A stretch of DNA of 64,000 nt from contig NZ_BPIK01000001.1 of the NCBI RefSeq assembly GCF_026004075.1, forward strand, positions 549,501 through 613,500. The letters run 5' to 3'. This document shows, piece by piece, positions 1 to 64,000 of the stretch. A program made the translations under genes and the position numbers. The notes below the pieces were generated by a model, which saw nothing but the letters and a program-made list of their open reading frames with translations, ran no database searches and was not told the origin of the DNA. The number at the start of each line of letters is the position of its first letter. Position 1 is the stretch's first letter. The DNA comes from Meiothermus sp. GTDB taxonomy: Bacteria; Deinococcota; Deinococci; Deinococcales; Thermaceae.

Positions 1-1526
1 TCTGGTCGGACGGGCGTCCCATCACCACCGACGATGTGGCCCTGTACTTTGAAATGGGCAAGACCAGGGGCGTGCCCTCTACCAATGTCGACTTCTTCGA
101 CCGGGCTACCCTGCGGGTACGGGATGCCCGCAACTTTACGGTGACCCTCGAGCCGGCCTACTTCTACGATCTGGACATCAACCAGGTCTACTATGCCCCC
201 AGCCACATCATGCGTGCCGAGTGGGACAGGGCCAAAGCTGCGGCAGCCCAGACCACCGATGCCGCGCGGCAGGCCGAGATTTTCCGCAACTTCTTTACCC
301 AGTTTTCCACCCCGCAGTACCTGAACAGTGGCCGGATGGTCTACTCGGGCCCTTTTACCCTGACCCGCTGGGTGCCCGGTAGCAGTATCGAGATGCAGCG
401 CAACCCTCGCTTCTGGATCAAGCCCCCAGGCGGCGAAGACAAGTATGTGCAGCGGGTAATCTACCGTATCATCCAGAACACCAACTCGCTCCTGGTGGCC
501 ATTCTGGGGGGAGGAATTGATGCGGCCTCGAGCGTCTCGATTTCCTTCGACCAGGGCCGCAGCAAGCAGCTCACCAGCCGCGCACCGGGCCGCTTTGAAA
601 TATGGGCGGTGGAAACGCCATTTTTTGAGCACCTGGAAATTAACCAGTTCACCAACGTGCAGCGGGTGCGCGACCTGATGCTGGATAACGTCAAGACACG
701 CCAGGCCCTGATCTATGCCATGAACCGTGAGGGCATTACCAAGGCCTTCTTTGATGGGCTGTACACGGTGGCCCCCACCTGGGTTTCTCCAAGAAACCCC
801 ATGTTTAACCCCAACGTCGCCAAATACCCCTACAACCCGGAACGGGCCCGCCAACTCCTGGCCGAACTGGGTTGGCGGCCGGGGCCCGACGGCATTCTGC
901 AGCGCACCGTGGATGGTCGCACCGTGCGTTTTGAAATCGAGTGGGCCACCACTGCCGGCAACCAGGTGCGCGAGCGCATCCAGCAGTTTGTGGCGGAGAA
1001 CTACCGCCAGGTGGGGATTGCGGTGCGCATTAACAACGCACCCAGCGCAGTTGTACTCGGAGCGCAGTATCGGGCCAGGGCCCAAGAAGGCACCTGGACA
1101 GGCTTCCTGCACTTTGCCTTCAGTATGGGCCAGGCCGATGATGGGGTGCGTTCGGCCTGCCGCGACGAGGAGGGGAAGGTGGTCTATGTTCCCACTCGCG
1201 AAAACGGCTTCCGCGGTCTCAACTTTGGCGGCTGGTGCAACGAGGAGTACGACCGTTTGCGCAACCAGGCGGTCACCGAGTTCGATGTAAATCGGCGCAA
1301 GCAGTTGTTTGCCCGTATGCAGGAGATCTGGGCCAATGAAGTGGCGATGATCCCGCTGTACTTCCAGTCCGATGCGCGCGTGTACAAGGTGGGCCTGCTC
1401 AACTATGTCTCCTCGACCTTTGCTAACTCGGCCTACCCGACCATCGAGCCCTGGCTCATCGGCTGGCAGTCGCGCGGAGCCCAGAAGGTTTACGACCAGG
1501 CCAAGTACGGCCAGCCCATCAAGTAG
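1..1526 (+). CDS. ABC transporter substrate-binding protein, family 5 (peptide/nickel type), 5' partial
   Basis: The gene enters from the left edge, with its reading frame running from base 3. The first residues read WSDGRPITTDDV, the typical motif of family 5 solute-binding proteins (DppA/OppA/NikA), so the signal peptide and first lobe lie outside the window. The visible 508 residues keep the family layout, including a YNPERARQLLAELGW segment near the middle and a C-terminal region ending at a TAG stop. The protein would capture peptides or a similar ligand outside the membrane and pass it to the two permeases downstream. A strong terminator follows the stop codon, so the permeases probably have their own promoter. 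The ligand cannot be deduced. Confidence 0.9.
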   Translation, partial: WSDGRPITTDDVALYFEMGKTRGVPSTNVDFFDRATLRVRDARNFTVTLEPAYFYDLDINQVYYAPSHIMRAEWDRAKAAAAQTTDAARQAEIFRNFFTQFSTPQYLNSGRMVYSGPFTLTRWVPGSSIEMQRNPRFWIKPPGGEDKYVQRVIYRIIQNTNSLLVAILGGGIDAASSVSISFDQGRSKQLTSRAPGRFEIWAVETPFFEHLEINQFTNVQRVRDLMLDNVKTRQALIYAMNREGITKAFFDGLYTVAPTWVSPRNPMFNPNVAKYPYNPERARQLLAELGWRPGPDGILQRTVDGRTVRFEIEWATTAGNQVRERIQQFVAENYRQVGIAVRINNAPSAVVLGAQYRARAQEGTWTGFLHFAFSMGQADDGVRSACRDEEGKVVYVPTRENGFRGLNFGGWCNEEYDRLRNQAVTEFDVNRRKQLFARMQEIWANEVAMIPLYFQSDARVYKVGLLNYVSSTFANSAYPTIEPWLIGWQSRGAQKVYDQAKYGQPIK

Positions 1527-1542
1527 GCGCGGTTTTTAGCCT

Positions 1543-1574
1543 AAAAGATGTCCCCGCTCAGGGGGCATCTTTTT
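1543..1574 (+). terminator. Rho-independent terminator after the binding-protein gene
   Basis: The inverted repeat AAAAGATGTCCCC / GGGGGCATCTTTT has a 5-nt loop (GCTCA) and a T-rich right arm, 17 bases after the stop codon. The arms pair over 12-13 bp, with one G-U pair. Such a structure after a binding-protein gene would keep its transcript more abundant than that of the permeases. Confidence 0.85.
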
Positions 1575-1784
1575 ACTTGAATCAGGGCTGGTGCATGGTA
1601 AAGGCGGCATGCTGCAATGGCTTTTGCAGACTGCACGCATCCATCGATTGGTGGATAAGCCAGCCAAAGGACGCAACAAGCACGTCCTGGACGGTAAAAC
1701 GTACTATCTTGCCCGGTTGATGGCGGGCTTTGAAAACCCGGAACATGCATTCACAAGACATCTTGAAACAGTATTATGTAGGGC
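1575..1784 (+). promoter_or_regulatory. Intergenic region with a leaderless -10 (TATTAT) before the permease gene
   Basis: This 210-base gap lies between the terminator and the permease start. TATTAT at 1772-1777 is followed by exactly 7 nt and then the GTG start codon, the arrangement of leaderless promoters in Thermus and Deinococcus. No convincing -35 was seen. Short open frames in the gap resemble nothing I know. Confidence 0.4.
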
Positions 1785-2795
1785 GTGTTTGCTTACACGG
1801 TTCGCCGACTGCTGCAAATGATTCCACTGTTGTTTGCAGCCTCTGTAGTGATTTTCACCTTGTTGGCCCTACAACCCGGAGATCCGCTGGACGAGCTACG
1901 CCAGCAGAACCCACGGATCACTGCCGAGCAGCTCGAGCAGCTACGCCGTGCCTACGGCCTGGATCAGCCCCTGCATGTGCGCTATTTCAAGTGGCTGGGG
2001 CGGGCTATTCAGGGCGACTTTGGTCAGTCGCGCACCTACGCTTCGCCGGCTGGGCAGATTATTTTTGGTCAGCGCTTGCCGCGCACGCTGATTCTGTCCG
2101 GGGCGGCGCTTACCCTGGCCTTGCTGATAGCCATACCGGTGGGCATTTTCTCGGCGGTAAGGCAGTACAGCCGAGCCGACTACATAATCACCTTCTTCTC
2201 GTTCGTGGGCTTCTCGATGCCAATTTTCTTCCTGGGCATCTTGCTGCTGTTCGTTTTTGCAGTGTGGTTGCCGGAGCGGGTACCGTGGTTCCCCAAGTTC
2301 CCGGTGCAGAGCATCTCCGACTTCCAGTGGTCACAGGTGCTCAACGGCGAGATCACCTTCTTCCAGTTCATCGGCGACTGGGCTTTCAAGCTGGTGCTGC
2401 CAGTGCTGGCCCTCTCCACCATCCAGATGGCTGCCTGGACGCGCTATATGCGGGCGAGTTTGCTCGAGGTTCTGAACCAGGACTATGTACGCACGGCTCG
2501 AGCCAAAGGCCTGAACGAGCGCATCGTGCTCTATAAGCACGCCCTACGCAACGCCCTTATCCCCATCGTGACGCTGGTGGGTCTGGCGATCCCGGGTGTT
2601 TTTGGAGGGGCGGTTATTACCGAAACGATCTTCTCATACCCCGGCATGGGACGGGCTATCTTGGACTCTCTAATAGAGAAAGACTATAACGTAGCAATGG
2701 CAGCGCTGGCTTTTCTGGCCTTACTGACGGCTGTTTTCAACCTACTGGCCGACTTGATGTATGCGGTGGTAGATCCCCGCATCCGCTATAGTTAG
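1785..2795 (+). CDS. ABC transporter permease, DppB/OppB family
   Basis: This 336-residue protein has the usual length and topology of DppB/OppB permeases. It has an N-terminal transmembrane helix (residues 8-28), a long periplasmic loop with LRRAYGLDQPLHVRY and GDFGQS motifs, and five more helices. The EAA coupling loop lies near YVRTARAKGLNERIVLYKHALRNALIP. The C-terminus VDPRIRYS is typical. The start codon is GTG at 1785, with no clear Shine-Dalgarno but a -10 hexamer 7 nt upstream. It pairs with the permease 8 bp downstream to form the channel of a peptide-type importer. No ATPase genes follow, so they must be encoded elsewhere. Confidence 0.93.
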   Translation: MFAYTVRRLLQMIPLLFAASVVIFTLLALQPGDPLDELRQQNPRITAEQLEQLRRAYGLDQPLHVRYFKWLGRAIQGDFGQSRTYASPAGQIIFGQRLPRTLILSGAALTLALLIAIPVGIFSAVRQYSRADYIITFFSFVGFSMPIFFLGILLLFVFAVWLPERVPWFPKFPVQSISDFQWSQVLNGEITFFQFIGDWAFKLVLPVLALSTIQMAAWTRYMRASLLEVLNQDYVRTARAKGLNERIVLYKHALRNALIPIVTLVGLAIPGVFGGAVITETIFSYPGMGRAILDSLIEKDYNVAMAALAFLALLTAVFNLLADLMYAVVDPRIRYS

Positions 2796-2803
2796 GGGGC
2801 TTT

Positions 2804-4021
2804 ATGGCTGCTGTTGCAACTGCTTCTAAACCAAAATCCCAATCCACGTGGGCGCTGGCCTGGCGCCGCTTCCGCAAGCACAATGCTGCCATGTTTTCCC
2901 TGGGAGTTGTAATCGCCCTGGTGTTGATGGCGATTTTTGCTCCATGGATTGCGCCTTACAGCCCCACGGCTCAACCGACGGGCGAAAACCTGGCCGACTT
3001 CTACTTCCTGGGGCCAACTCGCGAACATTGGCTGGGCACCGATGAACTGGGCCGGGACGTGCTTTCCCGCATCATTTACGGTGCCCGCATATCGCTCTTG
3101 GTGGGCTTTGTGGCCGCCTTTGCTGCGGCTTTGCTGGGTACTACCCTGGGGGTCATTGCGGGCTACTTCTCGGGCCGACCCCTGCGCTTTTATGTGGGGC
3201 CTCTGGCTAAAGTGGCCGATGGTTGGAACCCGTGGCCCTTTGCGGTGTGGCGGATAGTCTCATGGTTCCTCCTGTACGGCTTACTGTTTCTGGCTGCCGA
3301 TCTGGCTTGGACGCTGTCGGGTGCGAACATTCAAGCCCTGTTTGCGGGCACCGCCACCTTTAACAATGTGCTTTCGTTGCTGGGCTTGATTCTTATGTGG
3401 GGCTTGGTGCTGCTCGTTGGGGGCTGGGGTCTGTTTGGTCAGGGCAAGATCGACCTGGACGTGGTCATCTCGCGTTTTATGGACTTTATGCTGACCATTC
3501 CCGAGCTGCCCCTATTGTTGGTGCTCTCGGCGCTCTTGCGGGATACCCAGGGGGTGGTAGGTCAGTGGGCGCAGGGTGTGTTTGGGGAATCGGCTTCAGT
3601 GTTCATTATCATTACCATCATCGTGCTGTTTGGTTGGATCGGAACAGGACGTCTGATTCGGGGGGCGGTGCTGAGCCTGCGAGAACAGGACTTCACTACC
3701 GCGGCCCAGGCCCTGGGGGCTGGGGAGGCCCGTATCATGTTCCGACACCTGGTGCCCAATACCCTGGCGCCGCTGATTGTAAACGCTACCCTGGCAATCG
3801 GGGGGGCTATTCTGACCGAAGCCGCGCTTTCGTTCCTGGGGTTTGGAATTCAACCGCCCGTAGCGACCTGGGGTAACATGCTCACCAAGGCCCAGGAGTA
3901 CATCTTTACTGCACCCTGGCTGGCCCTGGCGCCGGGCTTCATGATCTTCCTGACGGTACTGGCCTTCAACTACCTGGGTGATGGGCTGCGGGACGCCCTC
4001 GACCCGCGCAGCCGCCTCTAA
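2804..4021 (+). CDS. ABC transporter permease, DppC/OppC family, with a ~95-residue insertion
   Basis: The N-terminal OppC_N helix (about residues 28-50), the HWLGTDELGRDVLSRIIYGAR motif and the EAA loop near ALGAGEARIMFRHLVPNTLAPLIV identify a DppC/OppC permease. Family members are usually about 280-310 residues; this one has 405. The excess sits between GYFSG (about residue 124) and DVVISRFMDFMLTIP (about residue 219), positions normally adjacent. The extra segment contains two hydrophobic stretches (about 150-168 and 187-208), so it probably adds a transmembrane hairpin. The gene starts 8 bp after dppB-type and ends before a strong terminator, so the two permeases form an operon. Confidence 0.92.
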   Translation: MAAVATASKPKSQSTWALAWRRFRKHNAAMFSLGVVIALVLMAIFAPWIAPYSPTAQPTGENLADFYFLGPTREHWLGTDELGRDVLSRIIYGARISLLVGFVAAFAAALLGTTLGVIAGYFSGRPLRFYVGPLAKVADGWNPWPFAVWRIVSWFLLYGLLFLAADLAWTLSGANIQALFAGTATFNNVLSLLGLILMWGLVLLVGGWGLFGQGKIDLDVVISRFMDFMLTIPELPLLLVLSALLRDTQGVVGQWAQGVFGESASVFIIITIIVLFGWIGTGRLIRGAVLSLREQDFTTAAQALGAGEARIMFRHLVPNTLAPLIVNATLAIGGAILTEAALSFLGFGIQPPVATWGNMLTKAQEYIFTAPWLALAPGFMIFLTVLAFNYLGDGLRDALDPRSRL

Positions 4022-4034
4022 GACTACGCACGTG

Positions 4035-4070
4035 AAATCGGCAGGGTAAGGCAGCCCTGCCGATTTTTTG
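4035..4070 (+). terminator. Rho-independent terminator after the permease pair
   Basis: A perfect 12-bp stem, AAATCGGCAGGG / CCCTGCCGATTT, encloses an 8-nt loop and runs into TTTTTTG, 14 bases after the stop codon. It closes the peptide-importer operon. Confidence 0.9.
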
Positions 4071-4113
4071 TTTTTGGATCGAATCATGCCCTGAAGAGCG
4101 GTATTGTAGGGGA

Positions 4114-5091
4114 ATGCGTGCTCTGGCTATTGGTTTGCTGGTTTTACTGCAGTTTGCGTTTGCTCAGGAGAATAGCGAGTTTCGGGTTGCGTGGAACTGC
4201 ACGGTTCCAGACGAAAAGGTGGTCTGCCTGCGGCCCTCCGGGCTTGTGCAGTGGGGGCTTAGCTACTCGATTCAGTCGGGGTCAAGCGATATGGGGCTGG
4301 CCCTGGGTACGCGTCTGCAAGCCCAGACCCAGCGGGAGGGCGTACACTATCAGGCCGAGTTTGGCCTGTGGTACGAGGCGGCGCTGCAGTGGGGCCTCCT
4401 CGAGGCTTTTGTTGAGCAGGATTTGGGTATGTTTTGGCTCAGCCTGGGCAAGCGCCGCGATTACAGCGGCCCCTGGGACGACACCCTGATGGGGCGGGAC
4501 GGACGCTGGGGGGTGTTTACCCGCTACAACCCTGGCGAGCTACCCTGGCTGGGCCTCGAGCTGGCCTACCTGCCCAACGCGGGGTGGGCTGGGGGACAGG
4601 GTTTTGTGGGGGGTAGGGCGGATATTTTCCAGGTGGGTACATTTGTTGAAGTTGTGCAGGTACCCAATGCCCTGGGAGAACCGGGGCCCTCCATCCAACT
4701 TGTTCCCCGGCTGGGGCTGCTGGGTCAGGAGGTGGAGATCTTCTGGCAGTGGGATTGGGGTTTTTGGGGTAGGTTTTCCCTGCCGCTCCCCTTGGGCCAG
4801 GCGCTGGCCCTGGTGTTGCAATGCCCATGCGAGGCCGAGACCCAGGCCCAGGTGGAAGCCCTGGATAAAAGCCGGCTGGAAGGGCTCTTGTGGTGGAACC
4901 CGGAGTGGGACTACTTGGGTGAGAGCAGCCCCTATCTGCCCGAGGATCGCCTCAGGGCCTGGTTGCAGGAACCGCGCAAACTGCTGGTGGGGCTTGCGTA
5001 TAGCTGGAACGACCAGCTTCGGCTGGGGGTAGATCTGTCCAGGGCCCCGGTGGAGGCAGTACGGATCTATGGGCAGCTCTACTGGCGGTAG
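4114..5091 (+). CDS. Secreted hypothetical protein, probably outer-membrane beta-barrel-like
   Basis: I do not recognise this 325-residue protein. It begins with a clear signal peptide (MRALAIGLLVLLQFAFAQ, cleavage near residue 18). The rest is rich in Trp, Gly, Leu and Tyr with alternating hydrophobic residues (LGLELAYLP, LVGLAYSWNDQLRLGVDLS) and ends in an aromatic-rich strand, YGQLYWR. This pattern suggests an outer-membrane or periplasmic beta structure. Two Cys pairs (C-x-C in NCTVP/VCLRP and CPCEAE) are visible. TATTGT at 4102-4107 lies 6 nt before the ATG, consistent with a leaderless transcript. Its end overlaps the convergent truA gene by 13 bases. Confidence 0.75.
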   Translation: MRALAIGLLVLLQFAFAQENSEFRVAWNCTVPDEKVVCLRPSGLVQWGLSYSIQSGSSDMGLALGTRLQAQTQREGVHYQAEFGLWYEAALQWGLLEAFVEQDLGMFWLSLGKRRDYSGPWDDTLMGRDGRWGVFTRYNPGELPWLGLELAYLPNAGWAGGQGFVGGRADIFQVGTFVEVVQVPNALGEPGPSIQLVPRLGLLGQEVEIFWQWDWGFWGRFSLPLPLGQALALVLQCPCEAETQAQVEALDKSRLEGLLWWNPEWDYLGESSPYLPEDRLRAWLQEPRKLLVGLAYSWNDQLRLGVDLSRAPVEAVRIYGQLYWR

Positions 5092-5879
5092 GGCTGGTAG
5101 CCAGCCCGCACAAAATACAGGCCCTGGGCGGGCGCGGTGGGGCCAGCGTCCTTGCGTGTGCCGTTTGCGAGCAGGTTCTGGATGCTGCTCGAGTCCCGTT
5201 TGCCCAGCCCAATCTCTACCAGGGTGCCTACCATGCTGCGCACCTGGCCGCGCAAAAAGCCCGAACCCACGAACTCGAGCCAGACTTCCCGCCCCCCCTC
5301 GGTGGGCCAGACCTCGAGGTGGGCACGGTAGATTTCGCGCACCGTAGAACGCTCTTCCTTTACGGCAAAAGCCCTGAAGTCGTGGGTGCCTACCAGAAAT
5401 TCCAGCGCATGGCGCATGGGAATCAGGTTGAGCGAGTGCGGAATCCACCAGACCCGGTGGCGGTCTAAGGCCGGGGGCATGCGGCGCTGCAGGATGCGGT
5501 AGCGGTACTCACGCCAGTAGCAGCTTTTGCGGGCATGAAAATCCGGTGCGACTTCCTGGGCTGCGATGGCCCGGATATCCGTAGGCAACAAGCTGTTGAG
5601 GGCGTAAGGGATTTTTTCGGTGGGGATGCTGTCCAGGGTATCGTAATGCACCGGCATGGCAATCGCATGCACACCGGCGTCGGTGCGGCCACAGGGCCAT
5701 ATTTTGGGCCTTGCGCCGGGAATTTTGCTAAGGGCGGCCTCGAGTTCCTGCTGCACCGTGCGTTCGCCCTGGGCCTGGGTTTGCAGGCCGGCGAAGCCGG
5801 TGCCGTCGTACTCGAGGGTGAGCAGGATGCGCCTGCGTGGGGGGTTGGGTAGCTCGAGGTCTTCCAAAGCGATTGACAT
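5079..5879 (-). CDS. truA: tRNA pseudouridine(38-40) synthase
   Basis: TruA converts uridines 38, 39 and 40 of the tRNA anticodon arm to pseudouridine. The 266-residue protein has the catalytic motif GRTDAGVHA with the aspartate at residue 67, the N-terminal LEYDGTGFAGLQ strand-turn, and the later motifs FVGSGFLRGQVRSMVG and VEIGLGKR of the family. Length matches the usual 245-270 residues. It overlaps tail to tail with the secreted-protein gene and ends 26 bases from the ABC ATPase gene that precedes it on the chromosome map, so it is probably transcribed alone or after the iron ABC genes. Confidence 0.96.
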   Translation of the reverse strand: MSIALEDLELPNPPRRRILLTLEYDGTGFAGLQTQAQGERTVQQELEAALSKIPGARPKIWPCGRTDAGVHAIAMPVHYDTLDSIPTEKIPYALNSLLPTDIRAIAAQEVAPDFHARKSCYWREYRYRILQRRMPPALDRHRVWWIPHSLNLIPMRHALEFLVGTHDFRAFAVKEERSTVREIYRAHLEVWPTEGGREVWLEFVGSGFLRGQVRSMVGTLVEIGLGKRDSSSIQNLLANGTRKDAGPTAPAQGLYFVRAGYQPYRQ

Positions 5880-5905
5880 TGTATCGGCAACGCTTCATGG
5901 ACGTT

Positions 5906-6997
5906 CTACCTACCCCGCCCCACCACCACGGCCTTGGCCCGTACCAGCACCCGCACCTTATCGCCGGGGTGGAAGGGGCTTTCGGGGCTTTCCTGCACGA
6001 TTAGCTCGCGGCTGCCAAGCTGGATGCGGTAGGTCATGTCGTGGCCCTTGAACTCTCGGGCCAGCACGGTGCCCTCGATCTGCTTGCCATCGATGCCCAG
6101 ATGCCCCAACGGCATGGCCAGGCCCAGGCCCTCGGGCCGCAGGGAGAGCAGCACCGCGCCCTGGGCCTCCTCCGTGAGCAGGATCCGCCCCAGCGGGGTC
6201 TCGGCCTCGAGGCCCCTGGCTTCACCCGGAATCAGGTTGGTGCGCCCTAGAAACTGGGCCACGAAGGGGGTGCGGGGGTGGTGATAGACCTCTTCGGGGG
6301 TACCCACCTGCTCGAGCTGCCCGCTGCGCATGACCGCCAGCCGGTCGGCAATGGAGAGGGCTTCTTCCTGGTCGTGGGTGACCAGGATGGCCCCAATGCC
6401 CGCCTGCTTCAGCAGTGCGCGCACCTCGTCGCGGGTAGACTGACGCAGGGCGGCGTCCAGGCTGCTGAAGGGCTCATCAAGCAGCACCAGCTTGGGGCCG
6501 GGGGCGATGGCGCGGGCCAGGGCTACGCGCTGCTGCTGGCCCCCGGAAAGCTCGCCGGGCTTGCGGTCTTTGAAGACGGTCAGGCCCACCAGACCCAGCA
6601 CCTCCATAACCCGGGCCTGCCGCGCTTTACCCCGCAGGCGGCGCAGACCAAAGGCCACGTTCTCAAACACGCTCAGGTGCGGAAACAGGGCATAGTCCTG
6701 AAACACAAAGCCGATACCCCGCTCCTCTGGGGGCAGCTTGGTAATTTCCCGTCCTTCCAGCCAGATCTGGCCGCTGTTCGGCTGCTCGAAACCGGCAATG
6801 AGCCGCAGGGTGGTGGTCTTGCCGCAACCCGAGGGGCCCAGCAGGGCAAACACCTCGCCCTGCTCCACCGTAAAACCCACGTCCTCTACTACGGGGGGAA
6901 AGTCGGGGTGGAAGCGTTTGGTCAGGCCCTGCACCCGCAGGATGGGGGTGTGGGTCTGGGTAGGGGCGGTGGGTCGTTCGGCGTGTTGGGTGTTCAT
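5906..6997 (-). CDS. Iron(III)-type ABC transporter ATP-binding protein
   Basis: This 363-residue ATPase has Walker A (LLGPSGCGKTTT), Q-loop (FVFQDYALFPHLSV), signature (LSGGQQQRVALARA), Walker B (LVLLDEPFSSLDA) and H-loop (VTHDQEEA), followed by a C-terminal TOBE-like domain (about residues 270-363). The layout matches FbpC/FutC or polyamine/thiamine-type importer ATPases. The start is the ATG at 6997, whose ATGA overlaps the stop of the permease upstream; the frame stays open further upstream but only as an antisense shadow of the permease. It energises the two-domain permease encoded just before it. No binding-protein gene is present, so substrate assignment rests on family resemblance. 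Confidence 0.92.
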   Translation of the reverse strand: MNTQHAERPTAPTQTHTPILRVQGLTKRFHPDFPPVVEDVGFTVEQGEVFALLGPSGCGKTTTLRLIAGFEQPNSGQIWLEGREITKLPPEERGIGFVFQDYALFPHLSVFENVAFGLRRLRGKARQARVMEVLGLVGLTVFKDRKPGELSGGQQQRVALARAIAPGPKLVLLDEPFSSLDAALRQSTRDEVRALLKQAGIGAILVTHDQEEALSIADRLAVMRSGQLEQVGTPEEVYHHPRTPFVAQFLGRTNLIPGEARGLEAETPLGRILLTEEAQGAVLLSLRPEGLGLAMPLGHLGIDGKQIEGTVLAREFKGHDMTYRIQLGSRELIVQESPESPFHPGDKVRVLVRAKAVVVGRGR

Positions 6998-8562
6998 CGT
7001 CGTTCCTGGGAAAGCAGCAGGCCCACCAGTCCAGCCGAGAATAGCACGATCAGCAGGGCATAAGGAGCGGCCTCGGCGAACATCGCTTCTGAAGTGTAGC
7101 CCCAGATGCGGGTCGAGAGCGTAGAGTAGCCTACCGGGGCCAGCAGGAAGGTGAGGGGTAGTTCCTTTACCGCCGACAAAAAGACCAGGGCCATGCTGGC
7201 TAGCAGGCCCCGCCGCAGCAGGGGAAAGGTGGCTTTGAGGAAGGCCTGCAAGGGGGTGTAACCCAGGCTGCGGGCGGCCTCCTCGAGCCGAGGTGGGGCC
7301 TGGTAGAGCGCGCTGCGGATAGGGCCGATGGCCTCGGCCAGGAAGTGCAGCGCATAGGCCAGTATCAGCAAGGTCAGGGTTTGGTACAGAAAGGGTACCC
7401 CGCGCAGGCTGAAGAAGATCAGGGCCAGGGCAAAAGCCAGCGGAGGGGTGGCGTAGCCAATGTAGGCGGCGCGCTCCAGGAGCCTCGAGAGCCGGCCTGG
7501 GTAACGCACCCCCAGGTAGGCCAGCGGCAGCGCCAGACAAGCCGCCAAGAATGCGGCTGGAGCCGCGGCCTGCACGGAGTTGCGCAGGGCTTCCAGAATA
7601 CCCCCCAGGCCGTTGACATAGGTGCTGGGGTGCTGCGCCAGCCAGTACCCAATGGAGGTGAGCGGTACCACCAGGGCCCCCACGATGGGCACTGCCATCA
7701 GGCCCAGCGAGGGAAGCAGCCAGAACCCCAGGCGTACCGGTTGGGGTTTTCGGGCGCTACCCAGCCCCACCCGGCTCAGGGAGAGGTTTTTGAGCAGGCG
7801 GGCCTCGAGCCAGAGCAGGCTCCCGGTGAGCAGAATGAGCATCAGCGAGAGCCAGGCTGCATAGACCCGGTCAAAGGAGGCCGAGTATTGCAGGTAAATG
7901 GCGTAACTGAAAGTCTCAAAGCGCACCAGGCTGACCACCCCAAAGTCGCCCAGCACGTGCAGGCCAATCAGAAGCCAGCCGGCAAACAAGGCGGGCCTGA
8001 GCTGGGGCAGCACCACCCGCCAGAAGACCTCGAGGCCCCTGTAGCCCAGACTGCGGGCCGACTCCTCGAGGCCCGCGTCCAGCCCCAGCAGTGCCGCCCG
8101 CAGGTTCAAAAACAGATAGGGATAGGTAAAAAGGGTCAGCACCCCCAAGGCCCCCAGGTAGCCCGTGGGCCGGGGCCAGGGAAAGCCCAGGAGGTGCTCG
8201 AGCCAGCCGCCAGCCCCGGTAGCCCCAAAGAAGCCAAACACCCCCACGTACCCCGGCACCGCCAGCGGCAGGACCAGCAGCACCGTCCAGAAGCGCTTGC
8301 CCCGCAGGTTGGTGCGGCTGGTCACCCAGGCCAGCGGGAGGGCCAGGGCCGTGGTGAGGGCAATCACCCCCACCAGCAGCGCCACGGTGTTGCCCAAGAG
8401 TTGCAGGTTACGCTCCCGCAGCACAATTTCGGCAAGCTGCTGGGGTTCGGCCTGGGCTGCCCGCAGTACCAGGTATAGGAGCGGCAACAGCACCGCCGCA
8501 CCCACCAGCAACGCTACCGCCAGCAGGGGTTTGGGGATGGGTTTGGACAGACCATAGACCAT
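6994..8562 (-). CDS. Iron(III)-type ABC transporter permease, duplicated-domain
   Basis: The 522-residue protein contains two homologous permease halves, each with about six transmembrane helices and an EAA-type loop (ESARSLGYRGLEVFWRVVLP, about residues 170-190; EAARSLGYTPLQAFLKATFP, about 430-450). This fused arrangement is typical of FbpB/FutB/ThiP permeases, and the ESARSLGY wording is characteristic of the iron-type group. The stop overlaps the ATPase start by 4 bases, giving a translationally coupled pair. The periplasmic binding protein must be elsewhere, so iron is the likeliest but not the only possible substrate. Confidence 0.9.
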   Translation of the reverse strand: MVYGLSKPIPKPLLAVALLVGAAVLLPLLYLVLRAAQAEPQQLAEIVLRERNLQLLGNTVALLVGVIALTTALALPLAWVTSRTNLRGKRFWTVLLVLPLAVPGYVGVFGFFGATGAGGWLEHLLGFPWPRPTGYLGALGVLTLFTYPYLFLNLRAALLGLDAGLEESARSLGYRGLEVFWRVVLPQLRPALFAGWLLIGLHVLGDFGVVSLVRFETFSYAIYLQYSASFDRVYAAWLSLMLILLTGSLLWLEARLLKNLSLSRVGLGSARKPQPVRLGFWLLPSLGLMAVPIVGALVVPLTSIGYWLAQHPSTYVNGLGGILEALRNSVQAAAPAAFLAACLALPLAYLGVRYPGRLSRLLERAAYIGYATPPLAFALALIFFSLRGVPFLYQTLTLLILAYALHFLAEAIGPIRSALYQAPPRLEEAARSLGYTPLQAFLKATFPLLRRGLLASMALVFLSAVKELPLTFLLAPVGYSTLSTRIWGYTSEAMFAEAAPYALLIVLFSAGLVGLLLSQERR

Positions 8563-8907
8563 GTGCGTAGCGCAAGCAGGCCGCCTTGGGGCCGTGCATC
8601 CCCAAAGCTAGCAAGCTATAGAATATAAATCAAGTATCTTTGTCGGTTTTTGGTGCTTTAGAGGACTCCAAAGATTGGGAAACGCACCTTCCGAGGCGTG
8701 GTTGGCCGAGGAATCTGTTGGGGTGTGGTCAAGGAAATCGGTCGTGTCCGTGCCGTATCAGATTCCTCCTTCGTCGGAATGACCGGTGTTGGGTGATGGG
8801 AGCTCGAGGATTCCTGCATGGGATTTGAGGAAAGAGATCCCTCGGACGCGCCCAGTGGCCCTTGCACGCAGAGTTGGTATCAGCACTGGCCGGGTTCGCA
8901 AAGTGAA
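8563..8907. other. Gene-free stretch with a REP-like element
   Basis: About 345 bases between the iron permease and the nar operon terminator hold no convincing gene; the short open frames present have no recognisable content. An AT-rich patch at 8615-8645 (CTATAGAATATAAATCAAG) could hold the permease promoter on the minus strand. The remainder contains the inverted repeat described separately and several further GGATTCC/GAGGA-type fragments (8811-8845), suggesting a decayed interspersed repeat. Confidence 0.5.
8708..8783. repeat. Interspersed-repeat-like inverted repeat
   Basis: GAGGAATCTG at 8708-8717 is the exact reverse complement of CAGATTCCTC at 8759-8768, and the right arm continues into CTTCGTCGGAATGAC. 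The combination ATTCC...GTCGGAATGAC resembles intergenic repeats seen in many bacterial genomes, often REP or MITE-like. Only one copy is visible in this window, so repeat status is inferred. Confidence 0.4.
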
Positions 8908-8930
8908 AGAGGCCTTGCTATGAGGCCTCT
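8899..8930 (-). terminator. Terminator of the nar operon
   Basis: Reading the minus strand, AGAGGCCT and AGGCCTCT form a perfect 8-bp stem with a 7-nt loop, followed by TTTCACTTT. It lies about 45 bases after the narT stop codon, at the end of the nar operon. Confidence 0.7.
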
Positions 8931-8973
8931 GGGTAACGGATTTGTGTGAACCCGCTTGCATAGAAGGGGGAGC

Positions 8974-10317
8974 TTAACAAGGTTTTTCAGCGCCCCTCCG
9001 GGCGTAGTAATACCAGTTGAGCAGCACGTTGAGGGCATAGAAAACCGCAGCTCCGTAGAAAAAGCCGACAGCAGAGCCGGTGCTGCCAATGACGGCCCCA
9101 ATCAGGGAGGAGAACGCGAAGGGGCCATAGGCGGCGATGGCGGCCGTCCAGCCGATCACCCCACCGGCCTTACGCGGCTCGAAGATCATGGGCATCTGCT
9201 TGAAGGTGCTGGCGTTGCCGATGCCGGAAAACAAGAAGACCAGCAGCATAAAGAACACAAACCAGGGGAACTGCTCGAGGGAAACGGGTCGCAGGAAGAA
9301 GGTGACGCCAATGGCCGAGATAAGCAAGCCAATGCCGCTTACCTGTGTCCAGATGGCCCCGCCGTAGCGGTCGGTGAGGGGGCCCATCAGTACCCGGAGG
9401 AGGGAGCCCACTAGCGGCCCCAGGAAAGCAAAGGCCAGGGGGTCGGGGGCCCCTTCAAACTTGCCGTACACGGTGCGTATAAGCAGGGGGAAGGTGGCCG
9501 AGAAACCCGAGAAAGAGCCAAAGGTCATGATGTAGAGGCTGGTCATGATCCAGGTGTGCTTGTCGCCAAAGATATCAAACTGCTCGCGGAAGTTGGCCCG
9601 CACCGGCACGCTTTTTAGCCAGAACCAGGCCAATGCTGCTCCCAACAACACCAGCGGCACGTACACCAGGGTGGCGTTTTGCAGCCAGATGGGTTTGCTG
9701 ACCTCGCCCTTGGTGAAGGTTTGCGGGTCGCCCAGCAACGAGCCCAGCAGGGCAAAGCCGATAATCCAAGGGGTCACAAACTGCACCACCGAAACCCCAA
9801 AATTGCCCACCCCGGCCTGAATCCCCAGGGCTGTGCCCTGTAGCTTTTTGGGGAAGAAGTAGCTGGTGCTGGGCATAAAGCCCGAGAAGTTGCCCCCGCC
9901 AATCCCGGCCAGAAAAGCCAGCACCATCAAAACCCAGAACGGGGTGGCGGTGTTTTGTACGGCCCAGGCCCAGCCCAGCAAGGGTACCAGCAGTAGCAGC
10001 GTGGAGTAGGTGACCAGATGGCGGGTTCCCAGGATGGGCGGCAAAAAGGTCCAGATGATGCGCAGGGTGCCCCCGGCCAGCCCCGGCATGGCGGCCAGCC
10101 AGAAAAGCTGCGATGTGCTCAGCTGAAAACCCACATTGGGTAGGCGCACGACCAGGGCGCTCACCACAAACCAGGTGATAAAGGCCAGGGTTAGGTTGAA
10201 GGTGGTAATCCAGAGGGTACGCCAGGCCAGGACTTTGCCCTGGGTTTCCCAAAACTGGGGGTCTTCGGGCTCCCATCGGGTTAGCCAGGTGGTGGGAAGG
10301 GGTTTGGAAGGGTTCAT
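8974..10317 (-). CDS. narT: Nitrate/nitrite transporter, NarK family (NarT-like)
   Basis: A 447-residue, 12-helix major facilitator protein of the nitrate/nitrite porter family. The NNP signature regions are visible as GIGGGNFSGFMPSTSYFFPK (about residues 135-155) and the second-half FLFSGIGNASTFKQMP. The start at 10317 is chosen because its ATGA overlaps the preceding gene's stop and an AGAGGA ribosome-binding site precedes it; an in-frame start 24 bases further upstream is less likely. As the last gene of the nar operon it corresponds to narT of the Thermus narCGHJIKT order. It would import nitrate or exchange it for nitrite; the direction cannot be read from sequence. Confidence 0.88.
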   Translation of the reverse strand: MNPSKPLPTTWLTRWEPEDPQFWETQGKVLAWRTLWITTFNLTLAFITWFVVSALVVRLPNVGFQLSTSQLFWLAAMPGLAGGTLRIIWTFLPPILGTRHLVTYSTLLLLVPLLGWAWAVQNTATPFWVLMVLAFLAGIGGGNFSGFMPSTSYFFPKKLQGTALGIQAGVGNFGVSVVQFVTPWIIGFALLGSLLGDPQTFTKGEVSKPIWLQNATLVYVPLVLLGAALAWFWLKSVPVRANFREQFDIFGDKHTWIMTSLYIMTFGSFSGFSATFPLLIRTVYGKFEGAPDPLAFAFLGPLVGSLLRVLMGPLTDRYGGAIWTQVSGIGLLISAIGVTFFLRPVSLEQFPWFVFFMLLVFLFSGIGNASTFKQMPMIFEPRKAGGVIGWTAAIAAYGPFAFSSLIGAVIGSTGSAVGFFYGAAVFYALNVLLNWYYYARRGAEKPC

Positions 10318-10826
10318 GGGTTCCTCTCGAGGCCCACCCAAGCAGCCTCATGTGCTGGGGTATGGGCATCCAAAACGACCAGGCGGTGGTCTTCCACACG
10401 GTACAGAAGCGGTACGACCGGAAGCCCCAGTCGTGCGGTCAGTTTGCGGGCTTGGCGCCGGGTGAAAGGTTCTACCTCGCCAATAGCCAGCGCGGCAATC
10501 TGGGCGCGGTAGTGCTGGATATGATGCTCGTTGGTAGGTAGGTGGTTGAGCACATAGGGGTCGGGGTACTGCATTGCGCAGTCGGTGTGCCCAATCAGGG
10601 CGATGGCCCCAATGCCCATGCGGGCTACCGAGAAGGCCAGGTAGGGCTCTACAGGTGCGGGGTTGGCCCCCCCAGTGCGCAACACGAAAGCGAAGTTTTC
10701 AGGCATGTGTAGGCGGATGCGAAAGTCCATACAGGTCACCACAGCCAGGACAGGGCGGTCGAAGGGCGGGAAAAACTGGCCTTGGTTGTGGCTTTGCAGC
10801 AAGATTTGGATGGGTTCAGGCAACAT
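10314..10826 (-). CDS. Beta-carbonic-anhydrase-like zinc protein in the nar operon
   Basis: This 170-residue protein has the beta-carbonic anhydrase zinc-site pattern: C32-x-D34-x-R36 in TCMDFRI and H80-x2-C83 in GHTDC, plus RTGGAN after the first motif. These are the three zinc ligands and the Asp-Arg dyad of the family, which interconverts CO2 and bicarbonate. Length is slightly below typical (about 180-220). A strong GGAGGTGG ribosome-binding site precedes the ATG at 10826, and the stop overlaps narT by 4 bases, so it is co-translated with the transporter. The Thermus nar operon order I know has narK followed directly by narT, so this gene is an addition. Confidence 0.82.
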   Translation of the reverse strand: MLPEPIQILLQSHNQGQFFPPFDRPVLAVVTCMDFRIRLHMPENFAFVLRTGGANPAPVEPYLAFSVARMGIGAIALIGHTDCAMQYPDPYVLNHLPTNEHHIQHYRAQIAALAIGEVEPFTRRQARKLTARLGLPVVPLLYRVEDHRLVVLDAHTPAHEAAWVGLERNP

Positions 10827-10879
10827 GGGCCACCTCCATACGCCTTGTAGAGCCCTTATGCATTTGCTAACCCGCCCCG

Positions 10880-12226
10880 TCAGTGCCCCTCGGGGTGGTG
10901 CTCGATTTTGCCCCGGAGGTGTGGTGCAGCCTGGTTGAGCATGGCGATAACCGTAAGGTGCATCCAGATGGCGCTGATGGCGGTGAGGATAAACAGCACC
11001 ACAAAGGTCATCTGGGGCAGCCCTGTCCAGGCCTGGGCGTAGGCGAAGAGCGGGGGCAGGAAGAACCCACCCAGCGCACCCAGCATGCCCACCAGACCGC
11101 CGACCGCCCCCACATCTTTGGGGAAGTACTCGGGGATGTGCTTGTACACCGCGGCCTTGCCAATGCCCATAGCTATCCCGACCAGGAAGACCAGAAGGGT
11201 AAAGGGCCAGACCGTCATGGTGTAGTGCATGACCTCGCGCATGCCGTCGGGCTCGATCCGGCTGGGCAGATACAGCACGATGTGCCCGTCGGGCATGGAC
11301 AGGAGCCAGGTGGCAAAAAGCATGGTGCCAAAGGTCCAGTACATCACCCGCCGGGCCCCGTAGCGGTCGGAGAAGTAGCCCCCCACCGGGCGCAGCAGAC
11401 TGGCCGGGAAGATAAACAGGGCGGTGAGCAGGGCGGCCTGGTAGAGGGGTAGCCCGAAAACATCTACGTAATACTTGGGGAGCCAGGCCGAGAGCGCCAC
11501 ATAGGCCCCAAAGACCACCACGTAGTAAAGGCTAAAGCGCCAGACCCGGATGTTCTTCAGGGGGCGCAGCATTTCCAGGAGGGGCCGACCCTGACCGGGC
11601 TTGCGATCTGTGCGGGGTGTAAAAACCCACATGGCCAGGGCCATCAAGACCAGCAACACCGCATATAGAAAGGGCACAAAACGCCAGCCGCCCGGTACCA
11701 GCCCGCCCAGGTAGCCCGCTGCCGGTACTGAAGCGATGATGGCCGGGCCGATGAACTTGGTGACGCTGGCCCCCACATTACCGGCCCCGAACACCCCCAG
11801 GGCAAACCCCTGCTGCTCCCGTGGGAACCAGGCTGCATTCCAGGCGATGCCCACACTAAAGGCGTTACCGGCAAAGCCGACCAGGAAGGCATAGAGCAGA
11901 AGTGCTTCGTAGCTGCTGGCCTGGGAGACCAGATAGGCCGGGATGGCGGTGAAGAGCAGCATGGCGGTAAAGACCACCTTGCCCCCGTAGCGGTCGGTGA
12001 GGATGCCGGCCAGAAGCCGCCAGATGGAGCCGTTCAGAATGGCTACCGCCGAGAGCCAGCTAAGCTGTACGTCGGTCAGGCCGAACTCCTTGCGGATGGG
12101 GATGCCCAGCACCCCGAACATCAGCCAGACGGCAAACATCAGGGTGAAACCCAACGTAGAGAGGGTGAGCACTTCCAGGCGCTGTTTGCGCTCGGAAGAA
12201 TTGGCATGGGGGCTAGTCTGTACCAT
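10880..12226 (-). CDS. narK: Nitrate/nitrite transporter, NarK family
   Basis: A 448-residue, 12-helix major facilitator protein. The nitrate-porter signature is seen in GFAGNAFSVGIAWNAAWFP (about residues 115-133) and FLVGIAMGIGKAAVYKHIPEYFP in the second half. The ATG at 12226 has an AGGAGGT ribosome-binding site 5 nt upstream and lies 13 nt before the narI stop, so the genes overlap and are probably translationally coupled. An in-frame GTG two codons earlier sits within the ribosome-binding site. Its sequence differs clearly from the second transporter narT, so the two probably have different roles, such as nitrate/proton symport and nitrate/nitrite exchange. Confidence 0.92.
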   Translation of the reverse strand: MVQTSPHANSSERKQRLEVLTLSTLGFTLMFAVWLMFGVLGIPIRKEFGLTDVQLSWLSAVAILNGSIWRLLAGILTDRYGGKVVFTAMLLFTAIPAYLVSQASSYEALLLYAFLVGFAGNAFSVGIAWNAAWFPREQQGFALGVFGAGNVGASVTKFIGPAIIASVPAAGYLGGLVPGGWRFVPFLYAVLLVLMALAMWVFTPRTDRKPGQGRPLLEMLRPLKNIRVWRFSLYYVVVFGAYVALSAWLPKYYVDVFGLPLYQAALLTALFIFPASLLRPVGGYFSDRYGARRVMYWTFGTMLFATWLLSMPDGHIVLYLPSRIEPDGMREVMHYTMTVWPFTLLVFLVGIAMGIGKAAVYKHIPEYFPKDVGAVGGLVGMLGALGGFFLPPLFAYAQAWTGLPQMTFVVLFILTAISAIWMHLTVIAMLNQAAPHLRGKIEHHPEGH

Positions 12227-12965
12227 AAGCACCTCCTTTTTCGGCAGTTTGAGGCTGGGCAGATGGGCGGGCAGCGGCGGGTACAGCGGAGCGGCGGTGT
12301 TTGCGTACCCAGATCACCAACTGCCAGGGCCGCCACAAGTAGCCCAGCGGTACGGTGATGATGTGAATCAGTCGAGTAAAGGGGAACAGCGCCAGCAAGA
12401 CCCAGAAGTTGAAGACGTGGAGCTGGATCCAGAAGGGCAGGTCGGCTACCAGCTCGGGGCGGGGGCGCAGGGTGAGGATGGACCACAGGTAAGGGGTGAA
12501 GACCGAGGGGAACCAGTAGGAGCCGTAGCGGTACAGCACGGCGGTGAGAACACCCGTAACCACCGAGACCAGTAGCAGCAGCAGCACGATTACATCGGAG
12601 GGGCGGGTTACGGCCAGGATGCGCCGGTTGGAGAGCCGGCGGTAGAGCAGCACCAGCAGCCCCCCCAGCGTCCACAAGGCCAGGGCCAGGCCGGTGATCT
12701 CGAGCAGGAAGAGTCGGATGGGCACGGCGTTCCACCACAGGAGGCCCTGTGGTACCAGAACGGCCAGCAAGTGCCCTAGCAGAATAATCAGAATGCCCCA
12801 GTGAAAGGGGATAGAGCCGAAAAAGAGCAGCTTGCGTTCGAGCAACTGGCTCGAGAGACTGCTGACGCTGAAAGGCTTACCGCGCATCCGCTGGAAGCTG
12901 ACGATAACGAGGAGCGCCAGCGCCACATAGGGAAAGACTTGAAACAGCAGCACGTTCCAGTTCAT
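12213..12965 (-). CDS. narI: Respiratory nitrate reductase gamma subunit (cytochrome b)
   Basis: NarI is the membrane diheme cytochrome b that takes electrons from quinol and passes them through NarH to NarG. The 250-residue protein has five predicted helices with conserved histidines, FHWGILIILLGHLL (residues about 54-67) and the paired histidines in QLHVFNFW and FTRLIHIITVPLGYL near the C-terminus, which are the expected heme ligands. It starts with an ATGA overlap at the narJ stop. A hydrophilic tail of about 25 residues extends beyond the usual end. Confidence 0.95.
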   Translation of the reverse strand: MNWNVLLFQVFPYVALALLVIVSFQRMRGKPFSVSSLSSQLLERKLLFFGSIPFHWGILIILLGHLLAVLVPQGLLWWNAVPIRLFLLEITGLALALWTLGGLLVLLYRRLSNRRILAVTRPSDVIVLLLLLVSVVTGVLTAVLYRYGSYWFPSVFTPYLWSILTLRPRPELVADLPFWIQLHVFNFWVLLALFPFTRLIHIITVPLGYLWRPWQLVIWVRKHRRSAVPAAARPSAQPQTAEKGGAYGTD

Positions 12966-13531
12966 TCGCGCCCTCCTTTGGATAGGCTGCCGAAGAGCGA
13001 ACCCACCACCACAGGCAGTTGCAAGTCGGGGGCTTTGGCGTAGGGTTTAACGGCCTCGAGCGTCGCTTCCAACAGCATCAAATAAGGATTGCTGGGCTCG
13101 AGGGTCTTGAGGGTCTGGATCATCTGGTGCAGGGCCGGCTCCAGCAGCTGGCGTAGCTCGGGTAGGGGTGTTGGGGCTTTGGCCAGATAGCGCAGGATGG
13201 GGATCAGGTGATCGGGAATCTCACCCGCGGTGTCTATTCCCAGGGCCTGGTAGGCCGCATTGAGTTCGGCCATCAGGCGGCCCCGCCGGTAGTCCTCGCC
13301 GTAGACGGCATAGCCGATATAAGGCGCGGTGAGCGGGGTGAGCTCGAGGGTGCGGGTGAAAAGCTCCTCGCGCTCGGCCAGCTTGAGCTCGGAGAGGGCC
13401 TTGAGGAAGCGCTCGAGCAGGTCTTTGGCCCTCGATTTTGGTAGATCCTGTAGCCTCTCCCACAGGGCCTTGGTGGAGCCCGGTTGGGGGTAGTGGTAGG
13501 CGAGTGCTAGGGTTGTGAGTAGGTCGTCCAT
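12962..13531 (-). CDS. narJ: Nitrate reductase assembly chaperone
   Basis: NarJ is a cytoplasmic chaperone that helps insert the molybdenum cofactor into NarG before membrane attachment. The 189-residue protein starts MDDLLTTLALAYHYP, has the family segment YIGYAVYGEDYRRGRLMAELNAAY (with the conserved G-E-D-x-x-R-G core) and DHLIPILRYLA. It is somewhat shorter than the enterobacterial protein, as in Thermus. The gene lies between narH and narI, follows a 116-base gap after narH, and overlaps narI by 4 bases. Confidence 0.93.
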   Translation of the reverse strand: MDDLLTTLALAYHYPQPGSTKALWERLQDLPKSRAKDLLERFLKALSELKLAEREELFTRTLELTPLTAPYIGYAVYGEDYRRGRLMAELNAAYQALGIDTAGEIPDHLIPILRYLAKAPTPLPELRQLLEPALHQMIQTLKTLEPSNPYLMLLEATLEAVKPYAKAPDLQLPVVVGSLFGSLSKGGRE

Positions 13532-13551
13532 AGGTACCTCTGAAGGGGATG

Positions 13552-13638
13552 AAAGGCGAGGAAAGAGAAAAGGGGAAGGAGGAAAGCAAAGGCCTTTGAC
13601 TTCACTTTTCTCTTTCTTCTTTCCTCCTTTCTCGCCTT
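13552..13638. repeat. Imperfect purine/pyrimidine inverted repeat between narH and narJ
   Basis: The only sizeable gap inside the nar operon holds a purine-rich left half and a pyrimidine-rich right half. GGCGAG (13555-13560) pairs with CTCGCC near 13631-13636, and GAAAGAGAAAAG (13561-13572) is the exact complement of CTTTTCTCTTTC (13605-13616). GGAAGGAGGAAAG (13574-13586) nearly matches CTTTCCTCCTTTC. The blocks cannot all pair in one nested hairpin, so alternative folds are possible. Confidence 0.55.
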
Positions 13639-13647
13639 GTCGCCGTT

Positions 13648-15156
13648 CTAGTCGCCCCTGACTGGCAACTCGATAAACCCAACGCCGGTCTCGCCCTTGT
13701 GGGCCAGGGGGTCGTTCCAGACCTCTACCGCCATCTCGCGGTGGTAGGGCGGCACCACGAAGCGCTCTGCAAGGGTGGGCTTGGCGGTGAGCTGGTAGAT
13801 GGCCTCGATCTCCTCGGGGGTGGTTCCGGCCGCTTCCACCAGCCGCAGGGTGGCCTCGTCCATGTGGCCCTCCACGCTTTGCCGGCGCTTGTAAATGCGT
13901 ACGGCCAGCAGCTTGCGCAGGATGGGCTTGACCACCTCTACGTTGCCTGCAGCGAACAGGTTGGCCAGGTACTCCAGCGGCAGACGGGCTTTTTCCAGGT
14001 GATTGAACAGCTCGAAATCTATTTTTTCGGGGGGGAGCTCGAGCCTGACCAGGCCCTCCTCAATGCTACTCACGATGGGGGAGAGCGGCGGGATGTAGAA
14101 GAGCATGGCCATGGTGCGGTACTCGGGGTGCAGCGGCAGGGCCAGCTTCCAGACCTTCACGAACTTGTATACCGGCGAAGCCTGCGCGGCCTGAATCCAG
14201 TCGTCGCCCAGGCCGTTCTCCTTGGCGGCTGCAATCACGGTGGGGTCGAAGGGGTCGAGGATGGCATTGAGCTGGGCCTGTACCAGGTCTTTGATATCGG
14301 CGTGGGCGGCGGTGGCAATCTGGTCGGCGTCGTAGAGGATTACCCCCAGGTAGCGGATGCGCCCCACGCAGGAGTGGAAGCAGGCCGGGGCCTGACCGGT
14401 CTCGAGGCGGGGGAAGCACAGGATGCACTTCTCGCTCTTGCCGGTGGCCCAGTTGTAGTAGACCTTTTTGTAGGGGCAGGCTGCTACGCACATGCGCCAG
14501 CCCTTGCACTTGTTCTCGTTGACCAGCACCACCCCGTCCTCGGCGCGTTTATAAATTGCGCCGCTGGGGCAGGCTGCTACGCAGGCCGGGTTCAGGCAGT
14601 GGTTGCAGATGCGGGGCAGGTAGTTGAAGGCCACCCGCTCGATTTCGGCCATCTGGGCCTGAATTTCCGGGGACACGCCGGCCCAGTTGGGGTCGTTTTG
14701 GGCGTAGAGGTTGGAACCCCCCAGGTCGTCGTCCCAGTTGGGGCCTGCGGCGATGTTCATGGGCTCGCCGGTGATCATCGAGATGGGCCGGGCTACCGGC
14801 TGGTCGTCGCTCTCGGGGGCGTTGAAGAGGTGCTGGTAGTCGAAGGTGAAGGGCTCGTAGTAGTCGTCAATCTCGGGCAGGGCCGGGTTGAAAAACAGGT
14901 TGGCCAGGCCCCGGGCGCGGGAGTGCAACTTGAGCTCGAGCCGCCCGTTCTTTTTCTCCCAACCCCCCTTAAACCGCTCCTGGTCTTCCCAGCCGGTGGG
15001 GTAACCCGTACCGGGCCGGGTCTCGACGTTGTTCCACCACATGTACTCGGTGCCCTTGCGGTCGGTCCAGAGGTTTTTACAGGCGACCGAGCAGGTGTGG
15101 CACCCGATGCACTTATCGAGGTGGAAGGTCATGGAAACGTGTGCACGTACGTTCAT
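13648..15156 (-). CDS. narH: Respiratory nitrate reductase beta subunit (iron-sulfur)
   Basis: NarH wires electrons from NarI to NarG through four clusters. Cluster cysteines are visible in CIGCHTCSVAC (C16, C19, C22, C26), CNHCLNPACVAACPSG, CKGWRMCVAACPYKK and KCILCFPR...CFHSCVGR. The Trp in CKGWRMC replaces a cysteine, as expected for the [3Fe-4S] cluster of NarH. The chosen ATG at 15156 has AAGGAGA nine nt upstream; the frame extends 21 codons further but without support. The protein has 502 residues. It starts 25 bases after narG. Confidence 0.95.
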   Translation of the reverse strand: MNVRAHVSMTFHLDKCIGCHTCSVACKNLWTDRKGTEYMWWNNVETRPGTGYPTGWEDQERFKGGWEKKNGRLELKLHSRARGLANLFFNPALPEIDDYYEPFTFDYQHLFNAPESDDQPVARPISMITGEPMNIAAGPNWDDDLGGSNLYAQNDPNWAGVSPEIQAQMAEIERVAFNYLPRICNHCLNPACVAACPSGAIYKRAEDGVVLVNENKCKGWRMCVAACPYKKVYYNWATGKSEKCILCFPRLETGQAPACFHSCVGRIRYLGVILYDADQIATAAHADIKDLVQAQLNAILDPFDPTVIAAAKENGLGDDWIQAAQASPVYKFVKVWKLALPLHPEYRTMAMLFYIPPLSPIVSSIEEGLVRLELPPEKIDFELFNHLEKARLPLEYLANLFAAGNVEVVKPILRKLLAVRIYKRRQSVEGHMDEATLRLVEAAGTTPEEIEAIYQLTAKPTLAERFVVPPYHREMAVEVWNDPLAHKGETGVGFIELPVRGD

Positions 15157-15181
15157 GGCTATCTCCTTGGCAAGAAACCAG

Positions 15182-18100
15182 CTACCACTGGGGCTGCTCG
15201 ATACGCCGCACATACACAAAGGTGTCGCGGTTGACCCCTACCGGCCCCCAGTAGTTGAAGGCGTAGGTGAACTGGGCATAACCCCCGCTCATCAACACCG
15301 GCTTGAGGCGGGCGCGGGTGATGGAGTTGTTCATGCCAGCCCGTTTGCCCCGCAATGGCGACTTGGGTACCGAGAGGGTGCGCTCGGTGGCGTGATAGAC
15401 AAAGACCGTACCCCTGGGGATGCGGGCCGAGACGATGCAGCGCTGTACGAAGACCCCGTTGTCGTTGAACAGCTCCACCCAGTCGTTGTCGCGGATGCCC
15501 ATCTCCTGGGCGTCTTTGTCGTTGAGCCAGATGGGGTAGCCGCCGCGGGAGAGGGTCATCATGCGGTGGTTGTCGGAGTAGGTCGAGTGGATGCTCCACT
15601 TGCCGTGGGGGGTGATGTAGTTGAGGAGCTTGCCCTGGGCCTCGGCCCTGGTAATCTCGGTCTCGAGCAGCATGGTGTGGTCGGGGCGCGGCTTGTAGGT
15701 GGGCAGGTGCTCGCCCCAGGCCAGGTAGTTCTCGTGATCCAGGTAGAAGTGCTGTCGCCCGGAGAGGGTGCGCCAGGGAATCAGACGCTCGACGTTGAGG
15801 GTAAAGGGGCTGTAGGCCCGGCCCCCGTTGATGATGGCGCTCCAGGTGGGGGTGGTGAGCTGACGGCGCGGCTGGGCCACGATGTCGGCGAAGCTGATGC
15901 GGGTGTCGCGCACGGGCTCGGCTAGGTCGGTGAGCTTTACGCCGGTCTTCTTCTCTTCGTCCTTGAAGGCGCGGTAGGCCAGCTCGCCGTTGGAGACGGG
16001 GTCGAGGTAGAGGATGGCCTCGGCCACCTGACGGGCGCTTTCCAGGCTGGGATACACCGCGCCGTTCAGCTTGCGCCCTTGTCGCTTGCGCAGGTCGTCG
16101 TAGAAATCGCCCGCGGGAATGCTGAGGCCGTGCATTCCTACGCCGTTTTTCTCAATTCCATCGCCCAGCGAGACCATCTTCTCGTACACCAGCGGATACT
16201 GCCGCTCGACCACGCGAAACTTGGGCATGGTTTTGCCGGGGATGGGCTCGACCTGGCCTTTCTTCCAGTCGCGGTCGTCGGGCTGGGCCAGCTCGTCCAC
16301 GGTGTCGTGCTGGAGCGGGATCATCACAATATCCCTGACCGGCTGGGCCAGGTGTTTCTGGGCCAGCTCGCTAAAGCGCTGGGCGATGGCCTTGTAGATA
16401 TCCCAGTCGCTCTTGCTCTCCCACAGCGGGGGCACGGCGGCCTGCATGGGGTTGATGTAGGTGTGCAGGTCGGTGGTGTTGAGGTCGTCCTTTTCGTACC
16501 AGGAGGCGGTGGGTAGCACGATGTCGGAGTACAAGGCGCTGGTGTCCATGCGGAAGTTCAGATCCACCACCAGATCGAGCTTGCCCTGGGGCGCTTCTCG
16601 GCGGTACCTGACTTCGCTCAGGTGTCCGTTAGCCTGCTCCTGGGCCACGGTGTTGGTGTGGGTGCCCAGGTAATGCTTGAGGAAGAACTCGTGCCCTTTG
16701 GCGGAGGTGCCGATGGCATTGCCGCGCCAGATAAACCAGACTCGAGGCCAGTTGGAAGGCGCGTCGGGGTCGTCTATAGCGAACTCCAGCCGCCCTTCTT
16801 TGAGCTGCTGAACCACATACGCCACGATCTCCTGCTCGGTTCTGGCGCCGGCCTTCTCGGCCTCTTTGACGACCTCGAGGCTCGACTTGTTGAACTGCGG
16901 GAAGAAGGGCAGCCAGCCCTTGCGCACCGCTCGGGCCTGGTGGTCAATGGTGTGGTCCCCGTTCTTCTCTACGGTTTTGTCGTAGTCCTTGTAGCCCCGC
17001 TCGTAGCGCCACTGGTCGGAGTGGACGTAGTGGAAGCTGGGGGTGTTTTGCTGCCGGGCCGGGTAGCCCCAGTCCCCGGCAAAGGCGATGGGCCCCCAAC
17101 TGGCCTGGTTGGCGAGTTTTTCCTGCCCTACGTAGTGGGCCAGCCCGCCGCCGTTGACGCCCACCGCCCCAGTGAGCATCAGGGCCACAATGCCCGCGCG
17201 GTAGAGCAGGTTGTTGTGGTACCAGTGGTTGGCCCCTGCCCCGATGATAATCAGGTTTTTGCCCTGGGTCTTCTCGCCGTTTTCGGCCCACTCGCGGGCG
17301 TAGCGAATCAGGGTGTCGCGGTGGATGCCGGTGTACTGCTCCTGCCAGGCCGGGGTGTAGGGCCCTACCTCGTCGTAGCTTTGGGGGTAATCGCCACCCA
17401 GCCCCCGATCCACCCCGAACTGGGCCATCAGCAGGTCGAAGACGGTGGTAACCATCACCTGCTGGCCGCCCTTGGTGGTCAGCTTCTTGACCGGAACGCC
17501 GCGCTGGGTCTTTTTGTCCGCGCCGAAGTCGTCGAACTCGAGCTGGAGCACTTCATCGGCCTGGTCGCGGAAGCTCAACAGCGGGTCAATTTCCTCGCCG
17601 GTTCTGGCATCCTTGAGCTCCAGGTTCCACTTGCCCTTCTGGCTCTGCCAGCGGAAGCCAATGGTGCCACCGGGCATCCGGGGTGCGCCCGAGCGCTCGT
17701 CCCAGACCAGCAGCTTCCAGTCGCCGTTTTCTTCGTCTGCGTAGTCGGCCAGTTGGCTGGCCCGCAGGTAGCGGCCTGGCCTGCCGTCCTTGACCTCGAC
17801 CAGCATGGGGCTGTCGGTGTAGCGCTTGAGGTAGTTGACAAAGTACGGCACTTGTTTGAGGAGGTAGAACTCCTTGAGGATGACGTGGTTCACCGCCATC
17901 CAGAAGGCCCCGTCCTGGCCTGGGTTGATGGGCAGCCACCAGTCGGCATACTTAGCGACCTGGTTGAAGTCCGGCGCAAAAACCGTGAACTTGGCCCCGG
18001 CGTAGCGCCCCTCGGCCACGTAGTGCACGTCGGGGGTACGGGTCATGTTAAGGTTGGAGCCCACCACCGCAATAAAACGGGCGTTGTACCAGTCGGCGGC

Positions 18101-18772
18101 CTCGTGCACGTCGGTCTGCTCGCCCCAGATTTCGGGGCTGGCGTTGGGTAGGTCGCAGTACCAGTCGTAGAAGCTCATCGGCACGCCCCCAATCAGGCTC
18201 AAGAAACGCGAGCCGGCGGCGTAGCTGATCTGCGACATGGCCGGAATGGGACTAAAGCCGATAATCCGGTCGGGGCCGTATTGCTGGATGGTATGGATTA
18301 GCGAGGCAGAAATAATGTCCAGGGCCTCGTCCCAGCTAAACCGTCTGAAACCCCCCTTGCCCCGTGCCCGCTGCCAGCGTCTGCGCTTCTCGGGGTCGCT
18401 CACCAGGCTCTTCCAGGCGGCTACTGGGTCGGCGTGCTGTTCCCGTGCTTCGCGCCACAGGTCAATGAGCGCGCCGCGCGCGTAGGGATACTTGACCCGG
18501 ATGGGGCTATAGAGGTACCAGGAGTAGCTCACCCCGCGCTGGCAGCCCCGGGGGGTGATGTCGGGCAGGCTGGGGTCTATGGCGGGGTAATCGGTGGCCT
18601 GCAGCTCCCAGGTCACGATACCGTCCTTGACGAAGACCTCCCAGCTACAACTGCCGGTGCAGTTGACCCCGTGGGTGGTGCGCACCCGTTTGTCATGGGC
18701 GAAGCGGTTGCGGTAAAACTCCTCCCACTTGCGTTCGGTGGGGGCTTCCAGTTCCTTGATCCAGTCGCTCAT
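15182..18772 (-). CDS. narG: Respiratory nitrate reductase alpha subunit (molybdenum)
   Basis: NarG reduces nitrate to nitrite at a bis-MGD molybdenum centre on the inner face of the membrane. The 1196-residue protein has the His/Cys ligand set of the FS0 cluster (H34, C38, C42, C77) in HGVNCTGSC and RGCQRG, and the molybdenum-ligand aspartate D203 in [10 protein letters not shown]. Domain order and length match NarG (E. coli 1247 residues). There is no twin-arginine leader, consistent with a cytoplasmic-side enzyme. It overlaps narC by 4 bases (ATGA), so the cytochrome and the catalytic subunit are translationally coupled. Confidence 0.97.
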
Positions 18773-19569
18773 GTGCTCCTCCTACGAATGCGTTCGGCCA
18801 GCCCCAGTCGGCGGTTGTTCCAGTAGAGGTACATCACCCCAAACAGAACCAGCAGCCCCAATAGCCCGGCAAAAAGCATGCGGGCGGCGTCCATGGTGGC
18901 CGTATTGCCCGGCTTGCCTGCGGTTTGGGCAAAAAAAGCGGTGAGGGCGGTGATTTCCTCCGGCGTGAGCGGCTTGCCCTTGTAGCTCTCGCGCATCACC
19001 GGGAAGGCGATGTTGCTGAGCACCCCCTGGATTCCAGCCGCCCCCAGCCGGGTGTGGAGGTCGGTGAGGTCTTTGCCCAGGCTGCCGCCGCCCATCGGGC
19101 CAAAGTTGCCCGCGGTGTGGCAGGCCATGCAGGGCGCGCCGCCGTTTTTGAAGGGCTGCTGACCCAGGAACAGGGCCCGGCCTTTATCGGCCAGCGCGGG
19201 GTCGGTGGGGGCTGCGGGTGCGGAAGCCGTGGGCGCTGGCGCGGGTTCTGCCGCTGCACCTCCCAGCCCTTTCAGATAGCCCGCGATGGCCTTGGCATCG
19301 GCTTCGCTCACCTGCGGCATGGCGGGCATCACCCCGTTGTAGGTTTGCCCGCCCACCTCGAGCGGCCCGCTAATTCCCTCGCGGATGACCTTTATCACAT
19401 AGGCTTCATCCTGCATGCGCGGGTTTCCCGCCAGCGGAGGGAAGGCTCCCGGAATGCCCTGGGCGTTTGCCCCATGGCAGCCTGCACAGTTTTGGCTGTA
19501 TAGCTGCTGCCCTTCGGCAGCCAGGGCCAAACCGAGCAGGACGGCCAAGCCAACCAGTCGTCGTTTCAT
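18769..19569 (-). CDS. narC: Membrane-anchored diheme cytochrome c of the nitrate reductase (NarC)
   Basis: The 266-residue protein has a signal peptide (residues 1-18), a first heme c site CAGCH (C28, C31, H32), an Ala/Pro-rich linker (about 104-125), a second heme site CMACH (C147, C150, H151), and a C-terminal transmembrane helix (about 228-250) ending in a positively charged tail. This matches NarC, the fourth subunit of the Thermus nitrate reductase, which is known to help assemble the enzyme and link it to other electron donors. Maturation requires the Ccm system encoded at 56-62 kb. The gene is coupled by ATGA overlaps to the small ORF upstream and narG downstream. Confidence 0.9.
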
Positions 19570-19757
19570 GCCAGCCTCCTTTGGTTGTGGTTCTCCAGCC
19601 AGGACAGGAGCTCTTCGATGGCGTAAAAGGGATGTTCGGCCCCGGTCTTGGCGTCTTTAATCCGGCCCTCCCAGCGACCCGTCTCGTCCCGCCACAGGAG
19701 CACCAGGTACACCGGCGACCTGGGTGGGGGCAGATGACGGGGGGTGGGTTCGGCCAT
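19566..19757 (-). CDS. Small conserved-looking protein heading the nar operon
   Basis: I do not recognise this 63-residue protein. Its core reads YLVLLWRDETGRWEGRIKD, then TGAEHPFYAIEELLSWLENH, which looks like a small beta-hairpin followed by a helix. There is no signal peptide or cysteine. It is supported as a gene by its position as first ORF of the nar operon and by the ATGA overlap between its stop and the narC start. A role linked to nitrate reductase expression or assembly is only inferred from position. Confidence 0.65.
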   Translation of the reverse strand: MAEPTPRHLPPPRSPVYLVLLWRDETGRWEGRIKDAKTGAEHPFYAIEELLSWLENHNQRRLA

Positions 19758-19847
19758 ACAACCCTAGCTTGGGTCTTGGGTCTTACAGGCCACTTACAGG
19801 CTTGGGACATTTGCACCATCCGAACTTCCTAATCTGGAGGAAGAGTT
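19758..19847. promoter_or_regulatory. Divergent nar / dnrS control region with direct heptamer repeats
   Basis: The 90-base divergent region contains CTTGGGT at 19768-19774 and 19775-19781, then CTTACAGGC at 19782-19790 and again at 19793-19801 (11 bp apart), then CTTGGGA at 19801-19807. Direct repeats of about 7 bp at an 11-bp interval are the known binding pattern of SARP-family activators, and DnrS has a SARP-type DNA-binding region. No FNR-type TTGAT-N4-ATCAA dyad was seen. The dnrS start has a GGAGGAAG ribosome-binding site at 19836-19843. Promoter hexamers could not be assigned securely. Confidence 0.5.
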
Positions 19848-21809
19848 ATGAACCCGGTGCACTGGCAGCTCGACGAACAGGGGCGGATCGTTGCCTGGAA
19901 CAGGGATGCGGCCAACTTTTTTGGCCTGCCTGCTTCGGCGGTGCTGTCCAGGCCCTGCGCCGAGGTGGTAGGGGGCACCGACCCCTTTGGGCGTCCCCTG
20001 TGCGCGCGCTGTCCGGTACAGCGGGAGATTCGCTACGGGGCCTACCAGGCCAGCACGCCCCTGACCTGGCAGGGCCGGCGGCTCTGGTGTCAGGGTTATG
20101 CCGACAACGGCATTCGGATCGAACTCAAGGCCAGTGCCGGGTGTCAGCCGGGCGACCTGCTTACCTCGCTGGCCTGGGCTACCCGTCGGCTAACGGCCGA
20201 GCCGGGTCGCTTTTTCCAGACGCTGCAGGCTTTTCTGTCTGTCCTGCGCAGGGGGTTGGGCATGGAGGCTGCCGAGCTATTCTTGGCCGACCCCCAGGAG
20301 CATTACCTGGTGCTTACCGCCTACGACGGCGTACACCGCGAAGCTTTCATGGAGAGGCCCTGGTTCGCCTGGGGCGAGGGTTATCCGGGGCTGGTGGCGC
20401 TGGGCCACCGGGCGTTGGTGACGCACGACCTGGCCACCGACGAGCGCTATTTGCGGCAGAAGGTCAAAAAGCTGGGCTACAAAACCTACGTGTGTTACCC
20501 CCTCGAGCTCCCCCACGGCCTGATCGGGGTGCTCAACCTGGCCAGCCGCAACCCGGACGTGGAAGACCAGGCCCTTTTGCAGACGCTCAACCTGGTGGGG
20601 CCGGTGCTGGCGGCCTCGCTGTACACGGTGCTGACCCGGTTGGGTGAGAACGGCCTGTACGCCATCGCCCAGGCCCTGCACCGCGGCGCCGAAGCCGAGG
20701 GGCTCGAGGTGCTCCTGGGCCATGCCATGGAGCTGAGCGGGGCCTCGGGGGTGTGGCTGGCGCTGAAAGATGGGCGCAATCTTTCCCAAGGGCGGCCCGC
20801 GGCGGCCTGCCCACACCTGGCCCGGTGTGGGGTCTGGCAGGGCCGGGTTCAGGGGGTCAAGACGGGCCTCGAGCCCTGCCCCCACGTCCAGGATGGGCGG
20901 CCCCGCTACTGCCTGCCGCTCTGGTCGGGTGCCAGGGTGATGGGCGTGCAGCAGTTTCACTTTGCCCGCCTGCCCCAGCCCCCTGGCCGGGCGGTGGCGG
21001 CCTTGCAGTGGCTCCTGCGGCTGGGGGCCGAGGTGCTCTGGCCCACTGAGATCAAGGCGGCAACAGAAACCCCTCGGCTGGAGATATTCACCCTGGGCGG
21101 GCTGCGGGTACGCCGGGACGGTGAAACCCTTTCGGCCAAAGCCTTTGGCCGCCGTCAGGCCCTCACTCTGCTGAAGTTGCTGCTGGCCTACCGCGGCCAG
21201 ACCCTCACCCGCGACGAGCTGTGCGCCCACCTCTGGCCGGGAGAGGAGCCCGAGCAGACCCAGGGGCGACTGCACGTGCTGATACACGATCTGCGCCAGG
21301 CCCTGGAGCCGGAACCCAGCCAGCCCCAGGTGGTGGTGCGGGAAGGGGAGGGCTACCGTCTGGCCCTCCAGGCGCCCTATTTTCTGGATGTGGAGCGCTT
21401 CGAGGAACTTTTGCGGCAGGCCGAGCGCGAAGAGGGGGCTGTGGCCCTCGAGCTCTTGCGCCAGGCGCTGGCCTTGTACAGGGGGGACTTTCTGGCCGAT
21501 GAACCCTACGCCGACTGGGCCGAACTCGAGCGCAGCTACCTGCGCGAGCGGGCTGTGGGGGCCTGGTTCAGGGTGGCCGAGATCGCCCTGGCTCTGGGAC
21601 AGCCCCGCGAAGCCCTCGAGGCCTACCGCCGCATCCTCACCCTAGACCCCTGGCGCGAGGAAGCCTACGCCGAACTGATACAGACCCTGATGATGACGGG
21701 GCAGGAGCCCGAGGCCAGGAGCATCTTCCAGCAGTATCGGGTGCGCATGGAGCGTGAGGGCTTGCCAGTATCTACTTACTTAGCCCAGATGGCGCGGGTG
21801 AGCGCCTGA
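19848..21809 (+). CDS. dnrS: Nitrate-respiration regulator DnrS-like: PAS-GAF-GAF-SARP/BTAD transcription factor
   Basis: The 653-residue protein has an N-terminal PAS-like domain (about 1-95) with cysteines C37, C52, C55 and C81, a first GAF domain (about 110-262), a second GAF-like domain (about 270-400) with four more cysteines (C320, C326, C343, C354), a winged-helix domain (about 409-505, LGGLRVRRDGETL) and a bacterial transcriptional activator domain (about 510-653, ALALYRGDFL). This is the SARP architecture with sensory modules. It is transcribed divergently from nar and followed 8 bp later by a Crp/FNR gene, matching the dnrS-dnrT pair that controls respiration in Thermus nitrate-respiration elements. 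The signal is inferred to be oxygen, redox state or nitrogen oxides. Confidence 0.75.
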   Translation: MNPVHWQLDEQGRIVAWNRDAANFFGLPASAVLSRPCAEVVGGTDPFGRPLCARCPVQREIRYGAYQASTPLTWQGRRLWCQGYADNGIRIELKASAGCQPGDLLTSLAWATRRLTAEPGRFFQTLQAFLSVLRRGLGMEAAELFLADPQEHYLVLTAYDGVHREAFMERPWFAWGEGYPGLVALGHRALVTHDLATDERYLRQKVKKLGYKTYVCYPLELPHGLIGVLNLASRNPDVEDQALLQTLNLVGPVLAASLYTVLTRLGENGLYAIAQALHRGAEAEGLEVLLGHAMELSGASGVWLALKDGRNLSQGRPAAACPHLARCGVWQGRVQGVKTGLEPCPHVQDGRPRYCLPLWSGARVMGVQQFHFARLPQPPGRAVAALQWLLRLGAEVLWPTEIKAATETPRLEIFTLGGLRVRRDGETLSAKAFGRRQALTLLKLLLAYRGQTLTRDELCAHLWPGEEPEQTQGRLHVLIHDLRQALEPEPSQPQVVVREGEGYRLALQAPYFLDVERFEELLRQAEREEGAVALELLRQALALYRGDFLADEPYADWAELERSYLRERAVGAWFRVAEIALALGQPREALEAYRRILTLDPWREEAYAELIQTLMMTGQEPEARSIFQQYRVRMEREGLPVSTYLAQMARVSA

Positions 21810-21817
21810 ATCCGCTT

Positions 21818-22498
21818 ATGCTGGATGCTCATTCGGTTCTGGCTCGCTGCCCACTGTTTGAAGAACTGAGTCCGGCCGACCTCGAGGCCCTGGCCCAGCA
21901 AGCCCAACCGCGCAGCCTCCGCAAAGGCCAGACCCTTTTCCTGCAAGGAGACCCGGTGCTCTCCTTGTATGTGGTGGCCTCGGGGATGATCAAAATCTAC
22001 CGCCCTGATCCCAAAGGGCAGCGACAGGTGGTACTGCACCTGGAGGGGCCGCTGCGCCCGGTGGCAGCGGTGGCGGTGTTTTTGGAGCAGCCCTACTACC
22101 CAGCTTCGGCGGAGGCTCTGGAGGATAGTCAATTGCTGGCCATTCCTAAGGAAGGCTTTTTTGGCCTGGTGGATACCCGACCACCAGTGGCCCGGGCCAT
22201 GATTCGCTTCCTGGCCAAACGACAACAGCAGCTTGTACACCTGCTGGATCGCTTGGTGTTTCACGAAGTGGCGGCGCGGCTGGCCGAGTACCTGCTCGAG
22301 CAGGCCAGGCAGGCAGGTGAGGGGTTCCGCCTTCCCACCAACCCCGAACTGGCTGCTCTGCTGGGTACTGGGCCCGAGCCTGTCAGTCGCAAGCTGGGCG
22401 AATTTTTGCGCCAGGGCTTCATCGAGATGCAGGCCCGTTGCGTCTGGATCAAGAACCCAAAGGCCTTGCGGCAAATAGCGGGCGAGCAACACATCTAG
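21818..22498 (+). CDS. dnrT: Crp/FNR-family regulator, DnrT-like
   Basis: A 226-residue regulator with an N-terminal cyclic-nucleotide-binding-like beta-roll (LFLQGDPVLSLYVVASGMIKIYR, about residues 40-62), a dimerisation helix (about 120-150) and a C-terminal winged helix (LPTNPELAALLGTGPEPVSRKL, recognition helix about 190-205). It has only single scattered cysteines (C11 and C209), so it cannot bind an FNR-type [4Fe-4S] cluster. This agrees with the known cluster-less Thermus DnrT, which works with DnrS. It starts 8 bp after dnrS in the same operon. In Thermus this protein activates nar and other anaerobic genes. Confidence 0.78.
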   Translation: MLDAHSVLARCPLFEELSPADLEALAQQAQPRSLRKGQTLFLQGDPVLSLYVVASGMIKIYRPDPKGQRQVVLHLEGPLRPVAAVAVFLEQPYYPASAEALEDSQLLAIPKEGFFGLVDTRPPVARAMIRFLAKRQQQLVHLLDRLVFHEVAARLAEYLLEQARQAGEGFRLPTNPELAALLGTGPEPVSRKLGEFLRQGFIEMQARCVWIKNPKALRQIAGEQHI

Positions 22499-22783
22499 CC
22501 CTGATGCTAACCCTGCGCTTGAGTGGTGTATTAAGCGCTACTTGTCGCACTTCTCTCGATTGCTTTTTCGTGCGCACGATTTGTCGAGTGTGGCGGTTTT
22601 TCTGTAATGGCCCCGAGGCCGCTCTAGAAGCTCAAAGCTGTTTGGCCGCCATGCCTCAGTGGCCCGGGATGGACTGCATAAGCTCGAGGCATTTTCTGCC
22701 TAGCAGAACCGTCTATTTCAACTGCGGCTCTACCATGAACTTCTGCCTCTGCCAGAGGCAAGGGCGAAGAAAGGAGCTGTGCA
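22499..22783 (+). other. Gene-free stretch after dnrT with short hairpins
   Basis: In these 285 bases I see no credible gene. Two small inverted repeats are present: TTCTGC-CTA-GCAGAA near 22694 and TGCCTCT-GCC-AGAGGCA at 22744-22760. The second lies just before the AAGGAG ribosome-binding site of the next gene. No T-run follows either, so they do not look like terminators. The T-rich stretch near 22560 (TTGCTTTTTCGTG) follows no stem. Confidence 0.4.
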
Positions 22784-23122
22784 ATGGAACAGACCCCACC
22801 TGAGTTTGTATACCGCGACTGGTGCATCCATGACCCCGTAAGCTGGCCTTCTTCCCGTCTGCGCAAGCTGGGCCTAGACCCCGCCGACGACCCCGAACTC
22901 TACTACTGGAACGGCTGGCTGTGGGTGCGGGAGTACCCCTCGGGCGTGTTTCGCGCCCTGACCCCGGTGGACGAGAGCGAGCTGGACAAGGACGTGCAGA
23001 AGCGGCTCCAGCGCTGGCGCGAGTACGGGATGCTGCCCCTCGACGAGAACGACCCCGAGCAGGTAGAGCGGGCTAAAGCCGAGTGGAGAAAGCGGGTATG
23101 GGCGGCCCCTAACCCCTGGTGA
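22784..23122 (+). CDS. Hypothetical protein (112 aa)
   Basis: Unrecognised. The protein is acidic and aromatic-rich, with no signal peptide or membrane helix: YRDWCIHDP, LYYWNGWLWVREYPSGVFRAL, then a charged helical C-terminal half (ELDKDVQKRLQRWREYG). An AAAGGAG ribosome-binding site lies 7-8 nt before the ATG, which supports real translation. It is the first of three unknown same-strand genes between dnrT and the tRNA genes. The WLWVRE...GVFRAL segment may be a small beta-sheet binding module, but that is only an impression. Confidence 0.6.
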   Translation: MEQTPPEFVYRDWCIHDPVSWPSSRLRKLGLDPADDPELYYWNGWLWVREYPSGVFRALTPVDESELDKDVQKRLQRWREYGMLPLDENDPEQVERAKAEWRKRVWAAPNPW

Positions 23123-23166
23123 AAAGGGGAAATCGAGGAGTAAGCCTTTGCGCATAGGAGGTAGCG

Positions 23167-23367
23167 ATGTCAAAGAAGCATGAATGGATTGAGGACGGTA
23201 TCGACTTTACCCGCCTGACCAAAGTGCCTGAGGGCGTGGGCCGGGAGATGGTCACGAGCGACGGCTACGAGAGCCTGGAGCTCTACGCCGATATGTTCAT
23301 GCTGGACGATGAGGAAGTGCAGACCCTCAAGGCGATTATCAAGGCCAGGCGGAAGGGCGAGCAGTAA
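23167..23367 (+). CDS. Hypothetical small acidic protein (66 aa)
   Basis: Unrecognised. It starts MSKKHEWIEDGIDFTRL and ends with a charged helix, LDDEEVQTLKAIIKARRKGEQ. There are no cysteines and no membrane segment. AGGAGG at 23156-23161, five nt before the ATG, is an excellent ribosome-binding site. It lies 44 bases after the 112-residue gene on the same strand and is probably in the same transcript. Size and charge would suit a regulatory or antitoxin-like partner, but no recognisable toxin gene is adjacent. Confidence 0.65.
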   Translation: MSKKHEWIEDGIDFTRLTKVPEGVGREMVTSDGYESLELYADMFMLDDEEVQTLKAIIKARRKGEQ

Positions 23368-23480
23368 CGTGAGGTAGGCGGAATATAAGGAACCGCCTGC
23401 TGCCCAAAGACTGACCAACCAGCAGCGATGTTTGATACCTTCCCCGCAGCGGAAAAGAAGCCTCCCCTACCATCTGAAGT

Positions 23481-24062
23481 ATGAGAGACGAGATTAGCTC
23501 CATCGAGTTCCCTTTTAGTGCTTTTGACATCAACCGCCGTATCACCAGCGCCGGGCTGTTCTCCTATAAAGGCCGCCACCCGGACGTGACCGCGAAAACC
23601 TTTACCGTCAAAGACCTGCCCCCCGGCAAGTACACCTTCGCGGCCCCCTTCCGCGTCCCCGACCCCAGGGCGGGGGGCGGCTGGGTGGCGGTGATGGCGA
23701 CCGAGACCCACGCCTCCCCCTTCGGCGGCCCGGCGGCCAACATGGACTTTGGCCCCCTGCAAATCCTCTGGATAAACGGCAGGGGTGAGTGGGGCTTCTC
23801 GGCGCACCGGCTTCTTGACGAAAAGACAAGCCTATTTGATATGAGGGCCAGCCTGGCGAGGCTGCGGGCGCTCATCCGCCCGGTGCGGGACATCCCCGGC
23901 TTTCGGATGCCCAAGGAGCCCCTGTTTAGCAACCTGCTGGAGGCCAACGAAGAGGACGGCTGGCCCCTGGAGCGCCTGGTGGCCCTGGCCCGTGGGGAGG
24001 TGGAGGTGCGCAACGACGCCATGCAGTTCTGGACGGAAGAAGGGGTGCCCCCCGCTTGGTGA
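23481..24062 (+). CDS. Hypothetical protein (193 aa)
   Basis: Unrecognised. The N-terminal part (residues 1-100) looks like a beta-rich domain (IEFPFSAFDINRRIT, KTFTVKDLPPGKYTFAAPFRV, GGGWVAVMATETHASPFGG); the rest is helical, ending WTEEGVPPAW. There is no signal peptide. TACCAT at 23467-23472 is 8 nt before the ATG, so a leaderless transcript is possible; no good ribosome-binding site is seen. It is the last of the three unknown genes and is followed by a strong terminator at 24175-24204 just before the tRNA genes. Confidence 0.65.
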   Translation: MRDEISSIEFPFSAFDINRRITSAGLFSYKGRHPDVTAKTFTVKDLPPGKYTFAAPFRVPDPRAGGGWVAVMATETHASPFGGPAANMDFGPLQILWINGRGEWGFSAHRLLDEKTSLFDMRASLARLRALIRPVRDIPGFRMPKEPLFSNLLEANEEDGWPLERLVALARGEVEVRNDAMQFWTEEGVPPAW

Positions 24063-24174
24063 TATAGTCATCCAGCCCCCTGACGGCTCGCCTCGAGGCC
24101 AAGCTGAAAACTCGAGCCAAGGCATGAATCTTGCTTCTTGAGTCGCCGAATCGAGTTTTGTTTGGGTCAAACGC

Positions 24175-24204
24175 AAACCCGAGGATTCGCACCCTCGGGT
24201 TTTT
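24175..24204. terminator. Rho-independent terminator between the hypothetical genes and tRNA-Phe
   Basis: AAACCCGAGG / CCTCGGGTTT forms a perfect 10-bp stem with an 8-nt loop, followed by TTTTT on the plus strand. On the minus strand the stem ends in T residues too, so it could also end the tRNA transcript, whose 3' end is 12 bases away. Confidence 0.85.
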
Positions 24205-24215
24205 ACGTTCTGGAC

Positions 24216-24291
24216 TGGTGCCAAGGGGCGGAATCGAACCGCCGACACTGCGATTTTCAGTCGCATGCTCTACCGACTGAGCTACCTTGGC
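24216..24291 (-). tRNA. tRNA-Phe (GAA)
   Basis: The minus strand folds into a standard cloverleaf of 76 nt. The acceptor stem is GCCAAGG/CCTTGGC, the D-arm AGCTCAGTCGGTAGAGC, the anticodon loop ACTGAAAAT with anticodon GAA, and the T-arm has GGTTCGATTCC. The CCA end is encoded (TGG at 24216-24218 on the plus strand). It is transcribed after tRNA-Asp from the promoter at 24457-24485. Confidence 0.97.
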
Positions 24292-24295
24292 GTGG

Positions 24296-24334
24296 TTTAC
24301 GCCGAGCACAGGTTTTGTTTGCGCTCGGCGTAAA
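24296..24334. repeat. 12-bp perfect inverted repeat between the two tRNA genes
   Basis: TTTACGCCGAGC (24296-24307) and GCTCGGCGTAAA (24323-24334) form a 12-bp perfect stem with a 15-nt loop, filling almost the whole 45-base spacer. No T-run follows on either strand. It may direct processing of the dicistronic tRNA precursor or partly terminate transcription. Confidence 0.7.
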
Positions 24335-24336
24335 TT

Positions 24337-24413
24337 TGGCGCTCCGGACGGGACTTGAACCCGCGATCTCCCACGTGACAGGCGGGTATGTTAACCAACT
24401 ACACCACCGGAGC
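24337..24413 (-). tRNA. tRNA-Asp (GTC)
   Basis: The minus strand gives a 77-nt cloverleaf: acceptor stem GCTCCGG/CCGGAGC, D-arm GTGTAGTTGGTTAACAT, anticodon loop CTGTCAC with anticodon GTC, and T-arm GGTTCAAGTCC. The discriminator is G, as usual for tRNA-Asp, and CCA is encoded. It is the first gene of the two-tRNA transcript. Confidence 0.97.
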
Positions 24414-24456
24414 AGGTTGTGGCACTGCGTCGGAGTCGTCCGAACAGGCACATAGG

Positions 24457-24485
24457 ATAATAGCGGTTGGCCTGTTGGGTGTCAA
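24457..24485 (-). promoter_or_regulatory. Consensus promoter of the tRNA-Asp/tRNA-Phe unit
   Basis: On the minus strand TTGACA (24485-24480) and TATTAT (24462-24457) are separated by exactly 17 bp, a near-perfect sigma-70 type promoter. The -10 lies 43 bases before the mature 5' end of tRNA-Asp. Confidence 0.9.
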
Positions 24486-24487
24486 GC

Positions 24488-24841
24488 ATGATGACCTGGA
24501 AAGAAGTACTCGTCAGACACAAGACCCTGCGGGGGATAGGCCCGCGCAGCCTGCTGGTGGATCGGGGCGAGTCCGGCTATAAAAACCGCTTCCTGCCCGA
24601 TGGCTCCATTCTGTATCCGGGCGAGGGGCTCTCGGGAAACCAGCAGCCAACGGGGGGAAACCGGATTCTGCTTCTGGCCCTGGCTGCCCAGACTCCCCTG
24701 CGGGTGTACCTTCGCGAGCGAACCAACTGCTGGCGCGACTGCGGCTGGTTTCTTGTAGCAAGCGTGGAGTACCGCTGGGAAGAGTCGGAGCGCCGCTATG
24801 TGTACTGGTTCCGGCTGGTGCCGTTGAAGGCCGCGACCTGA
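24488..24841 (+). CDS. Putative SRA/YDG-like (PUA-fold) domain protein
   Basis: This 117-residue protein is a single compact domain. The order SGYKNRFLPDGSILYPGEGLSGNQQPTGGN, then ILLLALAAQTPLRVYLRE, CGWFLVASVEY and YVYWFRLVPL recalls SRA/YDG-type modules that read modified bases in DNA and are found in methyl-dependent restriction proteins. No nuclease motif is attached. The start is taken as ATG 24488 (ATG 24491 is equally possible); the open frame begins earlier but runs through the tRNA promoter. The gene is divergent from the tRNAs, and its last 46 bases overlap the convergent trpF. Homology is judged from motif order only. Confidence 0.5.
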   Translation: MMTWKEVLVRHKTLRGIGPRSLLVDRGESGYKNRFLPDGSILYPGEGLSGNQQPTGGNRILLLALAAQTPLRVYLRERTNCWRDCGWFLVASVEYRWEESERRYVYWFRLVPLKAAT

Positions 24842-25422
24842 GCCAGAAAAGCCCGGAGCTTGTGGGGGTCTTTGATCCGGGGGGCGGCCTCCACCCCGCT
24901 GCTCACGTCCACGGCGTAGGGCGCTAACTCCAGGGCTGCCGGCAGATTTTCGGGTGTCAGGCCCCCGGCGATAATCAGCCGGGGATGTTGCCGAAGGGGC
25001 GTGATCCAGTCCAGTGGGTAGCCCTGCCCGCTGCCGGGGCTCACCCCATCCACCATGAGGGCATCGGCGGGGTAGCTGAGCCAGTCGGGCTGGGCCGGGC
25101 CTTTTAGCTTGAAGACTTTGATAACCGGGTAGAAGCGGCGGATGCGCTCGGCCCATTCGGGGGGTTCGTTGCCGTGGAGCTGGGCCACCTGGAGCCGGGC
25201 GGCCTCCATCTGATCCAGCACCTCCTCGGGCGGGGTGTCCACAAAAACCCCAACCCGAACGATAAAAGGCCCCAGAGCGGTGCTGATGGGCCGAATTTGT
25301 GCGGGCTCGAGGTAGCGCGGGGTTCCCGGGGCCAGAATAAAGCCCAGGGCCCAGGCCCCGAGCTGCTCAGCCAGCAGGGCATCTTCTAGCCGGGTAATCC
25401 CACAAATCTTGGCACGTACCAT
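24796..25422 (-). CDS. trpF: Phosphoribosylanthranilate isomerase
   Basis: TrpF converts N-(5-phosphoribosyl)anthranilate to the ribulose form in tryptophan synthesis. The protein has the family start MVRAKICGITR with the catalytic cysteine, VGVFVDTP, VAQLHGNEPPE, the catalytic aspartate in LMVDG, the phosphate-binding IIAGGLTPEN, and VDVSSGVE near the end. From the ATG at 25422 the length is 208 residues, as usual. A GTG 39 bases upstream is in frame but would add an atypical leader. It stands alone; no other trp genes are near. Confidence 0.95.
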   Translation of the reverse strand: MVRAKICGITRLEDALLAEQLGAWALGFILAPGTPRYLEPAQIRPISTALGPFIVRVGVFVDTPPEEVLDQMEAARLQVAQLHGNEPPEWAERIRRFYPVIKVFKLKGPAQPDWLSYPADALMVDGVSPGSGQGYPLDWITPLRQHPRLIIAGGLTPENLPAALELAPYAVDVSSGVEAAPRIKDPHKLRAFLAQVAAFNGTSRNQYT

Positions 25423-25461
25423 GGGTTTTAGTGTCTCATACTTTACCTTTGTCTCAATCAC

Positions 25462-25558
25462 ATGAGGGGCTCAATGTAACGGTGAAATAACGGCAGGTGT
25501 GCAATAAAGCTGTTGTGCAATGTAACTGTGGGTAGAGCCGCGCTCAGGAGGTGGGCCG
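25462..25558 (+). promoter_or_regulatory. Upstream region of the subtilase gene with a 13-bp direct repeat
   Basis: CAATGTAACGGTG at 25472-25484 and CAATGTAACTGTG at 25518-25530 are direct repeats differing at one base, 46 bp apart (start to start). Their spacing is close to four helical turns. They may bind a regulator of the gene; no clear -35/-10 pair was assigned. Confidence 0.35.
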
Positions 25559-27733
25559 GTGAAGATATCTCGTGTGTGGATGCTGCTGGTGGTTGCTGTG
25601 TTGGCTCTGTTGGCCTCTTGTGGGGATGGGGGCCCCGCCTCGGGCAGCATCTCGGGCCTGGTGGGCTTTCCTTCGGGGGGTAGCCAGGCCGGGGCCATCA
25701 AGGTCTCGCAAAGGCCCTTTGCCCAAACCAGTGAAACCGATTTTGTACCTGGGGAGGTGATTGTCAAGTTTCGGCCGGGGGTGAGCCTGCAAACGGTTGG
25801 GAGCCTCCAGGTAGCCGGGGTGGAGCTACAGCGGGTAGAAGACCTGGACACCCAGGGCATGGCGCTCTTCCGGGGTGTTGCCGGCAAACCTCAGACCCTC
25901 GAGGTCGTCCAGGCCCTGTCCCGCCGCGCCGATGTGCTCTACGCCCAGCCCAACTACATCCGCCAGGCTTTCAAAACCCCCAACGATTCTTTTTATCACC
26001 TTCAGTGGCATTATCCGGCCATCAACCTGCCTGCCGCCTGGGATATCGAAGATGGGGTTGATCCTACCGTGGTGGTAGCGGTCATAGACTCGGGCATCGT
26101 GGGAGCCCACCCCGATATCCCCAAACCCATCCTGGGGTACGACTTCATCTCCAACCCACAGATTGCCAACGATGGGGGTGGGCGGGACAACAACCCCGAG
26201 GATACCGGCAACGTAGCACCCGGTGTACCCGAAGAGGCCCTGACCGGCTACCACGGCACCCACGTGGCCGGAACGGTCGCGGCGGCCACCAACAACAACC
26301 TGGGTGTGGCGGGGGTCAGTTGGGGGGCCCGCCTGCTGCACATCCGTGCCCTGGGCGTGGGTGGGGGCAGCGATGCCGACATTATCGCGGCCCTTCGCTG
26401 GGCAGTGGGGCTCTCGGTTTTGGGCGTGCCTGCCAACCCCAATCCGGCGGCGGTGGTCAATATGAGCCTGGGGGGCCGGGGTACCTGTGCACCGGCCTAG
26501 CAGGATACCATCAAACAGGCCGCCGACCAGCCCCAGCGGCCCATTATTGTGGTGGCGGCTGGCAACAGCGCCGAAAATGCCTCCGGTTTCACCCCGGCCA
26601 GTTGCAGTGGGGTCATTACCGTGGGAGCTACCGAGACCCGGGGTTTTCGCTCCTACTACTCCAACTATGGCGCCCGTATAGACGTCATGGCGCCGGGTGG
26701 GGATGTATCCATTGACCGTAACGAAGATGGCTTTGTAGATGGGGTGCTGAGCCCGCTCAAGGACGATTCGGCAACAGGGGCCGATCAATTCAACTATGTT
26801 TTCTACCAGGGTACCTCCATGGCCAGTCCGCATGTGGCGGGCCTGGTGGCCCTGATGAAAGCGCGCCGCCCCGATCTGACCTATTCGGAGGCGCTGGACA
26901 TCCTCAAAAGCACGGCGGTGCCGCTGAGCGGGGCCAGTTGCACGGGCCGCCCATCGGATCAGATCGCCCCCAGCTTCCCCACCCTGACCAGCAGCGACTG
27001 TGGTGCGGGCCTGGTTAATGCGCAAGCTGCCGTCAATGCTGTGGGCAACGTGACGCCGAGCTTCACCCTGGTGCTGAGCCCCACCTCGGCCACCCTGAGC
27101 CCCACCTCGGGCAGCAGCGTGGATATAAGCGTCAGCATCGCACGCATTGCGGGTTTCACCAATGCCGTCAGCCTGACCCTGAGCGGCGCTCCGAGTGGGG
27201 TGAGCGGGCAATTCACCCCTAGCAGTGTCACCGGCAGCACCAGCACCCTGCGTCTACAGGTGAGCGGTAGCCCGACCCCTGGAACCTACAACCTTACCAT
27301 CAATGGCAGTGGCGGCAGCATCAACCGCTCGGTGGGGCTTGCCCTGACGGTGGGCACGGCTGCGCCCCCGCCCACCGTGCAGGGTACGACGGTCTTTGCC
27401 CTGTATATTGCAGGCAACGACATTGACCTCAATAAATCAGCGATTGTGAGTATCAGCCAGACAGGCCTGAGTGCACCCTATCAGTTCAACAACCTGGCGG
27501 GTGGCGATTATGTTGTGATTGCCTGGAAAGACCTGGATGGTGACGACGACATTACGCCGGGGGATTACCTTGGAGGCTATACCAATGCCGATGGTGATCT
27601 GCTCCTGGTACGCCCCACCTCCAGCAACATCAACGTACCCCTGTCGGTGGTGCAAGGCACGCAAAACCTGAAACGGCCCGGCCTGGAGGGGGTTTCCCTA
27701 CTGCCCAGTCTGCGACAGCTTTACCGGCGCTAG
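25559..27733 (+). pseudogene. Subtilisin-family serine protease lipoprotein interrupted by an in-frame TAG
   Basis: The gene starts with GTG after an AGGAGGT ribosome-binding site. It encodes a lipoprotein signal (LLASC, lipid Cys21), an inhibitor-like propeptide (VPGEVIVKFRPG...), and the subtilase domain with catalytic D177 (AVIDSG) and H235 (HGTHVAG). TAG at 26498-26500 stops translation after CAPA, but the same frame continues with QDTIKQAADQ, the oxyanion-hole AAGN and the catalytic serine in GTSMASPHVAG. The C-terminal part has Ig-like Thr/Ser-rich repeats and a regulatory-type domain (DLDGDDDITPGDYLGGY). A single base change explains the break: CAG (Gln) or TAC/TAT (Tyr) to TAG. Without read-through the product lacks the serine and cannot be active. 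Confidence 0.85.
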
Positions 27734-27735
27734 AG

Positions 27736-27776
27736 CCAAAACCATGCTTCGCCTCCCCCGATGGGGGAGGTTTTGG
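27736..27776. terminator. Terminator between the subtilase gene and lutB
   Basis: CCTCCCCC / GGGGGAGG forms an 8-bp stem with a GAT loop, followed by TTTTGG. An outer CCAAAACC/GGTTTTGG pair also matches across the structure. It lies between convergent genes and probably serves both. Confidence 0.8.
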
Positions 27777-27803
27777 TATGGGAGAACCGCAGAAGATTTT
27801 GGT

Positions 27804-29198
27804 TCAAACCTCTCCGGCCTCCCACATCTGCTGAAAGCTTTTCGGGCTGGGTTTGAGGCCGGCCCGGCCTGCGGTCCAGGCCTTTATCACCGGCAGGATG
27901 CTGTTGTCCAGGGCTTTTTCGGGCAGCAGGCGCAGGGCCTTGCTGGCCAGGCGGTACATCCAGGGCTGGGTCATGGCCAGGGCAAAGCCTTTGATGGCGG
28001 CGGCCTCGAGCCGCGGCGTCAGGCCCTCCGCCACCGCGCGGTTGCGCCAGGTGAGCAGCAGCTTGGGGATGGGGATGCGCACCGGGCAGGCCTGAAAGCA
28101 GGCCCCGCACAGCGAGGAGGCGTAGGGGAGGGGTTTGGTTTCCTCCAGGCCTACGAGCCCCGGCGACAGAATGGCCCCGATGGGGCCGCTGTACACGTAG
28201 CCGTAGGCATGCCCGCCGGTCTGGCGGTAGACCGGGCAAGCATTCAGGCAGGCCGCGCAGCGCACGCAGCGCAGGGTTTCCCAGGCCTCGAGGTCGGCCA
28301 GCACGCTGCTGCGCCCGTTGTCCACAAACACCACGTGCACCTCTTCGGGGCCGTCGGGCTCGTCGGGCTGGCGCGGCCCCTGGATGAGCGAGACGAAGGT
28401 TCCCAGCCGCTGCCCGGTGGCGGCGCGGGCGGTGAGCTGCAAGAAAATCGCAAGGTCGGAGAAGCGGGGCAGGAGCTTCTCGAGGCCCACCAAAGCCACG
28501 TGGATGCGCGGGGCCGAGGTGGAAAGCCTTATGTTGCCCTCGTTTTCGATCAGGGCCAGGGTGCCGGTCTCGGCCACCACAAAGTTGGCCCCCGAGATGC
28601 CCATATCGGCCTTTAGAAAGCCCTCGCGCAGCAGGCCGCGGGCCACGGCGGCCAGTTGCTCGGGGCTGGCCTCGAGAGGGGTCTGGAAGCGCTGGTGGAA
28701 GAGCTGGCGAATCTGGTCGAGGTTCAGGTGGATGGCCGGCCCCACGATGTGCGAGGGGGGCTGGTTCAAAAGCTGGATGATGTACTCGCCGAGGTCGGTC
28801 TCGAGCACCTCGAGGCCCATCCCTTCCAGCATGGGGTTGATGCCCAGCTCCTCCGAGACCATGGTCTTGGCCTTGACCACCCTGCGCACCCCGCCTTTGC
28901 GGGCGATCTCGGCTACGATGCGCCGGGCGTCGTCGGCGTTCTCGGCCCAGTGCACCTGCACCCCGTTCTGTTGTAGTTTTTCCTCGGCCTGGAACAGGTA
29001 TCTGTCCAGGTGCATCAGCAGGTGGTTCTTGACCCCTTCGGCCCAGTGCCGCCAGGCTTCGGCGTCCACCTCGGCGTAGGCCTGCCGCCGCTTGCTGTCG
29101 AAGTTGAGGGTGGCCCCCGTTACCGACTCGCGCACCTGGGGCTCTTCGCGCAGGACTCGAGCCGCTTCCTGGGGGTACCGGTTGGCCGCTAGCTTCAT
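27804..29198 (-). CDS. lutB: L-lactate utilisation iron-sulfur protein LutB
   Basis: LutB is one of three components (LutABC) that oxidise L-lactate to pyruvate. The 464-residue protein has an N-terminal LUD domain (motifs AKTMVSEELGIN and ISGANFVVAETGTLALIENEGN) and a C-terminal ferredoxin-like region with CVRCAACLNACPV and CGACFQACPV, carrying two [4Fe-4S] clusters. The start is ATG 29198, which overlaps the lutA stop as ATGA. No lutC gene follows; transcription ends at the terminator near 27770, so lutC is elsewhere or absent. Confidence 0.9.
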   Translation of the reverse strand: MKLAANRYPQEAARVLREEPQVRESVTGATLNFDSKRRQAYAEVDAEAWRHWAEGVKNHLLMHLDRYLFQAEEKLQQNGVQVHWAENADDARRIVAEIARKGGVRRVVKAKTMVSEELGINPMLEGMGLEVLETDLGEYIIQLLNQPPSHIVGPAIHLNLDQIRQLFHQRFQTPLEASPEQLAAVARGLLREGFLKADMGISGANFVVAETGTLALIENEGNIRLSTSAPRIHVALVGLEKLLPRFSDLAIFLQLTARAATGQRLGTFVSLIQGPRQPDEPDGPEEVHVVFVDNGRSSVLADLEAWETLRCVRCAACLNACPVYRQTGGHAYGYVYSGPIGAILSPGLVGLEETKPLPYASSLCGACFQACPVRIPIPKLLLTWRNRAVAEGLTPRLEAAAIKGFALAMTQPWMYRLASKALRLLPEKALDNSILPVIKAWTAGRAGLKPSPKSFQQMWEAGEV

Positions 29199-29923
29199 CC
29201 CACCGCCTCCCACAAGACCGAGGCCAGCGGGCGCACGGGCAGGTTAAGGTTCTGGTTCTGCATGCGCCCCATCAGGTGCAGCATACAGCCGCCATCGGTG
29301 CTGGTCAGCAGGTCTACCTGGCCCGCGGGGGGCAGGGTGGCGAGCTTGCGGTCGGCCATGCCCAGGGCCACCTCCGGCAGCTTGACCGAGAACAGCCCGC
29401 CAAAGCCGCAGCACTCCTCGGCGGCGGCCCAGTCCACCACCTCGGCCCCGGCGTTGCGCAAAAGCGTTAAGGGTTCTTGCTTGAGGCCCAGCTCGCGCAG
29501 GGCGTGGCAGCCGTGGTGGTAGGCGATGCGTTTGCCCGTCAGACCCGAGCCCAGGTGGCTTTTCCCCAGCACCTTGACGATGAACTCCGAGAGCTCGTAG
29601 GTCTTCTGGCTCAAAGCCAGGGCCCGGGCGAACATCTTGGGGTGATCGCGGTAAAGCTCGGGGTAGAAGGTGCGCAGCATGGTGGTGCAGGAGCCTGAGG
29701 GCAGCACCACATACTCCGCGCCCTCGAGCACCTCCAGGGTGTGGGTCGCCACCTGCCGGGCCTCAGCCCAGTAGCCCGCGTTGTAGGCGGGCTGGCCGCA
29801 GCAGGTCTGGCCCTCGGGGAAGTCCACCGTGCAGCCCAGGTGGCGCAAAAGCCGCACCGCCGCCACCCCCGCCTCGGCGAAAAACTGGTCGGTCAGACAG
29901 GTGACGAAAAGGGCCACTTGCAT
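29195..29923 (-). CDS. lutA: L-lactate utilisation protein LutA (CCG-domain protein)
   Basis: The 242-residue protein has two cysteine-rich CCG domains: [12 protein letters not shown] (about residues 40-52) with the later PSGSCTTML, and [11 protein letters not shown] with EECCGFGG (about 155-175). These bind a cluster of the heterodisulfide-reductase type. It works with LutB as a lactate-oxidising electron-transfer unit. On the minus strand TATAAT (29939-29934) lies 10 nt before the ATG, so the leader is only a few bases. The gene is divergent from the YbjQ-family gene by 33 bases. Confidence 0.9.
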
Positions 29924-29933
29924 GATGCTGTAG

Positions 29934-29939
29934 ATTATA
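29934..29939 (-). promoter_or_regulatory. -10 hexamer of the lutAB operon
   Basis: A consensus TATAAT on the minus strand, 10 nt upstream of the lutA ATG, in the 33-base divergent gap. A good -35 was not found at 17 bp. Transcription would start within about four bases of the ATG. Confidence 0.6.
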
Positions 29940-29956
29940 GCCGGGGGAGCAAAACC

Positions 29957-30295
29957 ATGCGACGCAAGATCACCCTAACCACCTCGAGCCAGCTCGAGGG
30001 CTACCAGATTACCGAGTACCTGGACGTGGTGTTTGGCGAGGCCATTGTAGGGGCCAACATCTTCCGCGACCTCCTGGCCTCGGTGCGGGACATCGTGGGG
30101 GGCCGCAGCGGGGCCTACGAGGCCGAGTTGCGCAAGGCCCGCGAGATTGCCCTTGAGGAGCTCGAGCAGGCCGCCATCGCCCGCGGAGCCGATGCGGTTA
30201 TTGGCATCGACGTAGACTACGAGACCGTCGGCCAGGGCAACATGCTGATGGTCACGGCCTCCGGAACCGCGGTAAAAGCCAGCCGCAAGTACTGA
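29957..30295 (+). CDS. YbjQ/UPF0145 family heavy-metal-binding-type protein
   Basis: A 112-residue protein with the family features: [49 protein letters not shown], then a helix of [29 protein letters not shown] and the strand [11 protein letters not shown]. Family members form ring-shaped oligomers with unknown function. Length matches the usual 105-110. A GGGGGAG ribosome-binding site lies 8 nt before ATG 29957. Confidence 0.88.
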
Positions 30296-30299
30296 AGTA

Positions 30300-30305
30300 T
30301 AGAAT
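30300..30305 (+). promoter_or_regulatory. -10 hexamer (TAGAAT) for the DinB-family gene
   Basis: TAGAAT is followed by exactly 7 nt and the ATG at 30313, the spacing of leaderless promoters. This decides the start: the ATG at 30304 overlaps the hexamer and would be upstream of transcription. Confidence 0.5.
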
Positions 30306-30312
30306 GACCCAT

Positions 30313-30825
30313 ATGCAAACACCTCCACAGTTGGCCCCCTTTTTGCGCGGCGATCTAGAAGGCGTGCACTGGCTGGTATCGGTCTGGCTGCGAAACCTGG
30401 AAGAAGTAGAGGAGACCGTTCAGAAATGGGCTGGGGGCCTTACACCCGAGGGTTTCTGGTGGGTGCCGGCCCCCCAGGCCAACCCCATAGGAGGCCTGGT
30501 ACGGCATATCGGTGGGTCGTCCTACCGGCTGTTGCTACGGGGCACCGGCCAGGAGATCCCCGAGGCCCTGCGCATCCGGCCTGCCGAGGAGATGGCCCCC
30601 AGCGGGCGGGCCCCGGAGGAGGTGCTGGCCGAGTTCGCTCAGAACTTTAAGCAAGTTCGGGAAGGCTTGCAGGCCCTGCGGGACGAAGACCTCATGCGCA
30701 TCGTGCAGGTAGGCCCTCATCAGGTCAAAGCGGTGTACGTGCTCGACCACATTGCGGCCCATGCCCAGCACCACGCCGGCCAGGTAATTACCACCCGCAA
30801 GCTGTGGGAGGCTAAAAACCGGTAG
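30313..30825 (+). CDS. DinB-family (YfiT-like) metal-binding protein
   Basis: A 170-residue four-helix-bundle protein of the DinB/YfiT superfamily. The three metal-ligand histidines are visible: one in GLVRHIGGSSYR (about residue 65) and two in LDHIAAHAQHHAGQ near the C-terminus. Such proteins are often thiol-dependent transferases or hydrolases, but the substrate is unknown. The ATG at 30304 is an alternative start three codons earlier. The gene lies between the YbjQ gene and the arsR operon and probably belongs to neither. Confidence 0.85.
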   Translation: MQTPPQLAPFLRGDLEGVHWLVSVWLRNLEEVEETVQKWAGGLTPEGFWWVPAPQANPIGGLVRHIGGSSYRLLLRGTGQEIPEALRIRPAEEMAPSGRAPEEVLAEFAQNFKQVREGLQALRDEDLMRIVQVGPHQVKAVYVLDHIAAHAQHHAGQVITTRKLWEAKNR

Positions 30826-30868
30826 GTGAGGTTGGGGCTGAGGTCGCCCAATCGGGTAGTTGTTGCTA

Positions 30869-30910
30869 TATACATTGACGGATTTAGATTTATCAATGTA
30901 TAGTGAACCC
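30869..30910 (+). promoter_or_regulatory. Promoter-operator of the arsR operon (leaderless)
   Basis: TATACATTGA (30869-30878) and TCAATGTATA (30893-30902) form a perfect 10-bp dyad with a 14-bp spacer. Within it lie a -35 TTGACG (30875-30880) and a -10 TATAGT (30899-30904), 18 bp apart. The ATG of arsR follows 6 nt after the -10. A dyad embedding both promoter elements is the expected operator for an ArsR/SmtB repressor, so autorepression relieved by arsenite is likely. Confidence 0.8.
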
Positions 30911-31240
30911 ATGACCCCGGTTCTCCTGCACCCCGAGACGGATTTACTCGAAGCCGCCGCCGAGGTCTTCAAGGCCCTCTCCGACCCGGCCCGGCTCAGG
31001 ATTCTGGCCCACCTGGCCAGGAACCCCCAGGGCGCATGCTGTGGCCCCGAGCCGGGGGTGTGCGCCTGCGACCTCGAGGCCGTCACCGGGCTTTCCCAGC
31101 CCACCGTCTCGCACCACATGAAGTGCCTGGTCTCGGCCCGGCTGGTCAAGGGTGAAAAACGGGGCAGGTGGATGTACTACCAGATTGACCCCCAGGGCTT
31201 CACCTTGGTGAAGGAATTTTTGCCCGCCATCGGCGGCTAG
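30911..31240 (+). CDS. arsR: ArsR-family arsenic-responsive repressor (first copy)
   Basis: A 109-residue winged-helix repressor with the core FKALSDPARLRILAHL and recognition helix LSQPTVSHHMKCLV. Cysteines C43, C44, C51 and C53 lie at the start of and before the second helix of the HTH (GACCGPEPGVCACDLE), a plausible arsenite site related to the classical CVCDL motif. The start at 30911 is set by the promoter, which leaves no room for the longer frame that opens at 30860. It heads a five-gene arsenic operon running to arsC. Confidence 0.93.
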   Translation: MTPVLLHPETDLLEAAAEVFKALSDPARLRILAHLARNPQGACCGPEPGVCACDLEAVTGLSQPTVSHHMKCLVSARLVKGEKRGRWMYYQIDPQGFTLVKEFLPAIGG

Positions 31241-31254
31241 AAAAGGAGAAACCC

Positions 31255-31728
31255 ATGACCACACAGGAACTGCTGAACGCCCTGGCTAAGCACCCGGACA
31301 GGCCCCTGGTCTTCGAGGCCGACGGCCAGACGGTAGCCCCCGGCTACCACGTTACCGAGGTGATGAACGCGACCTACGAGAGCATGGACTGCGGCGGGCA
31401 GGCCAACTTCTGGCGCGAGACGGTGGTGCAGCTCATGGGGCCAGGCCCCGCCGACCCCCCCGAGTTCATGACCGTGCAGAAGTTCCTCGGCATCTACCGC
31501 CGGGTGGCGGCCTCGGTGCCGGTGCGGGACGAGGCCGAGATCCGCTTCGAGTACGGCGATGCCGCACGCCCTGCCGTGCACTACCACGTGGGACAGGTGG
31601 GCTTGCAGGGCGAGTATCTGGTGGTGCGCCTGAGCCCGCCCGGCGTGACCTGCAAGGCCCGCAACCGGGCTTCGGACTGTTGCGGGCCCAAGGCGCTCGA
31701 GCTGGAGGCGGCCCCGCGCTGCTGCTAG
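31255..31728 (+). CDS. DUF6428-family protein of the arsenic operon
   Basis: A 157-residue cytosolic protein. The segment YHVTEVMNATYESMDCGGQANFWRETVVQL matches what I recall of the DUF6428 family, which is often found next to arsenic genes. The C-terminus is cysteine-rich (VTCKARNRASDCCGPK and a final RCC), suggesting thiol coordination of arsenite or metal. An AAAAGGAG ribosome-binding site precedes the ATG, 14 bases after arsR. Function is unknown; an accessory arsenic-binding role is inferred. Confidence 0.75.
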   Translation: MTTQELLNALAKHPDRPLVFEADGQTVAPGYHVTEVMNATYESMDCGGQANFWRETVVQLMGPGPADPPEFMTVQKFLGIYRRVAASVPVRDEAEIRFEYGDAARPAVHYHVGQVGLQGEYLVVRLSPPGVTCKARNRASDCCGPKALELEAAPRCC

Positions 31729-31791
31729 GGGGCCCAAAAGTAGTGCGCGGCTTTTTGCGATGCGCTATCTGGACAATACCCTGGGGGAACC

Positions 31792-32241
31792 ATGATTACC
31801 TACTGCACCGCGACCTCGAGCGACCTACCGGAAGTGCGGGCCCTGCTGGCCGCCGCTGGCCTGCCGAAAGCGGGCCTGGAAGATCACATCCTGAACTTTA
31901 TGCTGGCCCTCGAGGGCGATAAGGTGGTGGGCTGCGCGGGCCTCGAGGCCCACCAGAGCAGCGGCCTTTTGCGCTCGGTGGTGGTGGCCGAGGAATACCG
32001 CGGAATGGGAATTGGGGCCAAGCTTACCGAGGGTATGCTGGATCTGGCCCGCTACAAAAACCTCTCCTCGCTCTCGCTCCTCACCGAGACCGCCGCGGAT
32101 TTTTTCAGCCGCTTCGGTTTTGCTGTGGTTCCACGCGCCGAGCTACCCGCTGCCTTGCATGCTTCCCAGGAACTCCAGGGGGCCTGCCCCGATACCGCCA
32201 TCGCTATGACCCTCTCGCTGACACCCCCATCCGAAGCCTGA
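31792..32241 (+). CDS. arsN2: GNAT acetyltransferase, arsenic-associated (ArsN2-like)
   Basis: A 149-residue GNAT-fold enzyme with the acetyl-CoA-binding motif VVVAEEYRGMGIGAKL (about residues 61-76) and a C-terminal FFSRFGFAVVPRAELP. ArsN2 proteins have the same length and wording, including DLPEVRALLAAAGLP at the start, and are encoded in arsenic operons. Related ArsN1 enzymes acetylate organoarsenical antibiotics; the substrate of ArsN2 is not established. GGGGGAA precedes the ATG, 63 bases after the DUF6428 gene. Confidence 0.85.
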   Translation: MITYCTATSSDLPEVRALLAAAGLPKAGLEDHILNFMLALEGDKVVGCAGLEAHQSSGLLRSVVVAEEYRGMGIGAKLTEGMLDLARYKNLSSLSLLTETAADFFSRFGFAVVPRAELPAALHASQELQGACPDTAIAMTLSLTPPSEA

Positions 32242-32291
32242 GGCCCGCGCTCTGGCCGAGTTTCATACCGACGATCAAACGAAATCAACGC

Positions 32292-33536
32292 ATGGCCCGT
32301 TCCATACCGCCTCCCAATGGCTTTTACGGCTGGCGCATCGCCTGGGCCCTGGCCCTGACCCAGACCATTGGCTTTGGGGTGCTGTACTACGCCTTTGGGG
32401 TGTTCGTAAAGCCCATGGAGGCCGAGCTGGGCTGGAGCCGGGCCGAGACCTCGGCGGCCTTCTCGCTGGCTTTGCTGGTCTCGGGGCTGGCCGCCTTTCC
32501 GGTCGGGCGCTGGTTCGACCGGCACGGGGCTCGAGGCCTCATGACCGCGGGCTCCATCTGGGGCGCTTTGCTGGTCTGGGGCTGGGCCCAGGTGCAAAAC
32601 CTCACGGTGTTTTACCTGCTCTGGGCGGGCCTGGGCCTGGCCATGGCCATGGTGCTCTACGAGGTGGCTTTCGCGGTGCTGGCGGTCTGGTTCCGCCGCT
32701 ACCGCCCCCGGGCCATGCTGGTCGTAACCCTGATGGCCGGGCTGGCCAGCACCATCTTCGTGCCGCTAAGCACCTGGCTGGTGCAGGCCGTGGGCTGGCG
32801 CGGGGCGCTGGAGATACTGGCCCTCATCTTTGCCCTGGGCACCATTCCCCTGCACGCGCTGGTTTTGCGGCGCCGCCCGGAGGATATCGGGCAGCGACCC
32901 GACGGCGAGTTTTTTTTGGACAGCTCGAGCCGCCCTGCACCCGAACCCGGCGTGAGCGTTAAGGAAGCCCTGCGTCGGCCCACGTTCTGGTGGCTTTCGC
33001 TGGGGTTTGCCCTTTCCCGAGCCACCAGTATCGCCCTTACCGCCCACATGGTGCCCCTGCTCCTCGAGAAGGGCTATAGCCCGGCGCTGGCCGCCACCGC
33101 CGCCGGGATGGTCGGGGTGATGCAGTTGGCCGGGCGGATTCTCTATACCCCTTTTAGCCAGAGGGGCTCGCTCTTTTACCTGAGCGCGGCCTTTCTGGGC
33201 GGCTACACCCTGAGTCTGCTGGGCTTGCTGTGGGTTCCGGGGGGGCTTGGGCTCTGGGCCTTTGTGTTGTTTTTTGGCCTGGCCAACGGCTCCATATCCC
33301 TGGCCAAACCGGCTCTGATTGCCGAGACCTACGGGGCCAAACATTACGGCAGCATCAACGGCAGCATGACCTCCATCATCGCAGTTGCCCAGACCATCGC
33401 CCCTTTTGGGGCCGGCGCACTGCACCAACTCACCGGCGGCTACAACGCTGTGCTATGGGTATTTGCCGCCCTGGCCGCGGCCTCGGCCCTGGCCATTGCG
33501 CAGGCCCAGCCCAAACCTGATCACCCTATGACATGA
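32292..33536 (+). CDS. MFS transporter in the arsenic operon
   Basis: A 414-residue major facilitator protein with 12 predicted helices, starting GFYGWRIAWALALTQTIGFGVLYYAFGVFVKPMEAELGWSR-type motif (typical of monocarboxylate/oxalate-like MFS proteins). The loop 2-3 motif is VGRWFDRHGARGL and the central loop is about residues 195-225. MFS proteins of this kind in arsenic operons have been described as arsenite exporters (ArsK) or, when next to a GAPDH gene, as ArsJ. No GAPDH gene is present, so arsenite or an organoarsenical is the likelier substrate. No ArsB or Acr3 gene is in the window. Confidence 0.85.
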   Translation: MARSIPPPNGFYGWRIAWALALTQTIGFGVLYYAFGVFVKPMEAELGWSRAETSAAFSLALLVSGLAAFPVGRWFDRHGARGLMTAGSIWGALLVWGWAQVQNLTVFYLLWAGLGLAMAMVLYEVAFAVLAVWFRRYRPRAMLVVTLMAGLASTIFVPLSTWLVQAVGWRGALEILALIFALGTIPLHALVLRRRPEDIGQRPDGEFFLDSSSRPAPEPGVSVKEALRRPTFWWLSLGFALSRATSIALTAHMVPLLLEKGYSPALAATAAGMVGVMQLAGRILYTPFSQRGSLFYLSAAFLGGYTLSLLGLLWVPGGLGLWAFVLFFGLANGSISLAKPALIAETYGAKHYGSINGSMTSIIAVAQTIAPFGAGALHQLTGGYNAVLWVFAALAAASALAIAQAQPKPDHPMT

Positions 33537-33565
33537 GCCTGACAATTGGGCGATAATGTTCAGCA

Positions 33566-34036
33566 GTGCGTATTCTGGTGCTCTGTACCCACAACTCGGC
33601 CCGCAGCCAGATGGCCGAAGGGTGGCTGCGCTACTGGGCCAGCCGCCTGGGCTTTCCCTGCGAGGTCTGGTCGGCGGGCACCGAACAAACCTTTGTGAAG
33701 CCCGACGCCATCGCGGTGATGCAGGAGGTGGGCATAGACCTGGGCGGGCATACCTCCAAAACCCTCTTCGACCTGCCCGACCCCTGGAACTTCGATCTGG
33801 TGCTTACCGTCTGCGACGCGGCCGCCGAAAACTGCCCGGCCTACCCGGCCAAAACCCACCGGCTGCACGTGTCCTTCCCCGACCCTACAGGTAAGGGTTT
33901 GGAGGAATGGCGCAGGGTGCGCGATGCCCTGGGCCGGATGTCCGAGCACCTGATCCGGAGCCTCCAGAAAGGCCAAATCCCCACCGAAGCCGATTTGCTC
34001 GAGGCCGCCGGGCTCGAGCAGGAGCAGGCCACCTGA
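33566..34036 (+). CDS. arsC: Arsenate reductase, thioredoxin-coupled LMW-phosphatase type
   Basis: ArsC reduces arsenate to arsenite in the cytosol. The 156-residue protein starts MRILVLCTHNSARSQMAEG, with the P-loop nucleophile C7 in the CX5R motif, the DP pair in FPDPTG, and the resolving cysteines C83 and C90 in LTVCDAAAENCP, as in the Staphylococcus/Bacillus and Thermus enzymes that are recycled by thioredoxin. The start is GTG at 33566, with GATAAT 8 nt upstream, so it may also be transcribed on its own. It closes the first arsenic operon. Confidence 0.95.
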   Translation: MRILVLCTHNSARSQMAEGWLRYWASRLGFPCEVWSAGTEQTFVKPDAIAVMQEVGIDLGGHTSKTLFDLPDPWNFDLVLTVCDAAAENCPAYPAKTHRLHVSFPDPTGKGLEEWRRVRDALGRMSEHLIRSLQKGQIPTEADLLEAAGLEQEQAT

Positions 34037-34204
34037 GGATGGCAAGCCCCACCTGGTAATCGTTTGCGAGCGGGCCGGGCAGGAAAGCCTGCTTGCTGGC
34101 GCTACAGGCCTTTGCGTACTCCAGCACGGCCCAGGAGTCTAGCTCGAACAACGTAACGTCCGGCACCGCACCACCTCGACCCACTTAAGCCTATAATCGG
34201 GGGC
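34037..34204 (+). promoter_or_regulatory. Intergenic region with a leaderless TATAAT promoter
   Basis: In this 168-base gap I see no gene. TATAAT at 34192-34197 is followed by 7 nt and the ATG at 34205. No terminator was recognised after arsC. The minus-strand open frame crossing the gap has no recognisable content. Confidence 0.55.
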
Positions 34205-34474
34205 ATGCGCAGCCTACAACGCCGAGTTCAAGACTTTCTGGACGAACCGCTGCCCGACGAGATCGCCCTCAACCACAACCCCGACTCCCTCACCGAACTG
34301 GTGCTCAGTACCTACGCCAGTGGCCAGCATTTCGATGCGGGCCTGATTAAGATGGCCCAACTCTGCCTGGGTGAAATTGATAATGCCATGGGCGAAATCG
34401 CTACCGAGGCCGGGCGGACTTATCTGATTAACTGCCGCAAGCTGCTGGTCGAGGTTTTGCAAGAAGTAATGTAG
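34205..34474 (+). CDS. Hypothetical small helical protein (89 aa)
   Basis: Unrecognised. The protein is largely helical and acidic: [73 protein letters not shown]. There is no signal or membrane segment. A consensus -10 with 7-nt spacing and a strong terminator 26 bases after the stop show it is a complete single-gene unit lodged between arsC and the molybdoenzyme operon. Whether it has any link to arsenic is unknown. Confidence 0.7.
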
Positions 34475-34500
34475 CCCAATTGACCCCAACCTCCCCTGCG

Positions 34501-34527
34501 AAAGCGCCCCCAAGGCGCTTTTTTTTG
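34501..34527 (+). terminator. Rho-independent terminator
   Basis: AAAGCGCC / GGCGCTTT forms an 8-bp perfect stem with a 5-nt loop and continues into an eight-T run. It ends the 89-residue gene and insulates the molybdoenzyme operon from the first arsenic operon. Confidence 0.95.
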
Positions 34528-34571
34528 CTTGCAGGGGCTTTATGGGGACAAAAGACCTAGGACAACTGACC

Positions 34572-34606
34572 TGCCTCCTCCGGCTATCTTATATAGCGAG
34601 GAGGCA
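34572..34606 (+). promoter_or_regulatory. Hairpin/palindrome covering the ribosome-binding site of the molybdoenzyme operon
   Basis: TGCCTCCTC (34572-34580) is the exact complement of GAGGAGGCA (34598-34606), and GCTAT (34583-34587) pairs with ATAGC (34593-34597) inside it. The right arm is the ribosome-binding site (GAGGAGG), 4 nt before the ATG at 34611. The loop includes TATCTT and TATATAG, which could instead be a -10. It is therefore either an RNA hairpin that hides the ribosome-binding site or a DNA operator over the promoter. Confidence 0.55.
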
Positions 34607-34610
34607 AAGT

Positions 34611-35504
34611 ATGCCAGAAAACAATTCCACGCAACCCAGTGCGGATGGGTTGGAGAACCGAAGGGCCTTTCTGGGTAAATTCGCCAGTGCGGTGTTTGCC
34701 GGGATGGTGCTGGGGGGCGCTCCGGTCAAGGCCGAGGAAAGTAAGACCACCTTTGCGCTGCCGAGCAGAAGCCCCGACGGCCCCATTCGGCCCGAGCTCG
34801 AGTACGAAGACGTACTGGTGAGGATGCAGCGGGAGCTCGAGGCGGCCCTCGAGCGACCCATCCAAAAGTGGGTCATGGTGATTGATACCCGCAAGTGTGT
34901 GGGCTGCCACGCCTGTACCATCGCCTGCGCAGTGGAGAACAAACTGCCTCCCGGAGTGGTCTACCGCCCTGTCATCGAAGAGCAGATAGGCGAGTACCCC
35001 AATGTCTCCTGGCGCTTCACCCCCCGCCCCTGCATGCAGTGCGATAAACCGCCCTGCGTGCCGGTCTGCCCGGTAGGGGCCACCTGGAAGAGCGCCGACG
35101 GCATCGTGGACATTGACTACAACGCCTGCATCGGCTGCCGCTACTGCCTCACGGCTTGCCCCTACCAGGCCCGCACCTCCGACTTTGGCGACCACTGGAC
35201 CGACGGCACCCCCGGCCAGGGCCAGATGCCCTACGAGGAACTGCCCATGTTCGAATACGGCAAGGAGTGGAAGCGGGATGGTCATAAAAGCCCGGTAGGC
35301 AACGCCCGCAAATGCCATTTCTGCCGTCACCGCCTGCAACAGGGCCTGCTACCCCAGTGCACCACAAGCTGCATCGGGCGGGCCACCTTTTTTGGCGATG
35401 CCAACGACCCCAATTCCTTGGTATCGCAGCTCATCCACAAACCCAACGCCACCCGGCTCAAAGAAGAACTCGGTACCGAGCCACGGGTCTACTACCTGGT
35501 CTAG
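34611..35504 (+). CDS. Molybdoenzyme iron-sulfur subunit (four-cluster, TtrB/PsrB type)
   Basis: A 297-residue electron-transfer subunit. A twin-arginine-like leader ([16 protein letters not shown], residues 16-31) suggests export with the catalytic subunit. Four cysteine groups follow: [11 protein letters not shown] (C96-C106), [30 protein letters not shown] and CHFCRHRL...CTTSC, giving four [4Fe-4S] clusters as in PsrB, TtrB and ArrB. It passes electrons between the NrfD anchor and the molybdenum subunit. The start at 34611 has GAGGAGG upstream. It is followed 9 bases later by the anchor gene. Confidence 0.9.
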
Positions 35505-35513
35505 GAGGGAAGC

Positions 35514-36638
35514 ATGAACCGCACAACTGGTTGGATTTTGTTTGCGATCCTGGCCGTGGTGGGACTGGTCGGAGTTTTTCTGCGCTTCACCAGCAGCCGC
35601 GACCTGGCTGCGTACGGCAGCTACATTCCCTGGGGTCTGTGGGTGGCTACCTACATCTTCTTCGCGGGCCTTTCGGCCGGGGCCTATGTGGTCGCGGTGC
35701 TGGGGCACGTGTTTGGCGTGGAAAAACTCAAACCGCTGGCCCCGCTGTCCCTGGCCATCGCCCTGGCCTGCCTGGGGGCGGCCCTGGTTACGGTCTGGTT
35801 CGATCTGGGGCACATGGAACGGGTCTTCAATGTCTTTTTGCGGCCTCATTTCACCTCCATGATGGCCTGGATGGTCTGGCTCTACACGGCCTATGCCATA
35901 ACGGTCTTGCTGGCCCTGTACGGCTTGTGGCGTGGCAACCTCAACCTCACCCGAATGGCCCTGACCATAGGCACCCCGCTGGTGGTCTTCTATCCGGGGG
36001 CCGCCGGGGCCCTGTTCGGTACGGTGGTGGCCCAGAGCCTCTGGCATAGCCCGGTCTTTCCCATCCTGTTCTTGTTTGGGGGGGTGCTCTCGGGGGTGGC
36101 CCTGGTCACCTTTGCCAGTGCCTTCTTCACCCGCCGCAACGACCCCGGCTACCCAGAGCGCATCCACCTTTTGGGGCGCATCACCCTGGGGTTGGCTGTG
36201 CTGTACTTGCTCCTGGAGTGGGCCGAATACTCCATCCCGATGTGGTATCAGGTAGGGCATGAGTTTGAGGCGCTGATGGGCGTACTCTTCGGGCCCTTCT
36301 GGTTTGTGTTCTGGATCTTCCACCTGCTGCTGGGAATGGCCGTGCCCATCTTCCTGCTGGCCCGCTACCCACGCAACCCTGTGGCAGTGGGGTGGGCGGG
36401 CTTTTTGGCGGCCTCCATGTTCTTGGCGGTGCGTTTGAACCTGGTCATTCCCAGCCAGGTGCAACCGCAGCTCGAGGGTCTGGTCAACGCCTACCGCGAC
36501 CGCCGCTTGAGCTATAGCTACGTTCCAACCCTGTTTGAGTGGTCGGTGGTGGCTTTTTCGGTGGCGCTGGCCATTGCCATTGCCTATGCCGTGATCTGGT
36601 TCTTGAACCGTGAGAAGAAGCTCGAGGTGACCCAATGA
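35514..36638 (+). CDS. NrfD/PsrC-family quinol-interacting membrane anchor
   Basis: A 374-residue integral membrane protein with about nine predicted helices, of the NrfD/PsrC/TtrC family that exchanges electrons with the quinone pool. The early motif SYIPWGLWVATYIFFAGLSAGAY (about residues 36-58) is typical of the family. It has no heme-ligand pattern. A GGAGGG ribosome-binding site precedes the ATG. The stop overlaps the start of the catalytic subunit by 4 bases (ATGA), so the FeS subunit, anchor and catalytic subunit form one operon. Confidence 0.92.
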   Translation: MNRTTGWILFAILAVVGLVGVFLRFTSSRDLAAYGSYIPWGLWVATYIFFAGLSAGAYVVAVLGHVFGVEKLKPLAPLSLAIALACLGAALVTVWFDLGHMERVFNVFLRPHFTSMMAWMVWLYTAYAITVLLALYGLWRGNLNLTRMALTIGTPLVVFYPGAAGALFGTVVAQSLWHSPVFPILFLFGGVLSGVALVTFASAFFTRRNDPGYPERIHLLGRITLGLAVLYLLLEWAEYSIPMWYQVGHEFEALMGVLFGPFWFVFWIFHLLLGMAVPIFLLARYPRNPVAVGWAGFLAASMFLAVRLNLVIPSQVQPQLEGLVNAYRDRRLSYSYVPTLFEWSVVAFSVALAIAIAYAVIWFLNREKKLEVTQ

Positions 36639-39600
36639 AAGGTATTCAACGACGCGACCTGCTCAAGCTAGGGGCCTTGGGGGGTGGGGCGGCCCTGTTG
36701 GGTAAGCAAGCCGCCGAGGTGCTTCAGGCCAGCGCCGCTACCGTCCCCGGCAGCTACCCCATCCAGGAGCCCGAAAATACCCTGTACTCGGTTTGCTTGC
36801 AGTGCAACACCGGCTGCCCCATCAAGGTCAAAATCTACGAAGGGGTGGCAGCCAAAATTGACGGTAACCCCATCACCCCCTGGACCATGTACCCGCACCT
36901 GCCGTACAAAACCGATCTCAAAGACATGGCCCACGTGGACGGGGCGCTATGCCCCAAGGGGCAGTCGGGCATTCAGACCGTCTACGACCCCTACCGCATC
37001 CGCAAGGTGCTCAAGCGGGCCGGGCCGCGCGGCAGTGGTAAATGGGTGGAGATCCCCTTCGAACAGGCCATCCAGGAGATTGTGGAGGGCGGCCAGACCT
37101 TTGCCTCCATCGGGGATCAGCGCCGCTACCCCGGCCTCAAGGAGTACTGGGCCCTGCGCGACCCCAAGGTGATGAAGGCCATGAGCAAGGCAGTGGATGC
37201 CATCTGGGCCGAGAAGGACAAGGACAAGAAAAAAGCCCTGGTCGAGCAGTTCAAGGTAGAGTTCAAGGATCACCTCGACACCCTTATTGACCCCGATCAC
37301 CCCGACCTGGGCCCCAAGAACAACCAGGTGGTTTTCAACTGGGGGCGGCTCAAGGGCGGGCGCTCCGACTTCTTCAAGTGGTTCTTCGAGCAAAGCTTCG
37401 GTACGGTCAACCTGCACGGCCACACCACCGTCTGCCAGGGCTCGCTCTACTTCACCGGCAAGGCCATGAGCGAGCAGCTCGACTTCGACGAGAAAAAGGG
37501 CAAGTTCGACTGGACCGGCGGTAAGAAGTTTTACTGGCAGGGCGACCTGAGCGGGGCCGAGTTTGCCATTTTTGTGGGCTCCAACGTGTACGAAGGGGGC
37601 TATGGCCCGCCCCTGCGGGTCAACCGAATTACTCAGGCCGTTACCGAGGGCAAGCTCAAGTTTGTGGTGATAGACCCCCGTGCCCAAAAAGCCGTAGCCC
37701 ACGCGGCCAAATGGATTGCCCCCAAACCCGGCACCGACGCGGCCATCGCCCTGGGCATGATTCGCTGGATTCTGGATAATGGCCGCTACGACGCCAAATA
37801 CCTCTCGGCAGCCAACAAAGCCGCCGCCAAGGTCATAGGCGAACCCACCTGGAGCAACGCCACCTGGCTGGTCAAGCTGGACGACAAAGGCTTCCCGGCC
37901 AAGCTGCTGCGGGCCAGCGACCTGGGCCTGCCCCCTTTTAGCAAAACCGTCAAGGACGTAACCACCGAGTTCGACCCGCCCATCGCGCTGGTCAAAGGGG
38001 TTCCTACCCGCATAGACGTGCAGAGCGAGGACACCCCGGTGGTGGGGGATTTGTTCGTCAACACCACCCTGGGTGGTATCCGGGTTAAGAGTGCTTTGCA
38101 GCTCATCCGCGAGGAAGCCAACAAGCAGAGCCTCGAGGGCTGGGCAGAAATTGCCGGCATCCAACCCGAGGACATCGCCTGGCTGGCCTTCGAGTTCACC
38201 AACCACGGCAAGCGGGCCGCCATTGACATACACCGGGGGGTTAGCCAGCACACCAACGGCTTCTACAACGTGCTGGCCTGGTACACCCTGGGGGCCCTGA
38301 TTGGCAGCCACGACTGGCAGGGCGGTTTGGTGCAAAACAGTACCTACGACGCCCTGGGCGAGAAAGCCGAAGGCCCCTTCTTCCTCAAGGAGCTGCACCC
38401 CAAAAAGCTCTCTCCCTTCGGTATCTCCATCATCCGCCACGGCATCAAGTACGAGAACACCACCCTCTTCGAAGGCTATCCGGCCAAGCGCCCCTGGTAC
38501 TACAACGCCTCCGACGTGTATCAGGAAGTACTGCCCTCGGCAGCCCAGGGCTACCCCTACCCCATCAAGATTCTCTTCCACTACATGGGCTCCCCGGCCT
38601 ATGCCCTGCCGGCAGGCCAGACCCAGATCGAGGCCATGCTCGACCCCGACAAGATTGGGCTGATTGTGGCCTCGGATATCGTGGTGGGGGATACCTATGC
38701 CTACGCCGACTATATCTTCCCCGACCTGTCGTACCTCGAGCGCTGGGAGTTCCACGGCTCACACCCCAACGTGATCTGGAAAACCCAGCCCCTGCGCCAG
38801 CCGACCATTGCCCCCATACCCGAAACCGTGCAGGTTTTTGGCGAGGAGATGCCCCTCTCGATGGAGGCTATGCTGTTGGGGCTGGCCGAAAAGCTGGGCC
38901 TGCCGGGCTTTGGGGAACAGGGCTTCGCCAACGGTATGCCCTTCAAACGGCCCGAAGACTTCTACCTGAAAATGGTGGCCAACCTGGCCTACGGCGAGGC
39001 CAAAGATGGCAGCAAAGCGGTACCCGAGGCCAACGACGAGGAGCTCGAGCTCTTTGTCCGTGCCCGCCGACACCTGCCCAAGAGCGTTTTCGACCTCGAG
39101 AAATGGAAGGCCGCCATCGGCGAAGAACACTGGCGGCGGGCGGTGTACGTCATGAACCGGGGCGGTCGCTTCGAGGACTTCAAGAAGGCCTTTGCCGAAG
39201 ATGGCACGGTAGCCCATAAATACGGTAAGCAGATCAACCTGTACTTAGAAAAACAGGCCGGGGCCAAAGACGCTATGACCGGGAAGCCCTACTACCCCAT
39301 TGCGGCCTACTTCCCGGCCTACCTGGATGCCACCGGCCAGCCCATCGCCGACACCGAGGAAGGCTTCGAACTCACCCTGATCACCCACCGCATCATCACC
39401 ATGACCAAGAGCCGCACCGTCTCGAACTACTGGCTGCTGAACGTGCAACCGGAAAACTTCATTGCCGTACCCAAAGAAGACGCAGAGCGCCTGGGGCTGC
39501 GCGACGGCCAGATGGTCAAGGTGGTCTCCAAAAGCAACCCCGAAGGGGTCTGGGAGCTGGGGAACGGCAAGAAAAAACCCATGATCGGCAAGGTCAAGGT

Positions 39601-39841
39601 TGTGCCCGGCCTGCGCCCGGGAAACGTGGCCTTTTCGCTGGGCTATGGTCACTGGGTCTATGGTGCTACCGACCTCGAGGTCAACGGCCAGGTGATCAAG
39701 GGCGACCCCCGCCGGGCTACCGGCATCCACGCCAACGCCGCTATGCGGGTTGACCCGGTACTCAAGGATGTAACCCTCTCCGACCTGACCGGCGGTAGCG
39801 CGGTCTTCTACGACAGCAAGGTGCGTCTGCTCCCTGTGTAG
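36635..39841 (+). CDS. Molybdopterin oxidoreductase catalytic subunit, TtrA/SrrA-like
   Basis: A 1068-residue exported molybdoenzyme. It has a twin-arginine leader (RRDLLKLGALGGGAALLG), a [4Fe-4S] motif C54-x2-C57-x3-C61...C106 (CLQCNTGC, ALCPKGQ), and a probable molybdenum-ligand cysteine C267 in HGHTTVCQGS. Length and the roughly 75-residue charged insertion before the cysteine (about 160-235) point to the tetrathionate/selenate-reductase branch rather than PsrA/PhsA (about 760) or classical ArrA (about 850). Possible acceptors are tetrathionate, polysulfide, selenate and arsenate. Its enclosure by arsenic genes on both sides favours arsenate, but this is inference. Confidence 0.85.
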   Translation: MKGIQRRDLLKLGALGGGAALLGKQAAEVLQASAATVPGSYPIQEPENTLYSVCLQCNTGCPIKVKIYEGVAAKIDGNPITPWTMYPHLPYKTDLKDMAHVDGALCPKGQSGIQTVYDPYRIRKVLKRAGPRGSGKWVEIPFEQAIQEIVEGGQTFASIGDQRRYPGLKEYWALRDPKVMKAMSKAVDAIWAEKDKDKKKALVEQFKVEFKDHLDTLIDPDHPDLGPKNNQVVFNWGRLKGGRSDFFKWFFEQSFGTVNLHGHTTVCQGSLYFTGKAMSEQLDFDEKKGKFDWTGGKKFYWQGDLSGAEFAIFVGSNVYEGGYGPPLRVNRITQAVTEGKLKFVVIDPRAQKAVAHAAKWIAPKPGTDAAIALGMIRWILDNGRYDAKYLSAANKAAAKVIGEPTWSNATWLVKLDDKGFPAKLLRASDLGLPPFSKTVKDVTTEFDPPIALVKGVPTRIDVQSEDTPVVGDLFVNTTLGGIRVKSALQLIREEANKQSLEGWAEIAGIQPEDIAWLAFEFTNHGKRAAIDIHRGVSQHTNGFYNVLAWYTLGALIGSHDWQGGLVQNSTYDALGEKAEGPFFLKELHPKKLSPFGISIIRHGIKYENTTLFEGYPAKRPWYYNASDVYQEVLPSAAQGYPYPIKILFHYMGSPAYALPAGQTQIEAMLDPDKIGLIVASDIVVGDTYAYADYIFPDLSYLERWEFHGSHPNVIWKTQPLRQPTIAPIPETVQVFGEEMPLSMEAMLLGLAEKLGLPGFGEQGFANGMPFKRPEDFYLKMVANLAYGEAKDGSKAVPEANDEELELFVRARRHLPKSVFDLEKWKAAIGEEHWRRAVYVMNRGGRFEDFKKAFAEDGTVAHKYGKQINLYLEKQAGAKDAMTGKPYYPIAAYFPAYLDATGQPIADTEEGFELTLITHRIITMTKSRTVSNYWLLNVQPENFIAVPKEDAERLGLRDGQMVKVVSKSNPEGVWELGNGKKKPMIGKVKVVPGLRPGNVAFSLGYGHWVYGATDLEVNGQVIKGDPRRATGIHANAAMRVDPVLKDVTLSDLTGGSAVFYDSKVRLLPV

Positions 39842-39863
39842 CGCTGGGATGTTTACCCGCACA

Positions 39864-39893
39864 GAAGTTCGCCGCCGTACGGCGGCGAACTTC
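39864..39893. terminator. Perfect 30-bp palindrome, probable hairpin terminator
   Basis: GAAGTTCGCCGCCGT and its exact complement ACGGCGGCGAACTTC abut, giving a 15-bp-arm palindrome (12-bp stem with a 6-nt loop when folded), 22 bases after the molybdoenzyme stop. No T-run follows, so termination would be weak or the structure may stabilise the mRNA 3' end. Confidence 0.6.
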
Positions 39894-39921
39894 GATTGTG
39901 GGCCACGCCGGACATCTGTCC

Positions 39922-39965
39922 TTGAACGGTGCGGGCTGGACTAGTATATTTCAACCATGGTTGAA
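39922..39965 (+). promoter_or_regulatory. Promoter and palindromic operator of the second arsR operon
   Basis: TTGAAC (39922-39927) and TATATT (39945-39950) are 17 bp apart, and the ATG follows 6 nt after the -10. The perfect 16-bp palindrome TTCAACCATGGTTGAA (39950-39965) starts at the last base of the -10 and includes the start codon. A further half-site GTTGAACC lies at 39974-39981. Repressor binding here would block both initiation and early elongation. Confidence 0.8.
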
Positions 39966-40295
39966 TCAATGACTGTTGAACCATCCGGCCTTGCGCCCCA
40001 AAATGGGTTACAGAGGGGCTTTCAGGCTCTCTCCGACCCCACCCGATTGCGCATACTGGGCCTACTGGAAAGTGGCACGCGCTGCGTCTGCGAACTCCAG
40101 AGCGGCCTTCCCGAGGTGGCCCCCAACCTGCTCTCGCATCACCTGCGGGTTCTGCGGGAGGCTGGGCTGGTGCACGCAGTACGACGGGGACGCTGGATTG
40201 ACTACGCACTGAACGCCGAAGCCCTCGAGCAGCTCCGAAACGCCATCCCCCGCCCGAGGGCTTTTTCTACTGCCTGCACCTGTGAGGATCTATGA
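39957..40295 (+). CDS. arsR: ArsR-family repressor (second copy)
   Basis: A 112-residue winged-helix repressor. FQALSDPTRLRILGLLESGTRCVCELQ carries the classical arsenite-sensing CVC motif (C43, C45) at the start of the DNA-binding helices, followed by NLLSHHLRVLREAGLV as recognition helix. A second C-x-C pair (C107, C109) is at the C-terminus, close to the end. The start is set by the leaderless promoter and by the palindrome over the start codon. It is coupled to the permease gene by an ATGA overlap. Confidence 0.93.
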   Translation: MVESMTVEPSGLAPQNGLQRGFQALSDPTRLRILGLLESGTRCVCELQSGLPEVAPNLLSHHLRVLREAGLVHAVRRGRWIDYALNAEALEQLRNAIPRPRAFSTACTCEDL

Positions 40296-41329
40296 ATACC
40301 CTGCGTCTGAGCAAACCCTCCCCCTGGATTGGCCTGGGGTTGGCCGCGCTGGCCTGGATAGTGCTGTACCGCTCGATTCTGCCCTTCTGGGACTGGGTGG
40401 TGTACGGGCTGCTGGGCCTGCGCGCAGACACCCGGCTGGGCGAGGCGGTGCACTTCTTCCTCTATGACACCAGCAAGATTGTGCTGCTGCTCTGCGCGAT
40501 TATCTTCGTGGTGGCGGTGCTACGGAGCTTTTTCAGTCTCGAGCGCACCCGAAATCTGCTGGGTGGCCGGCGGGCCGGGGTGGGCAACCTGCTGGCCGCC
40601 ATCTTGGGGGTTGTCACGCCATTTTGTTCGTGCAGTGCGGTTCCGGCTTTCATTGGCTTTGTCTCGGCGGGTGTGCCCCTGGGCATCACCCTCACCTTTC
40701 TGATTGCCAGCCCCATGGTCAACGAGGTGGCCCTGGTGCTGCTCTATACCCTGTTTGGCTGGAAAATTGCCGCACTGTATCTGGTTTCCGGTCTGGTTCT
40801 GGCCATAGGCGCTGGGCTGGTGCTGGGCCGCATGGGCCTCGAGCGCTACGTGGAGCCCTTTGTCTATCAGACCAAAGTGGGCAAAACCAGCTTCGACCCC
40901 GCCCTGGGCATGCGCTGGGAAGAGCGCTTTGCCGTGGGTCTCGCCGAGGTTAAGAGCATCCTGGGCAAGATCTGGCCCTACCTGCTTTTGGGCATTGGGC
41001 TGGGGGCGGTGATTCACGGCTGGGTTCCGGCGGACTTGTTCGCCCGCTATGCCGGGCCCGAGAACCCCCTGGCGGTGTTGTTGGCGGTGCTGCTGGGCAT
41101 CCCGCTTTATTCCAACGCGGCGGGCATTCTGCCGCTGGTGGAAGTTTTGCACCAGAAGGGCATTCCGATGGGCACCCTGCTGGCCTTCATGATGGCGGTG
41201 GTGGCCCTTTCCCTGCCCGAGATGATTCTGCTGCGGCAGGTGCTCAAGCTGCGCCTGATTGCTATCTGGGTAGCGGTGGTGGGCCTGGGCATCGTGCTAA
41301 CTGGCTACTTGTTCAACGCGGTTTTGTAG
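40292..41329 (+). CDS. arsP: ArsP-type permease (UPF0718/DUF318)
   Basis: A 345-residue membrane protein with about 8-10 helices and the diagnostic motif TPFCSCSAVPAFIGFVSAGVPLG (C112, C114), followed by LIASPMVNEVAL and a second repeat near GIPLYSNAAGILPLVE. ArsP members export trivalent organoarsenicals through such a cysteine pair, and related permeases sit in arsR-permease-thioredoxin units. The cargo could be methylarsenite or another arsenic species; no arsM methyltransferase is in the window. It lies between arsR and the thioredoxin-like gene in one operon. Confidence 0.87.
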   Translation: MNTLRLSKPSPWIGLGLAALAWIVLYRSILPFWDWVVYGLLGLRADTRLGEAVHFFLYDTSKIVLLLCAIIFVVAVLRSFFSLERTRNLLGGRRAGVGNLLAAILGVVTPFCSCSAVPAFIGFVSAGVPLGITLTFLIASPMVNEVALVLLYTLFGWKIAALYLVSGLVLAIGAGLVLGRMGLERYVEPFVYQTKVGKTSFDPALGMRWEERFAVGLAEVKSILGKIWPYLLLGIGLGAVIHGWVPADLFARYAGPENPLAVLLAVLLGIPLYSNAAGILPLVEVLHQKGIPMGTLLAFMMAVVALSLPEMILLRQVLKLRLIAIWVAVVGLGIVLTGYLFNAVL

Positions 41330-41338
41330 GAGGAAGTT

Positions 41339-41620
41339 ATGAATATCGAATCGGAAATGCCTACCCCTTCGAGCCCAGCCCACATCAAGGTCTTGGGGCC
41401 CGGCTGCAAAAACTGCCAGTTGCTCGAGACCCACGTCAAGCTGGCCCTGGAACGCATGGGCAAGAACCTCGAGGTGGAAAAAGTTACCGAGATTCCCCAA
41501 ATCCTGGCCTACGGGGTGATGAAAACCCCCGCACTGGTAATTGGGGACGAGGTGGTGGTCTCGGGCTTTGTGCCCTCCCCAAGGCAGATTCAGGAGATGC
41601 TCGAGGCACGGCTGGCCTAG
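41339..41620 (+). CDS. Small thioredoxin/glutaredoxin-like protein of the arsP operon
   Basis: A 93-residue redox protein of the MTH895/TM0996-like thioredoxin family. C23-x2-C26 (GPGCKNCQLLE) is the active site, and VMKTPALVIGDEVVVSGFVPS contains the cis-proline and the typical C-terminal strands. An AGGAGGAAG ribosome-binding site precedes the ATG, 9 bases after arsP. Such proteins accompany ArsP-type permeases and may deliver reductant or bind thiol-arsenic adducts; this role is inferred. Its end overlaps the convergent third arsR by 4 bases. Confidence 0.88.
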   Translation: MNIESEMPTPSSPAHIKVLGPGCKNCQLLETHVKLALERMGKNLEVEKVTEIPQILAYGVMKTPALVIGDEVVVSGFVPSPRQIQEMLEARLA

Positions 41621-41943
41621 CCGACCTCGAGCTTTAAGGCCTTGTGGGCTTGCTTGAGATAGTCCAGGTCGTGTAGCAGCCCCTCGATACCCGCAGGGTG
41701 CAGACGGTAGTACGACCAGCGCCCCGCCCGCACCACCTCAATTAATCCCGCTTCGCGCAGGATTTTCAGGTGGTGGCTCACCGTAGGGGCAGATAACCCC
41801 AGCCGCTCGGTCAGATGGCAAAAACAAGCCCCCAAGGCTGTGCCACAGCGGGGGTCGCGCACCGTGTGTTCATCAGGCAGCTCGGCCAGAATCCGCAACA
41901 AACGCACCCGGGCCGGGTCGGCCAGGGCTTTGAAGCGCTGCAC
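41617..41943 (-). CDS. arsR: ArsR-family repressor (third copy)
   Basis: A 108-residue winged-helix repressor, FKALADPARVRLLRILAELPDEH, with C33, C40 and C42 in RCGTALGACFCHLTE just before and in the DNA-binding region, and recognition helix LSAPTVSHHLKILREAGLI. The GTG start at 41943 has TAGATT 6 nt upstream (leaderless). The IS element begins about 50 bases upstream; before its insertion this regulator would have faced aioBA across a shared divergent region, which suggests it controlled arsenite oxidase. It is single-gene and convergent with the thioredoxin-like gene. Confidence 0.88.
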   Translation of the reverse strand: MQRFKALADPARVRLLRILAELPDEHTVRDPRCGTALGACFCHLTERLGLSAPTVSHHLKILREAGLIEVVRAGRWSYYRLHPAGIEGLLHDLDYLKQAHKALKLEVG

Positions 41944-41949
41944 GGCTAG

Positions 41950-41955
41950 AATCTA
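41950..41955 (-). promoter_or_regulatory. -10 hexamer (TAGATT) of the third arsR
   Basis: On the minus strand TAGATT is followed by CTAGCC (6 nt) and the GTG start. The -35 region (about 41973-41978) is weak. The IS left end is about 40 bases further upstream, so activator or operator sites beyond it may have been displaced. Confidence 0.45.
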
Positions 41956-41993
41956 CAAACCACCTTACCCAAATCAGGCACTGCAGTTATGTT

Positions 41994-42816
41994 TAGAGCA
42001 TGAACCGCCGTGCTTACCCATCGGACGTCCGTGATGAGGAATGGGCTCTGGTGCTGCCCTATTTGACCCTCGCCCCGCTGGAAGCACCCCAGCGCAAGTA
42101 CGACCTGCGCGAAGTGTTCAACGCCCTGCGCTGGATGGTTCGAACCGGTGCTCAGTGGGACTACCTGCCCCACGACTTCCCACCCCCCCATATCGTTCAG
42201 GCGCAAGCCTACCGCTGGATGAACCGGGGGGTCTTCGAAGACCTGGTACACGACCTGCGCATGACCCTGCGAATGCTCCAGGGCAAAGCCGCCCATCCCA
42301 GCGCTGCCATCTACGATGCTCGCACCCTACAGTCCACCCCGCAAAGTGGGGAGCGGGCCGGATACGATGGGTACAAACGACGCAAGGGAAGCAAAGTTCA
42401 CCTGGCGGTAGATACCCTGGGGCATCTGCTGGCCCTGGTAGTAACGGCGGCCAGTGAACAGGAACGGGCCCAGGTGGGAGCCCTCAGTCAACAGGTGCAG
42501 GAAGTGACGGGGGAGCAGGTGGAAGTGGCCTTTGTGGATCAGGGTTACACTGGGGAGGAAGCGGCACAAGCGGCAGAGGCGGAAGGCATCGCCCTGTGTG
42601 TGGTCAAGGTGGAAGGGGCCAAACGAGGATTCGTGCTGCTGCCGAAGCGTTGGGTGGTGGAACGTTCGTTTGCCTGGACATCCCGGTTTCGCAGGCTGGC
42701 GCGAGACTATGAGCGGCTGGCTGAGACCTTGCGAGGTTGGCACTGGTTGGCTTTTTCGATTCTGATGACAGCGAAAACTGTGGAGCTTTTACGAACAGCT
42801 AGTTAGCAGGCTCTAG
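41994..42816 (+). mobile_element. IS5-family insertion sequence
   Basis: An element of roughly 0.82 kb carrying one intact transposase gene. The boundaries are approximate: TTAG-AGCATG on the left and, on the opposite strand, CTAG-AGCCTG on the right give a short terminal inverted repeat (AGC-x-TG) and possible 4-bp YTAR-type flanks, with one mismatch. It sits between arsR and aioBA inside the arsenic island. Confidence 0.7.
42000..42806 (+). CDS. IS5-family transposase
   Basis: A 268-residue, single-frame DDE transposase. The catalytic residues are visible as D106 (IYDARTLQ), D180 (FVDQGYTG) and E221 (WVVERSFAW, followed by the R-x7-K/R-type YERL segment). The N-terminal [17 protein letters not shown] and [24 protein letters not shown] motifs are typical of the IS5 group related to IS1031/IS427-like elements. 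The frame is uninterrupted, so the element is potentially active. It points toward aioBA. Confidence 0.92.
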
Positions 42817-43134
42817 GCGCTCGTTCATCAAGAAGTTAGCATACTCGAACTACGTTACCTTTGCCAGAGAAATTTCACTTTCGGATATCGGTTTACCTAA
42901 ATCGACTTCAGGGCAGGGTTGCCGATAGCTTTGCACATAATAATTGCTTTCACAAAAAGGAATGATCGCTTATGTATTGATTTTTGTATGACATTAAACC
43001 CGTAGTATTCGGAAATTCTCGTGTTGCATAGTCTTGCAATACGATATTGACATTTGCCTATTCAATTCGAAGATAATAGAACCCGTCCAGTAAGTATCGA
43101 ACAATGGACATAGCAACCACAAGTGGAGGTACTT
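42817..43134 (+). promoter_or_regulatory. AT-rich aioBA upstream region with a dyad and a TTGACA box
   Basis: These 318 bases contain no gene and are far more AT-rich than the rest of the window. The dyad TTGCA-N6-TGCAA (43024-43039) has the spacing of Crp/FNR-family sites. It is followed by TTGACA (43047-43052) and, 19 bp later, GATAAT (43072-43077). A GGAGGT ribosome-binding site lies 4-5 nt before the aioB ATG at 43135. The -35/-10 spacing is long, which would suit an activator-dependent promoter. Confidence 0.5.
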
Positions 43135-43614
43135 ATGGTGGTAAACCGTAGGCGTGTGGTACAGGTGTTGGGTGGGGTCACCATGGCCTCGCTCACCGGC
43201 GCAGGAAAGGCGCAGTTCTGGTTCGCCCCCAGCCTGACCTATCCAGCCATTAAAGTTGGCAACGTCAATACCCTCAAAAACAACGAGCCGGTCTACTTCA
43301 ACTATCCCGATGCCCGCTCGCAAGGCATCCTGGTCAAGCTGGGCAGGCCGGCTATTGGGGGTGTGGGCCGTGGTCGCGATATTGTGGCATTCTCGGCAGC
43401 CTGTACCCACATGGGCTGTGGGGTGCAGTACAAAGACGGGCGCTTCCTATGTCCCTGCCACTACTCGATGTTCGACCCCGCTAAAGCGGCAGCCGTCTAC
43501 CAGGGTCTGGCCAGCACCGGGCTGCCCCAGATTCAGCTAGGGGTGGCACAAAACGGGGACATTTTTGCTCGAGCCGTCAACGGCCTGATCTGGGGCCGCG
43601 TAAAAAACATCTGA
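43135..43614 (+). CDS. aioB: Arsenite oxidase small subunit (Rieske)
   Basis: AioB carries the [2Fe-2S] Rieske cluster that takes electrons from the arsenite oxidase large subunit. The 159-residue protein has a twin-arginine leader ([11 protein letters not shown]), ligands C90 and H92 in ACTHMGC and C106 and H109 in CPCHYS, plus the disulfide pair C95 and C108. The motif wording [10 protein letters not shown] and [10 protein letters not shown] is specific for AioB. The start is the ATG after GGAGGT. It precedes aioA by 10 bases, the usual aioBA order. Confidence 0.95.
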
Positions 43615-43624
43615 GGGAGGAACC

Positions 43625-46204
43625 ATGAGCAACATCGGACGTCGCGACGCACTGCCCATCCCCCCGACCACCGCAGAGGTGAAAAACACGGTCTGCCAGT
43701 ACTGCACGGTGGGGTGCGGCTACAAGGTGTACACCTGGCCGGTAGGTTCCCAGGGGGGGTTGGCCGCTAACCAGAATGCTTTTGGCGTGGATCTGCGCAA
43801 CCCGCAGAACCCCCTGGGCGGGCTGGTCTACACCGAGACCATGCACTCGATTGTGACACGCAAGGATGGTCGCCAGTACCACGTGGTGATCGTGCCGGCC
43901 AACGACTCGCCCATCAACCTCAAGCGCGACCACTCCTCGCGTGGGGCGACCAATGCCATTGCCACGTGGAGTGATGCGCGGGCTACCCGTGAACGTTTGA
44001 AGTACCCCTTGCTGCGCATGGGCGACCAGTTCCAGGTGATTACCTGGGACGAAGCCCTGACCATCCTGGCCGGGGTGGCCAAAGGCATCCGCGACCGCGA
44101 TGGCAACGACGACGCTATCGCCGTCAAAGCCTTCGACCACGGGGGCTCGGGAGCCGGCTTCGAGAACAACTGGGGTGTGGGCTCGCTCTTCTTTAAAGGC
44201 TTCAGCGTCAAGCACATCGCCATCCACAACCGCCCGGCCTACAACTCCGAGGTCTGGGGCAGCCGCGAGCGGGGGGTGCACGAGCTCAACTACGACGCCA
44301 TTGATGCCCGCCTGGCCGATACCATCGTGCTGTGGGGCGCCAACCCCTACGAAACCGCCAGCGTCTTCTACACCGAGCACATGCTGCCCAACTTCCAGGG
44401 GGCCACCCTGGCCGAAAAGCAGAAGGAGCTGAGCCGCGGCGAGCCGGTTGAGGCGGGGTATCTGATTGTCATTGACCCGCGCCGTACCAGCAGCCTGACC
44501 GTGGCCGAGACGGTCGCCAGTGGCCGCACGCTGCACCTGGCCCCTAACCTGGGCACCGACTACATCCTGGCCAACGCCATTGCGCGGGTGATGTGGGAGC
44601 GCAAGTACTACGACCAGCGTTTCCTCGAGACCCGCACCGACATGGCCAAGTTCGAGGAGTACAAAGCCAAGAGCCTGAAGGTGGGGGTGCCCTACGCCCA
44701 GTTCATGGCCGAGGTGGAAAAAATCACCGGGGTCAAGCGCGCCGACATCGAAAAAGCCGCAGACTGGATTGCCAAACCCAAAGCCGGAGGCTTTGCCCGC
44801 CGTACCCTGACCATCTACGAAAAAGGCATCATCTGGAATATGAAAAACTACGACCAGGTGGCGGCCATCGTGCAGATGGCGGTGTTGGGCAACAACGTGG
44901 GCCGGGCCGGTACCGGCTGCGGGCGCCTGGGCGGCCACCAGGAGGGCTATGTGCGTCCCCCTTCGCCTACCCCTGGCTCGATTTACAACGGGGGGCCTCC
45001 GGTCAACGTCGACAAGTACCTCACCGATGGCAACGGCAAGCTCTACTGGGTGATCGGCACCAACCCCTACCTCTCCACCCCCAACAACCAGCTTTTCCGC
45101 AAGCGTATTCGCGAGCGCACCAAGGCCTTGTCGGACTACCTGGGCCAGTCTGGCGAACCCGGCACCACGCAGGAGCTGGTCAATAAGATTGTGGAGGGCC
45201 TGTACGCTATCAACGGGCTGTTTATGGTGGTGCAGGATCTCTACCTGACCCACACTGCCCAGGATGCCCACCTGGTGCTGCCGGCCAGTGCCTGGGGCGA
45301 GGCCAACCAGACCTCCATCAACTGCAACAGCCGCTTGCTGCGCCTGTATGAGAAGTTCATGGATCCGCCCGGCGAGGCCAAACAAGACTGGGAGATCTGC
45401 AAACTGATGGGCCTTAAGATGGCCGAGCTGTACCGGGCCGAGGGCAAGGAGGAGGAAGCCAAACGCTTTGAGTTCGGCAAGAACTGGCGCACCGACGAAG
45501 ATGTCTTCCTGGATGGTGGTAACTCCTACCCCAACAACGCCATCCCCGCCAGCGAGGAGGCCACCCTGCCCGCCGAGTGCTATAAAGGTGTTACCTACGC
45601 TTTCTTGCGCCAGGTGGGCCAGCAAGGCATCCGCACGCCGGTGCGCGTCGAAAACGGTAGGCCGGTGGGCACCCTGCGCCGCTACAGCGTGAAGTTCGGC
45701 ACCAAGGACGGCAAGTTTAGCTGGTACGGCACCGACGACTGGGAAGGCTACCCCGAGGAGGTTGCCAAGTACCTCGAGGGCGACAAAGCCAAGCAGTACC
45801 CCTTCTGGATGACCTCCGGACGGGCCCAGGCCATCTGGCAGACCATGTACAACGACCGCTTCCTGCCCGAGAAGATGAGTCTGGTACCCATGCCCTACAT
45901 CGAGATCAGCCGCCAGGACGCCCAGGCCCTGGGTGTGAAGGGCGGCGACCTAGTGCAGGTCTGGAACGAGGAGGGCAACGGTACCTTTGTGGTCTACGTG
46001 ACCGATGCGGTCAAACCGGGCATGATTTTTGCTCTAATGTACCACCACCTGGGCACCTCCAACAGCATGACCTCCGGCTACACCGACCCCAAGACCACCA
46101 TCCCCTGGTACAAAGGTACGCGCGTGGCCATCCGCAAGGTGCGGGGTGCTTTGCCCGACCTGCAGCAGTCCACCAGCTTCCTGCAGCAGAACAAGTTCGA
46201 TTAA
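43625..46204 (+). CDS. aioA: Arsenite oxidase large subunit (molybdenum)
   Basis: AioA oxidises arsenite to arsenate in the periplasm at a bis-MGD molybdenum centre. The 859-residue protein has the [3Fe-4S] motif C24-x2-C27-x3-C31 (VCQYCTVGCGYKVY) without a fourth cysteine, as expected for AioA, and no Cys/Ser/Asp ligand at the usual position. GGSGAGFENNWGVG and HIAIHNRPAYNSE are typical segments of the family. It has no leader of its own and is exported with AioB by the twin-arginine route. It is followed by a strong terminator. A c-type cytochrome acceptor is usual but not encoded next to it. Confidence 0.97.
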   Translation: MSNIGRRDALPIPPTTAEVKNTVCQYCTVGCGYKVYTWPVGSQGGLAANQNAFGVDLRNPQNPLGGLVYTETMHSIVTRKDGRQYHVVIVPANDSPINLKRDHSSRGATNAIATWSDARATRERLKYPLLRMGDQFQVITWDEALTILAGVAKGIRDRDGNDDAIAVKAFDHGGSGAGFENNWGVGSLFFKGFSVKHIAIHNRPAYNSEVWGSRERGVHELNYDAIDARLADTIVLWGANPYETASVFYTEHMLPNFQGATLAEKQKELSRGEPVEAGYLIVIDPRRTSSLTVAETVASGRTLHLAPNLGTDYILANAIARVMWERKYYDQRFLETRTDMAKFEEYKAKSLKVGVPYAQFMAEVEKITGVKRADIEKAADWIAKPKAGGFARRTLTIYEKGIIWNMKNYDQVAAIVQMAVLGNNVGRAGTGCGRLGGHQEGYVRPPSPTPGSIYNGGPPVNVDKYLTDGNGKLYWVIGTNPYLSTPNNQLFRKRIRERTKALSDYLGQSGEPGTTQELVNKIVEGLYAINGLFMVVQDLYLTHTAQDAHLVLPASAWGEANQTSINCNSRLLRLYEKFMDPPGEAKQDWEICKLMGLKMAELYRAEGKEEEAKRFEFGKNWRTDEDVFLDGGNSYPNNAIPASEEATLPAECYKGVTYAFLRQVGQQGIRTPVRVENGRPVGTLRRYSVKFGTKDGKFSWYGTDDWEGYPEEVAKYLEGDKAKQYPFWMTSGRAQAIWQTMYNDRFLPEKMSLVPMPYIEISRQDAQALGVKGGDLVQVWNEEGNGTFVVYVTDAVKPGMIFALMYHHLGTSNSMTSGYTDPKTTIPWYKGTRVAIRKVRGALPDLQQSTSFLQQNKFD

Positions 46205-46220
46205 ACCCAGTACAACCAAC

Positions 46221-46248
46221 GTCCCACCCGCCAAGGGTGGGACTTTTC
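46221..46248. terminator. Rho-independent terminator after aioA
   Basis: GTCCCACCC / GGGTGGGAC is a perfect 9-bp stem with a 5-nt loop followed by TTTT, 16 bases after the aioA stop. It lies between convergent genes and may act in both directions. Confidence 0.9.
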
Positions 46249-46265
46249 GTGTGCACTGGAGGTCT

Positions 46266-46472
46266 TTATTGCATACCCAGCTTTTCCCTTTGCTTGGGCG
46301 GGCAGGGCACGTCCCCGTAGCTGCAAAACACGCAACAGTCCCCCGGCCTGGGCCGCATCCAGTGGCCGCACTGTTCGCACTGATAAAAGTGCTGGCAGGC
46401 CTCTTCCGGCATGGTGAGCAGCGTTGCGTGGCCGCAGGAGGGGCAGCGGAGGGTAGACTGGAGGATAACCAT
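46266..46472 (-). CDS. GDCCVxC-family cysteine-rich zinc-ribbon-like protein
   Basis: A 68-residue protein with nine cysteines: C10-x2-C13, C32-x2-C35 and the signature GDCCVFCSYGD (C46, C47, C50), then C57. This matches the GDCCVxC family, some members of which are selenoproteins and which often lie beside arsenic or mercury genes. Here every position of the signature is cysteine, with no in-frame TGA. ATG 46472 is chosen because TACAAT lies 6 nt upstream (46484-46479, minus strand); the longer open frame begins across the divergent promoter. Probable role: thiol binding of arsenite or metal. Confidence 0.82.
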   Translation of the reverse strand: MVILQSTLRCPSCGHATLLTMPEEACQHFYQCEQCGHWMRPRPGDCCVFCSYGDVPCPPKQREKLGMQ

Positions 46473-46524
46473 GTATGTATTGTAGCCCGTGGGTGCAGTG
46501 AGCTGGGTCTGCCATAATACATAG
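46473..46524. promoter_or_regulatory. Divergent pair of leaderless -10 boxes
   Basis: In this 52-base gap TACAAT (minus strand, 46484-46479) lies 6 nt before the GDCCVxC start, and CATAAT (plus strand, 46513-46518) lies 6 nt before the GTG at 46525. No ribosome-binding sites are present for either gene, as expected for leaderless mRNAs. Confidence 0.55.
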
Positions 46525-47571
46525 GTGCTTCTACCTCGAGCAGCCCTCACCCTGGCCGTTTTCATGAGCCTGGCCCTGGCCCAGCCGGGTTCGGTTTTTT
46601 TATCGGGCGCAAAGCACGAGTACCAGCGCTACAACAACTGTGGCCCCGTTACGCTGGGTATGGCCCTGAGCTACTGGGGGGGTTCGCTTACGCAGTACCA
46701 GATTGCCCCAGTGCTCAAACCCAACAAAAACGACAAAAACGTAAGCCCCGAGGAGATGGTCGCCTTCGCGCGCAAGCAGGGGTTTGGCGTGCACGGGGGG
46801 GTGGCCGGCGATCTGGGCCTGCTCAAACGCCTCTTAGCCGGGGGCTTTCCGGTGATTATCGAGACCTGGTTTGTGACCCCCGACCACGGCGGCATGGGGC
46901 ACTACCGCCTGCTGGTGGGCTACGACGACCGCCTGGGCCACTTCAACGCCTTCGATAGCTACTACGGCCCCAAGGTAACGCTGCGCTATGGCGAGATGGA
47001 CGCTTTGTGGCAGGTGTTCAACCGCACCTATCTGGTGGTGTATCCCCCCAGCCGCAAGGCGCAGCTTGCCACCTTGCTGGGGAGCCGGATGAACGGGCCG
47101 ACCGAACTGCGGATGGCCCTCGAGCTGGCCCGGCGCGAAACCCAGGCCAGCCCCCACAACGCCTTCGCCTGGTTCAACCTGGGCAGCACCCTGCTACGGC
47201 TTGGCGATGCCGAGGAAGCGGCCAGGGCCTACGACCGCTCGCGCCAGATTGCGCCGAGCCGCGCCCTCGACCCCCGCCGCCCGGCCAACGCAGCGAGCAA
47301 CTGGCCCTGGCGGATGCTGTGGTACCAGTTTGGCCCCTACGAGGCCTACTTCAAAACCGGGCGCTACCAGGAGGTGATCGCCCTGGCCAACGACGTGCTG
47401 GGCCGTATTAACGACCACGAGGAGAGCTACTACTGGCGCGGCCTGGCCCGCAAAGCCCTGGGCAACCTGGAAGGGGCCAGGGCCGACTTTCAGGCCGCGT
47501 TACGCTACAAACCAGGCTACCTCGAGGCGGCGTTGGCTTTGCAAAACCTGCGGGCACAAAGCAACCGCTAG
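46525..47571 (+). CDS. Secreted C39-like papain-fold protein with TPR repeats
   Basis: A 348-residue exported protein. A signal peptide (residues 1-20) is followed by a C39-type domain with catalytic C39 (NNCGPVTLGMALSYWG) and H126 (GGMGHYRLLVGYDD), and then D144 or N141 as possible third residue (FNAFDSYYG). Residues about 195-345 contain TPR-like helical repeats (NAFAWFNLGSTLLRLGDAEEAARAYDRS, ESYYWRGLARKALGNLEGARADFQAAL). C39 domains usually cleave double-glycine leaders, but this one has no transporter; a general peptidase or peptide-binding role is possible. It ends 2 bases from the convergent guaB stop. Confidence 0.82.
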   Translation: MLLPRAALTLAVFMSLALAQPGSVFLSGAKHEYQRYNNCGPVTLGMALSYWGGSLTQYQIAPVLKPNKNDKNVSPEEMVAFARKQGFGVHGGVAGDLGLLKRLLAGGFPVIIETWFVTPDHGGMGHYRLLVGYDDRLGHFNAFDSYYGPKVTLRYGEMDALWQVFNRTYLVVYPPSRKAQLATLLGSRMNGPTELRMALELARRETQASPHNAFAWFNLGSTLLRLGDAEEAARAYDRSRQIAPSRALDPRRPANAASNWPWRMLWYQFGPYEAYFKTGRYQEVIALANDVLGRINDHEESYYWRGLARKALGNLEGARADFQAALRYKPGYLEAALALQNLRAQSNR

Positions 47572-47572
47572 G

Positions 47573-49177
<1,605 letters not shown>

Positions 49178-50371
49178 TTACCTCGAGCCCACCACTTCCT
49201 TCCTGGGGCTCTCGCCCAGGGCGTTCTCGCCGGTCAGTTCGCGGCCCAGAATCAGGGTGTGGATGTCGTGGGTGCCCTCGTAGGTGTCCACGGTCTCGAG
49301 GTTCAGCATGTGGCGGATGCTGTGGTACTCGAGGGTAATCCCGCTACCGCCCAGAATTTCACGGGCCGCCCTGGCGCCGTTGAGCGCGGCCCGCACGTTG
49401 TCGCGCTTGCCCAGGCTCACCTGCGCGGGCTTGAGGGTTCCGGCGTCCTTGAGCTGGGCCAGGCGCCAGGCCAGCAGCAAGCCCTTGGTGTGGTCGGCGG
49501 CCATGCGCACCAGTTTTTCCTGTACCAGCTGGCGGCTGGCGATGGGGGCCCCAAAGGTGCTGCGGCTCCTGGCGAACTCGAGCGCCTCGGTGTACACCGC
49601 CTCCAGCGCCCCCAGCGCCCCCCAGGCAATGCCAAAGCGGGCTTGCGTGAGGCAGGAGAGCGGCCCCTTGAGGCCCTTGACCCCCGGCAGCATGGCGCTG
49701 GCCGGCACGCGCACGTCCTCCAGCACCAGCTCGCTGGTAACCGAGGCCCTTAGCGAAGCTTTGTGCTGAATCTTGTTGGCCCTGAAGCCCTTGGTATCGG
49801 TGGGCACGATAAAGCCGCGCACCACGCCCTCGTCGTCCTTGGCCCAGATGATGGCGATGTGGGCCAGGTTGCCGTTGGTAATCCACATCTTGGAGCCGTT
49901 TAGCACGTAATCGCCGCCGTCACGCCGAGCGCGGGTTTTCATGTTGGCGTCGGGGTCGCTGCCGCCGTCGGCCTCGGTCAGGCCAAAGCAGCCCACGTAC
50001 TCGCCGGTGGCCAGCTTGGGCAGGTATTCGCGCTTCTGCTCCTCGGAGCCATAGGCCCAGATGGGGTACATCACCAGGCTGCTCTGCACGCTGCAAAAGC
50101 TGCGCAGGCCGGAGTCGATGCGCTCGAGCTCGTAGCCAATTACCCCGTAGGCAGCGGCGCTGGCCCCCATCCCGCCGTACTCGGTGGGGATGGTGGTGCC
50201 CAGAAAGCCCATCTCGCCGAACTTTCGGATCAGGTGCACCGGAAACTCGGCGTTCTCCCACCACTCGGCAATGTGGGGCAGAGCCTCGGCCTCGAGGAAC
50301 TTTCGGGCGGCTTTTTGAATCTCGCGCTCTTCGGGGGTGAGCAGCTCGGCTACCTGGTAAAAGTCGAACAT
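49178..50371 (-). CDS. Acyl-CoA dehydrogenase, glutaryl-CoA dehydrogenase-like
   Basis: A 397-residue flavoprotein of the acyl-CoA dehydrogenase family. The C-terminal motif VDTYEGTHDIHTLILGRELTG contains the catalytic glutamate and is typical of glutaryl-CoA dehydrogenases, as are FGLTEADGGSDP and WITNG. It would oxidise and decarboxylate glutaryl-CoA to crotonyl-CoA in lysine or aromatic catabolism, passing electrons to ETF. The start is ATG 50371 with GAGGT upstream; on the minus strand TAGAAT near 50390 may be the -10. It is divergent from the methyltransferase gene. Confidence 0.9.
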   Translation of the reverse strand: MFDFYQVAELLTPEEREIQKAARKFLEAEALPHIAEWWENAEFPVHLIRKFGEMGFLGTTIPTEYGGMGASAAAYGVIGYELERIDSGLRSFCSVQSSLVMYPIWAYGSEEQKREYLPKLATGEYVGCFGLTEADGGSDPDANMKTRARRDGGDYVLNGSKMWITNGNLAHIAIIWAKDDEGVVRGFIVPTDTKGFRANKIQHKASLRASVTSELVLEDVRVPASAMLPGVKGLKGPLSCLTQARFGIAWGALGALEAVYTEALEFARSRSTFGAPIASRQLVQEKLVRMAADHTKGLLLAWRLAQLKDAGTLKPAQVSLGKRDNVRAALNGARAAREILGGSGITLEYHSIRHMLNLETVDTYEGTHDIHTLILGRELTGENALGESPRKEVVGSR

Positions 50372-50467
50372 ACGGAGACCTCGAGGGCCAATTCTACCGC
50401 AACCACAGCGTGGTATTGTGGGGTGTCTTGATGAAATCTCCAGATTCGCCTGCATCGAGGGAACTGC

Positions 50468-51550
50468 ATGATCAAGTACATCGGCTCAAAACGGGCTTTG
50501 CTTCCCTGGATTATCGGCACCATACAGTCCATTCACCACCAGGCGCCCATCCGCACGGTGGTGGATCTGTTTTCGGGTAGCGCTCGAGTAGGCCACGCAC
50601 TAAAGTCCAAAGGGTTTTATGTGACCAGCAACGACCTGATGAACTATGCCCACGTGCTGGCCCAGGCGCTGGTCGAGGCCGACGCGCGCACCTACAGCCG
50701 GGAGCGCGTTCAGCCCATGCTGGACAGGCTGCAATCCCTGCCCCCGCGCCAGGGCTGGTTTACCCAGGACTACTGCGAGAAGGCCCGCTATTTTCAGCCC
50801 AAAAACGGCGCGCGCATCGAGGCCATCCGCGAGGGGCTCGAGGCCGAGGCCGGGGGCGACCCCCTGCTGCGGGCCATCCTGCTCACCAGCCTGATGCTGG
50901 CCGCCGACAAGGTAGACTCCACCACCGGCATACAGATGGCCTACCTGAAGCGATGGGCCCCCCGCGCCCACAACGACCTGCGCCTGGACTACCCCCCCTT
51001 GCTAAACGGCCCCGGTCAGGCCCTGCAGGGGGATGCGCTCGAGGTGGCCGCCCACCTGGAAGCCGACCTCTTCTACCTCGACCCCCCCTACAACCAGCAC
51101 TCGTACCTGGGCAACTACCACGTGTGGGAGACCCTGGTGCGCTGGGACAAACCCCAGACCTACGGCGTAGCCAACAAGCGCAAAGACGTACAGGAACGCA
51201 AAAGCCCCTTCAATTCCAGGCGCGAGGCCCGGGAAGCCATGCAAACCCTGCTAGGGCGCATCCAAGCCCAGCATCTGGTGGTCTCGTTCAACAACGAGGG
51301 GTTCTTTGCCGCCGAGGAAATTGAGGAGATGCTCCGGCACTGGGGCTTCGTGCGCCGCCTCACCCGCCCCCACGCCCGCTATGTGGGGGCCCGCATCGGC
51401 ATCTACAACCCCCAGGGCGAAAAGGTGGGCCAGGTCTCGCACACCGAAAACCACGAGCACCTGTTCGTGGCGACCCACAGCCGGAGGGTGTACAACGCCC
51501 TATCCGACCACACCGAGGCCGCCGAGGCCCTTCAGCTATCGCTTTTCTGA
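50468..51550 (+). CDS. D12-class (Dam-type) adenine-specific DNA methyltransferase, orphan
   Basis: A 360-residue N6-adenine methyltransferase. The AdoMet motif is VVDLFSGSARVGH (residues 31-43), and the catalytic motif is LDPPY (D205-Y208). The order (FxG before DPPY) is that of the alpha/D12 group. The start MIKYIGSKRALLPWI is typical of the family. It is longer than Dam (about 280) owing to a C-terminal extension. No restriction endonuclease gene is adjacent, so it is an orphan methyltransferase. A GAGGGAA ribosome-binding site precedes the ATG. The recognition sequence is not deducible. Confidence 0.9.
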   Translation: MIKYIGSKRALLPWIIGTIQSIHHQAPIRTVVDLFSGSARVGHALKSKGFYVTSNDLMNYAHVLAQALVEADARTYSRERVQPMLDRLQSLPPRQGWFTQDYCEKARYFQPKNGARIEAIREGLEAEAGGDPLLRAILLTSLMLAADKVDSTTGIQMAYLKRWAPRAHNDLRLDYPPLLNGPGQALQGDALEVAAHLEADLFYLDPPYNQHSYLGNYHVWETLVRWDKPQTYGVANKRKDVQERKSPFNSRREAREAMQTLLGRIQAQHLVVSFNNEGFFAAEEIEEMLRHWGFVRRLTRPHARYVGARIGIYNPQGEKVGQVSHTENHEHLFVATHSRRVYNALSDHTEAAEALQLSLF

Positions 51551-51572
51551 GACTGGATTAGAGCCCCAAGAT

Positions 51573-51974
51573 TCAGGGCAGGTACATCTGCCGGAGTTCG
51601 ATTATCTCCCGCTTGGCCTCGTTGACCCTGATGTAAAACGGGGTGTACTTATCGAACGACCAGCCGAAGTTCCGGCCCCCCAGCCCCTGGATGAGCTGCT
51701 GGGGGGTGGCCTGGAAGTACTCCCCTGCGCTTTTGAGCAGGAATATTTTGGTGCTGGGGGTAAAGCGGAAGGTACGGAGGAGGGGGTTCTGGTTGGAAAT
51801 CTCGAGGCCTGCTGGACAGTCGTCGCGGTTGCAGTCCCTCACCTCGACATAATCGAGCTTAATGATCCAGACCCCCTGCACCTGCCGGAAGTCGGTAATG
51901 AGGGCCTCGCGGTTTTGCCACTGGGCCAGGCCCAGGCCAGCCAGCAGCAGTATAGAAAACCAGACTATACGCAT
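51573..51974 (-). CDS. Secreted hypothetical protein (133 aa)
   Basis: Unrecognised. A signal peptide (MRIVWFSILLLAGLGLAQ) is followed by a beta-rich domain: VWIIKLDYVEVRDCNRDDCPAGLEISNQ with two nearby cysteines, FRFTPSTKIFLLKSAGEYFQ, and FYIRVNEAKREIIELRQMYLP. It is probably periplasmic. ATG 51974 has AAAGGTG 5-6 nt upstream and starts 4 bases after the stop of the membrane protein gene, so the two are co-transcribed. The DCNRDDC pair may form a disulfide. Confidence 0.72.
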   Translation of the reverse strand: MRIVWFSILLLAGLGLAQWQNREALITDFRQVQGVWIIKLDYVEVRDCNRDDCPAGLEISNQNPLLRTFRFTPSTKIFLLKSAGEYFQATPQQLIQGLGGRNFGWSFDKYTPFYIRVNEAKREIIELRQMYLP

Positions 51975-51978
51975 ATTT

Positions 51979-53637
51979 TCACCTTTCGCCCATTCGACGA
52001 TAGCCGAACCATAACGCCAGCACAAGGGGAACCAGGGTCGCGGCTACCACAATCAACAACCACAGGGGGCCTTCCCCACTGGCCAGGTAGTTGGTCTGAC
52101 CCTGGGTGATGGCCAGGTAGACCGGGCGGCTGGCCAGCAGCACCAGAAACCCGGCGTGCAGGAGCATGAAGCCCATGTACAAAAACCCGCCCATCCCGAT
52201 GGGCACCTCGGCGGGGTTGGCGGCGTCGAACTTGGGGAAAGCAGCCCCCAGCCCCACCCCCAAAGCCGCCGCCGTCAAGGCCGAGGCCAGGCCCAGCACC
52301 ACCGATATCTGGGTGAGGTTGTCGTCCAGGCCAATCACCCGCGGCGAGAAGTAGCCCAGGGCCAGGCCCAGCGGCAGCAGGAAGAAGAGGGCCAGCCCAA
52401 AGCGGGTGAGCAGGATGGTGTGTTTGGCGACCGGGCCGGTTTGCAGCATCCAGTAGCCGGGGCCCTCGAGGCTCAGGAGCGGGTAGGCCAGCCGCACCCC
52501 CACCCCGCCAATCACGAAGCCCTGGAAGGCCAGGTGCATGAAGCCGGCCACCACCTGAAAGCGGGTATCCCCCAGGGGCAGGTACTGCAGGCTGGTGGTA
52601 TACAGGAGCACCAGCACCCCCACCAGGATGAGCTGGGAGGCCTGGTTGGCATCGCGGAAGAAGAGCCGCAGGTCACGGGCCCACAGCGCACCGGCCAGGC
52701 TGGCCATTGTCCAGCGATCCAGCAGGCCGGGGCGCACCAGACCGCGCTCGCGCACCGTGCCCTCCAGGGCACGTACCCAGCCTTGCTGGTAGGCATAGCC
52801 CGCGACCAGCCCCGCCAGGAGCAGCAGCCCCCCCGACAGGGCCAGCAACAGCCAGAACTGTGCTTCAATCTCGCCCCGCACCAACCCTTTGAGGGCCTGC
52901 TGGGCCAGGGCCGAGGGCAGGAAGGGGGCGGTGGGGTCGCGGAAGGTCTGGAGGAAGCGGTCGAGCTCCTCGGGGTTGGCGAAGTTGGTCTGCAGCAACA
53001 CCTCGGGGCGCAGAGCCCGCAACAGGAAGATGAGCAGCCCGCCCAGCACCGCACCCAGCGCCGCAGCCCACTCCCGCGCCCGACCTGCCGGGGCGAAGCG
53101 CACCAGCGGCAGGGCCAGCCCTACCCCCAGCACCACCGGAAAGGCGAACAGGGCCAGCATCAGCAGTGCAGCTCCAAGGAAGAAGATGGGCGGTGCGCCG
53201 TAGTGTGCGCCATAGGCGAAGAGCACCGGCAGCACCAGCAGCATGGGCAAGAGGGCGGTGGTGACGAACACCTCGCCCACCTTGAACAAAAACACCCGGC
53301 TGGCTTTTTGCGGCAGGGTGAGGTGCAGGGGCAGGTCTTCCGAGGTGTAGAGGACGGCCACCGCGTTGGGCAGCGCCGAGAGCACCACCGAGCTCGAGAG
53401 CACCAGAAGCAGGCTGCCCAGGATGCGATCTACCAATACGTCGCGGGTGAAGGCCGCAGCCAGCCGGTTCACAAAGGTTCCACTGCCAAACAGCTCGTTG
53501 GAGATGAAGTTCAGAAACCAGCTCGTGCCCCACCAGGCCCCGTACGCCAGCACAGCCCCCAGCAGCAACCCCACCAGGGCCGAGGCCGGAGCCTGGCGGA
53601 AGCCGTTCCACACAAGCCGTATACGCAGGGTCAGCAT
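51979..53637 (-). CDS. Large polytopic membrane protein, ABC-exporter-permease-like
   Basis: A 552-residue protein with about 12 hydrophobic segments and almost no conserved soluble domain. The segment SALPNAVAVLYTSEDLPLHLTLPQKASRVFLFKVGEVF (about residues 88-125) and the later LLSLEGPGYWMLQTGP resemble the putative ABC exporter permease family related to ABC-2 type transporters. No ATPase gene is near, so a partner elsewhere would be required. On the minus strand TACACT lies 8 nt before the ATG, suggesting a leaderless start. It is followed by the small secreted protein gene. Function unknown. Confidence 0.7.
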   Translation of the reverse strand: MLTLRIRLVWNGFRQAPASALVGLLLGAVLAYGAWWGTSWFLNFISNELFGSGTFVNRLAAAFTRDVLVDRILGSLLLVLSSSVVLSALPNAVAVLYTSEDLPLHLTLPQKASRVFLFKVGEVFVTTALLPMLLVLPVLFAYGAHYGAPPIFFLGAALLMLALFAFPVVLGVGLALPLVRFAPAGRAREWAAALGAVLGGLLIFLLRALRPEVLLQTNFANPEELDRFLQTFRDPTAPFLPSALAQQALKGLVRGEIEAQFWLLLALSGGLLLLAGLVAGYAYQQGWVRALEGTVRERGLVRPGLLDRWTMASLAGALWARDLRLFFRDANQASQLILVGVLVLLYTTSLQYLPLGDTRFQVVAGFMHLAFQGFVIGGVGVRLAYPLLSLEGPGYWMLQTGPVAKHTILLTRFGLALFFLLPLGLALGYFSPRVIGLDDNLTQISVVLGLASALTAAALGVGLGAAFPKFDAANPAEVPIGMGGFLYMGFMLLHAGFLVLLASRPVYLAITQGQTNYLASGEGPLWLLIVVAATLVPLVLALWFGYRRMGER

Positions 53638-53817
53638 CCGTCCACAGTGTAGACCACCTGCGCCCAGTGCTTGGTGCGTTTGTACCGAATAGGGCGAACA
53701 ATCCCCCCCATGACCCCCATCTAAAGCGTTCTGCTCGGTGCTGTAAGGCGTTCATGCTCTGCACAGAGACAAATACCCCTAGCTACCCCGCCTGGCTTTT
53801 GCATTAGACTTAGGTAA
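53638..53817. promoter_or_regulatory. Divergent region between the exporter-like gene and acuB
   Basis: In this 180-base gap TACACT (minus strand, 53651-53646) is 8 nt before the exporter-like start, and TAGACT (plus strand, 53805-53810) is 7 nt before the acuB ATG. The rest shows nothing recognisable. Confidence 0.45.
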
Positions 53818-54453
53818 ATGTTGATCAAAGACGTAATGCACAGTCCGGTGCTGACGGTAGACGTTGGGGTAACGCTCGAGGCGGCCTACCACATCATGCT
53901 GCAGCGCAACATCCGGCACATTCCCGTAACCCAGGAAGGCCGCCTGGTGGGGATGATCACCGACCGCGATATCCGGCTGGCCACCAGTCCTTTTGCGGTG
54001 GGGGGCGCCAAGCCCACCGATACCCCGGTCGGGCAGGTGATGGCCCAGCCGGTGATAACGGGCGACCCCCTCGACCCGGTCGAGGAGGCCGCGCGGGTCA
54101 TGCGCCAGCGCAAGATTGGGGCCCTGCCCATCCTGGAGGGCGAGGCCCTGGTGGGCATCGTGACCGGAATTGACCTGCTGGATGCGCTCCTGCGGCTGAC
54201 CGGGGTGGAAAAACCCAGTGGGCGGCTCGAGGTCTGCCTCGACGACCGGCCCGGCGAGCTGGCCCGCCTGAGCGGCGAACTGGCCCAGCAGCATATCAAC
54301 ATCCACTCCCTGCTGACCTACCCCTGCGGCGAGGGCACCGTGACCACCGTGGTGCGGGTGGGCACCCTGGACACCCGCAGGATTGCTCGAGAGTTGCGCC
54401 AAAAAGGATTTGTGGTACAGTGGCCCCCCGAAATCCCCAGCAAGCGCTTATGA
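53818..54453 (+). CDS. acuB: CBS-CBS-ACT domain protein, AcuB-like
   Basis: A 211-residue protein with two CBS domains (about 1-60, IKDVMHSPVLTVDV; and about 70-130, VMAQPVITGDPLDP), followed by an ACT-like domain (about 135-205, LEVCLDDRPGELARLSGELAQQHINIHSLLTYP). This is the AcuB layout. CBS pairs usually sense adenosine nucleotides. The gene overlaps acuC by 4 bases (ATGA), as in the acetoin/acetyl-CoA synthetase control operons of Bacillus, where AcuB and AcuC act on acetyl-CoA synthetase. No acuA acetyltransferase gene is present here. Confidence 0.88.
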   Translation: MLIKDVMHSPVLTVDVGVTLEAAYHIMLQRNIRHIPVTQEGRLVGMITDRDIRLATSPFAVGGAKPTDTPVGQVMAQPVITGDPLDPVEEAARVMRQRKIGALPILEGEALVGIVTGIDLLDALLRLTGVEKPSGRLEVCLDDRPGELARLSGELAQQHINIHSLLTYPCGEGTVTTVVRVGTLDTRRIARELRQKGFVVQWPPEIPSKRL

Positions 54454-55586
54454 GTGTTCCGGTCATCTACAGCCCCCAGTACCAGCTCTACAACTTTGGG
54501 CCCCAGCACCCCTTCAGTCCGCTGCGCCTGGAGATGCTTCTGGACTTGCTGGAACACCTGGGCCACCCGCTTCAGTTTGTCGAGCCAGCGCAGGCCACCC
54601 GCGAGGAGGTGCGCAGCGTGCACCTGGAGTCGTTTGTGCGCCGGGTCGAGGCTGCCGGAAGGGGCGAGTATTCACCGGACTTCGACCACTACGGCCTCGG
54701 AACTGCCGATACCCCCATCTTTCCCGGTATGGACGAGGCGGCCCGCTGGCTGGTAGGGGGCACGCTCACCGCGGCCCGGATGGTCTCGAGCGGGGCTGCC
54801 AGGGAAGTCTTGCAGCTTGGGGGCGGGCTGCACCATGCGCAAAAGGATCTGGCCTCGGGGTTTTGTGTCTACAACGACCTTTCGGTGGCGATTCGCCACC
54901 TGACCGAGCAGGGGCTGCGGGTGGCCTACATTGACATAGACGTACACCACGGCGATGGGGTGCAGTGGATTCACTACGACGAGCCCCATGTGCTCACCTT
55001 CTCGATTCACGAGTCGGGGCGCTACCTCTACCCCGGCACCGGCCATACCCACGAGATCGGCAAGGCCCTGGGCACCGGACGCAAGCTGAACATACCCCTG
55101 GAGCCCTTTACCGAGGACGATTCTTACCTCGAGGTTCTGCAGATGGGCCTCGAGCCCGCCCTGCACTGGTTCCGCCCGGACGTGCTGGTGGTGCAGTGCG
55201 GCGCCGATGCTCATTTTCAGGATCCGCTGGCCGAAATTCTGCTGACCACCCAGGCCTACGCCAAAATTTTCCCCCTGCTGCGACAGTACGCCGCGGCCTT
55301 TGCGGGAGGGCGGGCGGTCTACACCCTGGGGGGCGGCTACAGCCTGGATGCAACCAGCCGCATCTGGGCCCTGCTCTACCTCACGTTGCAAGGCCTGCCC
55401 CTGCCCGATCACCTCCCCGAACCCTGGCTTCGGCGCTGGGGAACCCAGCTTGGGCACTTCCTGACCCATACCCTCTTCGACCCCGAAGGCGCCTACCCCG
55501 AGATTCCCCGCAAAGCCGAGATCGAGCGCCGCAACCGCCAGGTAACCGAGCGGATGCTCGAGTCGGTGCGGCCATACTGGAGCTGA
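54450..55586 (+). CDS. acuC: Histone-deacetylase-family protein, AcuC-like
   Basis: A 378-residue arginase-fold zinc deacetylase. The family motifs are present: GGGLHHAQKDLASGFCVYND (active-site histidines), YIDIDVHHGDGVQ (zinc ligands Asp and His), and VQCGADAHFQDPLA, with a terminal GGGYSLD. Bacterial AcuC deacetylates lysine residues of acetyl-CoA synthetase and so activates it. The start at 54450 is set by the ATGA overlap with acuB; the open frame begins 30 bases earlier within acuB. Context and length support AcuC rather than a polyamine deacetylase. Confidence 0.92.
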   Translation: MSVPVIYSPQYQLYNFGPQHPFSPLRLEMLLDLLEHLGHPLQFVEPAQATREEVRSVHLESFVRRVEAAGRGEYSPDFDHYGLGTADTPIFPGMDEAARWLVGGTLTAARMVSSGAAREVLQLGGGLHHAQKDLASGFCVYNDLSVAIRHLTEQGLRVAYIDIDVHHGDGVQWIHYDEPHVLTFSIHESGRYLYPGTGHTHEIGKALGTGRKLNIPLEPFTEDDSYLEVLQMGLEPALHWFRPDVLVVQCGADAHFQDPLAEILLTTQAYAKIFPLLRQYAAAFAGGRAVYTLGGGYSLDATSRIWALLYLTLQGLPLPDHLPEPWLRRWGTQLGHFLTHTLFDPEGAYPEIPRKAEIERRNRQVTERMLESVRPYWS

Positions 55587-55811
55587 TACCAGATTGGGTT
55601 AGGTCGCTGCCGCACCCCGACGACCCAACCCGACTAACGGGATCCCTTTTTTCGCCGATCCTAGCGGGGGGAGTGCTCCAGGATTCAACAAGATTGCCTC
55701 TTAAGGTTTTTTTTCGCTGATTATCTTTTTTAATCCGCTATGAACCTAGCCCCGCAGCCGCGGTTTGTGCAAAGATGTCTGGGAGATACTTCAGGCCAGT
55801 GAGGTGGGAGG
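55587..55811 (+). other. Intergenic region with a probable terminator
   Basis: In this 225-base gap GGGTTAGGTCG (55596-55606) pairs with CGACCCAACCC (55621-55631) with one mismatch, and a TTTTTT run follows at 55647-55652, after GGGATCCC. It probably ends the acuBC transcript, though the T-run is 15 bases from the stem. A second T-rich patch (GGTTTTTTTTCG) lies near 55705. A ribosome-binding site GGTGGGAGG directly precedes the next start. Confidence 0.45.
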
Positions 55812-56039
55812 ATGCATCTGCAACCGGGGCTGTACCAACACTACAAGGGCAAGTACTACTGGGTGCACGGTTTGGCCCGCCACTCCGAAACCGAGGAGTG
55901 GTTCGTGGTATACGAAACCCGCTATGGCGTCGAGCCTGAAACCCTGTGGGTGCGCCCGCTGGCGATGTTTTTGGAAGATGTGGAGGTAGACGGTAAGCAG
56001 GTGCCCCGCTTCTGCTATGTGGGGGAAAACGAACCTTGA
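55812..56039 (+). CDS. DUF1653-family small protein
   Basis: A 75-residue single-domain protein. The pattern LQPGLYQHYKGKYYWVHGLARHSETEEWFVVYE...LWVRPLAMFLEDVEVDGKQVPRF matches DUF1653, whose members have a single beta-rich domain with unknown function; the name is from memory of the motif. Cytosolic, no signal. GAGG/GGGAGG abuts the ATG, so the ribosome-binding site is unusually close. It lies 39 bases before ccmB but has no obvious functional link with it. Confidence 0.82.
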   Translation: MHLQPGLYQHYKGKYYWVHGLARHSETEEWFVVYETRYGVEPETLWVRPLAMFLEDVEVDGKQVPRFCYVGENEP

Positions 56040-56078
56040 CCCTTTACCTTCGGCATCTAAACCGATACCCTTACTCCC

Positions 56079-56744
56079 GTGCAGCGGATTTTTTGGCTGG
56101 CCTGGCGCGACCTGGTGCTGGAGTTTCGGGGGCGTACGGGCCTTTTGTCGGCGGTGTTTTTCCTGGCGGTGATGCTGTTTATTCTGGCCATGGCCTTTGG
56201 CCCCAACCCCCAGGATCTGCGAAAAGCGGCCCCAGGGGTGCTGTGGGTGGCCCTGGCTTTTGCGGGCAGCTTGCTGGCGGGGCGGGCTTTTGGCCTCGAG
56301 GTCGAGGACGGCACCCTGGACGATTTGCTCCTGACCCCCGGTAGCCGGGAGTGGATCTACTTCGGCAAGCTGCTGTTTCAGTTTGCCCTGCTGATGTTGG
56401 TAGGGCTGGTGTTAATGTTCCTGACGGCGGGGCTTTTCTACCTGCCTTTGCAGCACTGGGGCTGGTTCATGGCAGCGTTGCTGCTGGGCTCGCTGGGCTA
56501 TGCCGCCATCTCCACCTTTTACGCCGGTATGCTGGCCCGCCTGCGGGGGCGCGAGGTGCTTCTGCCGCTGCTGCTCTTCCCCCTGGTGATTCCGGTGGTG
56601 CTCGCTGCGGTACGCTTTACCCAGGGGCTGGCCCAGGGTGTTCCGGTGGCCGAGCTTTTGGACTGGCTGCGGTTACTTCTGGTCTTCGATGTGATTTACG
56701 TGACGGTGTGTGCGATGGTGTTTCCGTACATGCTCGAGGGCTAG
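56079..56744 (+). CDS. ccmB: Heme exporter subunit CcmB
   Basis: CcmB is the membrane permease subunit of the CcmABC complex that releases heme-loaded CcmE. The 221-residue protein has six predicted helices and the family segments FWLAWRDLVLEFRGRTGLLSAVFFLAVMLFILAMAFGP and DDLLLTPGSREWIYFGKLLFQF. The GTG start at 56079 has no ribosome-binding site; TACCCT at 56066-56071 lies 7 nt upstream, consistent with a leaderless mRNA. The ATPase subunit gene ccmA is not adjacent, unlike in most ccm operons. Confidence 0.9.
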   Translation: MQRIFWLAWRDLVLEFRGRTGLLSAVFFLAVMLFILAMAFGPNPQDLRKAAPGVLWVALAFAGSLLAGRAFGLEVEDGTLDDLLLTPGSREWIYFGKLLFQFALLMLVGLVLMFLTAGLFYLPLQHWGWFMAALLLGSLGYAAISTFYAGMLARLRGREVLLPLLLFPLVIPVVLAAVRFTQGLAQGVPVAELLDWLRLLLVFDVIYVTVCAMVFPYMLEG

Positions 56745-56905
56745 GTTATGACCGCTATTACCGCAAGTAAAATTTGTCCGTTGCCCCACCGGGGTAATCT
56801 AGAGGACGCGACTTACGAAGGTTCATGGCCCCTTTAGATGTAACGTGGTTTACGCCAAGTTAATCTATTTCGGGCCAGAATACATACATAAAGGAGAGGA
56901 CTAGG
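56745..56905 (+). other. Intergenic region between ccmB and ccmC
   Basis: These 161 bases contain no gene. TAATCT occurs at about 56792 and again at about 56862, and could be -10 boxes for a second ccm promoter, but no matching -35 was found at 16-18 bp. An AAAGGAGAGG ribosome-binding site lies just before the ccmC ATG. Confidence 0.35.
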
Positions 56906-57598
56906 ATGCAGCTCGCTCGCTCCAATCAAACCAACCGCTTGGATGGCTTGACCCTCGGCCTGCTGGCTTTGGGGGGGGTGGGTGCGGTGGTGGGGCTCGT
57001 CATGGCCCTGAGCGCACCGCCCGACCAGAGCCAGGGCTTTGTGGCCCGCATTTTCCATGTGCACGTTCCCACAGCCTGGATGGCCTATCTGGCTAGCTTT
57101 GGCGCGCTAGGCTACTCGGTGGCCTATCTGGTGCGGCGCAAAGCCCACCACGACCGGGTGGCCGCCGCCGTGGTGGAGGTAGGCCTCATCTTCATGGCCC
57201 TGGCGCTGCTTACGGGCATGCTCTGGGCCCGGCCCACCTGGGGGGTGTACTGGGACTGGGAGCCCCGGCTGACCACCACCGCCATCCTGTTTGCCATCTA
57301 CGTGGGGTACGTGGTGGTGCGAGGTGCCATCGAAGACCCCGAGCTCAGGGCCAAGGCCGCGGCGGGGGTGGCGATACTGGGGGCCATTAATGTGCCCATC
57401 AGCTACATGTCGGTCAAGTGGTGGCGCAGCCTGCACCAGACCCAGTCCATTGACCTTACCACCGGAAAAATTAACGTGGACGCGGCCATCCTGATCCCCA
57501 TGCTGGTCAACCTGGCGGCGTTTACCCTGCTGTTTATTGGGCTGGTGCGGCTCCGCAGCATTATTGCCGCCCGCGAGGCGGCCCGGGAGGAGGCCTGA
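56906..57598 (+). CDS. ccmC: Heme transporter/handling protein CcmC
   Basis: CcmC presents heme to CcmE at the outer membrane face. The 230-residue protein has six helices, a tryptophan-rich periplasmic motif PTWGVYWDWEPRLTTT (a variant of the WWD motif WGxWWxWDxRLT), and the conserved histidines in FHVHVPTAWM and WRSLHQTQS. Length matches. It is followed without a gap by ccmD (ATG one base after the TGA). Confidence 0.93.
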   Translation: MQLARSNQTNRLDGLTLGLLALGGVGAVVGLVMALSAPPDQSQGFVARIFHVHVPTAWMAYLASFGALGYSVAYLVRRKAHHDRVAAAVVEVGLIFMALALLTGMLWARPTWGVYWDWEPRLTTTAILFAIYVGYVVVRGAIEDPELRAKAAAGVAILGAINVPISYMSVKWWRSLHQTQSIDLTTGKINVDAAILIPMLVNLAAFTLLFIGLVRLRSIIAAREAAREEA

Positions 57599-57599
57599 G

Positions 57600-57722
57600 A
57601 TGACCGATAACCCCCTATGGAACCCGGCCAACCCCTTCGTGGTCTGGACTTTCGTAGCGGTGTATGGCCTGGTGTTTGGTTACCTGGGTTACTTGCTCTG
57701 GCGTTACCAGAGAAATCGGTAG
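57600..57722 (+). CDS. ccmD: CcmD-like small membrane protein (40 aa)
   Basis: A 40-residue protein with a single transmembrane helix (FVVWTFVAVYGLVFGYLGYLLW) and a short positive C-terminus (RYQRNR). Size, topology and position between ccmC and ccmE identify CcmD, which stabilises the CcmABC-CcmE complex. The sequence is too short for independent assignment. GGAGGAGG at the end of ccmC serves as the ribosome-binding site. Confidence 0.8.
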   Translation: MTDNPLWNPANPFVVWTFVAVYGLVFGYLGYLLWRYQRNR

Positions 57723-57733
57723 GGAAGGTGTAG

Positions 57734-58165
57734 ATGAAACCAAAATATATCGTGGGACTGGTGGTGGTGGCCGGTGCCCTGGCCTATCTCATCTTTGGAG
57801 GTCTGGGCCAGAACCTGGTCTACTTCATCACCCCCAGCGAATACTTTCAGCAGGTAGAACGCTACCAGAACCGCGCCGTGCGCTTAGGTGGGCTGGTTAA
57901 GCCGGGTACGCTCGAGTACAACCCCCAGACCCTCGAGCTGCGCTTTGTGGTTACCGATGGGGTCAAGGAGATTCCCATCCGCTCCTCGGGCACCACCCCC
58001 CCGGCCCTCTTTGGCGAGAACCGGGGGGTGGTGGTGGAGGGCCGCTTCGAGGGCGAGACCTTTGTGAGCCAGAACCTGCTGGTCAAGCACTCCGAGACCT
58101 ACCAGGCCCCCAAGGAGGGCTGGACGCCCGAGCAGGTGCGCAAGCTGATCGAGGAGACCCAGTGA
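57734..58165 (+). CDS. ccmE: Heme chaperone CcmE
   Basis: CcmE binds heme covalently through a histidine and hands it to CcmF. The 143-residue protein has one N-terminal membrane anchor (about 5-25), an OB-fold periplasmic domain, and the heme-binding histidine H119 in LLVKHSETYQAP, followed by a tyrosine at the expected position (Y123). Motifs YFITPSEY and RLGGLVKPGTLEY are typical. It starts 11 bases after ccmD. Confidence 0.95.
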   Translation: MKPKYIVGLVVVAGALAYLIFGGLGQNLVYFITPSEYFQQVERYQNRAVRLGGLVKPGTLEYNPQTLELRFVVTDGVKEIPIRSSGTTPPALFGENRGVVVEGRFEGETFVSQNLLVKHSETYQAPKEGWTPEQVRKLIEETQ

Positions 58166-58181
58166 TGAAGAGGAGGTTCCC

Positions 58182-60173
58182 TTGACACCGGGTCTACTGG
58201 GTGGGGTCTCCCTTGTCGCCGCCCTGATTCTTTCGGCGCTGGGCCTGGTGCTGGCGGTGCTGGCCTACAGCCTGCGGGATGGGCGCTACCTCGAGGCCGC
58301 CAAGCGCCTCTCGCTCCTCACCCTGCTGGCCGCCGCAACCAGTTTTGGGGCGCTCGAGTGGGCCATCCTTACCGACGACTTTAGCGTCTCCTACGTAGCC
58401 AACCACAGCTCGGCCAGCAACCCCCTGTGGGTCAAGCTGGTCACGCCCTGGGCGGCGCTGGAAGGTTCCATTCTGCTGTGGGCCCTGCTCCAGACCGCCT
58501 ACACCTGGCTGGTGGGCCTGCGGGCCGGCCAGAGCCTGGACGTCTGGCGGGCCCCGGTGGCGCTGGGCACGCTCTTTGCTGTGCAGGTGTTCTTCTTCGC
58601 GGTGATGGTCTTCGTGGCCCACCCCTTCGACGCCGTGCCCAACCCGCCCCCGGACGGTCTGGGCACCAACCCCCTCCTGCAAAACCACTGGATGATGGCG
58701 GTGCACCCGGTCTTGATGTACCTGGGTTTTGTGGGGCTCTCGGTGCCGTTTGCCTATGCGGTGGCGGCCATGGTGGCCCGGCGCTACCAGAGCTGGATTT
58801 TCGAGACCCGCTGGTGGACGCTGGTGGCCTGGGGCTTCCTGACCGCGGCCATCTTCACCGGCAAGTGGTGGAGCTACGAAATTCTGGGCTGGGGCGGCTA
58901 CTGGGCCTGGGATCCGGTCGAGAACGCCTCCATCATCCCCTGGCTGCTGGCCACGGCCTTCCTCCACACCGCCCAGGTGCAGGAGCGCAAAGGGCTCTTC
59001 AAGGGCTGGAACTTCGCCTTCATCACCCTGGCTTTCGCGGCGACGGTCTTTGGCACCTTCCTGACCCGCTCGGGGGTGATTCAGTCGGTGCATGCCTTCG
59101 CCAGCGGGCCGGTAGGGGCCTGGTTCCTGGTGTTTTTGCTGGGGGTGATGGCGGTGGGGCTGGGGCTTCTGGCCCGGGTTTCCTCCGAAATTCGCGAGGC
59201 CGGCGAGGTGCGCTGGAAAAGCCGCGAGGGGGCTTTGCTAGCCGGGGCGCTGTTCTTCGGCACCTTTGCTTTTGTGGTGGTACTGGGTACCCTGTGGCCG
59301 CTGGTGGTGGAGGTGGTGAGCGGGGCCAAGGTCTCGGTGGGAGCCCCCTTCTTCAACCAGGTTTCGGTGCCACTAGGCATCTTCATGCTGCTTCTGATGG
59401 GCATCGGGCCGGTGCTGCCCTGGCGCAACACCCAGGCCGAGGTGGTGCGCAACCTGGCGGCCATGCTGGTGGCGCTGGGGGTGGGCACCCTGCTGGGCTT
59501 GGCGCTGGGCCTGAGCCTGGGGGTCTCGCTGGCGATTGGGCTTTTTGCCTACAACCTGACCGCCATCTGGCTGATGGTGGCCCAGGGGGTGCGGGCGCGC
59601 TCGAGGTCGCTGGGCATCCCGGCGGGGCAGGCCCTGTGGGAACTGGCAGCCAGCCACAAGCGCCGTTTTGGCTCGCACATTGTGCACTTTGGGGTGGCGC
59701 TGGCCGCCCTGACCATCGCCTTCAGCCAGACCTACCGGGTGACCGAGCAGAAGACCCTCCAGGTAGGGGAGACCTGGCAGACCCGGGGCCTGGAGATTCG
59801 CCTGCTTTCCATCGGCGCACGGGAGGAGTCCAACCGCTTTGCAGCCATTGCCCCCATCGAGGTGCGCTCCACCAGCCGCGAGGGCTGGGGGGCCGATGGG
59901 CGCTACGAGACCCGGCTCAACTTCTACCCGCAGATGGGCTCGCCGCTGGCCACACCGGTGGTCAGGTACTCGCTGTACAACGACTACTACTTTGTTTTGA
60001 TGCAGTTCGACCAGGAAAAGGGCCAGTGGGCGACCATCAAGCTAATCGTTACCCCCATGGTCTGGTGGCTGTGGGTGGCTGGTTTAATCATCGTGCTGGG
60101 TACGCTCTATATCCTCTGGCCGGCAGGGGCCCGGGTAACCAGCCGGCAGGTGTCCCCGGTGGCGGGGGACTGA
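58182..60173 (+). CDS. ccmF: Heme lyase CcmF
   Basis: CcmF transfers heme from CcmE to apocytochromes. The 663-residue protein has many helices and the WWD-type motif LGWGGYWAWDPVENASIIPWL (about residues 235-255), flanked by heme-ligand histidines in NHSSASNPLWVKL and GLFKGWNF/ FLHTAQV. A large periplasmic loop near the C-terminus (about 535-625) is present. The start is TTG at 58182, preceded by AGGAGG; no ATG is in frame nearby. Length matches the family. Confidence 0.95.
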   Translation: MTPGLLGGVSLVAALILSALGLVLAVLAYSLRDGRYLEAAKRLSLLTLLAAATSFGALEWAILTDDFSVSYVANHSSASNPLWVKLVTPWAALEGSILLWALLQTAYTWLVGLRAGQSLDVWRAPVALGTLFAVQVFFFAVMVFVAHPFDAVPNPPPDGLGTNPLLQNHWMMAVHPVLMYLGFVGLSVPFAYAVAAMVARRYQSWIFETRWWTLVAWGFLTAAIFTGKWWSYEILGWGGYWAWDPVENASIIPWLLATAFLHTAQVQERKGLFKGWNFAFITLAFAATVFGTFLTRSGVIQSVHAFASGPVGAWFLVFLLGVMAVGLGLLARVSSEIREAGEVRWKSREGALLAGALFFGTFAFVVVLGTLWPLVVEVVSGAKVSVGAPFFNQVSVPLGIFMLLLMGIGPVLPWRNTQAEVVRNLAAMLVALGVGTLLGLALGLSLGVSLAIGLFAYNLTAIWLMVAQGVRARSRSLGIPAGQALWELAASHKRRFGSHIVHFGVALAALTIAFSQTYRVTEQKTLQVGETWQTRGLEIRLLSIGAREESNRFAAIAPIEVRSTSREGWGADGRYETRLNFYPQMGSPLATPVVRYSLYNDYYFVLMQFDQEKGQWATIKLIVTPMVWWLWVAGLIIVLGTLYILWPAGARVTSRQVSPVAGD

Positions 60174-60197
60174 TATCGTTGCGAGAAGAGGAGGGCT

Positions 60198-60722
60198 GTG
60201 CTTAGATTCTGGCCTGTTTGGGTATTGCTGCTGGGGGGGTTGTTCTACTGGGGCTTGCAACGTCCCAACAAGGACGAACTGCAGTCGGTCTTGGTGGGGA
60301 AGCCTGCGCCCAGCTTTAGCCTGCCGCTTTTAGCGCCCTACCGGGCCCAGTACGGGGCCGAGATGGGGATTCAGGAGGGCCTTGGCAAGCCGGTTTTGCT
60401 CAACATCTGGGCCAGTTGGTGCATCCCCTGCCGCACCGAGGCCCCGCTTCTGGAGCGCTTTCACCAGCAGTACAAAGACCAGGTGCTCATTCTGGGGGTT
60501 AATGTGCAGGACAGCGAGGCCGAGGCCCTGAAGTTCATCCAGCAGTATGGCCTGACCTTCCCCAGCGTGTACGACGGGCGTGGGCGCATTGGCATCGAGT
60601 ACGGCTATTACGGGGTGCCCGAGACCTTCGTGATTGACCGCAAGGGCACCGTGCTGGCCCGGCATGCCGGCGAGCTGAGCGAGGCGCAGTTGCGGGGCTA
60701 TATCGAGCAGGTGTTGCGATGA
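60198..60722 (+). CDS. ccmG: Thioredoxin-like thiol reductant CcmG/ResA
   Basis: A 174-residue membrane-tethered thioredoxin that keeps apocytochrome heme-binding cysteines reduced. It has an N-terminal anchor (about 5-20), the active site C75-x2-C78 (WASWCIPCRTEAP), the GVNVQDSEAEALKF insertion region and the cis-proline in YGVPETFVID. The start is GTG at 60198. Its stop overlaps the ccmH start by 4 bases. Confidence 0.93.
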   Translation: MLRFWPVWVLLLGGLFYWGLQRPNKDELQSVLVGKPAPSFSLPLLAPYRAQYGAEMGIQEGLGKPVLLNIWASWCIPCRTEAPLLERFHQQYKDQVLILGVNVQDSEAEALKFIQQYGLTFPSVYDGRGRIGIEYGYYGVPETFVIDRKGTVLARHAGELSEAQLRGYIEQVLR

Positions 60723-61192
60723 GGCGAGCGAGTACCTGGTGGCTAGGCGGGCTTTTGCTGCTGGCCTTGGCCCTGGCCCAGCCCAGCCCCAACACCCCAC
60801 CCCCGGATTTTTCGCCGGAGGTGTTCAAAATTGCCGGCCAGTTGCGCTGCCCGGTCTGCCAGGGGGAGTCGGCGGCGGAGTCCAATGCCGGCATTGCCGT
60901 GGAGATGCGGCGCATCATCGCCGAGCAACTGGCCCAGGGCAAAAGCGAGGCCGAGATACGGGCCTTTTTTGTGCAGCGCTACGGCGACTGGATTCTCTAC
61001 GAGCCGCCCGTCCGCGGCCTCACCCTGTGGGTCTGGCTTTCGCCCCTCCTTGGGCTGGGCCTGCTGGGCTTCGGCCTGTGGCGCTACCTGGCCCGGGTGC
61101 GGGCTCGAGCCCTGACCACCGCCTCCGACGTCTCCGAGGAAGAAATTGCCCGCCTCGAGACCGAGCTGCAATCCCCCGAGCGACAACCATGA
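60719..61192 (+). CDS. ccmH: Apocytochrome-handling thiol protein CcmH
   Basis: A 157-residue protein with a signal peptide (about 1-20), the redox motif LRCPVCQ (C44, C47), the conserved helical segment following it (MRRIIAEQLAQGKSEAEIRAFFVQRYGDWILYEPP), and a C-terminal membrane helix (about 100-122). CcmH forms mixed disulfides with apocytochromes and works with CcmG and CcmF. The stop overlaps the next gene's ATG (ATGA). Confidence 0.95.
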   Translation: MRRASTWWLGGLLLLALALAQPSPNTPPPDFSPEVFKIAGQLRCPVCQGESAAESNAGIAVEMRRIIAEQLAQGKSEAEIRAFFVQRYGDWILYEPPVRGLTLWVWLSPLLGLGLLGFGLWRYLARVRARALTTASDVSEEEIARLETELQSPERQP

Positions 61193-62181
61193 TGTTTGCC
61201 TACCTGATTCTTGCTTTGTTGTTTGTGCTGGCCCTGGCCTATGCCCTGCGGCCTTTTTTCCGCACCGCGGCTCAGCCTTTTCCCGAGAGCCCCCGGCCCG
61301 AGGAGCTGCGGGCCGAGCTCGAGGTGCTCAAATCGCTGGCCCGGGAGGCCGAAGGGGAGGAGCGCAAGCGCCTCCTGGCCCAGGCGGTGCGCCTCGAGCG
61401 CCAACTGGCCGAGCTAGGCCACGAAATCCCCACCCCGCGCCGCCTGAGCCCGCTCACGCTGGGGGCGGTGACCCTGGGTCTGGTGGCCCTGGGGGTGGGC
61501 CTGTGGGCCTACACGGTGCCGCGCCTGCCGGGCGAGACTATTATCACCAGCCGCAACGAGGCCCGTGAACTGGGCAGCCTGCAACGCCGGGCCGAGCAAA
61601 GCGGCCAGGCTGCCGACTGGCTGGCCTACGCCAACAAAGCCTACGAGCTGCAGGACTTCGAGCGGGCCGTGCAGGGCTACCTCAAGGTGATCGAGCTCGA
61701 GCCCCGCAACGCCAATGCCGTGCGCCGGATTGGCATCCTGCTCTTCATGAGCGGTCGGCCCGAGGAGGGAGCCCAGGCCCTCGAGCTCGCGGTGCGGGCC
61801 GAGCCCAACGTGCCCGAGGGCTGGCTGTTTCTGGGGAACGCCTACTTTCAACTGGGCCGGCCTGCCGAGGCCATCGTGGCCTGGGAGGGCTACCTGAAGG
61901 CCGGCGGCGAGGCCCGGGCGCAGGTGCAGAACCTGATTCAAACCGCTAAAAACCAGCTCAACGCCACCTCCCAGGGCCAGCAGGTCTACCTGGCCCGCTG
62001 CGCGGCCTGCCACGGGGCCCAGGCCCAGGGTGGTTCGGGCCCACGTTTGCAGGGCAACCCCATCAGCAAGGTGCCGGAGGCGGTGCGGGAGATTGTCCTC
62101 AAGGGCCGGGGCCAGATGCCGGCGGTGGCCCTGACCGACGCCGAGATGCAGGCTCTGTTGCAGTACCTGGGGGGGTTGTAG
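61189..62181 (+). CDS. CcmI-like TPR protein fused to a C-terminal cytochrome c domain
   Basis: A 330-residue protein. It has two membrane helices (about 3-21 and 88-110) with a coiled-coil-like segment between (RAELEVLKSLAREAEGEERKRLLAQA), as in CcmI/CycH. Three TPR-like repeats follow (about 140-245: WLAYANKAYELQDFERAVQGYLKVIELEPRN-type). The C-terminus (about 262-330) is a monoheme cytochrome c domain with CAACH (C271, C274, H275) and a probable Met ligand in GQMPAV. CcmI proteins that guide apocytochromes do not normally carry a heme domain. The ATG at 61189 overlaps the ccmH stop; the long upstream frame is a shadow. Confidence 0.88.
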   Translation: MMFAYLILALLFVLALAYALRPFFRTAAQPFPESPRPEELRAELEVLKSLAREAEGEERKRLLAQAVRLERQLAELGHEIPTPRRLSPLTLGAVTLGLVALGVGLWAYTVPRLPGETIITSRNEARELGSLQRRAEQSGQAADWLAYANKAYELQDFERAVQGYLKVIELEPRNANAVRRIGILLFMSGRPEEGAQALELAVRAEPNVPEGWLFLGNAYFQLGRPAEAIVAWEGYLKAGGEARAQVQNLIQTAKNQLNATSQGQQVYLARCAACHGAQAQGGSGPRLQGNPISKVPEAVREIVLKGRGQMPAVALTDAEMQALLQYLGGL

Positions 62182-62188
62182 AGGGTCT

Positions 62189-64000
<1,812 letters not shown>

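Follow-up and report, generated by a model that had tools for sequence, protein, structure and literature searches.

In the Thermus thermophilus NCE, nar has been found by others to need both DnrS and DnrT genetically, with responses to oxygen or to amount. DnrS of this system is described as a GAF plus BTAD protein required for nar (PMC5748679) and, in the available text of two studies, as the proposed oxygen sensor of Thermus denitrification (PMC5748679; PMC7694296). In mutants of DnrT no DnrS is produced, in those of dnrS the expression of DnrT is constitutive, and a requirement for DnrS is reported at PnorC and PnirJ (PMC5748679); the accessible part of another report states the same need for Pdnr (PMC6282519). 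According to the portions available of the two studies, in vitro work with DnrS was unsuccessful, and its binding to DNA proved impossible to assay (PMC5748679; PMC7694296). A literature search found no DnrS binding site in the accessible text of the sources that it covered, the primary 2007 study lying outside this coverage. In the AfsR/afs box system of Streptomyces coelicolor, the available part of the source places the repeat DRup at -40 to -30 and DRdown at -29 to -19 (PMC10936776). Here, the nar/dnr locus of a Meiothermus sp. was analysed in the window, i.e. the whole 64-kb stretch of DNA under study. Sequence comparison suggests that a heptamer pair upstream of nar is most likely the docking site of the oxygen-responsive DnrS on DNA.

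The nar–dnrS gap and its repeats

The nar transcript lies on the minus strand of the window and begins with a small ORF of 63 aa (19566–19757), which overlaps narC through ATGA; narC (cytochrome c, 18769–19569, minus strand) is followed by narGHJI, with the Pfam families Cytochrom_C, Molybdopterin, Nitr_red_bet_C, Nitrate_red_del and Nitrate_red_gam. On the plus strand lie dnrS (19848–21809), coding for PAS, GAF, an OmpR-type winged helix and BTAD, and dnrT (21818–22498), coding for a CRP/FNR-family regulator. DnrS of the closest named relative, Meiothermus sp. KatS3mg071, is 100% identical to that of the window, and NarG and DnrS show close co-occurrence across genomes. The 63-aa ORF is kept in Meiothermus-like relatives and in locus L013 with 49–100% identity; its family had no named match in Pfam or NCBIfam, and in Thermus loci no small ORF before narC was seen at the sensitivity used. 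The sequence-only reading had placed a regulatory site between nar and dnrS. Its placement stood, while the gap proved smaller than it had assumed, only 90 bp (19758–19847), because the conserved 63-aa ORF precedes narC.

All five CTT words that had been pointed out were located in this gap (CTTGGGT at 19768–19774 and 19775–19781, CTTACAG at 19782–19788 and 19793–19799, CTTGGGA at 19801–19807), and the copies of CTTACAGGC are, as claimed, spaced by exactly 11 bp. Of 5000 dinucleotide shuffles of the 90-bp gap, 2 contained an exact 9-nt repeat with lag 11 and 48 contained one with some lag between 7 and 40; 69 had five CTT inside 40 nt. CTTACAGN4CTTACAG, with up to three mismatches allowed, had a single occurrence in the window, the exact copy, which is also the sole exact CTTACAG pair among seven zero-mismatch matches of a degenerate pattern in the organism's own genome (3.25 Mb, two contigs). 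A genome-wide scan for the degenerate heptamer pair, with 115 matches (63 forward, 52 reverse) against 37 in the control, was uninformative. The proposal that the five CTT words form one site survived for the conserved CTTACAG pair and fell for CTTGGGT and CTTGGGA, which are not conserved. The tandem CTTGGGTCTTGGGT (19768–19781), which overlaps the predicted nar -10 and spacer and lies outside the conserved site, was found only in the window species and the near-identical G039/L001 and is absent from other relatives, which rules out a single site made of all five words. CTTGGGA is assigned to the edge of a separate element, the DnrT dyad treated below.

Conservation of the nar promoter module

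The dnrS upstream regions were gathered by genome search and by gene position; the layout of the elements, their conservation, what became of them in split genomes and the domains of the proteins were computed here. Read on the nar strand, the 14-bp dyad GGGACA-NN-TGTCCY is followed by 4 nt, a first heptamer (H1), 4 nt, a second heptamer (H2), 10 nt and a -10 of the form NANNNT. All 36 distinct loci compared, which come from two families, share this rigid layout. In the window, H1 as the distal heptamer (19793–19799, minus strand; CTGTAAG when read toward nar) would occupy -40 to -34 of nar and the proximal heptamer H2 (CTGTAAG, 19782–19788, minus strand) -29 to -23, and the two are proposed to be the upstream and downstream DnrS half-sites. 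The putative -10, CAAGCT (NANNNT class, 19766–19771, minus strand), predicts a start at about 19759, the -40/-29 register using the usual 7-nt step from -10 to start. The two heptamers would cover and adjoin the predicted -35 position, in a region unlike the consensus; the comparison supports direct repeats of a heptamer, 11 bp apart, across the -35 region of nar.

The NANNNT hexamer stands exactly 10 nt past H2 in 18/18 distinct non-Thermus and 18/18 distinct Thermus loci, an offset that had been spotted by eye before counting; at the other 31 offsets scanned it occurs in at most 4/18 non-Thermus and 1/18 Thermus loci. The form TANNNT is present in five of the 18 non-Thermus loci, most boxes being without the first T. 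TAGGGT (19761–19766, minus strand) was rejected as the nar -10: its start would lie within the small ORF, and conservation in 36/36 loci is seen only for the hexamer located 5 nt further upstream, at 10 nt from H2.

For the repeats themselves, alignment columns were permuted, which keeps relatedness, and the best score over lags 7–18 and all positions was recorded. With 19 non-Thermus sequences, the best score was at lag 11 at H1/H2 (4.63 of 7 matches) and was reached in 0/5000 permutations (largest 4.26), as again (0/5000) with the 15 non-Thermus sequences below 80% identity; SARP operators have direct repeats spaced by about 11 or 22 bp. The 18 Thermus sequences alone gave their best score at lag 10 at the same place, which was not significant (1382/5000), and all 37 sequences together gave 50/5000; Thermus H1 fits better one base closer (lag 10). 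A heptamer matrix from the non-Thermus loci scored best at H1 or H2 in 14/18 Thermus loci (9 at H1, 5 at H2; 26 positions each), a result that is supportive only, since the sequences are homologous. L070 (with a decayed dnrS), L001–L003 (identical to the window here) and exact duplicates were left out of the permutation and module counts, whereas L010, L012 and L069 entered the permutation test and not the nar-module table, to which the nar sides of G025 and G026 were added. The distant genomes G090 and G092 have a different nar layout, in which inspection gave nothing, and in G098, with nar and dnrS on separate contigs, no module was recognised by eye. The CTTACAG pair is kept where dnrS and nar are kept, and the lack of conservation that the sequence-only reading had named as evidence against its own proposal was thus not observed.

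Genomes in which the two transcription units are apart indicate the promoter to which the heptamers belong. In G025, dnrS and nar stand about 2 kb apart, with other sequence between them; the nar side carries the dyad GGGTCGAATGTCCC, followed by CTGTAAG and CCGTAAG 11 bp apart and GAGGCT at 10 nt, and on the dnr side the dyad AGGACAAATGACCT is present and heptamers are absent. In G026, with nar and dnrS on different contigs, the nar side has the dyad together with GTGTAAG, GGGTAAG and GAATCT, and the dnr side has a dyad only. With heptamers kept on the nar side and the dyad alone on the dnr side, the heptamers go with nar, in line with the earlier naming of nar as the target operon. A reading of the repeats toward dnrS, as an activator site for dnr, was ruled out by the dnr sides of the split genomes, which are without repeats. 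The pattern agrees with the published behaviour of DnrT and dnrS mutants (PMC5748679) and leaves the need for DnrS at Pdnr, as given in the accessible part of its source (PMC6282519), without explanation.

The dyad and DnrT

The dyad of the window, GGGACA-TT-TGCACC (19804–19817), is proposed to be a CRP/FNR-type DnrT operator common to the nar and dnr promoters. The dyad is symmetric, with a right half that is degenerate in Meiothermus, and of 42 rows, 41 have GGGACA-NN-TGTCCY or a close form upstream of their dnrS, L016 having been re-anchored by hand; the exception is L070, the locus with a decayed dnrS. The helix of DnrT carries PExVSR, which we take to be FNR-like, and is nearly constant across clades, as is the dyad. 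The core GAC-N4-GTC is common to the dyad and the Pnrc DnrT sequence published in the part of the source available (PMC7694296). For dnrST, a candidate -10, TAATCT (19830–19835, plus strand), predicts from sequence a start at about 19842. The 14-bp dyad would be centred near -51.5 for nar and near -31.5 for dnrST, and one dyad could therefore serve both divergent promoters, with DnrT autoregulating dnrST. A dyad at a dnrT-type promoter and no heptamers were found in G030, with dnrS deleted, and in G036, which has no DnrS and where the promoter is that of a dnrT paralogue; in G009, with dnrT apart from dnrS, the dyad is likewise kept and heptamers are absent.

Several further observations concern dyads and dnrT genes elsewhere. 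A perfect dyad lies between the lone dnrT of G009 and a divergent cytochrome-like gene (L085:6605–6622), and in L108 (G030) and L110 (G053) dnrS is apparently internally deleted before an intact dnrT, with no narG and the dyad kept; other dnrT-like genes (G010, G011, G016, G017, G018, G021, G022, G023, G024) showed no clear dyad there. In the window, two tandem dyads, GGGACAAAAGACCT and AGGACAACTGACCT (34545–34572), followed after 12 nt by TATCTT, precede a 4Fe-4S protein gene (34605–35504) that has a molybdopterin oxidoreductase gene (36635–39841) downstream; these genes may be DnrT-controlled. Another dyad, CGGACATCTGTCC (39909–39921), lies upstream of an ArsR-type regulator reading frame (39951–40209). 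In the Thermus-like loci L073–L082, several denitrification genes have TTGACC-NN-GGTCAT dyads centred near -41.5, together with -10 boxes of which GAAGCT is one example (spacing judged by eye); both site and position are FNR-like.

Candidate regulators and known systems

The description of DnrS as a SARP-type winged helix plus BTAD held. Trans_reg_C (437–505) and BTAD (513–644) are both above the Pfam cut-off, and the first PDB match of the C-terminal half is the AfsR SARP structure 8hvr (E 6.4e-13, residues 407–632, both domains); the score against the NCBIfam AfsR equivalog was 53 of 1430 bits, below the cut-off, and Pfam gave no receiver domain. The conserved DNA-contact residues of SARPs are Q48, W74, P79, T88, R94 and K95 (AfsR numbering). 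In alignments read by eye from W74 to K95, the window DnrS keeps the W, P and R94; at the K95 position most Meiothermus proteins have Q and those of Thermus have K, and the base-reading T88 and the specific contact R92 are replaced by V and D. The recognition helix of DnrS has three broad forms, which are tracked by the class of the heptamers: HVLxH with GTAAG (Meiothermus, L013), YxxVYHLRK with YGCCAG or CGCAAG (Thermus), and VxxVVHxLR with GNGAA (the other family). This covariation is confounded with phylogeny; the dyad and the DnrT helix stay constant while the DnrS helix varies.

A scan of 50 genomes of the family for GTAAG-N6-GTAAG-N11-ANNNT gave 12 matches, and the reversed control pattern gave 6. 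Of the 12 matches, 6/12 are nar promoters, 2/12 lie before another SARP gene and 4/12 are unexplained. At this second SARP gene, 6/6 Meiothermus loci fetched have three words of the GTAAG/GATAAG type at spacings of 10 and 11, with NANNAT following after exactly 10 nt, and the repeats face a divergent 62-aa ORF. Its helix LHQNLYHARR resembles LHVLIHDLRQ of DnrS, and the small proteins of the two loci share 27% identity over 45 residues (pairwise E 3e-6). It is possible, if doubtful, that the Thermaceae hold an ancient cassette of a SARP gene, GTAAG-type repeats with a -10 box 10 nt further on, and a divergently oriented gene for a protein of about 60 aa, present as two paralogous copies, of which the dnrS copy would have recruited nitrate respiration and gained the DnrT dyad while the other would have its small protein alone, and that the small protein is a SARP partner or feedback modulator. 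About 30 weaker relatives of the small-protein family are mostly away from BTAD genes when compared by eye, and this weakens the cassette idea.

In the reading that we favour, with a probability of about 0.68, the CTTACAG pair is the DnrS operator that activates nar and the adjacent dyad is the DnrT operator; the sequence-only reading was probably right about the role of DnrS at the repeats. In its favour we count the rigid module, the lag-11 repeat outside Thermus, the afs-box register, the likeness of the DnrS C-terminus to AfsR, the split genomes, the heptamer classes that follow the DnrS helix, the layout at the second SARP gene, the co-occurrence of NarG and DnrS, and the dyads without heptamers in G030 and G036. 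Two DnrS SARP-type domains would occupy neighbouring positions at -40 and -29, and the bound DnrS would help RNA polymerase to start the nar operon at about 19759. Transcription of nar would need both regulators, DnrS being oxygen-sensitive and DnrT acting by its amount. The assignment of proteins to elements, the start sites and the SARP-like activation are what we infer. Against DnrS at the heptamers stand the replaced T88 and R92, the distance of 10 nt (not 8) between H2 and the -10, the first T missing from most of the -10 boxes, the repeat that falls short of significance in Thermus alone, the reported need for DnrS at Pdnr, and the reported need of PnorC and PnirJ for DnrS, compared with a pair found only at nar: a scan of ten Thermus denitrification loci gave a convincing pair with a well-placed -10 at nar alone, and the pair was not convincingly found at the apparent Thermus norC promoter.

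The alternative that survives best, and that we consider unlikely, makes the dyad GGGACA-NN-TGTCCY the DnrS operator, gives the heptamers to another factor and restricts DnrT to TTGACC-NN-GGTCAT, as at Pnrc. Dyad-like sequences at nar, at dnr and, beside TTGACC, at the apparent norC promoter of Thermus would match the reported DnrS dependence, nrc carries merely a degenerate copy, and the outer bases differ from the TTGACC type. Yet the dyad stays without an intact DnrS (G030, G036) and at the lone dnrT of G009, it is unchanged where the DnrS helix changes and, like it, the DnrT helix is constant, and SARP domains bind direct repeats, whereas a CRP-family dimer suits a dyad.

Less probable is that an OmpR/PhoB-family response regulator, and not DnrS, binds the heptamer pair. 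OmpR-family response regulators share the repeat geometry, which the DnrS assignment also has to face, and CTGTAAG resembles the pho-box word CTGTCAT. The accessible part of one source gives 7-bp direct repeats with 4-bp spacers for this family (PMC4832192). The motif is not widespread, as the 12 matches against 6 for the GTAAG pair plus -10 indicate, and DnrS is a SARP-type protein encoded beside nar and, in published work, genetically required in T. thermophilus. Slightly less probable again would be core-promoter or spacing constraints of nar with no dedicated activator: H2 fills the spacer by the -35 and polymerase contacts alone could hold fixed distances, but the two words are alike within a locus while changing between clades, a likeness that core contacts do not need, and H1 would lie as far out as -40 to -34. 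A chance repeat in one genome, despite the frequency of five CTT words in shuffled gaps and the unconserved CTTGGGT copies, is contradicted by the CTTACAG pair kept at the same register in divergent relatives and is very improbable.

DnrS at the CTTACAG pair, the reading that we prefer, can be set beside described systems. PhoB/PhoP-type boxes also have 7-bp direct repeats with a 4-bp spacer; unlike their regulators, DnrS is without a receiver domain, and the present motif is nearly confined to nar and one other SARP promoter. The heptameric SARP operators of ActII-ORF4, Streptomyces DnrI (close to Thermus DnrS in name but another protein) and PimR likewise consist of seven-base repeats with short spacers near the -35, and PimR uses 10-bp units, according to the part of the source available (PMC10972967), as Thermus appears to do. 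In contrast to the 8 bp reported between the 3' repeat and the -10 in the available text on SARP operators (PMC10936776), 10 nt separate H2 from the predicted -10 in 36/36 loci. The T. thermophilus NCE has the same dnrS and dnrT genes in the same divergent arrangement with nar; the heptamers of Thermus are, in contrast, degenerate and 10 bp apart. The afs box of S. coelicolor is similar in having a poor -35 and a pair of direct repeats, 11 bp apart, whose first bases are at -40 and -29, and AfsR resembles DnrS in an OmpR-type winged helix followed by BTAD, with an alignment through both domains. AfsR differs in having NOD-TPR at its C-terminus instead of the N-terminal sensory PAS-GAF of DnrS, and DnrS differs further in the replaced T88 and R92, another repeat word, an anaerobic respiration target and a second, proposed dyad operator immediately upstream. 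A short candidate operator with predicted contacts and a predicted start makes the DnrS–DNA question directly testable, and the comparison suggests that SARP-type promoter activation, best known from Streptomyces antibiotic clusters, may operate in the anaerobic respiration of Deinococcota.

Follow-up and report, generated by a model that had tools for sequence, protein, structure and literature searches.

A TtrA-type molybdoenzyme operon among arsenic genes of Meiothermus as a candidate respiratory arsenate reductase

What does a membrane molybdoenzyme reduce when its operon is enclosed by arsenic genes? The question is raised by a 64,000-nucleotide stretch of DNA (the window) from the hot-spring bacterium Meiothermus sp., in which genes of the ttrB-ttrC-ttrA type occupy positions 34611-39841 in the order BCA. 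Reports of Thermus isolates that respire arsenate (e.g. Thermus HR13) go back to 2001, and analysis of the T. scotoductus genome revealed no arr genes (PMC3235269). The earlier note on this DNA had suspected arr-less arsenate respiration among Thermus relatives; in keeping with this, no arrA gene or ArrA protein was found in any Thermaceae genome searched. We consider ttrBCA likely to encode a TtrA-type respiratory arsenate reductase dependent on quinol and, since the closest relatives that have been studied are associated with arsenate respiration, a good candidate for this process in Thermus-type bacteria without arr. The operon and its leader comprise the following features:

34500..34522, + strand, terminator-like hairpin with a T run at the end of the upstream ars unit, lying between ttrB and the preceding arsC and small ORF
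34523..34610, + strand, leader and probable promoter of ttrBCA (promoter position predicted)
34611..35504, + strand, ttrB-like Fe-S subunit with four [4Fe-4S] clusters and a Tat-type leader
35514..36638, + strand, ttrC-like NrfD-type membrane anchor, quinol side (PF03916, NrfD, 111 bits)
36635..39841, + strand, ttrA-like catalytic subunit with Mo-bisPGD, 1068 aa; Cys267 of HTTVCQGS as Mo ligand

All three genes described in the earlier note are present, and the 4-base overlap of ttrC and ttrA indicates a single operon. The ttrB reading frame is open from 34542, and a start at 34611, the one given in the earlier note, is preferred because GAGGAGG lies just upstream and because of the length of the Meiothermus relatives. 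The Fe-S subunit contains four cysteine clusters and a Tat-like leader (NRRAFLG), while the Mo subunit carries the twin-arginine leader (QRRDLLKLG), cluster motif (CLQCNTGC...C) and Mo-ligand cysteine that had been proposed for it. Cys267, His263 and the cysteines of the cluster motif do not vary among 23 relatives from many phyla, so these motifs are not a product of chance. With a Mo-bisPGD subunit bearing an N-terminal [4Fe-4S] cluster, a four-cluster subunit and a membrane anchor, ttrBCA has the composition of a complex iron-sulfur molybdoenzyme. Given the terminator-like hairpin at 34500-34522, the ars genes on either side are probably transcribed separately from ttrBCA. They and the genes beyond them are as follows:

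30860..31240, + strand, ArsR (GVCACDL motif), first gene of the upstream ars unit
31255..31728, + strand, DUF6428 protein
31792..32241, + strand, ArsN2-type acetyltransferase (152 bits, over the curated cut-off of 125)
32292..33536, + strand, ArsK-like MFS transporter (181 bits vs a cut-off of 400)
33566..34036, + strand, LMWP-family ArsC-type cytoplasmic arsenate reductase (below the NCBIfam cut-off, above the Pfam cut-off)
39957..40295, + strand, ArsR with TRCVCELQ arsenite-site-type motif
40292..41329, + strand, ArsP-type permease (PF03773, 245 bits)
41339..41620, + strand, ArsE/MTH895-type thioredoxin-like protein (92 bits, over the cut-off of 62)
41617..41943, - strand, ArsR (GACFCHL motif), divergent toward aio
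42000..42806, + strand, IS5-family transposase
43123..43614, + strand, aioB, Rieske subunit of arsenite oxidase (190 bits, over the cut-off of 96)
43625..46204, + strand, aioA, arsenite oxidase large subunit (1180 bits, over the cut-off of 359)

Profile scores confirmed the neighbours: ttrBCA is flanked by ArsC on one side and by arsR-arsP-thioredoxin on the other, with aioBA 3.8 kb further.

The Mo subunit falls into a large, separate clade within the TtrA family, comprising 82 of the 122 rows of a tree (support 0.986) that was built without SrdA of Mesobacillus selenatarsenatis and Desulfolithobacter TtrA. Both TtrA copies of Anaeromyxobacter sp. PSR-1 and the TtrA of Melioribacter roseus fall within this clade. 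The earlier label "TtrA/SrrA-like", of the tetrathionate/selenate branch, therefore holds for the TtrA family but not for SrrA, which is of the Psr/Phs branch; the selenate enzyme of the Ttr branch is SrdA (PMC7331816). The best curated model for the Mo subunit is TtrA, but its score of 445.6 bits falls far below the NF011567 cut-off of 1750, a joint clade with TtrA sensu stricto (Citrobacter TtrA) was rejected by the AU test (p-AU 3e-5), and TtrSR regulators are absent at the window operon. Moreover, 26 positions nearly invariant in the window clade are absent from TtrA proper, and the Mo-ligand motif differs. The enzyme is not a classical ArrA, as previously recognised (NF041714, 75.6 bits vs a cut-off of 1600); ArxA was also ruled out by score, and a common clade with the archaeal Pyrobaculum aerophilum enzyme was rejected (p-AU 7e-5). 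A Foldseek search returned ArrA as the top match but does not discriminate, because perchlorate and nitrate reductases score almost equally. Likewise, the cationic residues R534 and R927 are absent from TtrA sensu stricto and present in ArrA, but they are not arsenate-specific, since they also occur in Thermus PsrA.

Comparison with named systems places the window enzyme nearest to two bacteria studied for arsenate. The two PSR-1 copies, on one contig, share 55% and 52% identity and the HTTVCQGS motif with it; their operon adjoins an ArrX-type sensor with the pocket Cys, whereas no sensor-kinase-regulator set lies beside the window operon, and the flanking ars and aio genes are unlike. PSR-1 respires arsenate without arr (PMC4432346), and our search found no arr in it either. 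Its Ttr homolog has been tied to arsenate reduction, to judge from the title of Muramatsu 2020 as cited in PMC10149662, and, according to PMC9751629, has no tetrathionate reductase activity. The M. roseus enzyme (MROS_1076) is 54% identical, in the same BCA order, and an ArsR(CVC)-ArsP-thioredoxin-ACR3 cluster diverges from its operon; in M. roseus the sensor-kinase-regulator set is retained and aioBA is absent from the ttr locus, the opposite of the window on both counts. Its ttrA mRNA rose on arsenate, but the induction was not significant, and the authors call TtrA auxiliary (PMC5492636). The alternative arsenate reductase of P. aerophilum is the same broad type of TtrA-family candidate, but is only 31% identical, lies in the other half of the family tree and has the motif HTSACQLG; the genome it comes from was recognised by its purB product, with 402/403 residues identical to 1DOF. 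TtrABC of the Citrobacter/Salmonella type matches the window operon in its subunits, their BCA order and the type of fold, but is 30% identical, has a different motif, separates cluster Cys 4 from the Mo Cys by 116 instead of 161 residues and is accompanied by TtrSR. ArrAB (6cz7) shares the fold and the proposed reaction; an ArrA homolog is 24% identical, and the window enzyme is encoded in a BCA operon with an NrfD anchor, not in arrAB. Ttr-type arsenate reductases have already been proposed in print for P. aerophilum, M. roseus and PSR-1; the kind is known but little studied, and is new for Thermaceae.

A hint of the substrate that is independent of the enzyme's own sequence comes from sensors. 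In relatives from many phyla, a sensor-kinase-regulator set adjoins the operon, and the Cys, Tyr, Ser, His and Asp of the AioX/ArrX arsenic-oxyanion pocket are kept in all 45 clustered adjacent periplasmic sensors, compared with 0/2 TtrS controls. One Thermus sensor matches ArrX best among solved structures (E 9e-23, vs 0.37 for TtrS); for the characterised member of the ArrX type, arsenate and phosphate were ligands, whereas selenate and tetrathionate were not (PMC5908839). The set is frequent in the clade, including Thermus, but not universal: none lies beside the window operon or the other Meiothermus loci, and elsewhere in the genome only weak generic matches were found.

Neighbourhoods in other genomes also point to arsenic. 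Among the 79 relatives nearest to the window query, specific ars genes lie close to the operon in 14 (genome contigs), and relatives adjoining ars genes and ArrX-like sensors occur in unrelated phyla. ACR3 was found within 10 kb of the operon in 4/26 cases, against 0.15 expected (p=2e-5). The operon co-occurs with aioA in Deinococcota (23/27 vs 5/84 genomes) and within Thermus (13/15 vs 0/12), which partly reflects shared ancestry. Judged by record titles, the clade spans at least 15 phyla, with 425 confirmed stretches in one scan. The enzyme was accordingly not found inside a characterised tetrathionate- or polysulfide-reductase clade devoid of arsenic neighbours elsewhere, the outcome that the earlier note had set against its reading. 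Its proposal that the complex may reduce arsenate in respiration is supported at the sequence level by the clade shared with PSR-1 and M. roseus, the ars neighbours and the ArrX-like sensors.

For substrate, direction, quinol coupling and energy conservation, we infer the following scheme. The complex would face the periplasm, anchored in the membrane, as a member of a distinct TtrA-family clade. The NrfD subunit would take electrons from menaquinol, the Fe-S subunit would relay them via its four clusters, and the Mo subunit would convert arsenate into arsenite outside the cytoplasm under oxygen limitation. Arsenite entering the cell would be handled by the neighbouring ars genes. With oxygen, aioBA would run the reverse reaction, so the strain could switch between arsenite oxidation and arsenate respiration.

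The main rival is a sulfur or arsenic-sulfur substrate, because sulfur-handling genes lie beside some relatives; together with the missing sensor set of the Meiothermus loci, these count against arsenate. TauE and a small conserved gene adjoin the operon in four Meiothermus relatives, with OsmC in three of the four, and in Thermus the aio-linked copies, which also lack NrfD, have a gene for a YeeE/YedE-type sulfur transporter directly after them. A reductase of tetrathionate, thiosulfate or polysulfide, in an arsenic island by chance, would also suit the family name, and a TtrA-type protein is abundant in Desulfolithobacter during thiosulfate disproportionation (PMC9751629). We nevertheless regard it as unlikely in view of the family placement and the sensor pockets described above. 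Furthermore, the ArsR beside the TauE-OsmC genes has a CVC motif, which distinguishes it from the ArsR adjoining an operon of TtrA sensu stricto, and growth of M. roseus was not improved by sulfur, thiosulfate or sulfite.

Thioarsenates are common in sulfidic hot springs, and arsenic and sulfur genes are found together beside relatives, as would befit an enzyme for another oxyanion or arsenic-sulfur species (selenate, antimonate, thioarsenate) in arsenic-rich hot water. The SrdA selenate reductase belongs to the same broad family (PMC7331816). This reading appears quite improbable given the ArrX-like sensors, and no selenium-specific gene lies near the window operon. Finally, the complex could run in reverse as an anaerobic arsenite oxidase, passing electrons via quinone to nitrate reductase; nar genes lie in the same window (about 13.6-18.8 kb), ArxA shows that close relatives of arsenate reductases can function as oxidases (PMC7331816), and the aio-linked Thermus copies lack NrfD. 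However, the same genomes already contain aioBA, and for the relatives in PSR-1 and M. roseus the link is with reduction, making this direction very improbable.

For arsenate respiration in Thermus and Meiothermus, ttrBCA offers a concrete, deletable candidate. That the whole clade forms a second system devoted to arsenate respiration, equipped with an ArrX-type arsenic sensor of its own, is a broader proposal, to which we give slightly less than an even chance. Annotations usually label clade members tetrathionate reductase or generic molybdopterin oxidoreductase; if the proposal is true, surveys with the arrA marker miss them and underestimate arsenate release in hot and deep environments.

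In the ttrBCA leader, a hairpin sequestering the Shine-Dalgarno sequence before ttrB (34572-34606) was considered and dropped, as it is not conserved in four other Meiothermus. The element GGACAACTG in the same leader is common to five Meiothermus loci.

As a candidate for arsenate respiration in Thermaceae, the ttrBCA-like operon has good support. It lies on a 2.5 Mb Meiothermus contig and contains the full three-gene set first described, with a four-base overlap between ttrC and ttrA:

34500-34522, terminator-like hairpin that ends the upstream ars unit
34611-35504, Fe-S subunit (ttrB)
35514-36638, NrfD anchor (ttrC)
36635-39841, Mo subunit (ttrA)

Gene calls bore out the setting proposed in the earlier note, between arsC and a second arsR-arsP unit with aioBA beyond. 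The genes 5' of ttrB are, in order, ArsR, DUF6428, ArsN2, an ArsK-like transporter, LMWP-type ArsC and a small ORF, while ArsR, an ArsP-type permease, an ArsE-like thioredoxin, a divergent ArsR, an IS5 element and aioBA follow 3' of ttrA. All three ArsR proteins in the window carry a CxC motif (CVC, CFC and CAC), which we take to be of the arsenite-site type. Upstream of ttrB, a GGACAACTG element, probably a promoter or regulator site, is kept in five Meiothermus (window 34523-34611 and the ttrB leaders of loci L037-L040). Genes for respiratory nitrate reductase, narG and narH, are located on the minus strand at 13648-18772, ~16 kb from the operon.

Of the curated models, TtrA matched the Mo subunit best, at 446 bits (cut-off 1750); PhsA and ArrA scored far lower (ArrA, 76 bits, cut-off 1600). 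The gene was present in 27 of the 111 Deinococcota genomes searched. Scanning GTDB genomes gave 425 confirmed stretches; the 80 retained as relatives came mostly from metagenome-assembled genomes of many phyla. FastTree and IQ-TREE topologies agreed, placing the Meiothermus and Thermus genes in a single clade (support 1.0) within an 82-row clade (0.986) that also encloses M. roseus and both Anaeromyxobacter PSR-1 copies. Citrobacter freundii TtrA, a Pyrobaculum clade and the arsenic-linked enterobacterial plasmid enzyme fall outside. A joint clade of the Thermaceae with TtrA sensu stricto was rejected (p-AU 3e-5). Grouping with Pyrobaculum was likewise rejected (p-AU 7e-5). The Mo-ligand region reads GHTTVCQGSLYF, in contrast to H-G-S/A-Y-C-G in TtrA and HTSxCQLG in Pyrobaculum. 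The Pyrobaculum genome was assigned to P. aerophilum by its purB, identical at 402/403 residues to 1DOF, a P. aerophilum structure.

In the loci studied, 45 PhnD-fold periplasmic binding proteins adjoin the operon, usually accompanied by a histidine kinase and response regulator. The best solved-structure match of a Thermus sensor was the arsenate sensor ArrX (E 9e-23), followed by AioX. The AioX-type pocket residues named for AioX, ArxX and ArrX in PMC5908839 (Cys, Tyr, Ser, His and Asp) were kept in 45/45 aligned sensors, which were grouped by similarity, so that the count speaks for the sensors found and not for every operon; two TtrS controls had none of these residues in the alignment. 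By sequence comparison, the sensors found beside the operon are shown to belong to one arsenic-type family. M. roseus carries the same sensor-kinase-regulator set, with AFICT; no adjoining sensor was found in the window or other Meiothermus loci. One relative (L093:316-7101) has a tandem pair of such sets before a single ttrBCA-ACR3-arsR-thioredoxin-ArsP cluster. aioXSR genes were reported from Proteobacteria only (PMC3834237); an aioX/arrX-type sensor gene set occurs in Thermus loci (e.g. L044:5553-6380).

Our survey found homologs co-occurring with aio and ars genes, in figures that are inflated by shared ancestry: aioA was present in 23/27 Deinococcota genomes with the operon versus 5/84 without (p=4e-15), in 13/15 versus 0/12 within Thermus (p=5e-6), and in 6/6 versus 4/12 within Meiothermus (p=0.011; the six include one truncated copy). 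In four Meiothermus, aioA lay 3-8 kb from the operon; in Thermus and its sister genus the distance was 9-36 kb (seven genomes). Among 79 relatives on genome contigs with flanks examined, 27 had a sensor and 14 specific ars genes, and strong ACR3 genes lay <=10 kb from the operon in 4/26 cases versus 0.15 expected (50 host genomes, p=2e-5), neighbourhood counts likewise inflated by common descent. ArrA was found in none of the Thermaceae genomes searched, in agreement with the supposed lack of a classical arr.

Arsenate respiration is known in PSR-1, from which arr genes are absent (PMC4432346); our own search for them there also found none. Two neighbouring operons of the TtrA family, both in the same broad clade, occur in PSR-1, with an ArrX-type sensor between them (L111:7300-21425). 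The ttrA mRNA of M. roseus was nearly absent without arsenate and increased in its presence, but individual significance was reached for psrA only, and the authors considered TtrA auxiliary (PMC5492636). A TtrA-type arsenate reductase has already been proposed for a few organisms, and the Thermaceae operon adds a new member. By analogy with the standard mechanism for this enzyme type, quinol would be oxidized at NrfD, and electrons would pass through four clusters to Mo-bisPGD, with Cys267.

From kin, sensors and neighbours, we infer arsenate as the substrate. Sulfur chemistry or thioarsenate is a possible alternative because genes adjoining the operon include TauE/OsmC in Meiothermus and a YeeE/YedE-type transporter in Thermus. 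TauE and a conserved 114-aa protein adjoin it in four other Meiothermus loci (L037, 12901-14896; L038; L039; L040), three of which also have OsmC, and a CVC-type ArsR is nearby in the three Meiothermus loci where ArsR was called. The aio-near Thermus copies (L048-L057) comprise ttrBA without NrfD and may use another electron partner; next to them come genes for two small membrane-like proteins, a DOMON protein and the YeeE/YedE-type transporter. The AlphaFold model of the Mo subunit is good, with the expected fold (pLDDT 82, pTM 0.86), but it does not discriminate between substrates.

In another Meiothermus (G027, L041:9666-11290), ttrB and ttrC have been lost, as have residues 1-597 of ttrA; ars and aio are kept. 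In Thermus arciformis, an intein-bearing DnaB helicase adjoins the ttr locus (L042:7398-9497). On the conjugative Citrobacter arsenatis plasmid NZ_CP037863.1, a TtrBCA-like operon of a lineage separate from the window enzyme is divergent from arsRDABC (L145:6476-12408); the complete block occurs in eight plasmid records from Citrobacter, Salmonella and Enterobacter.
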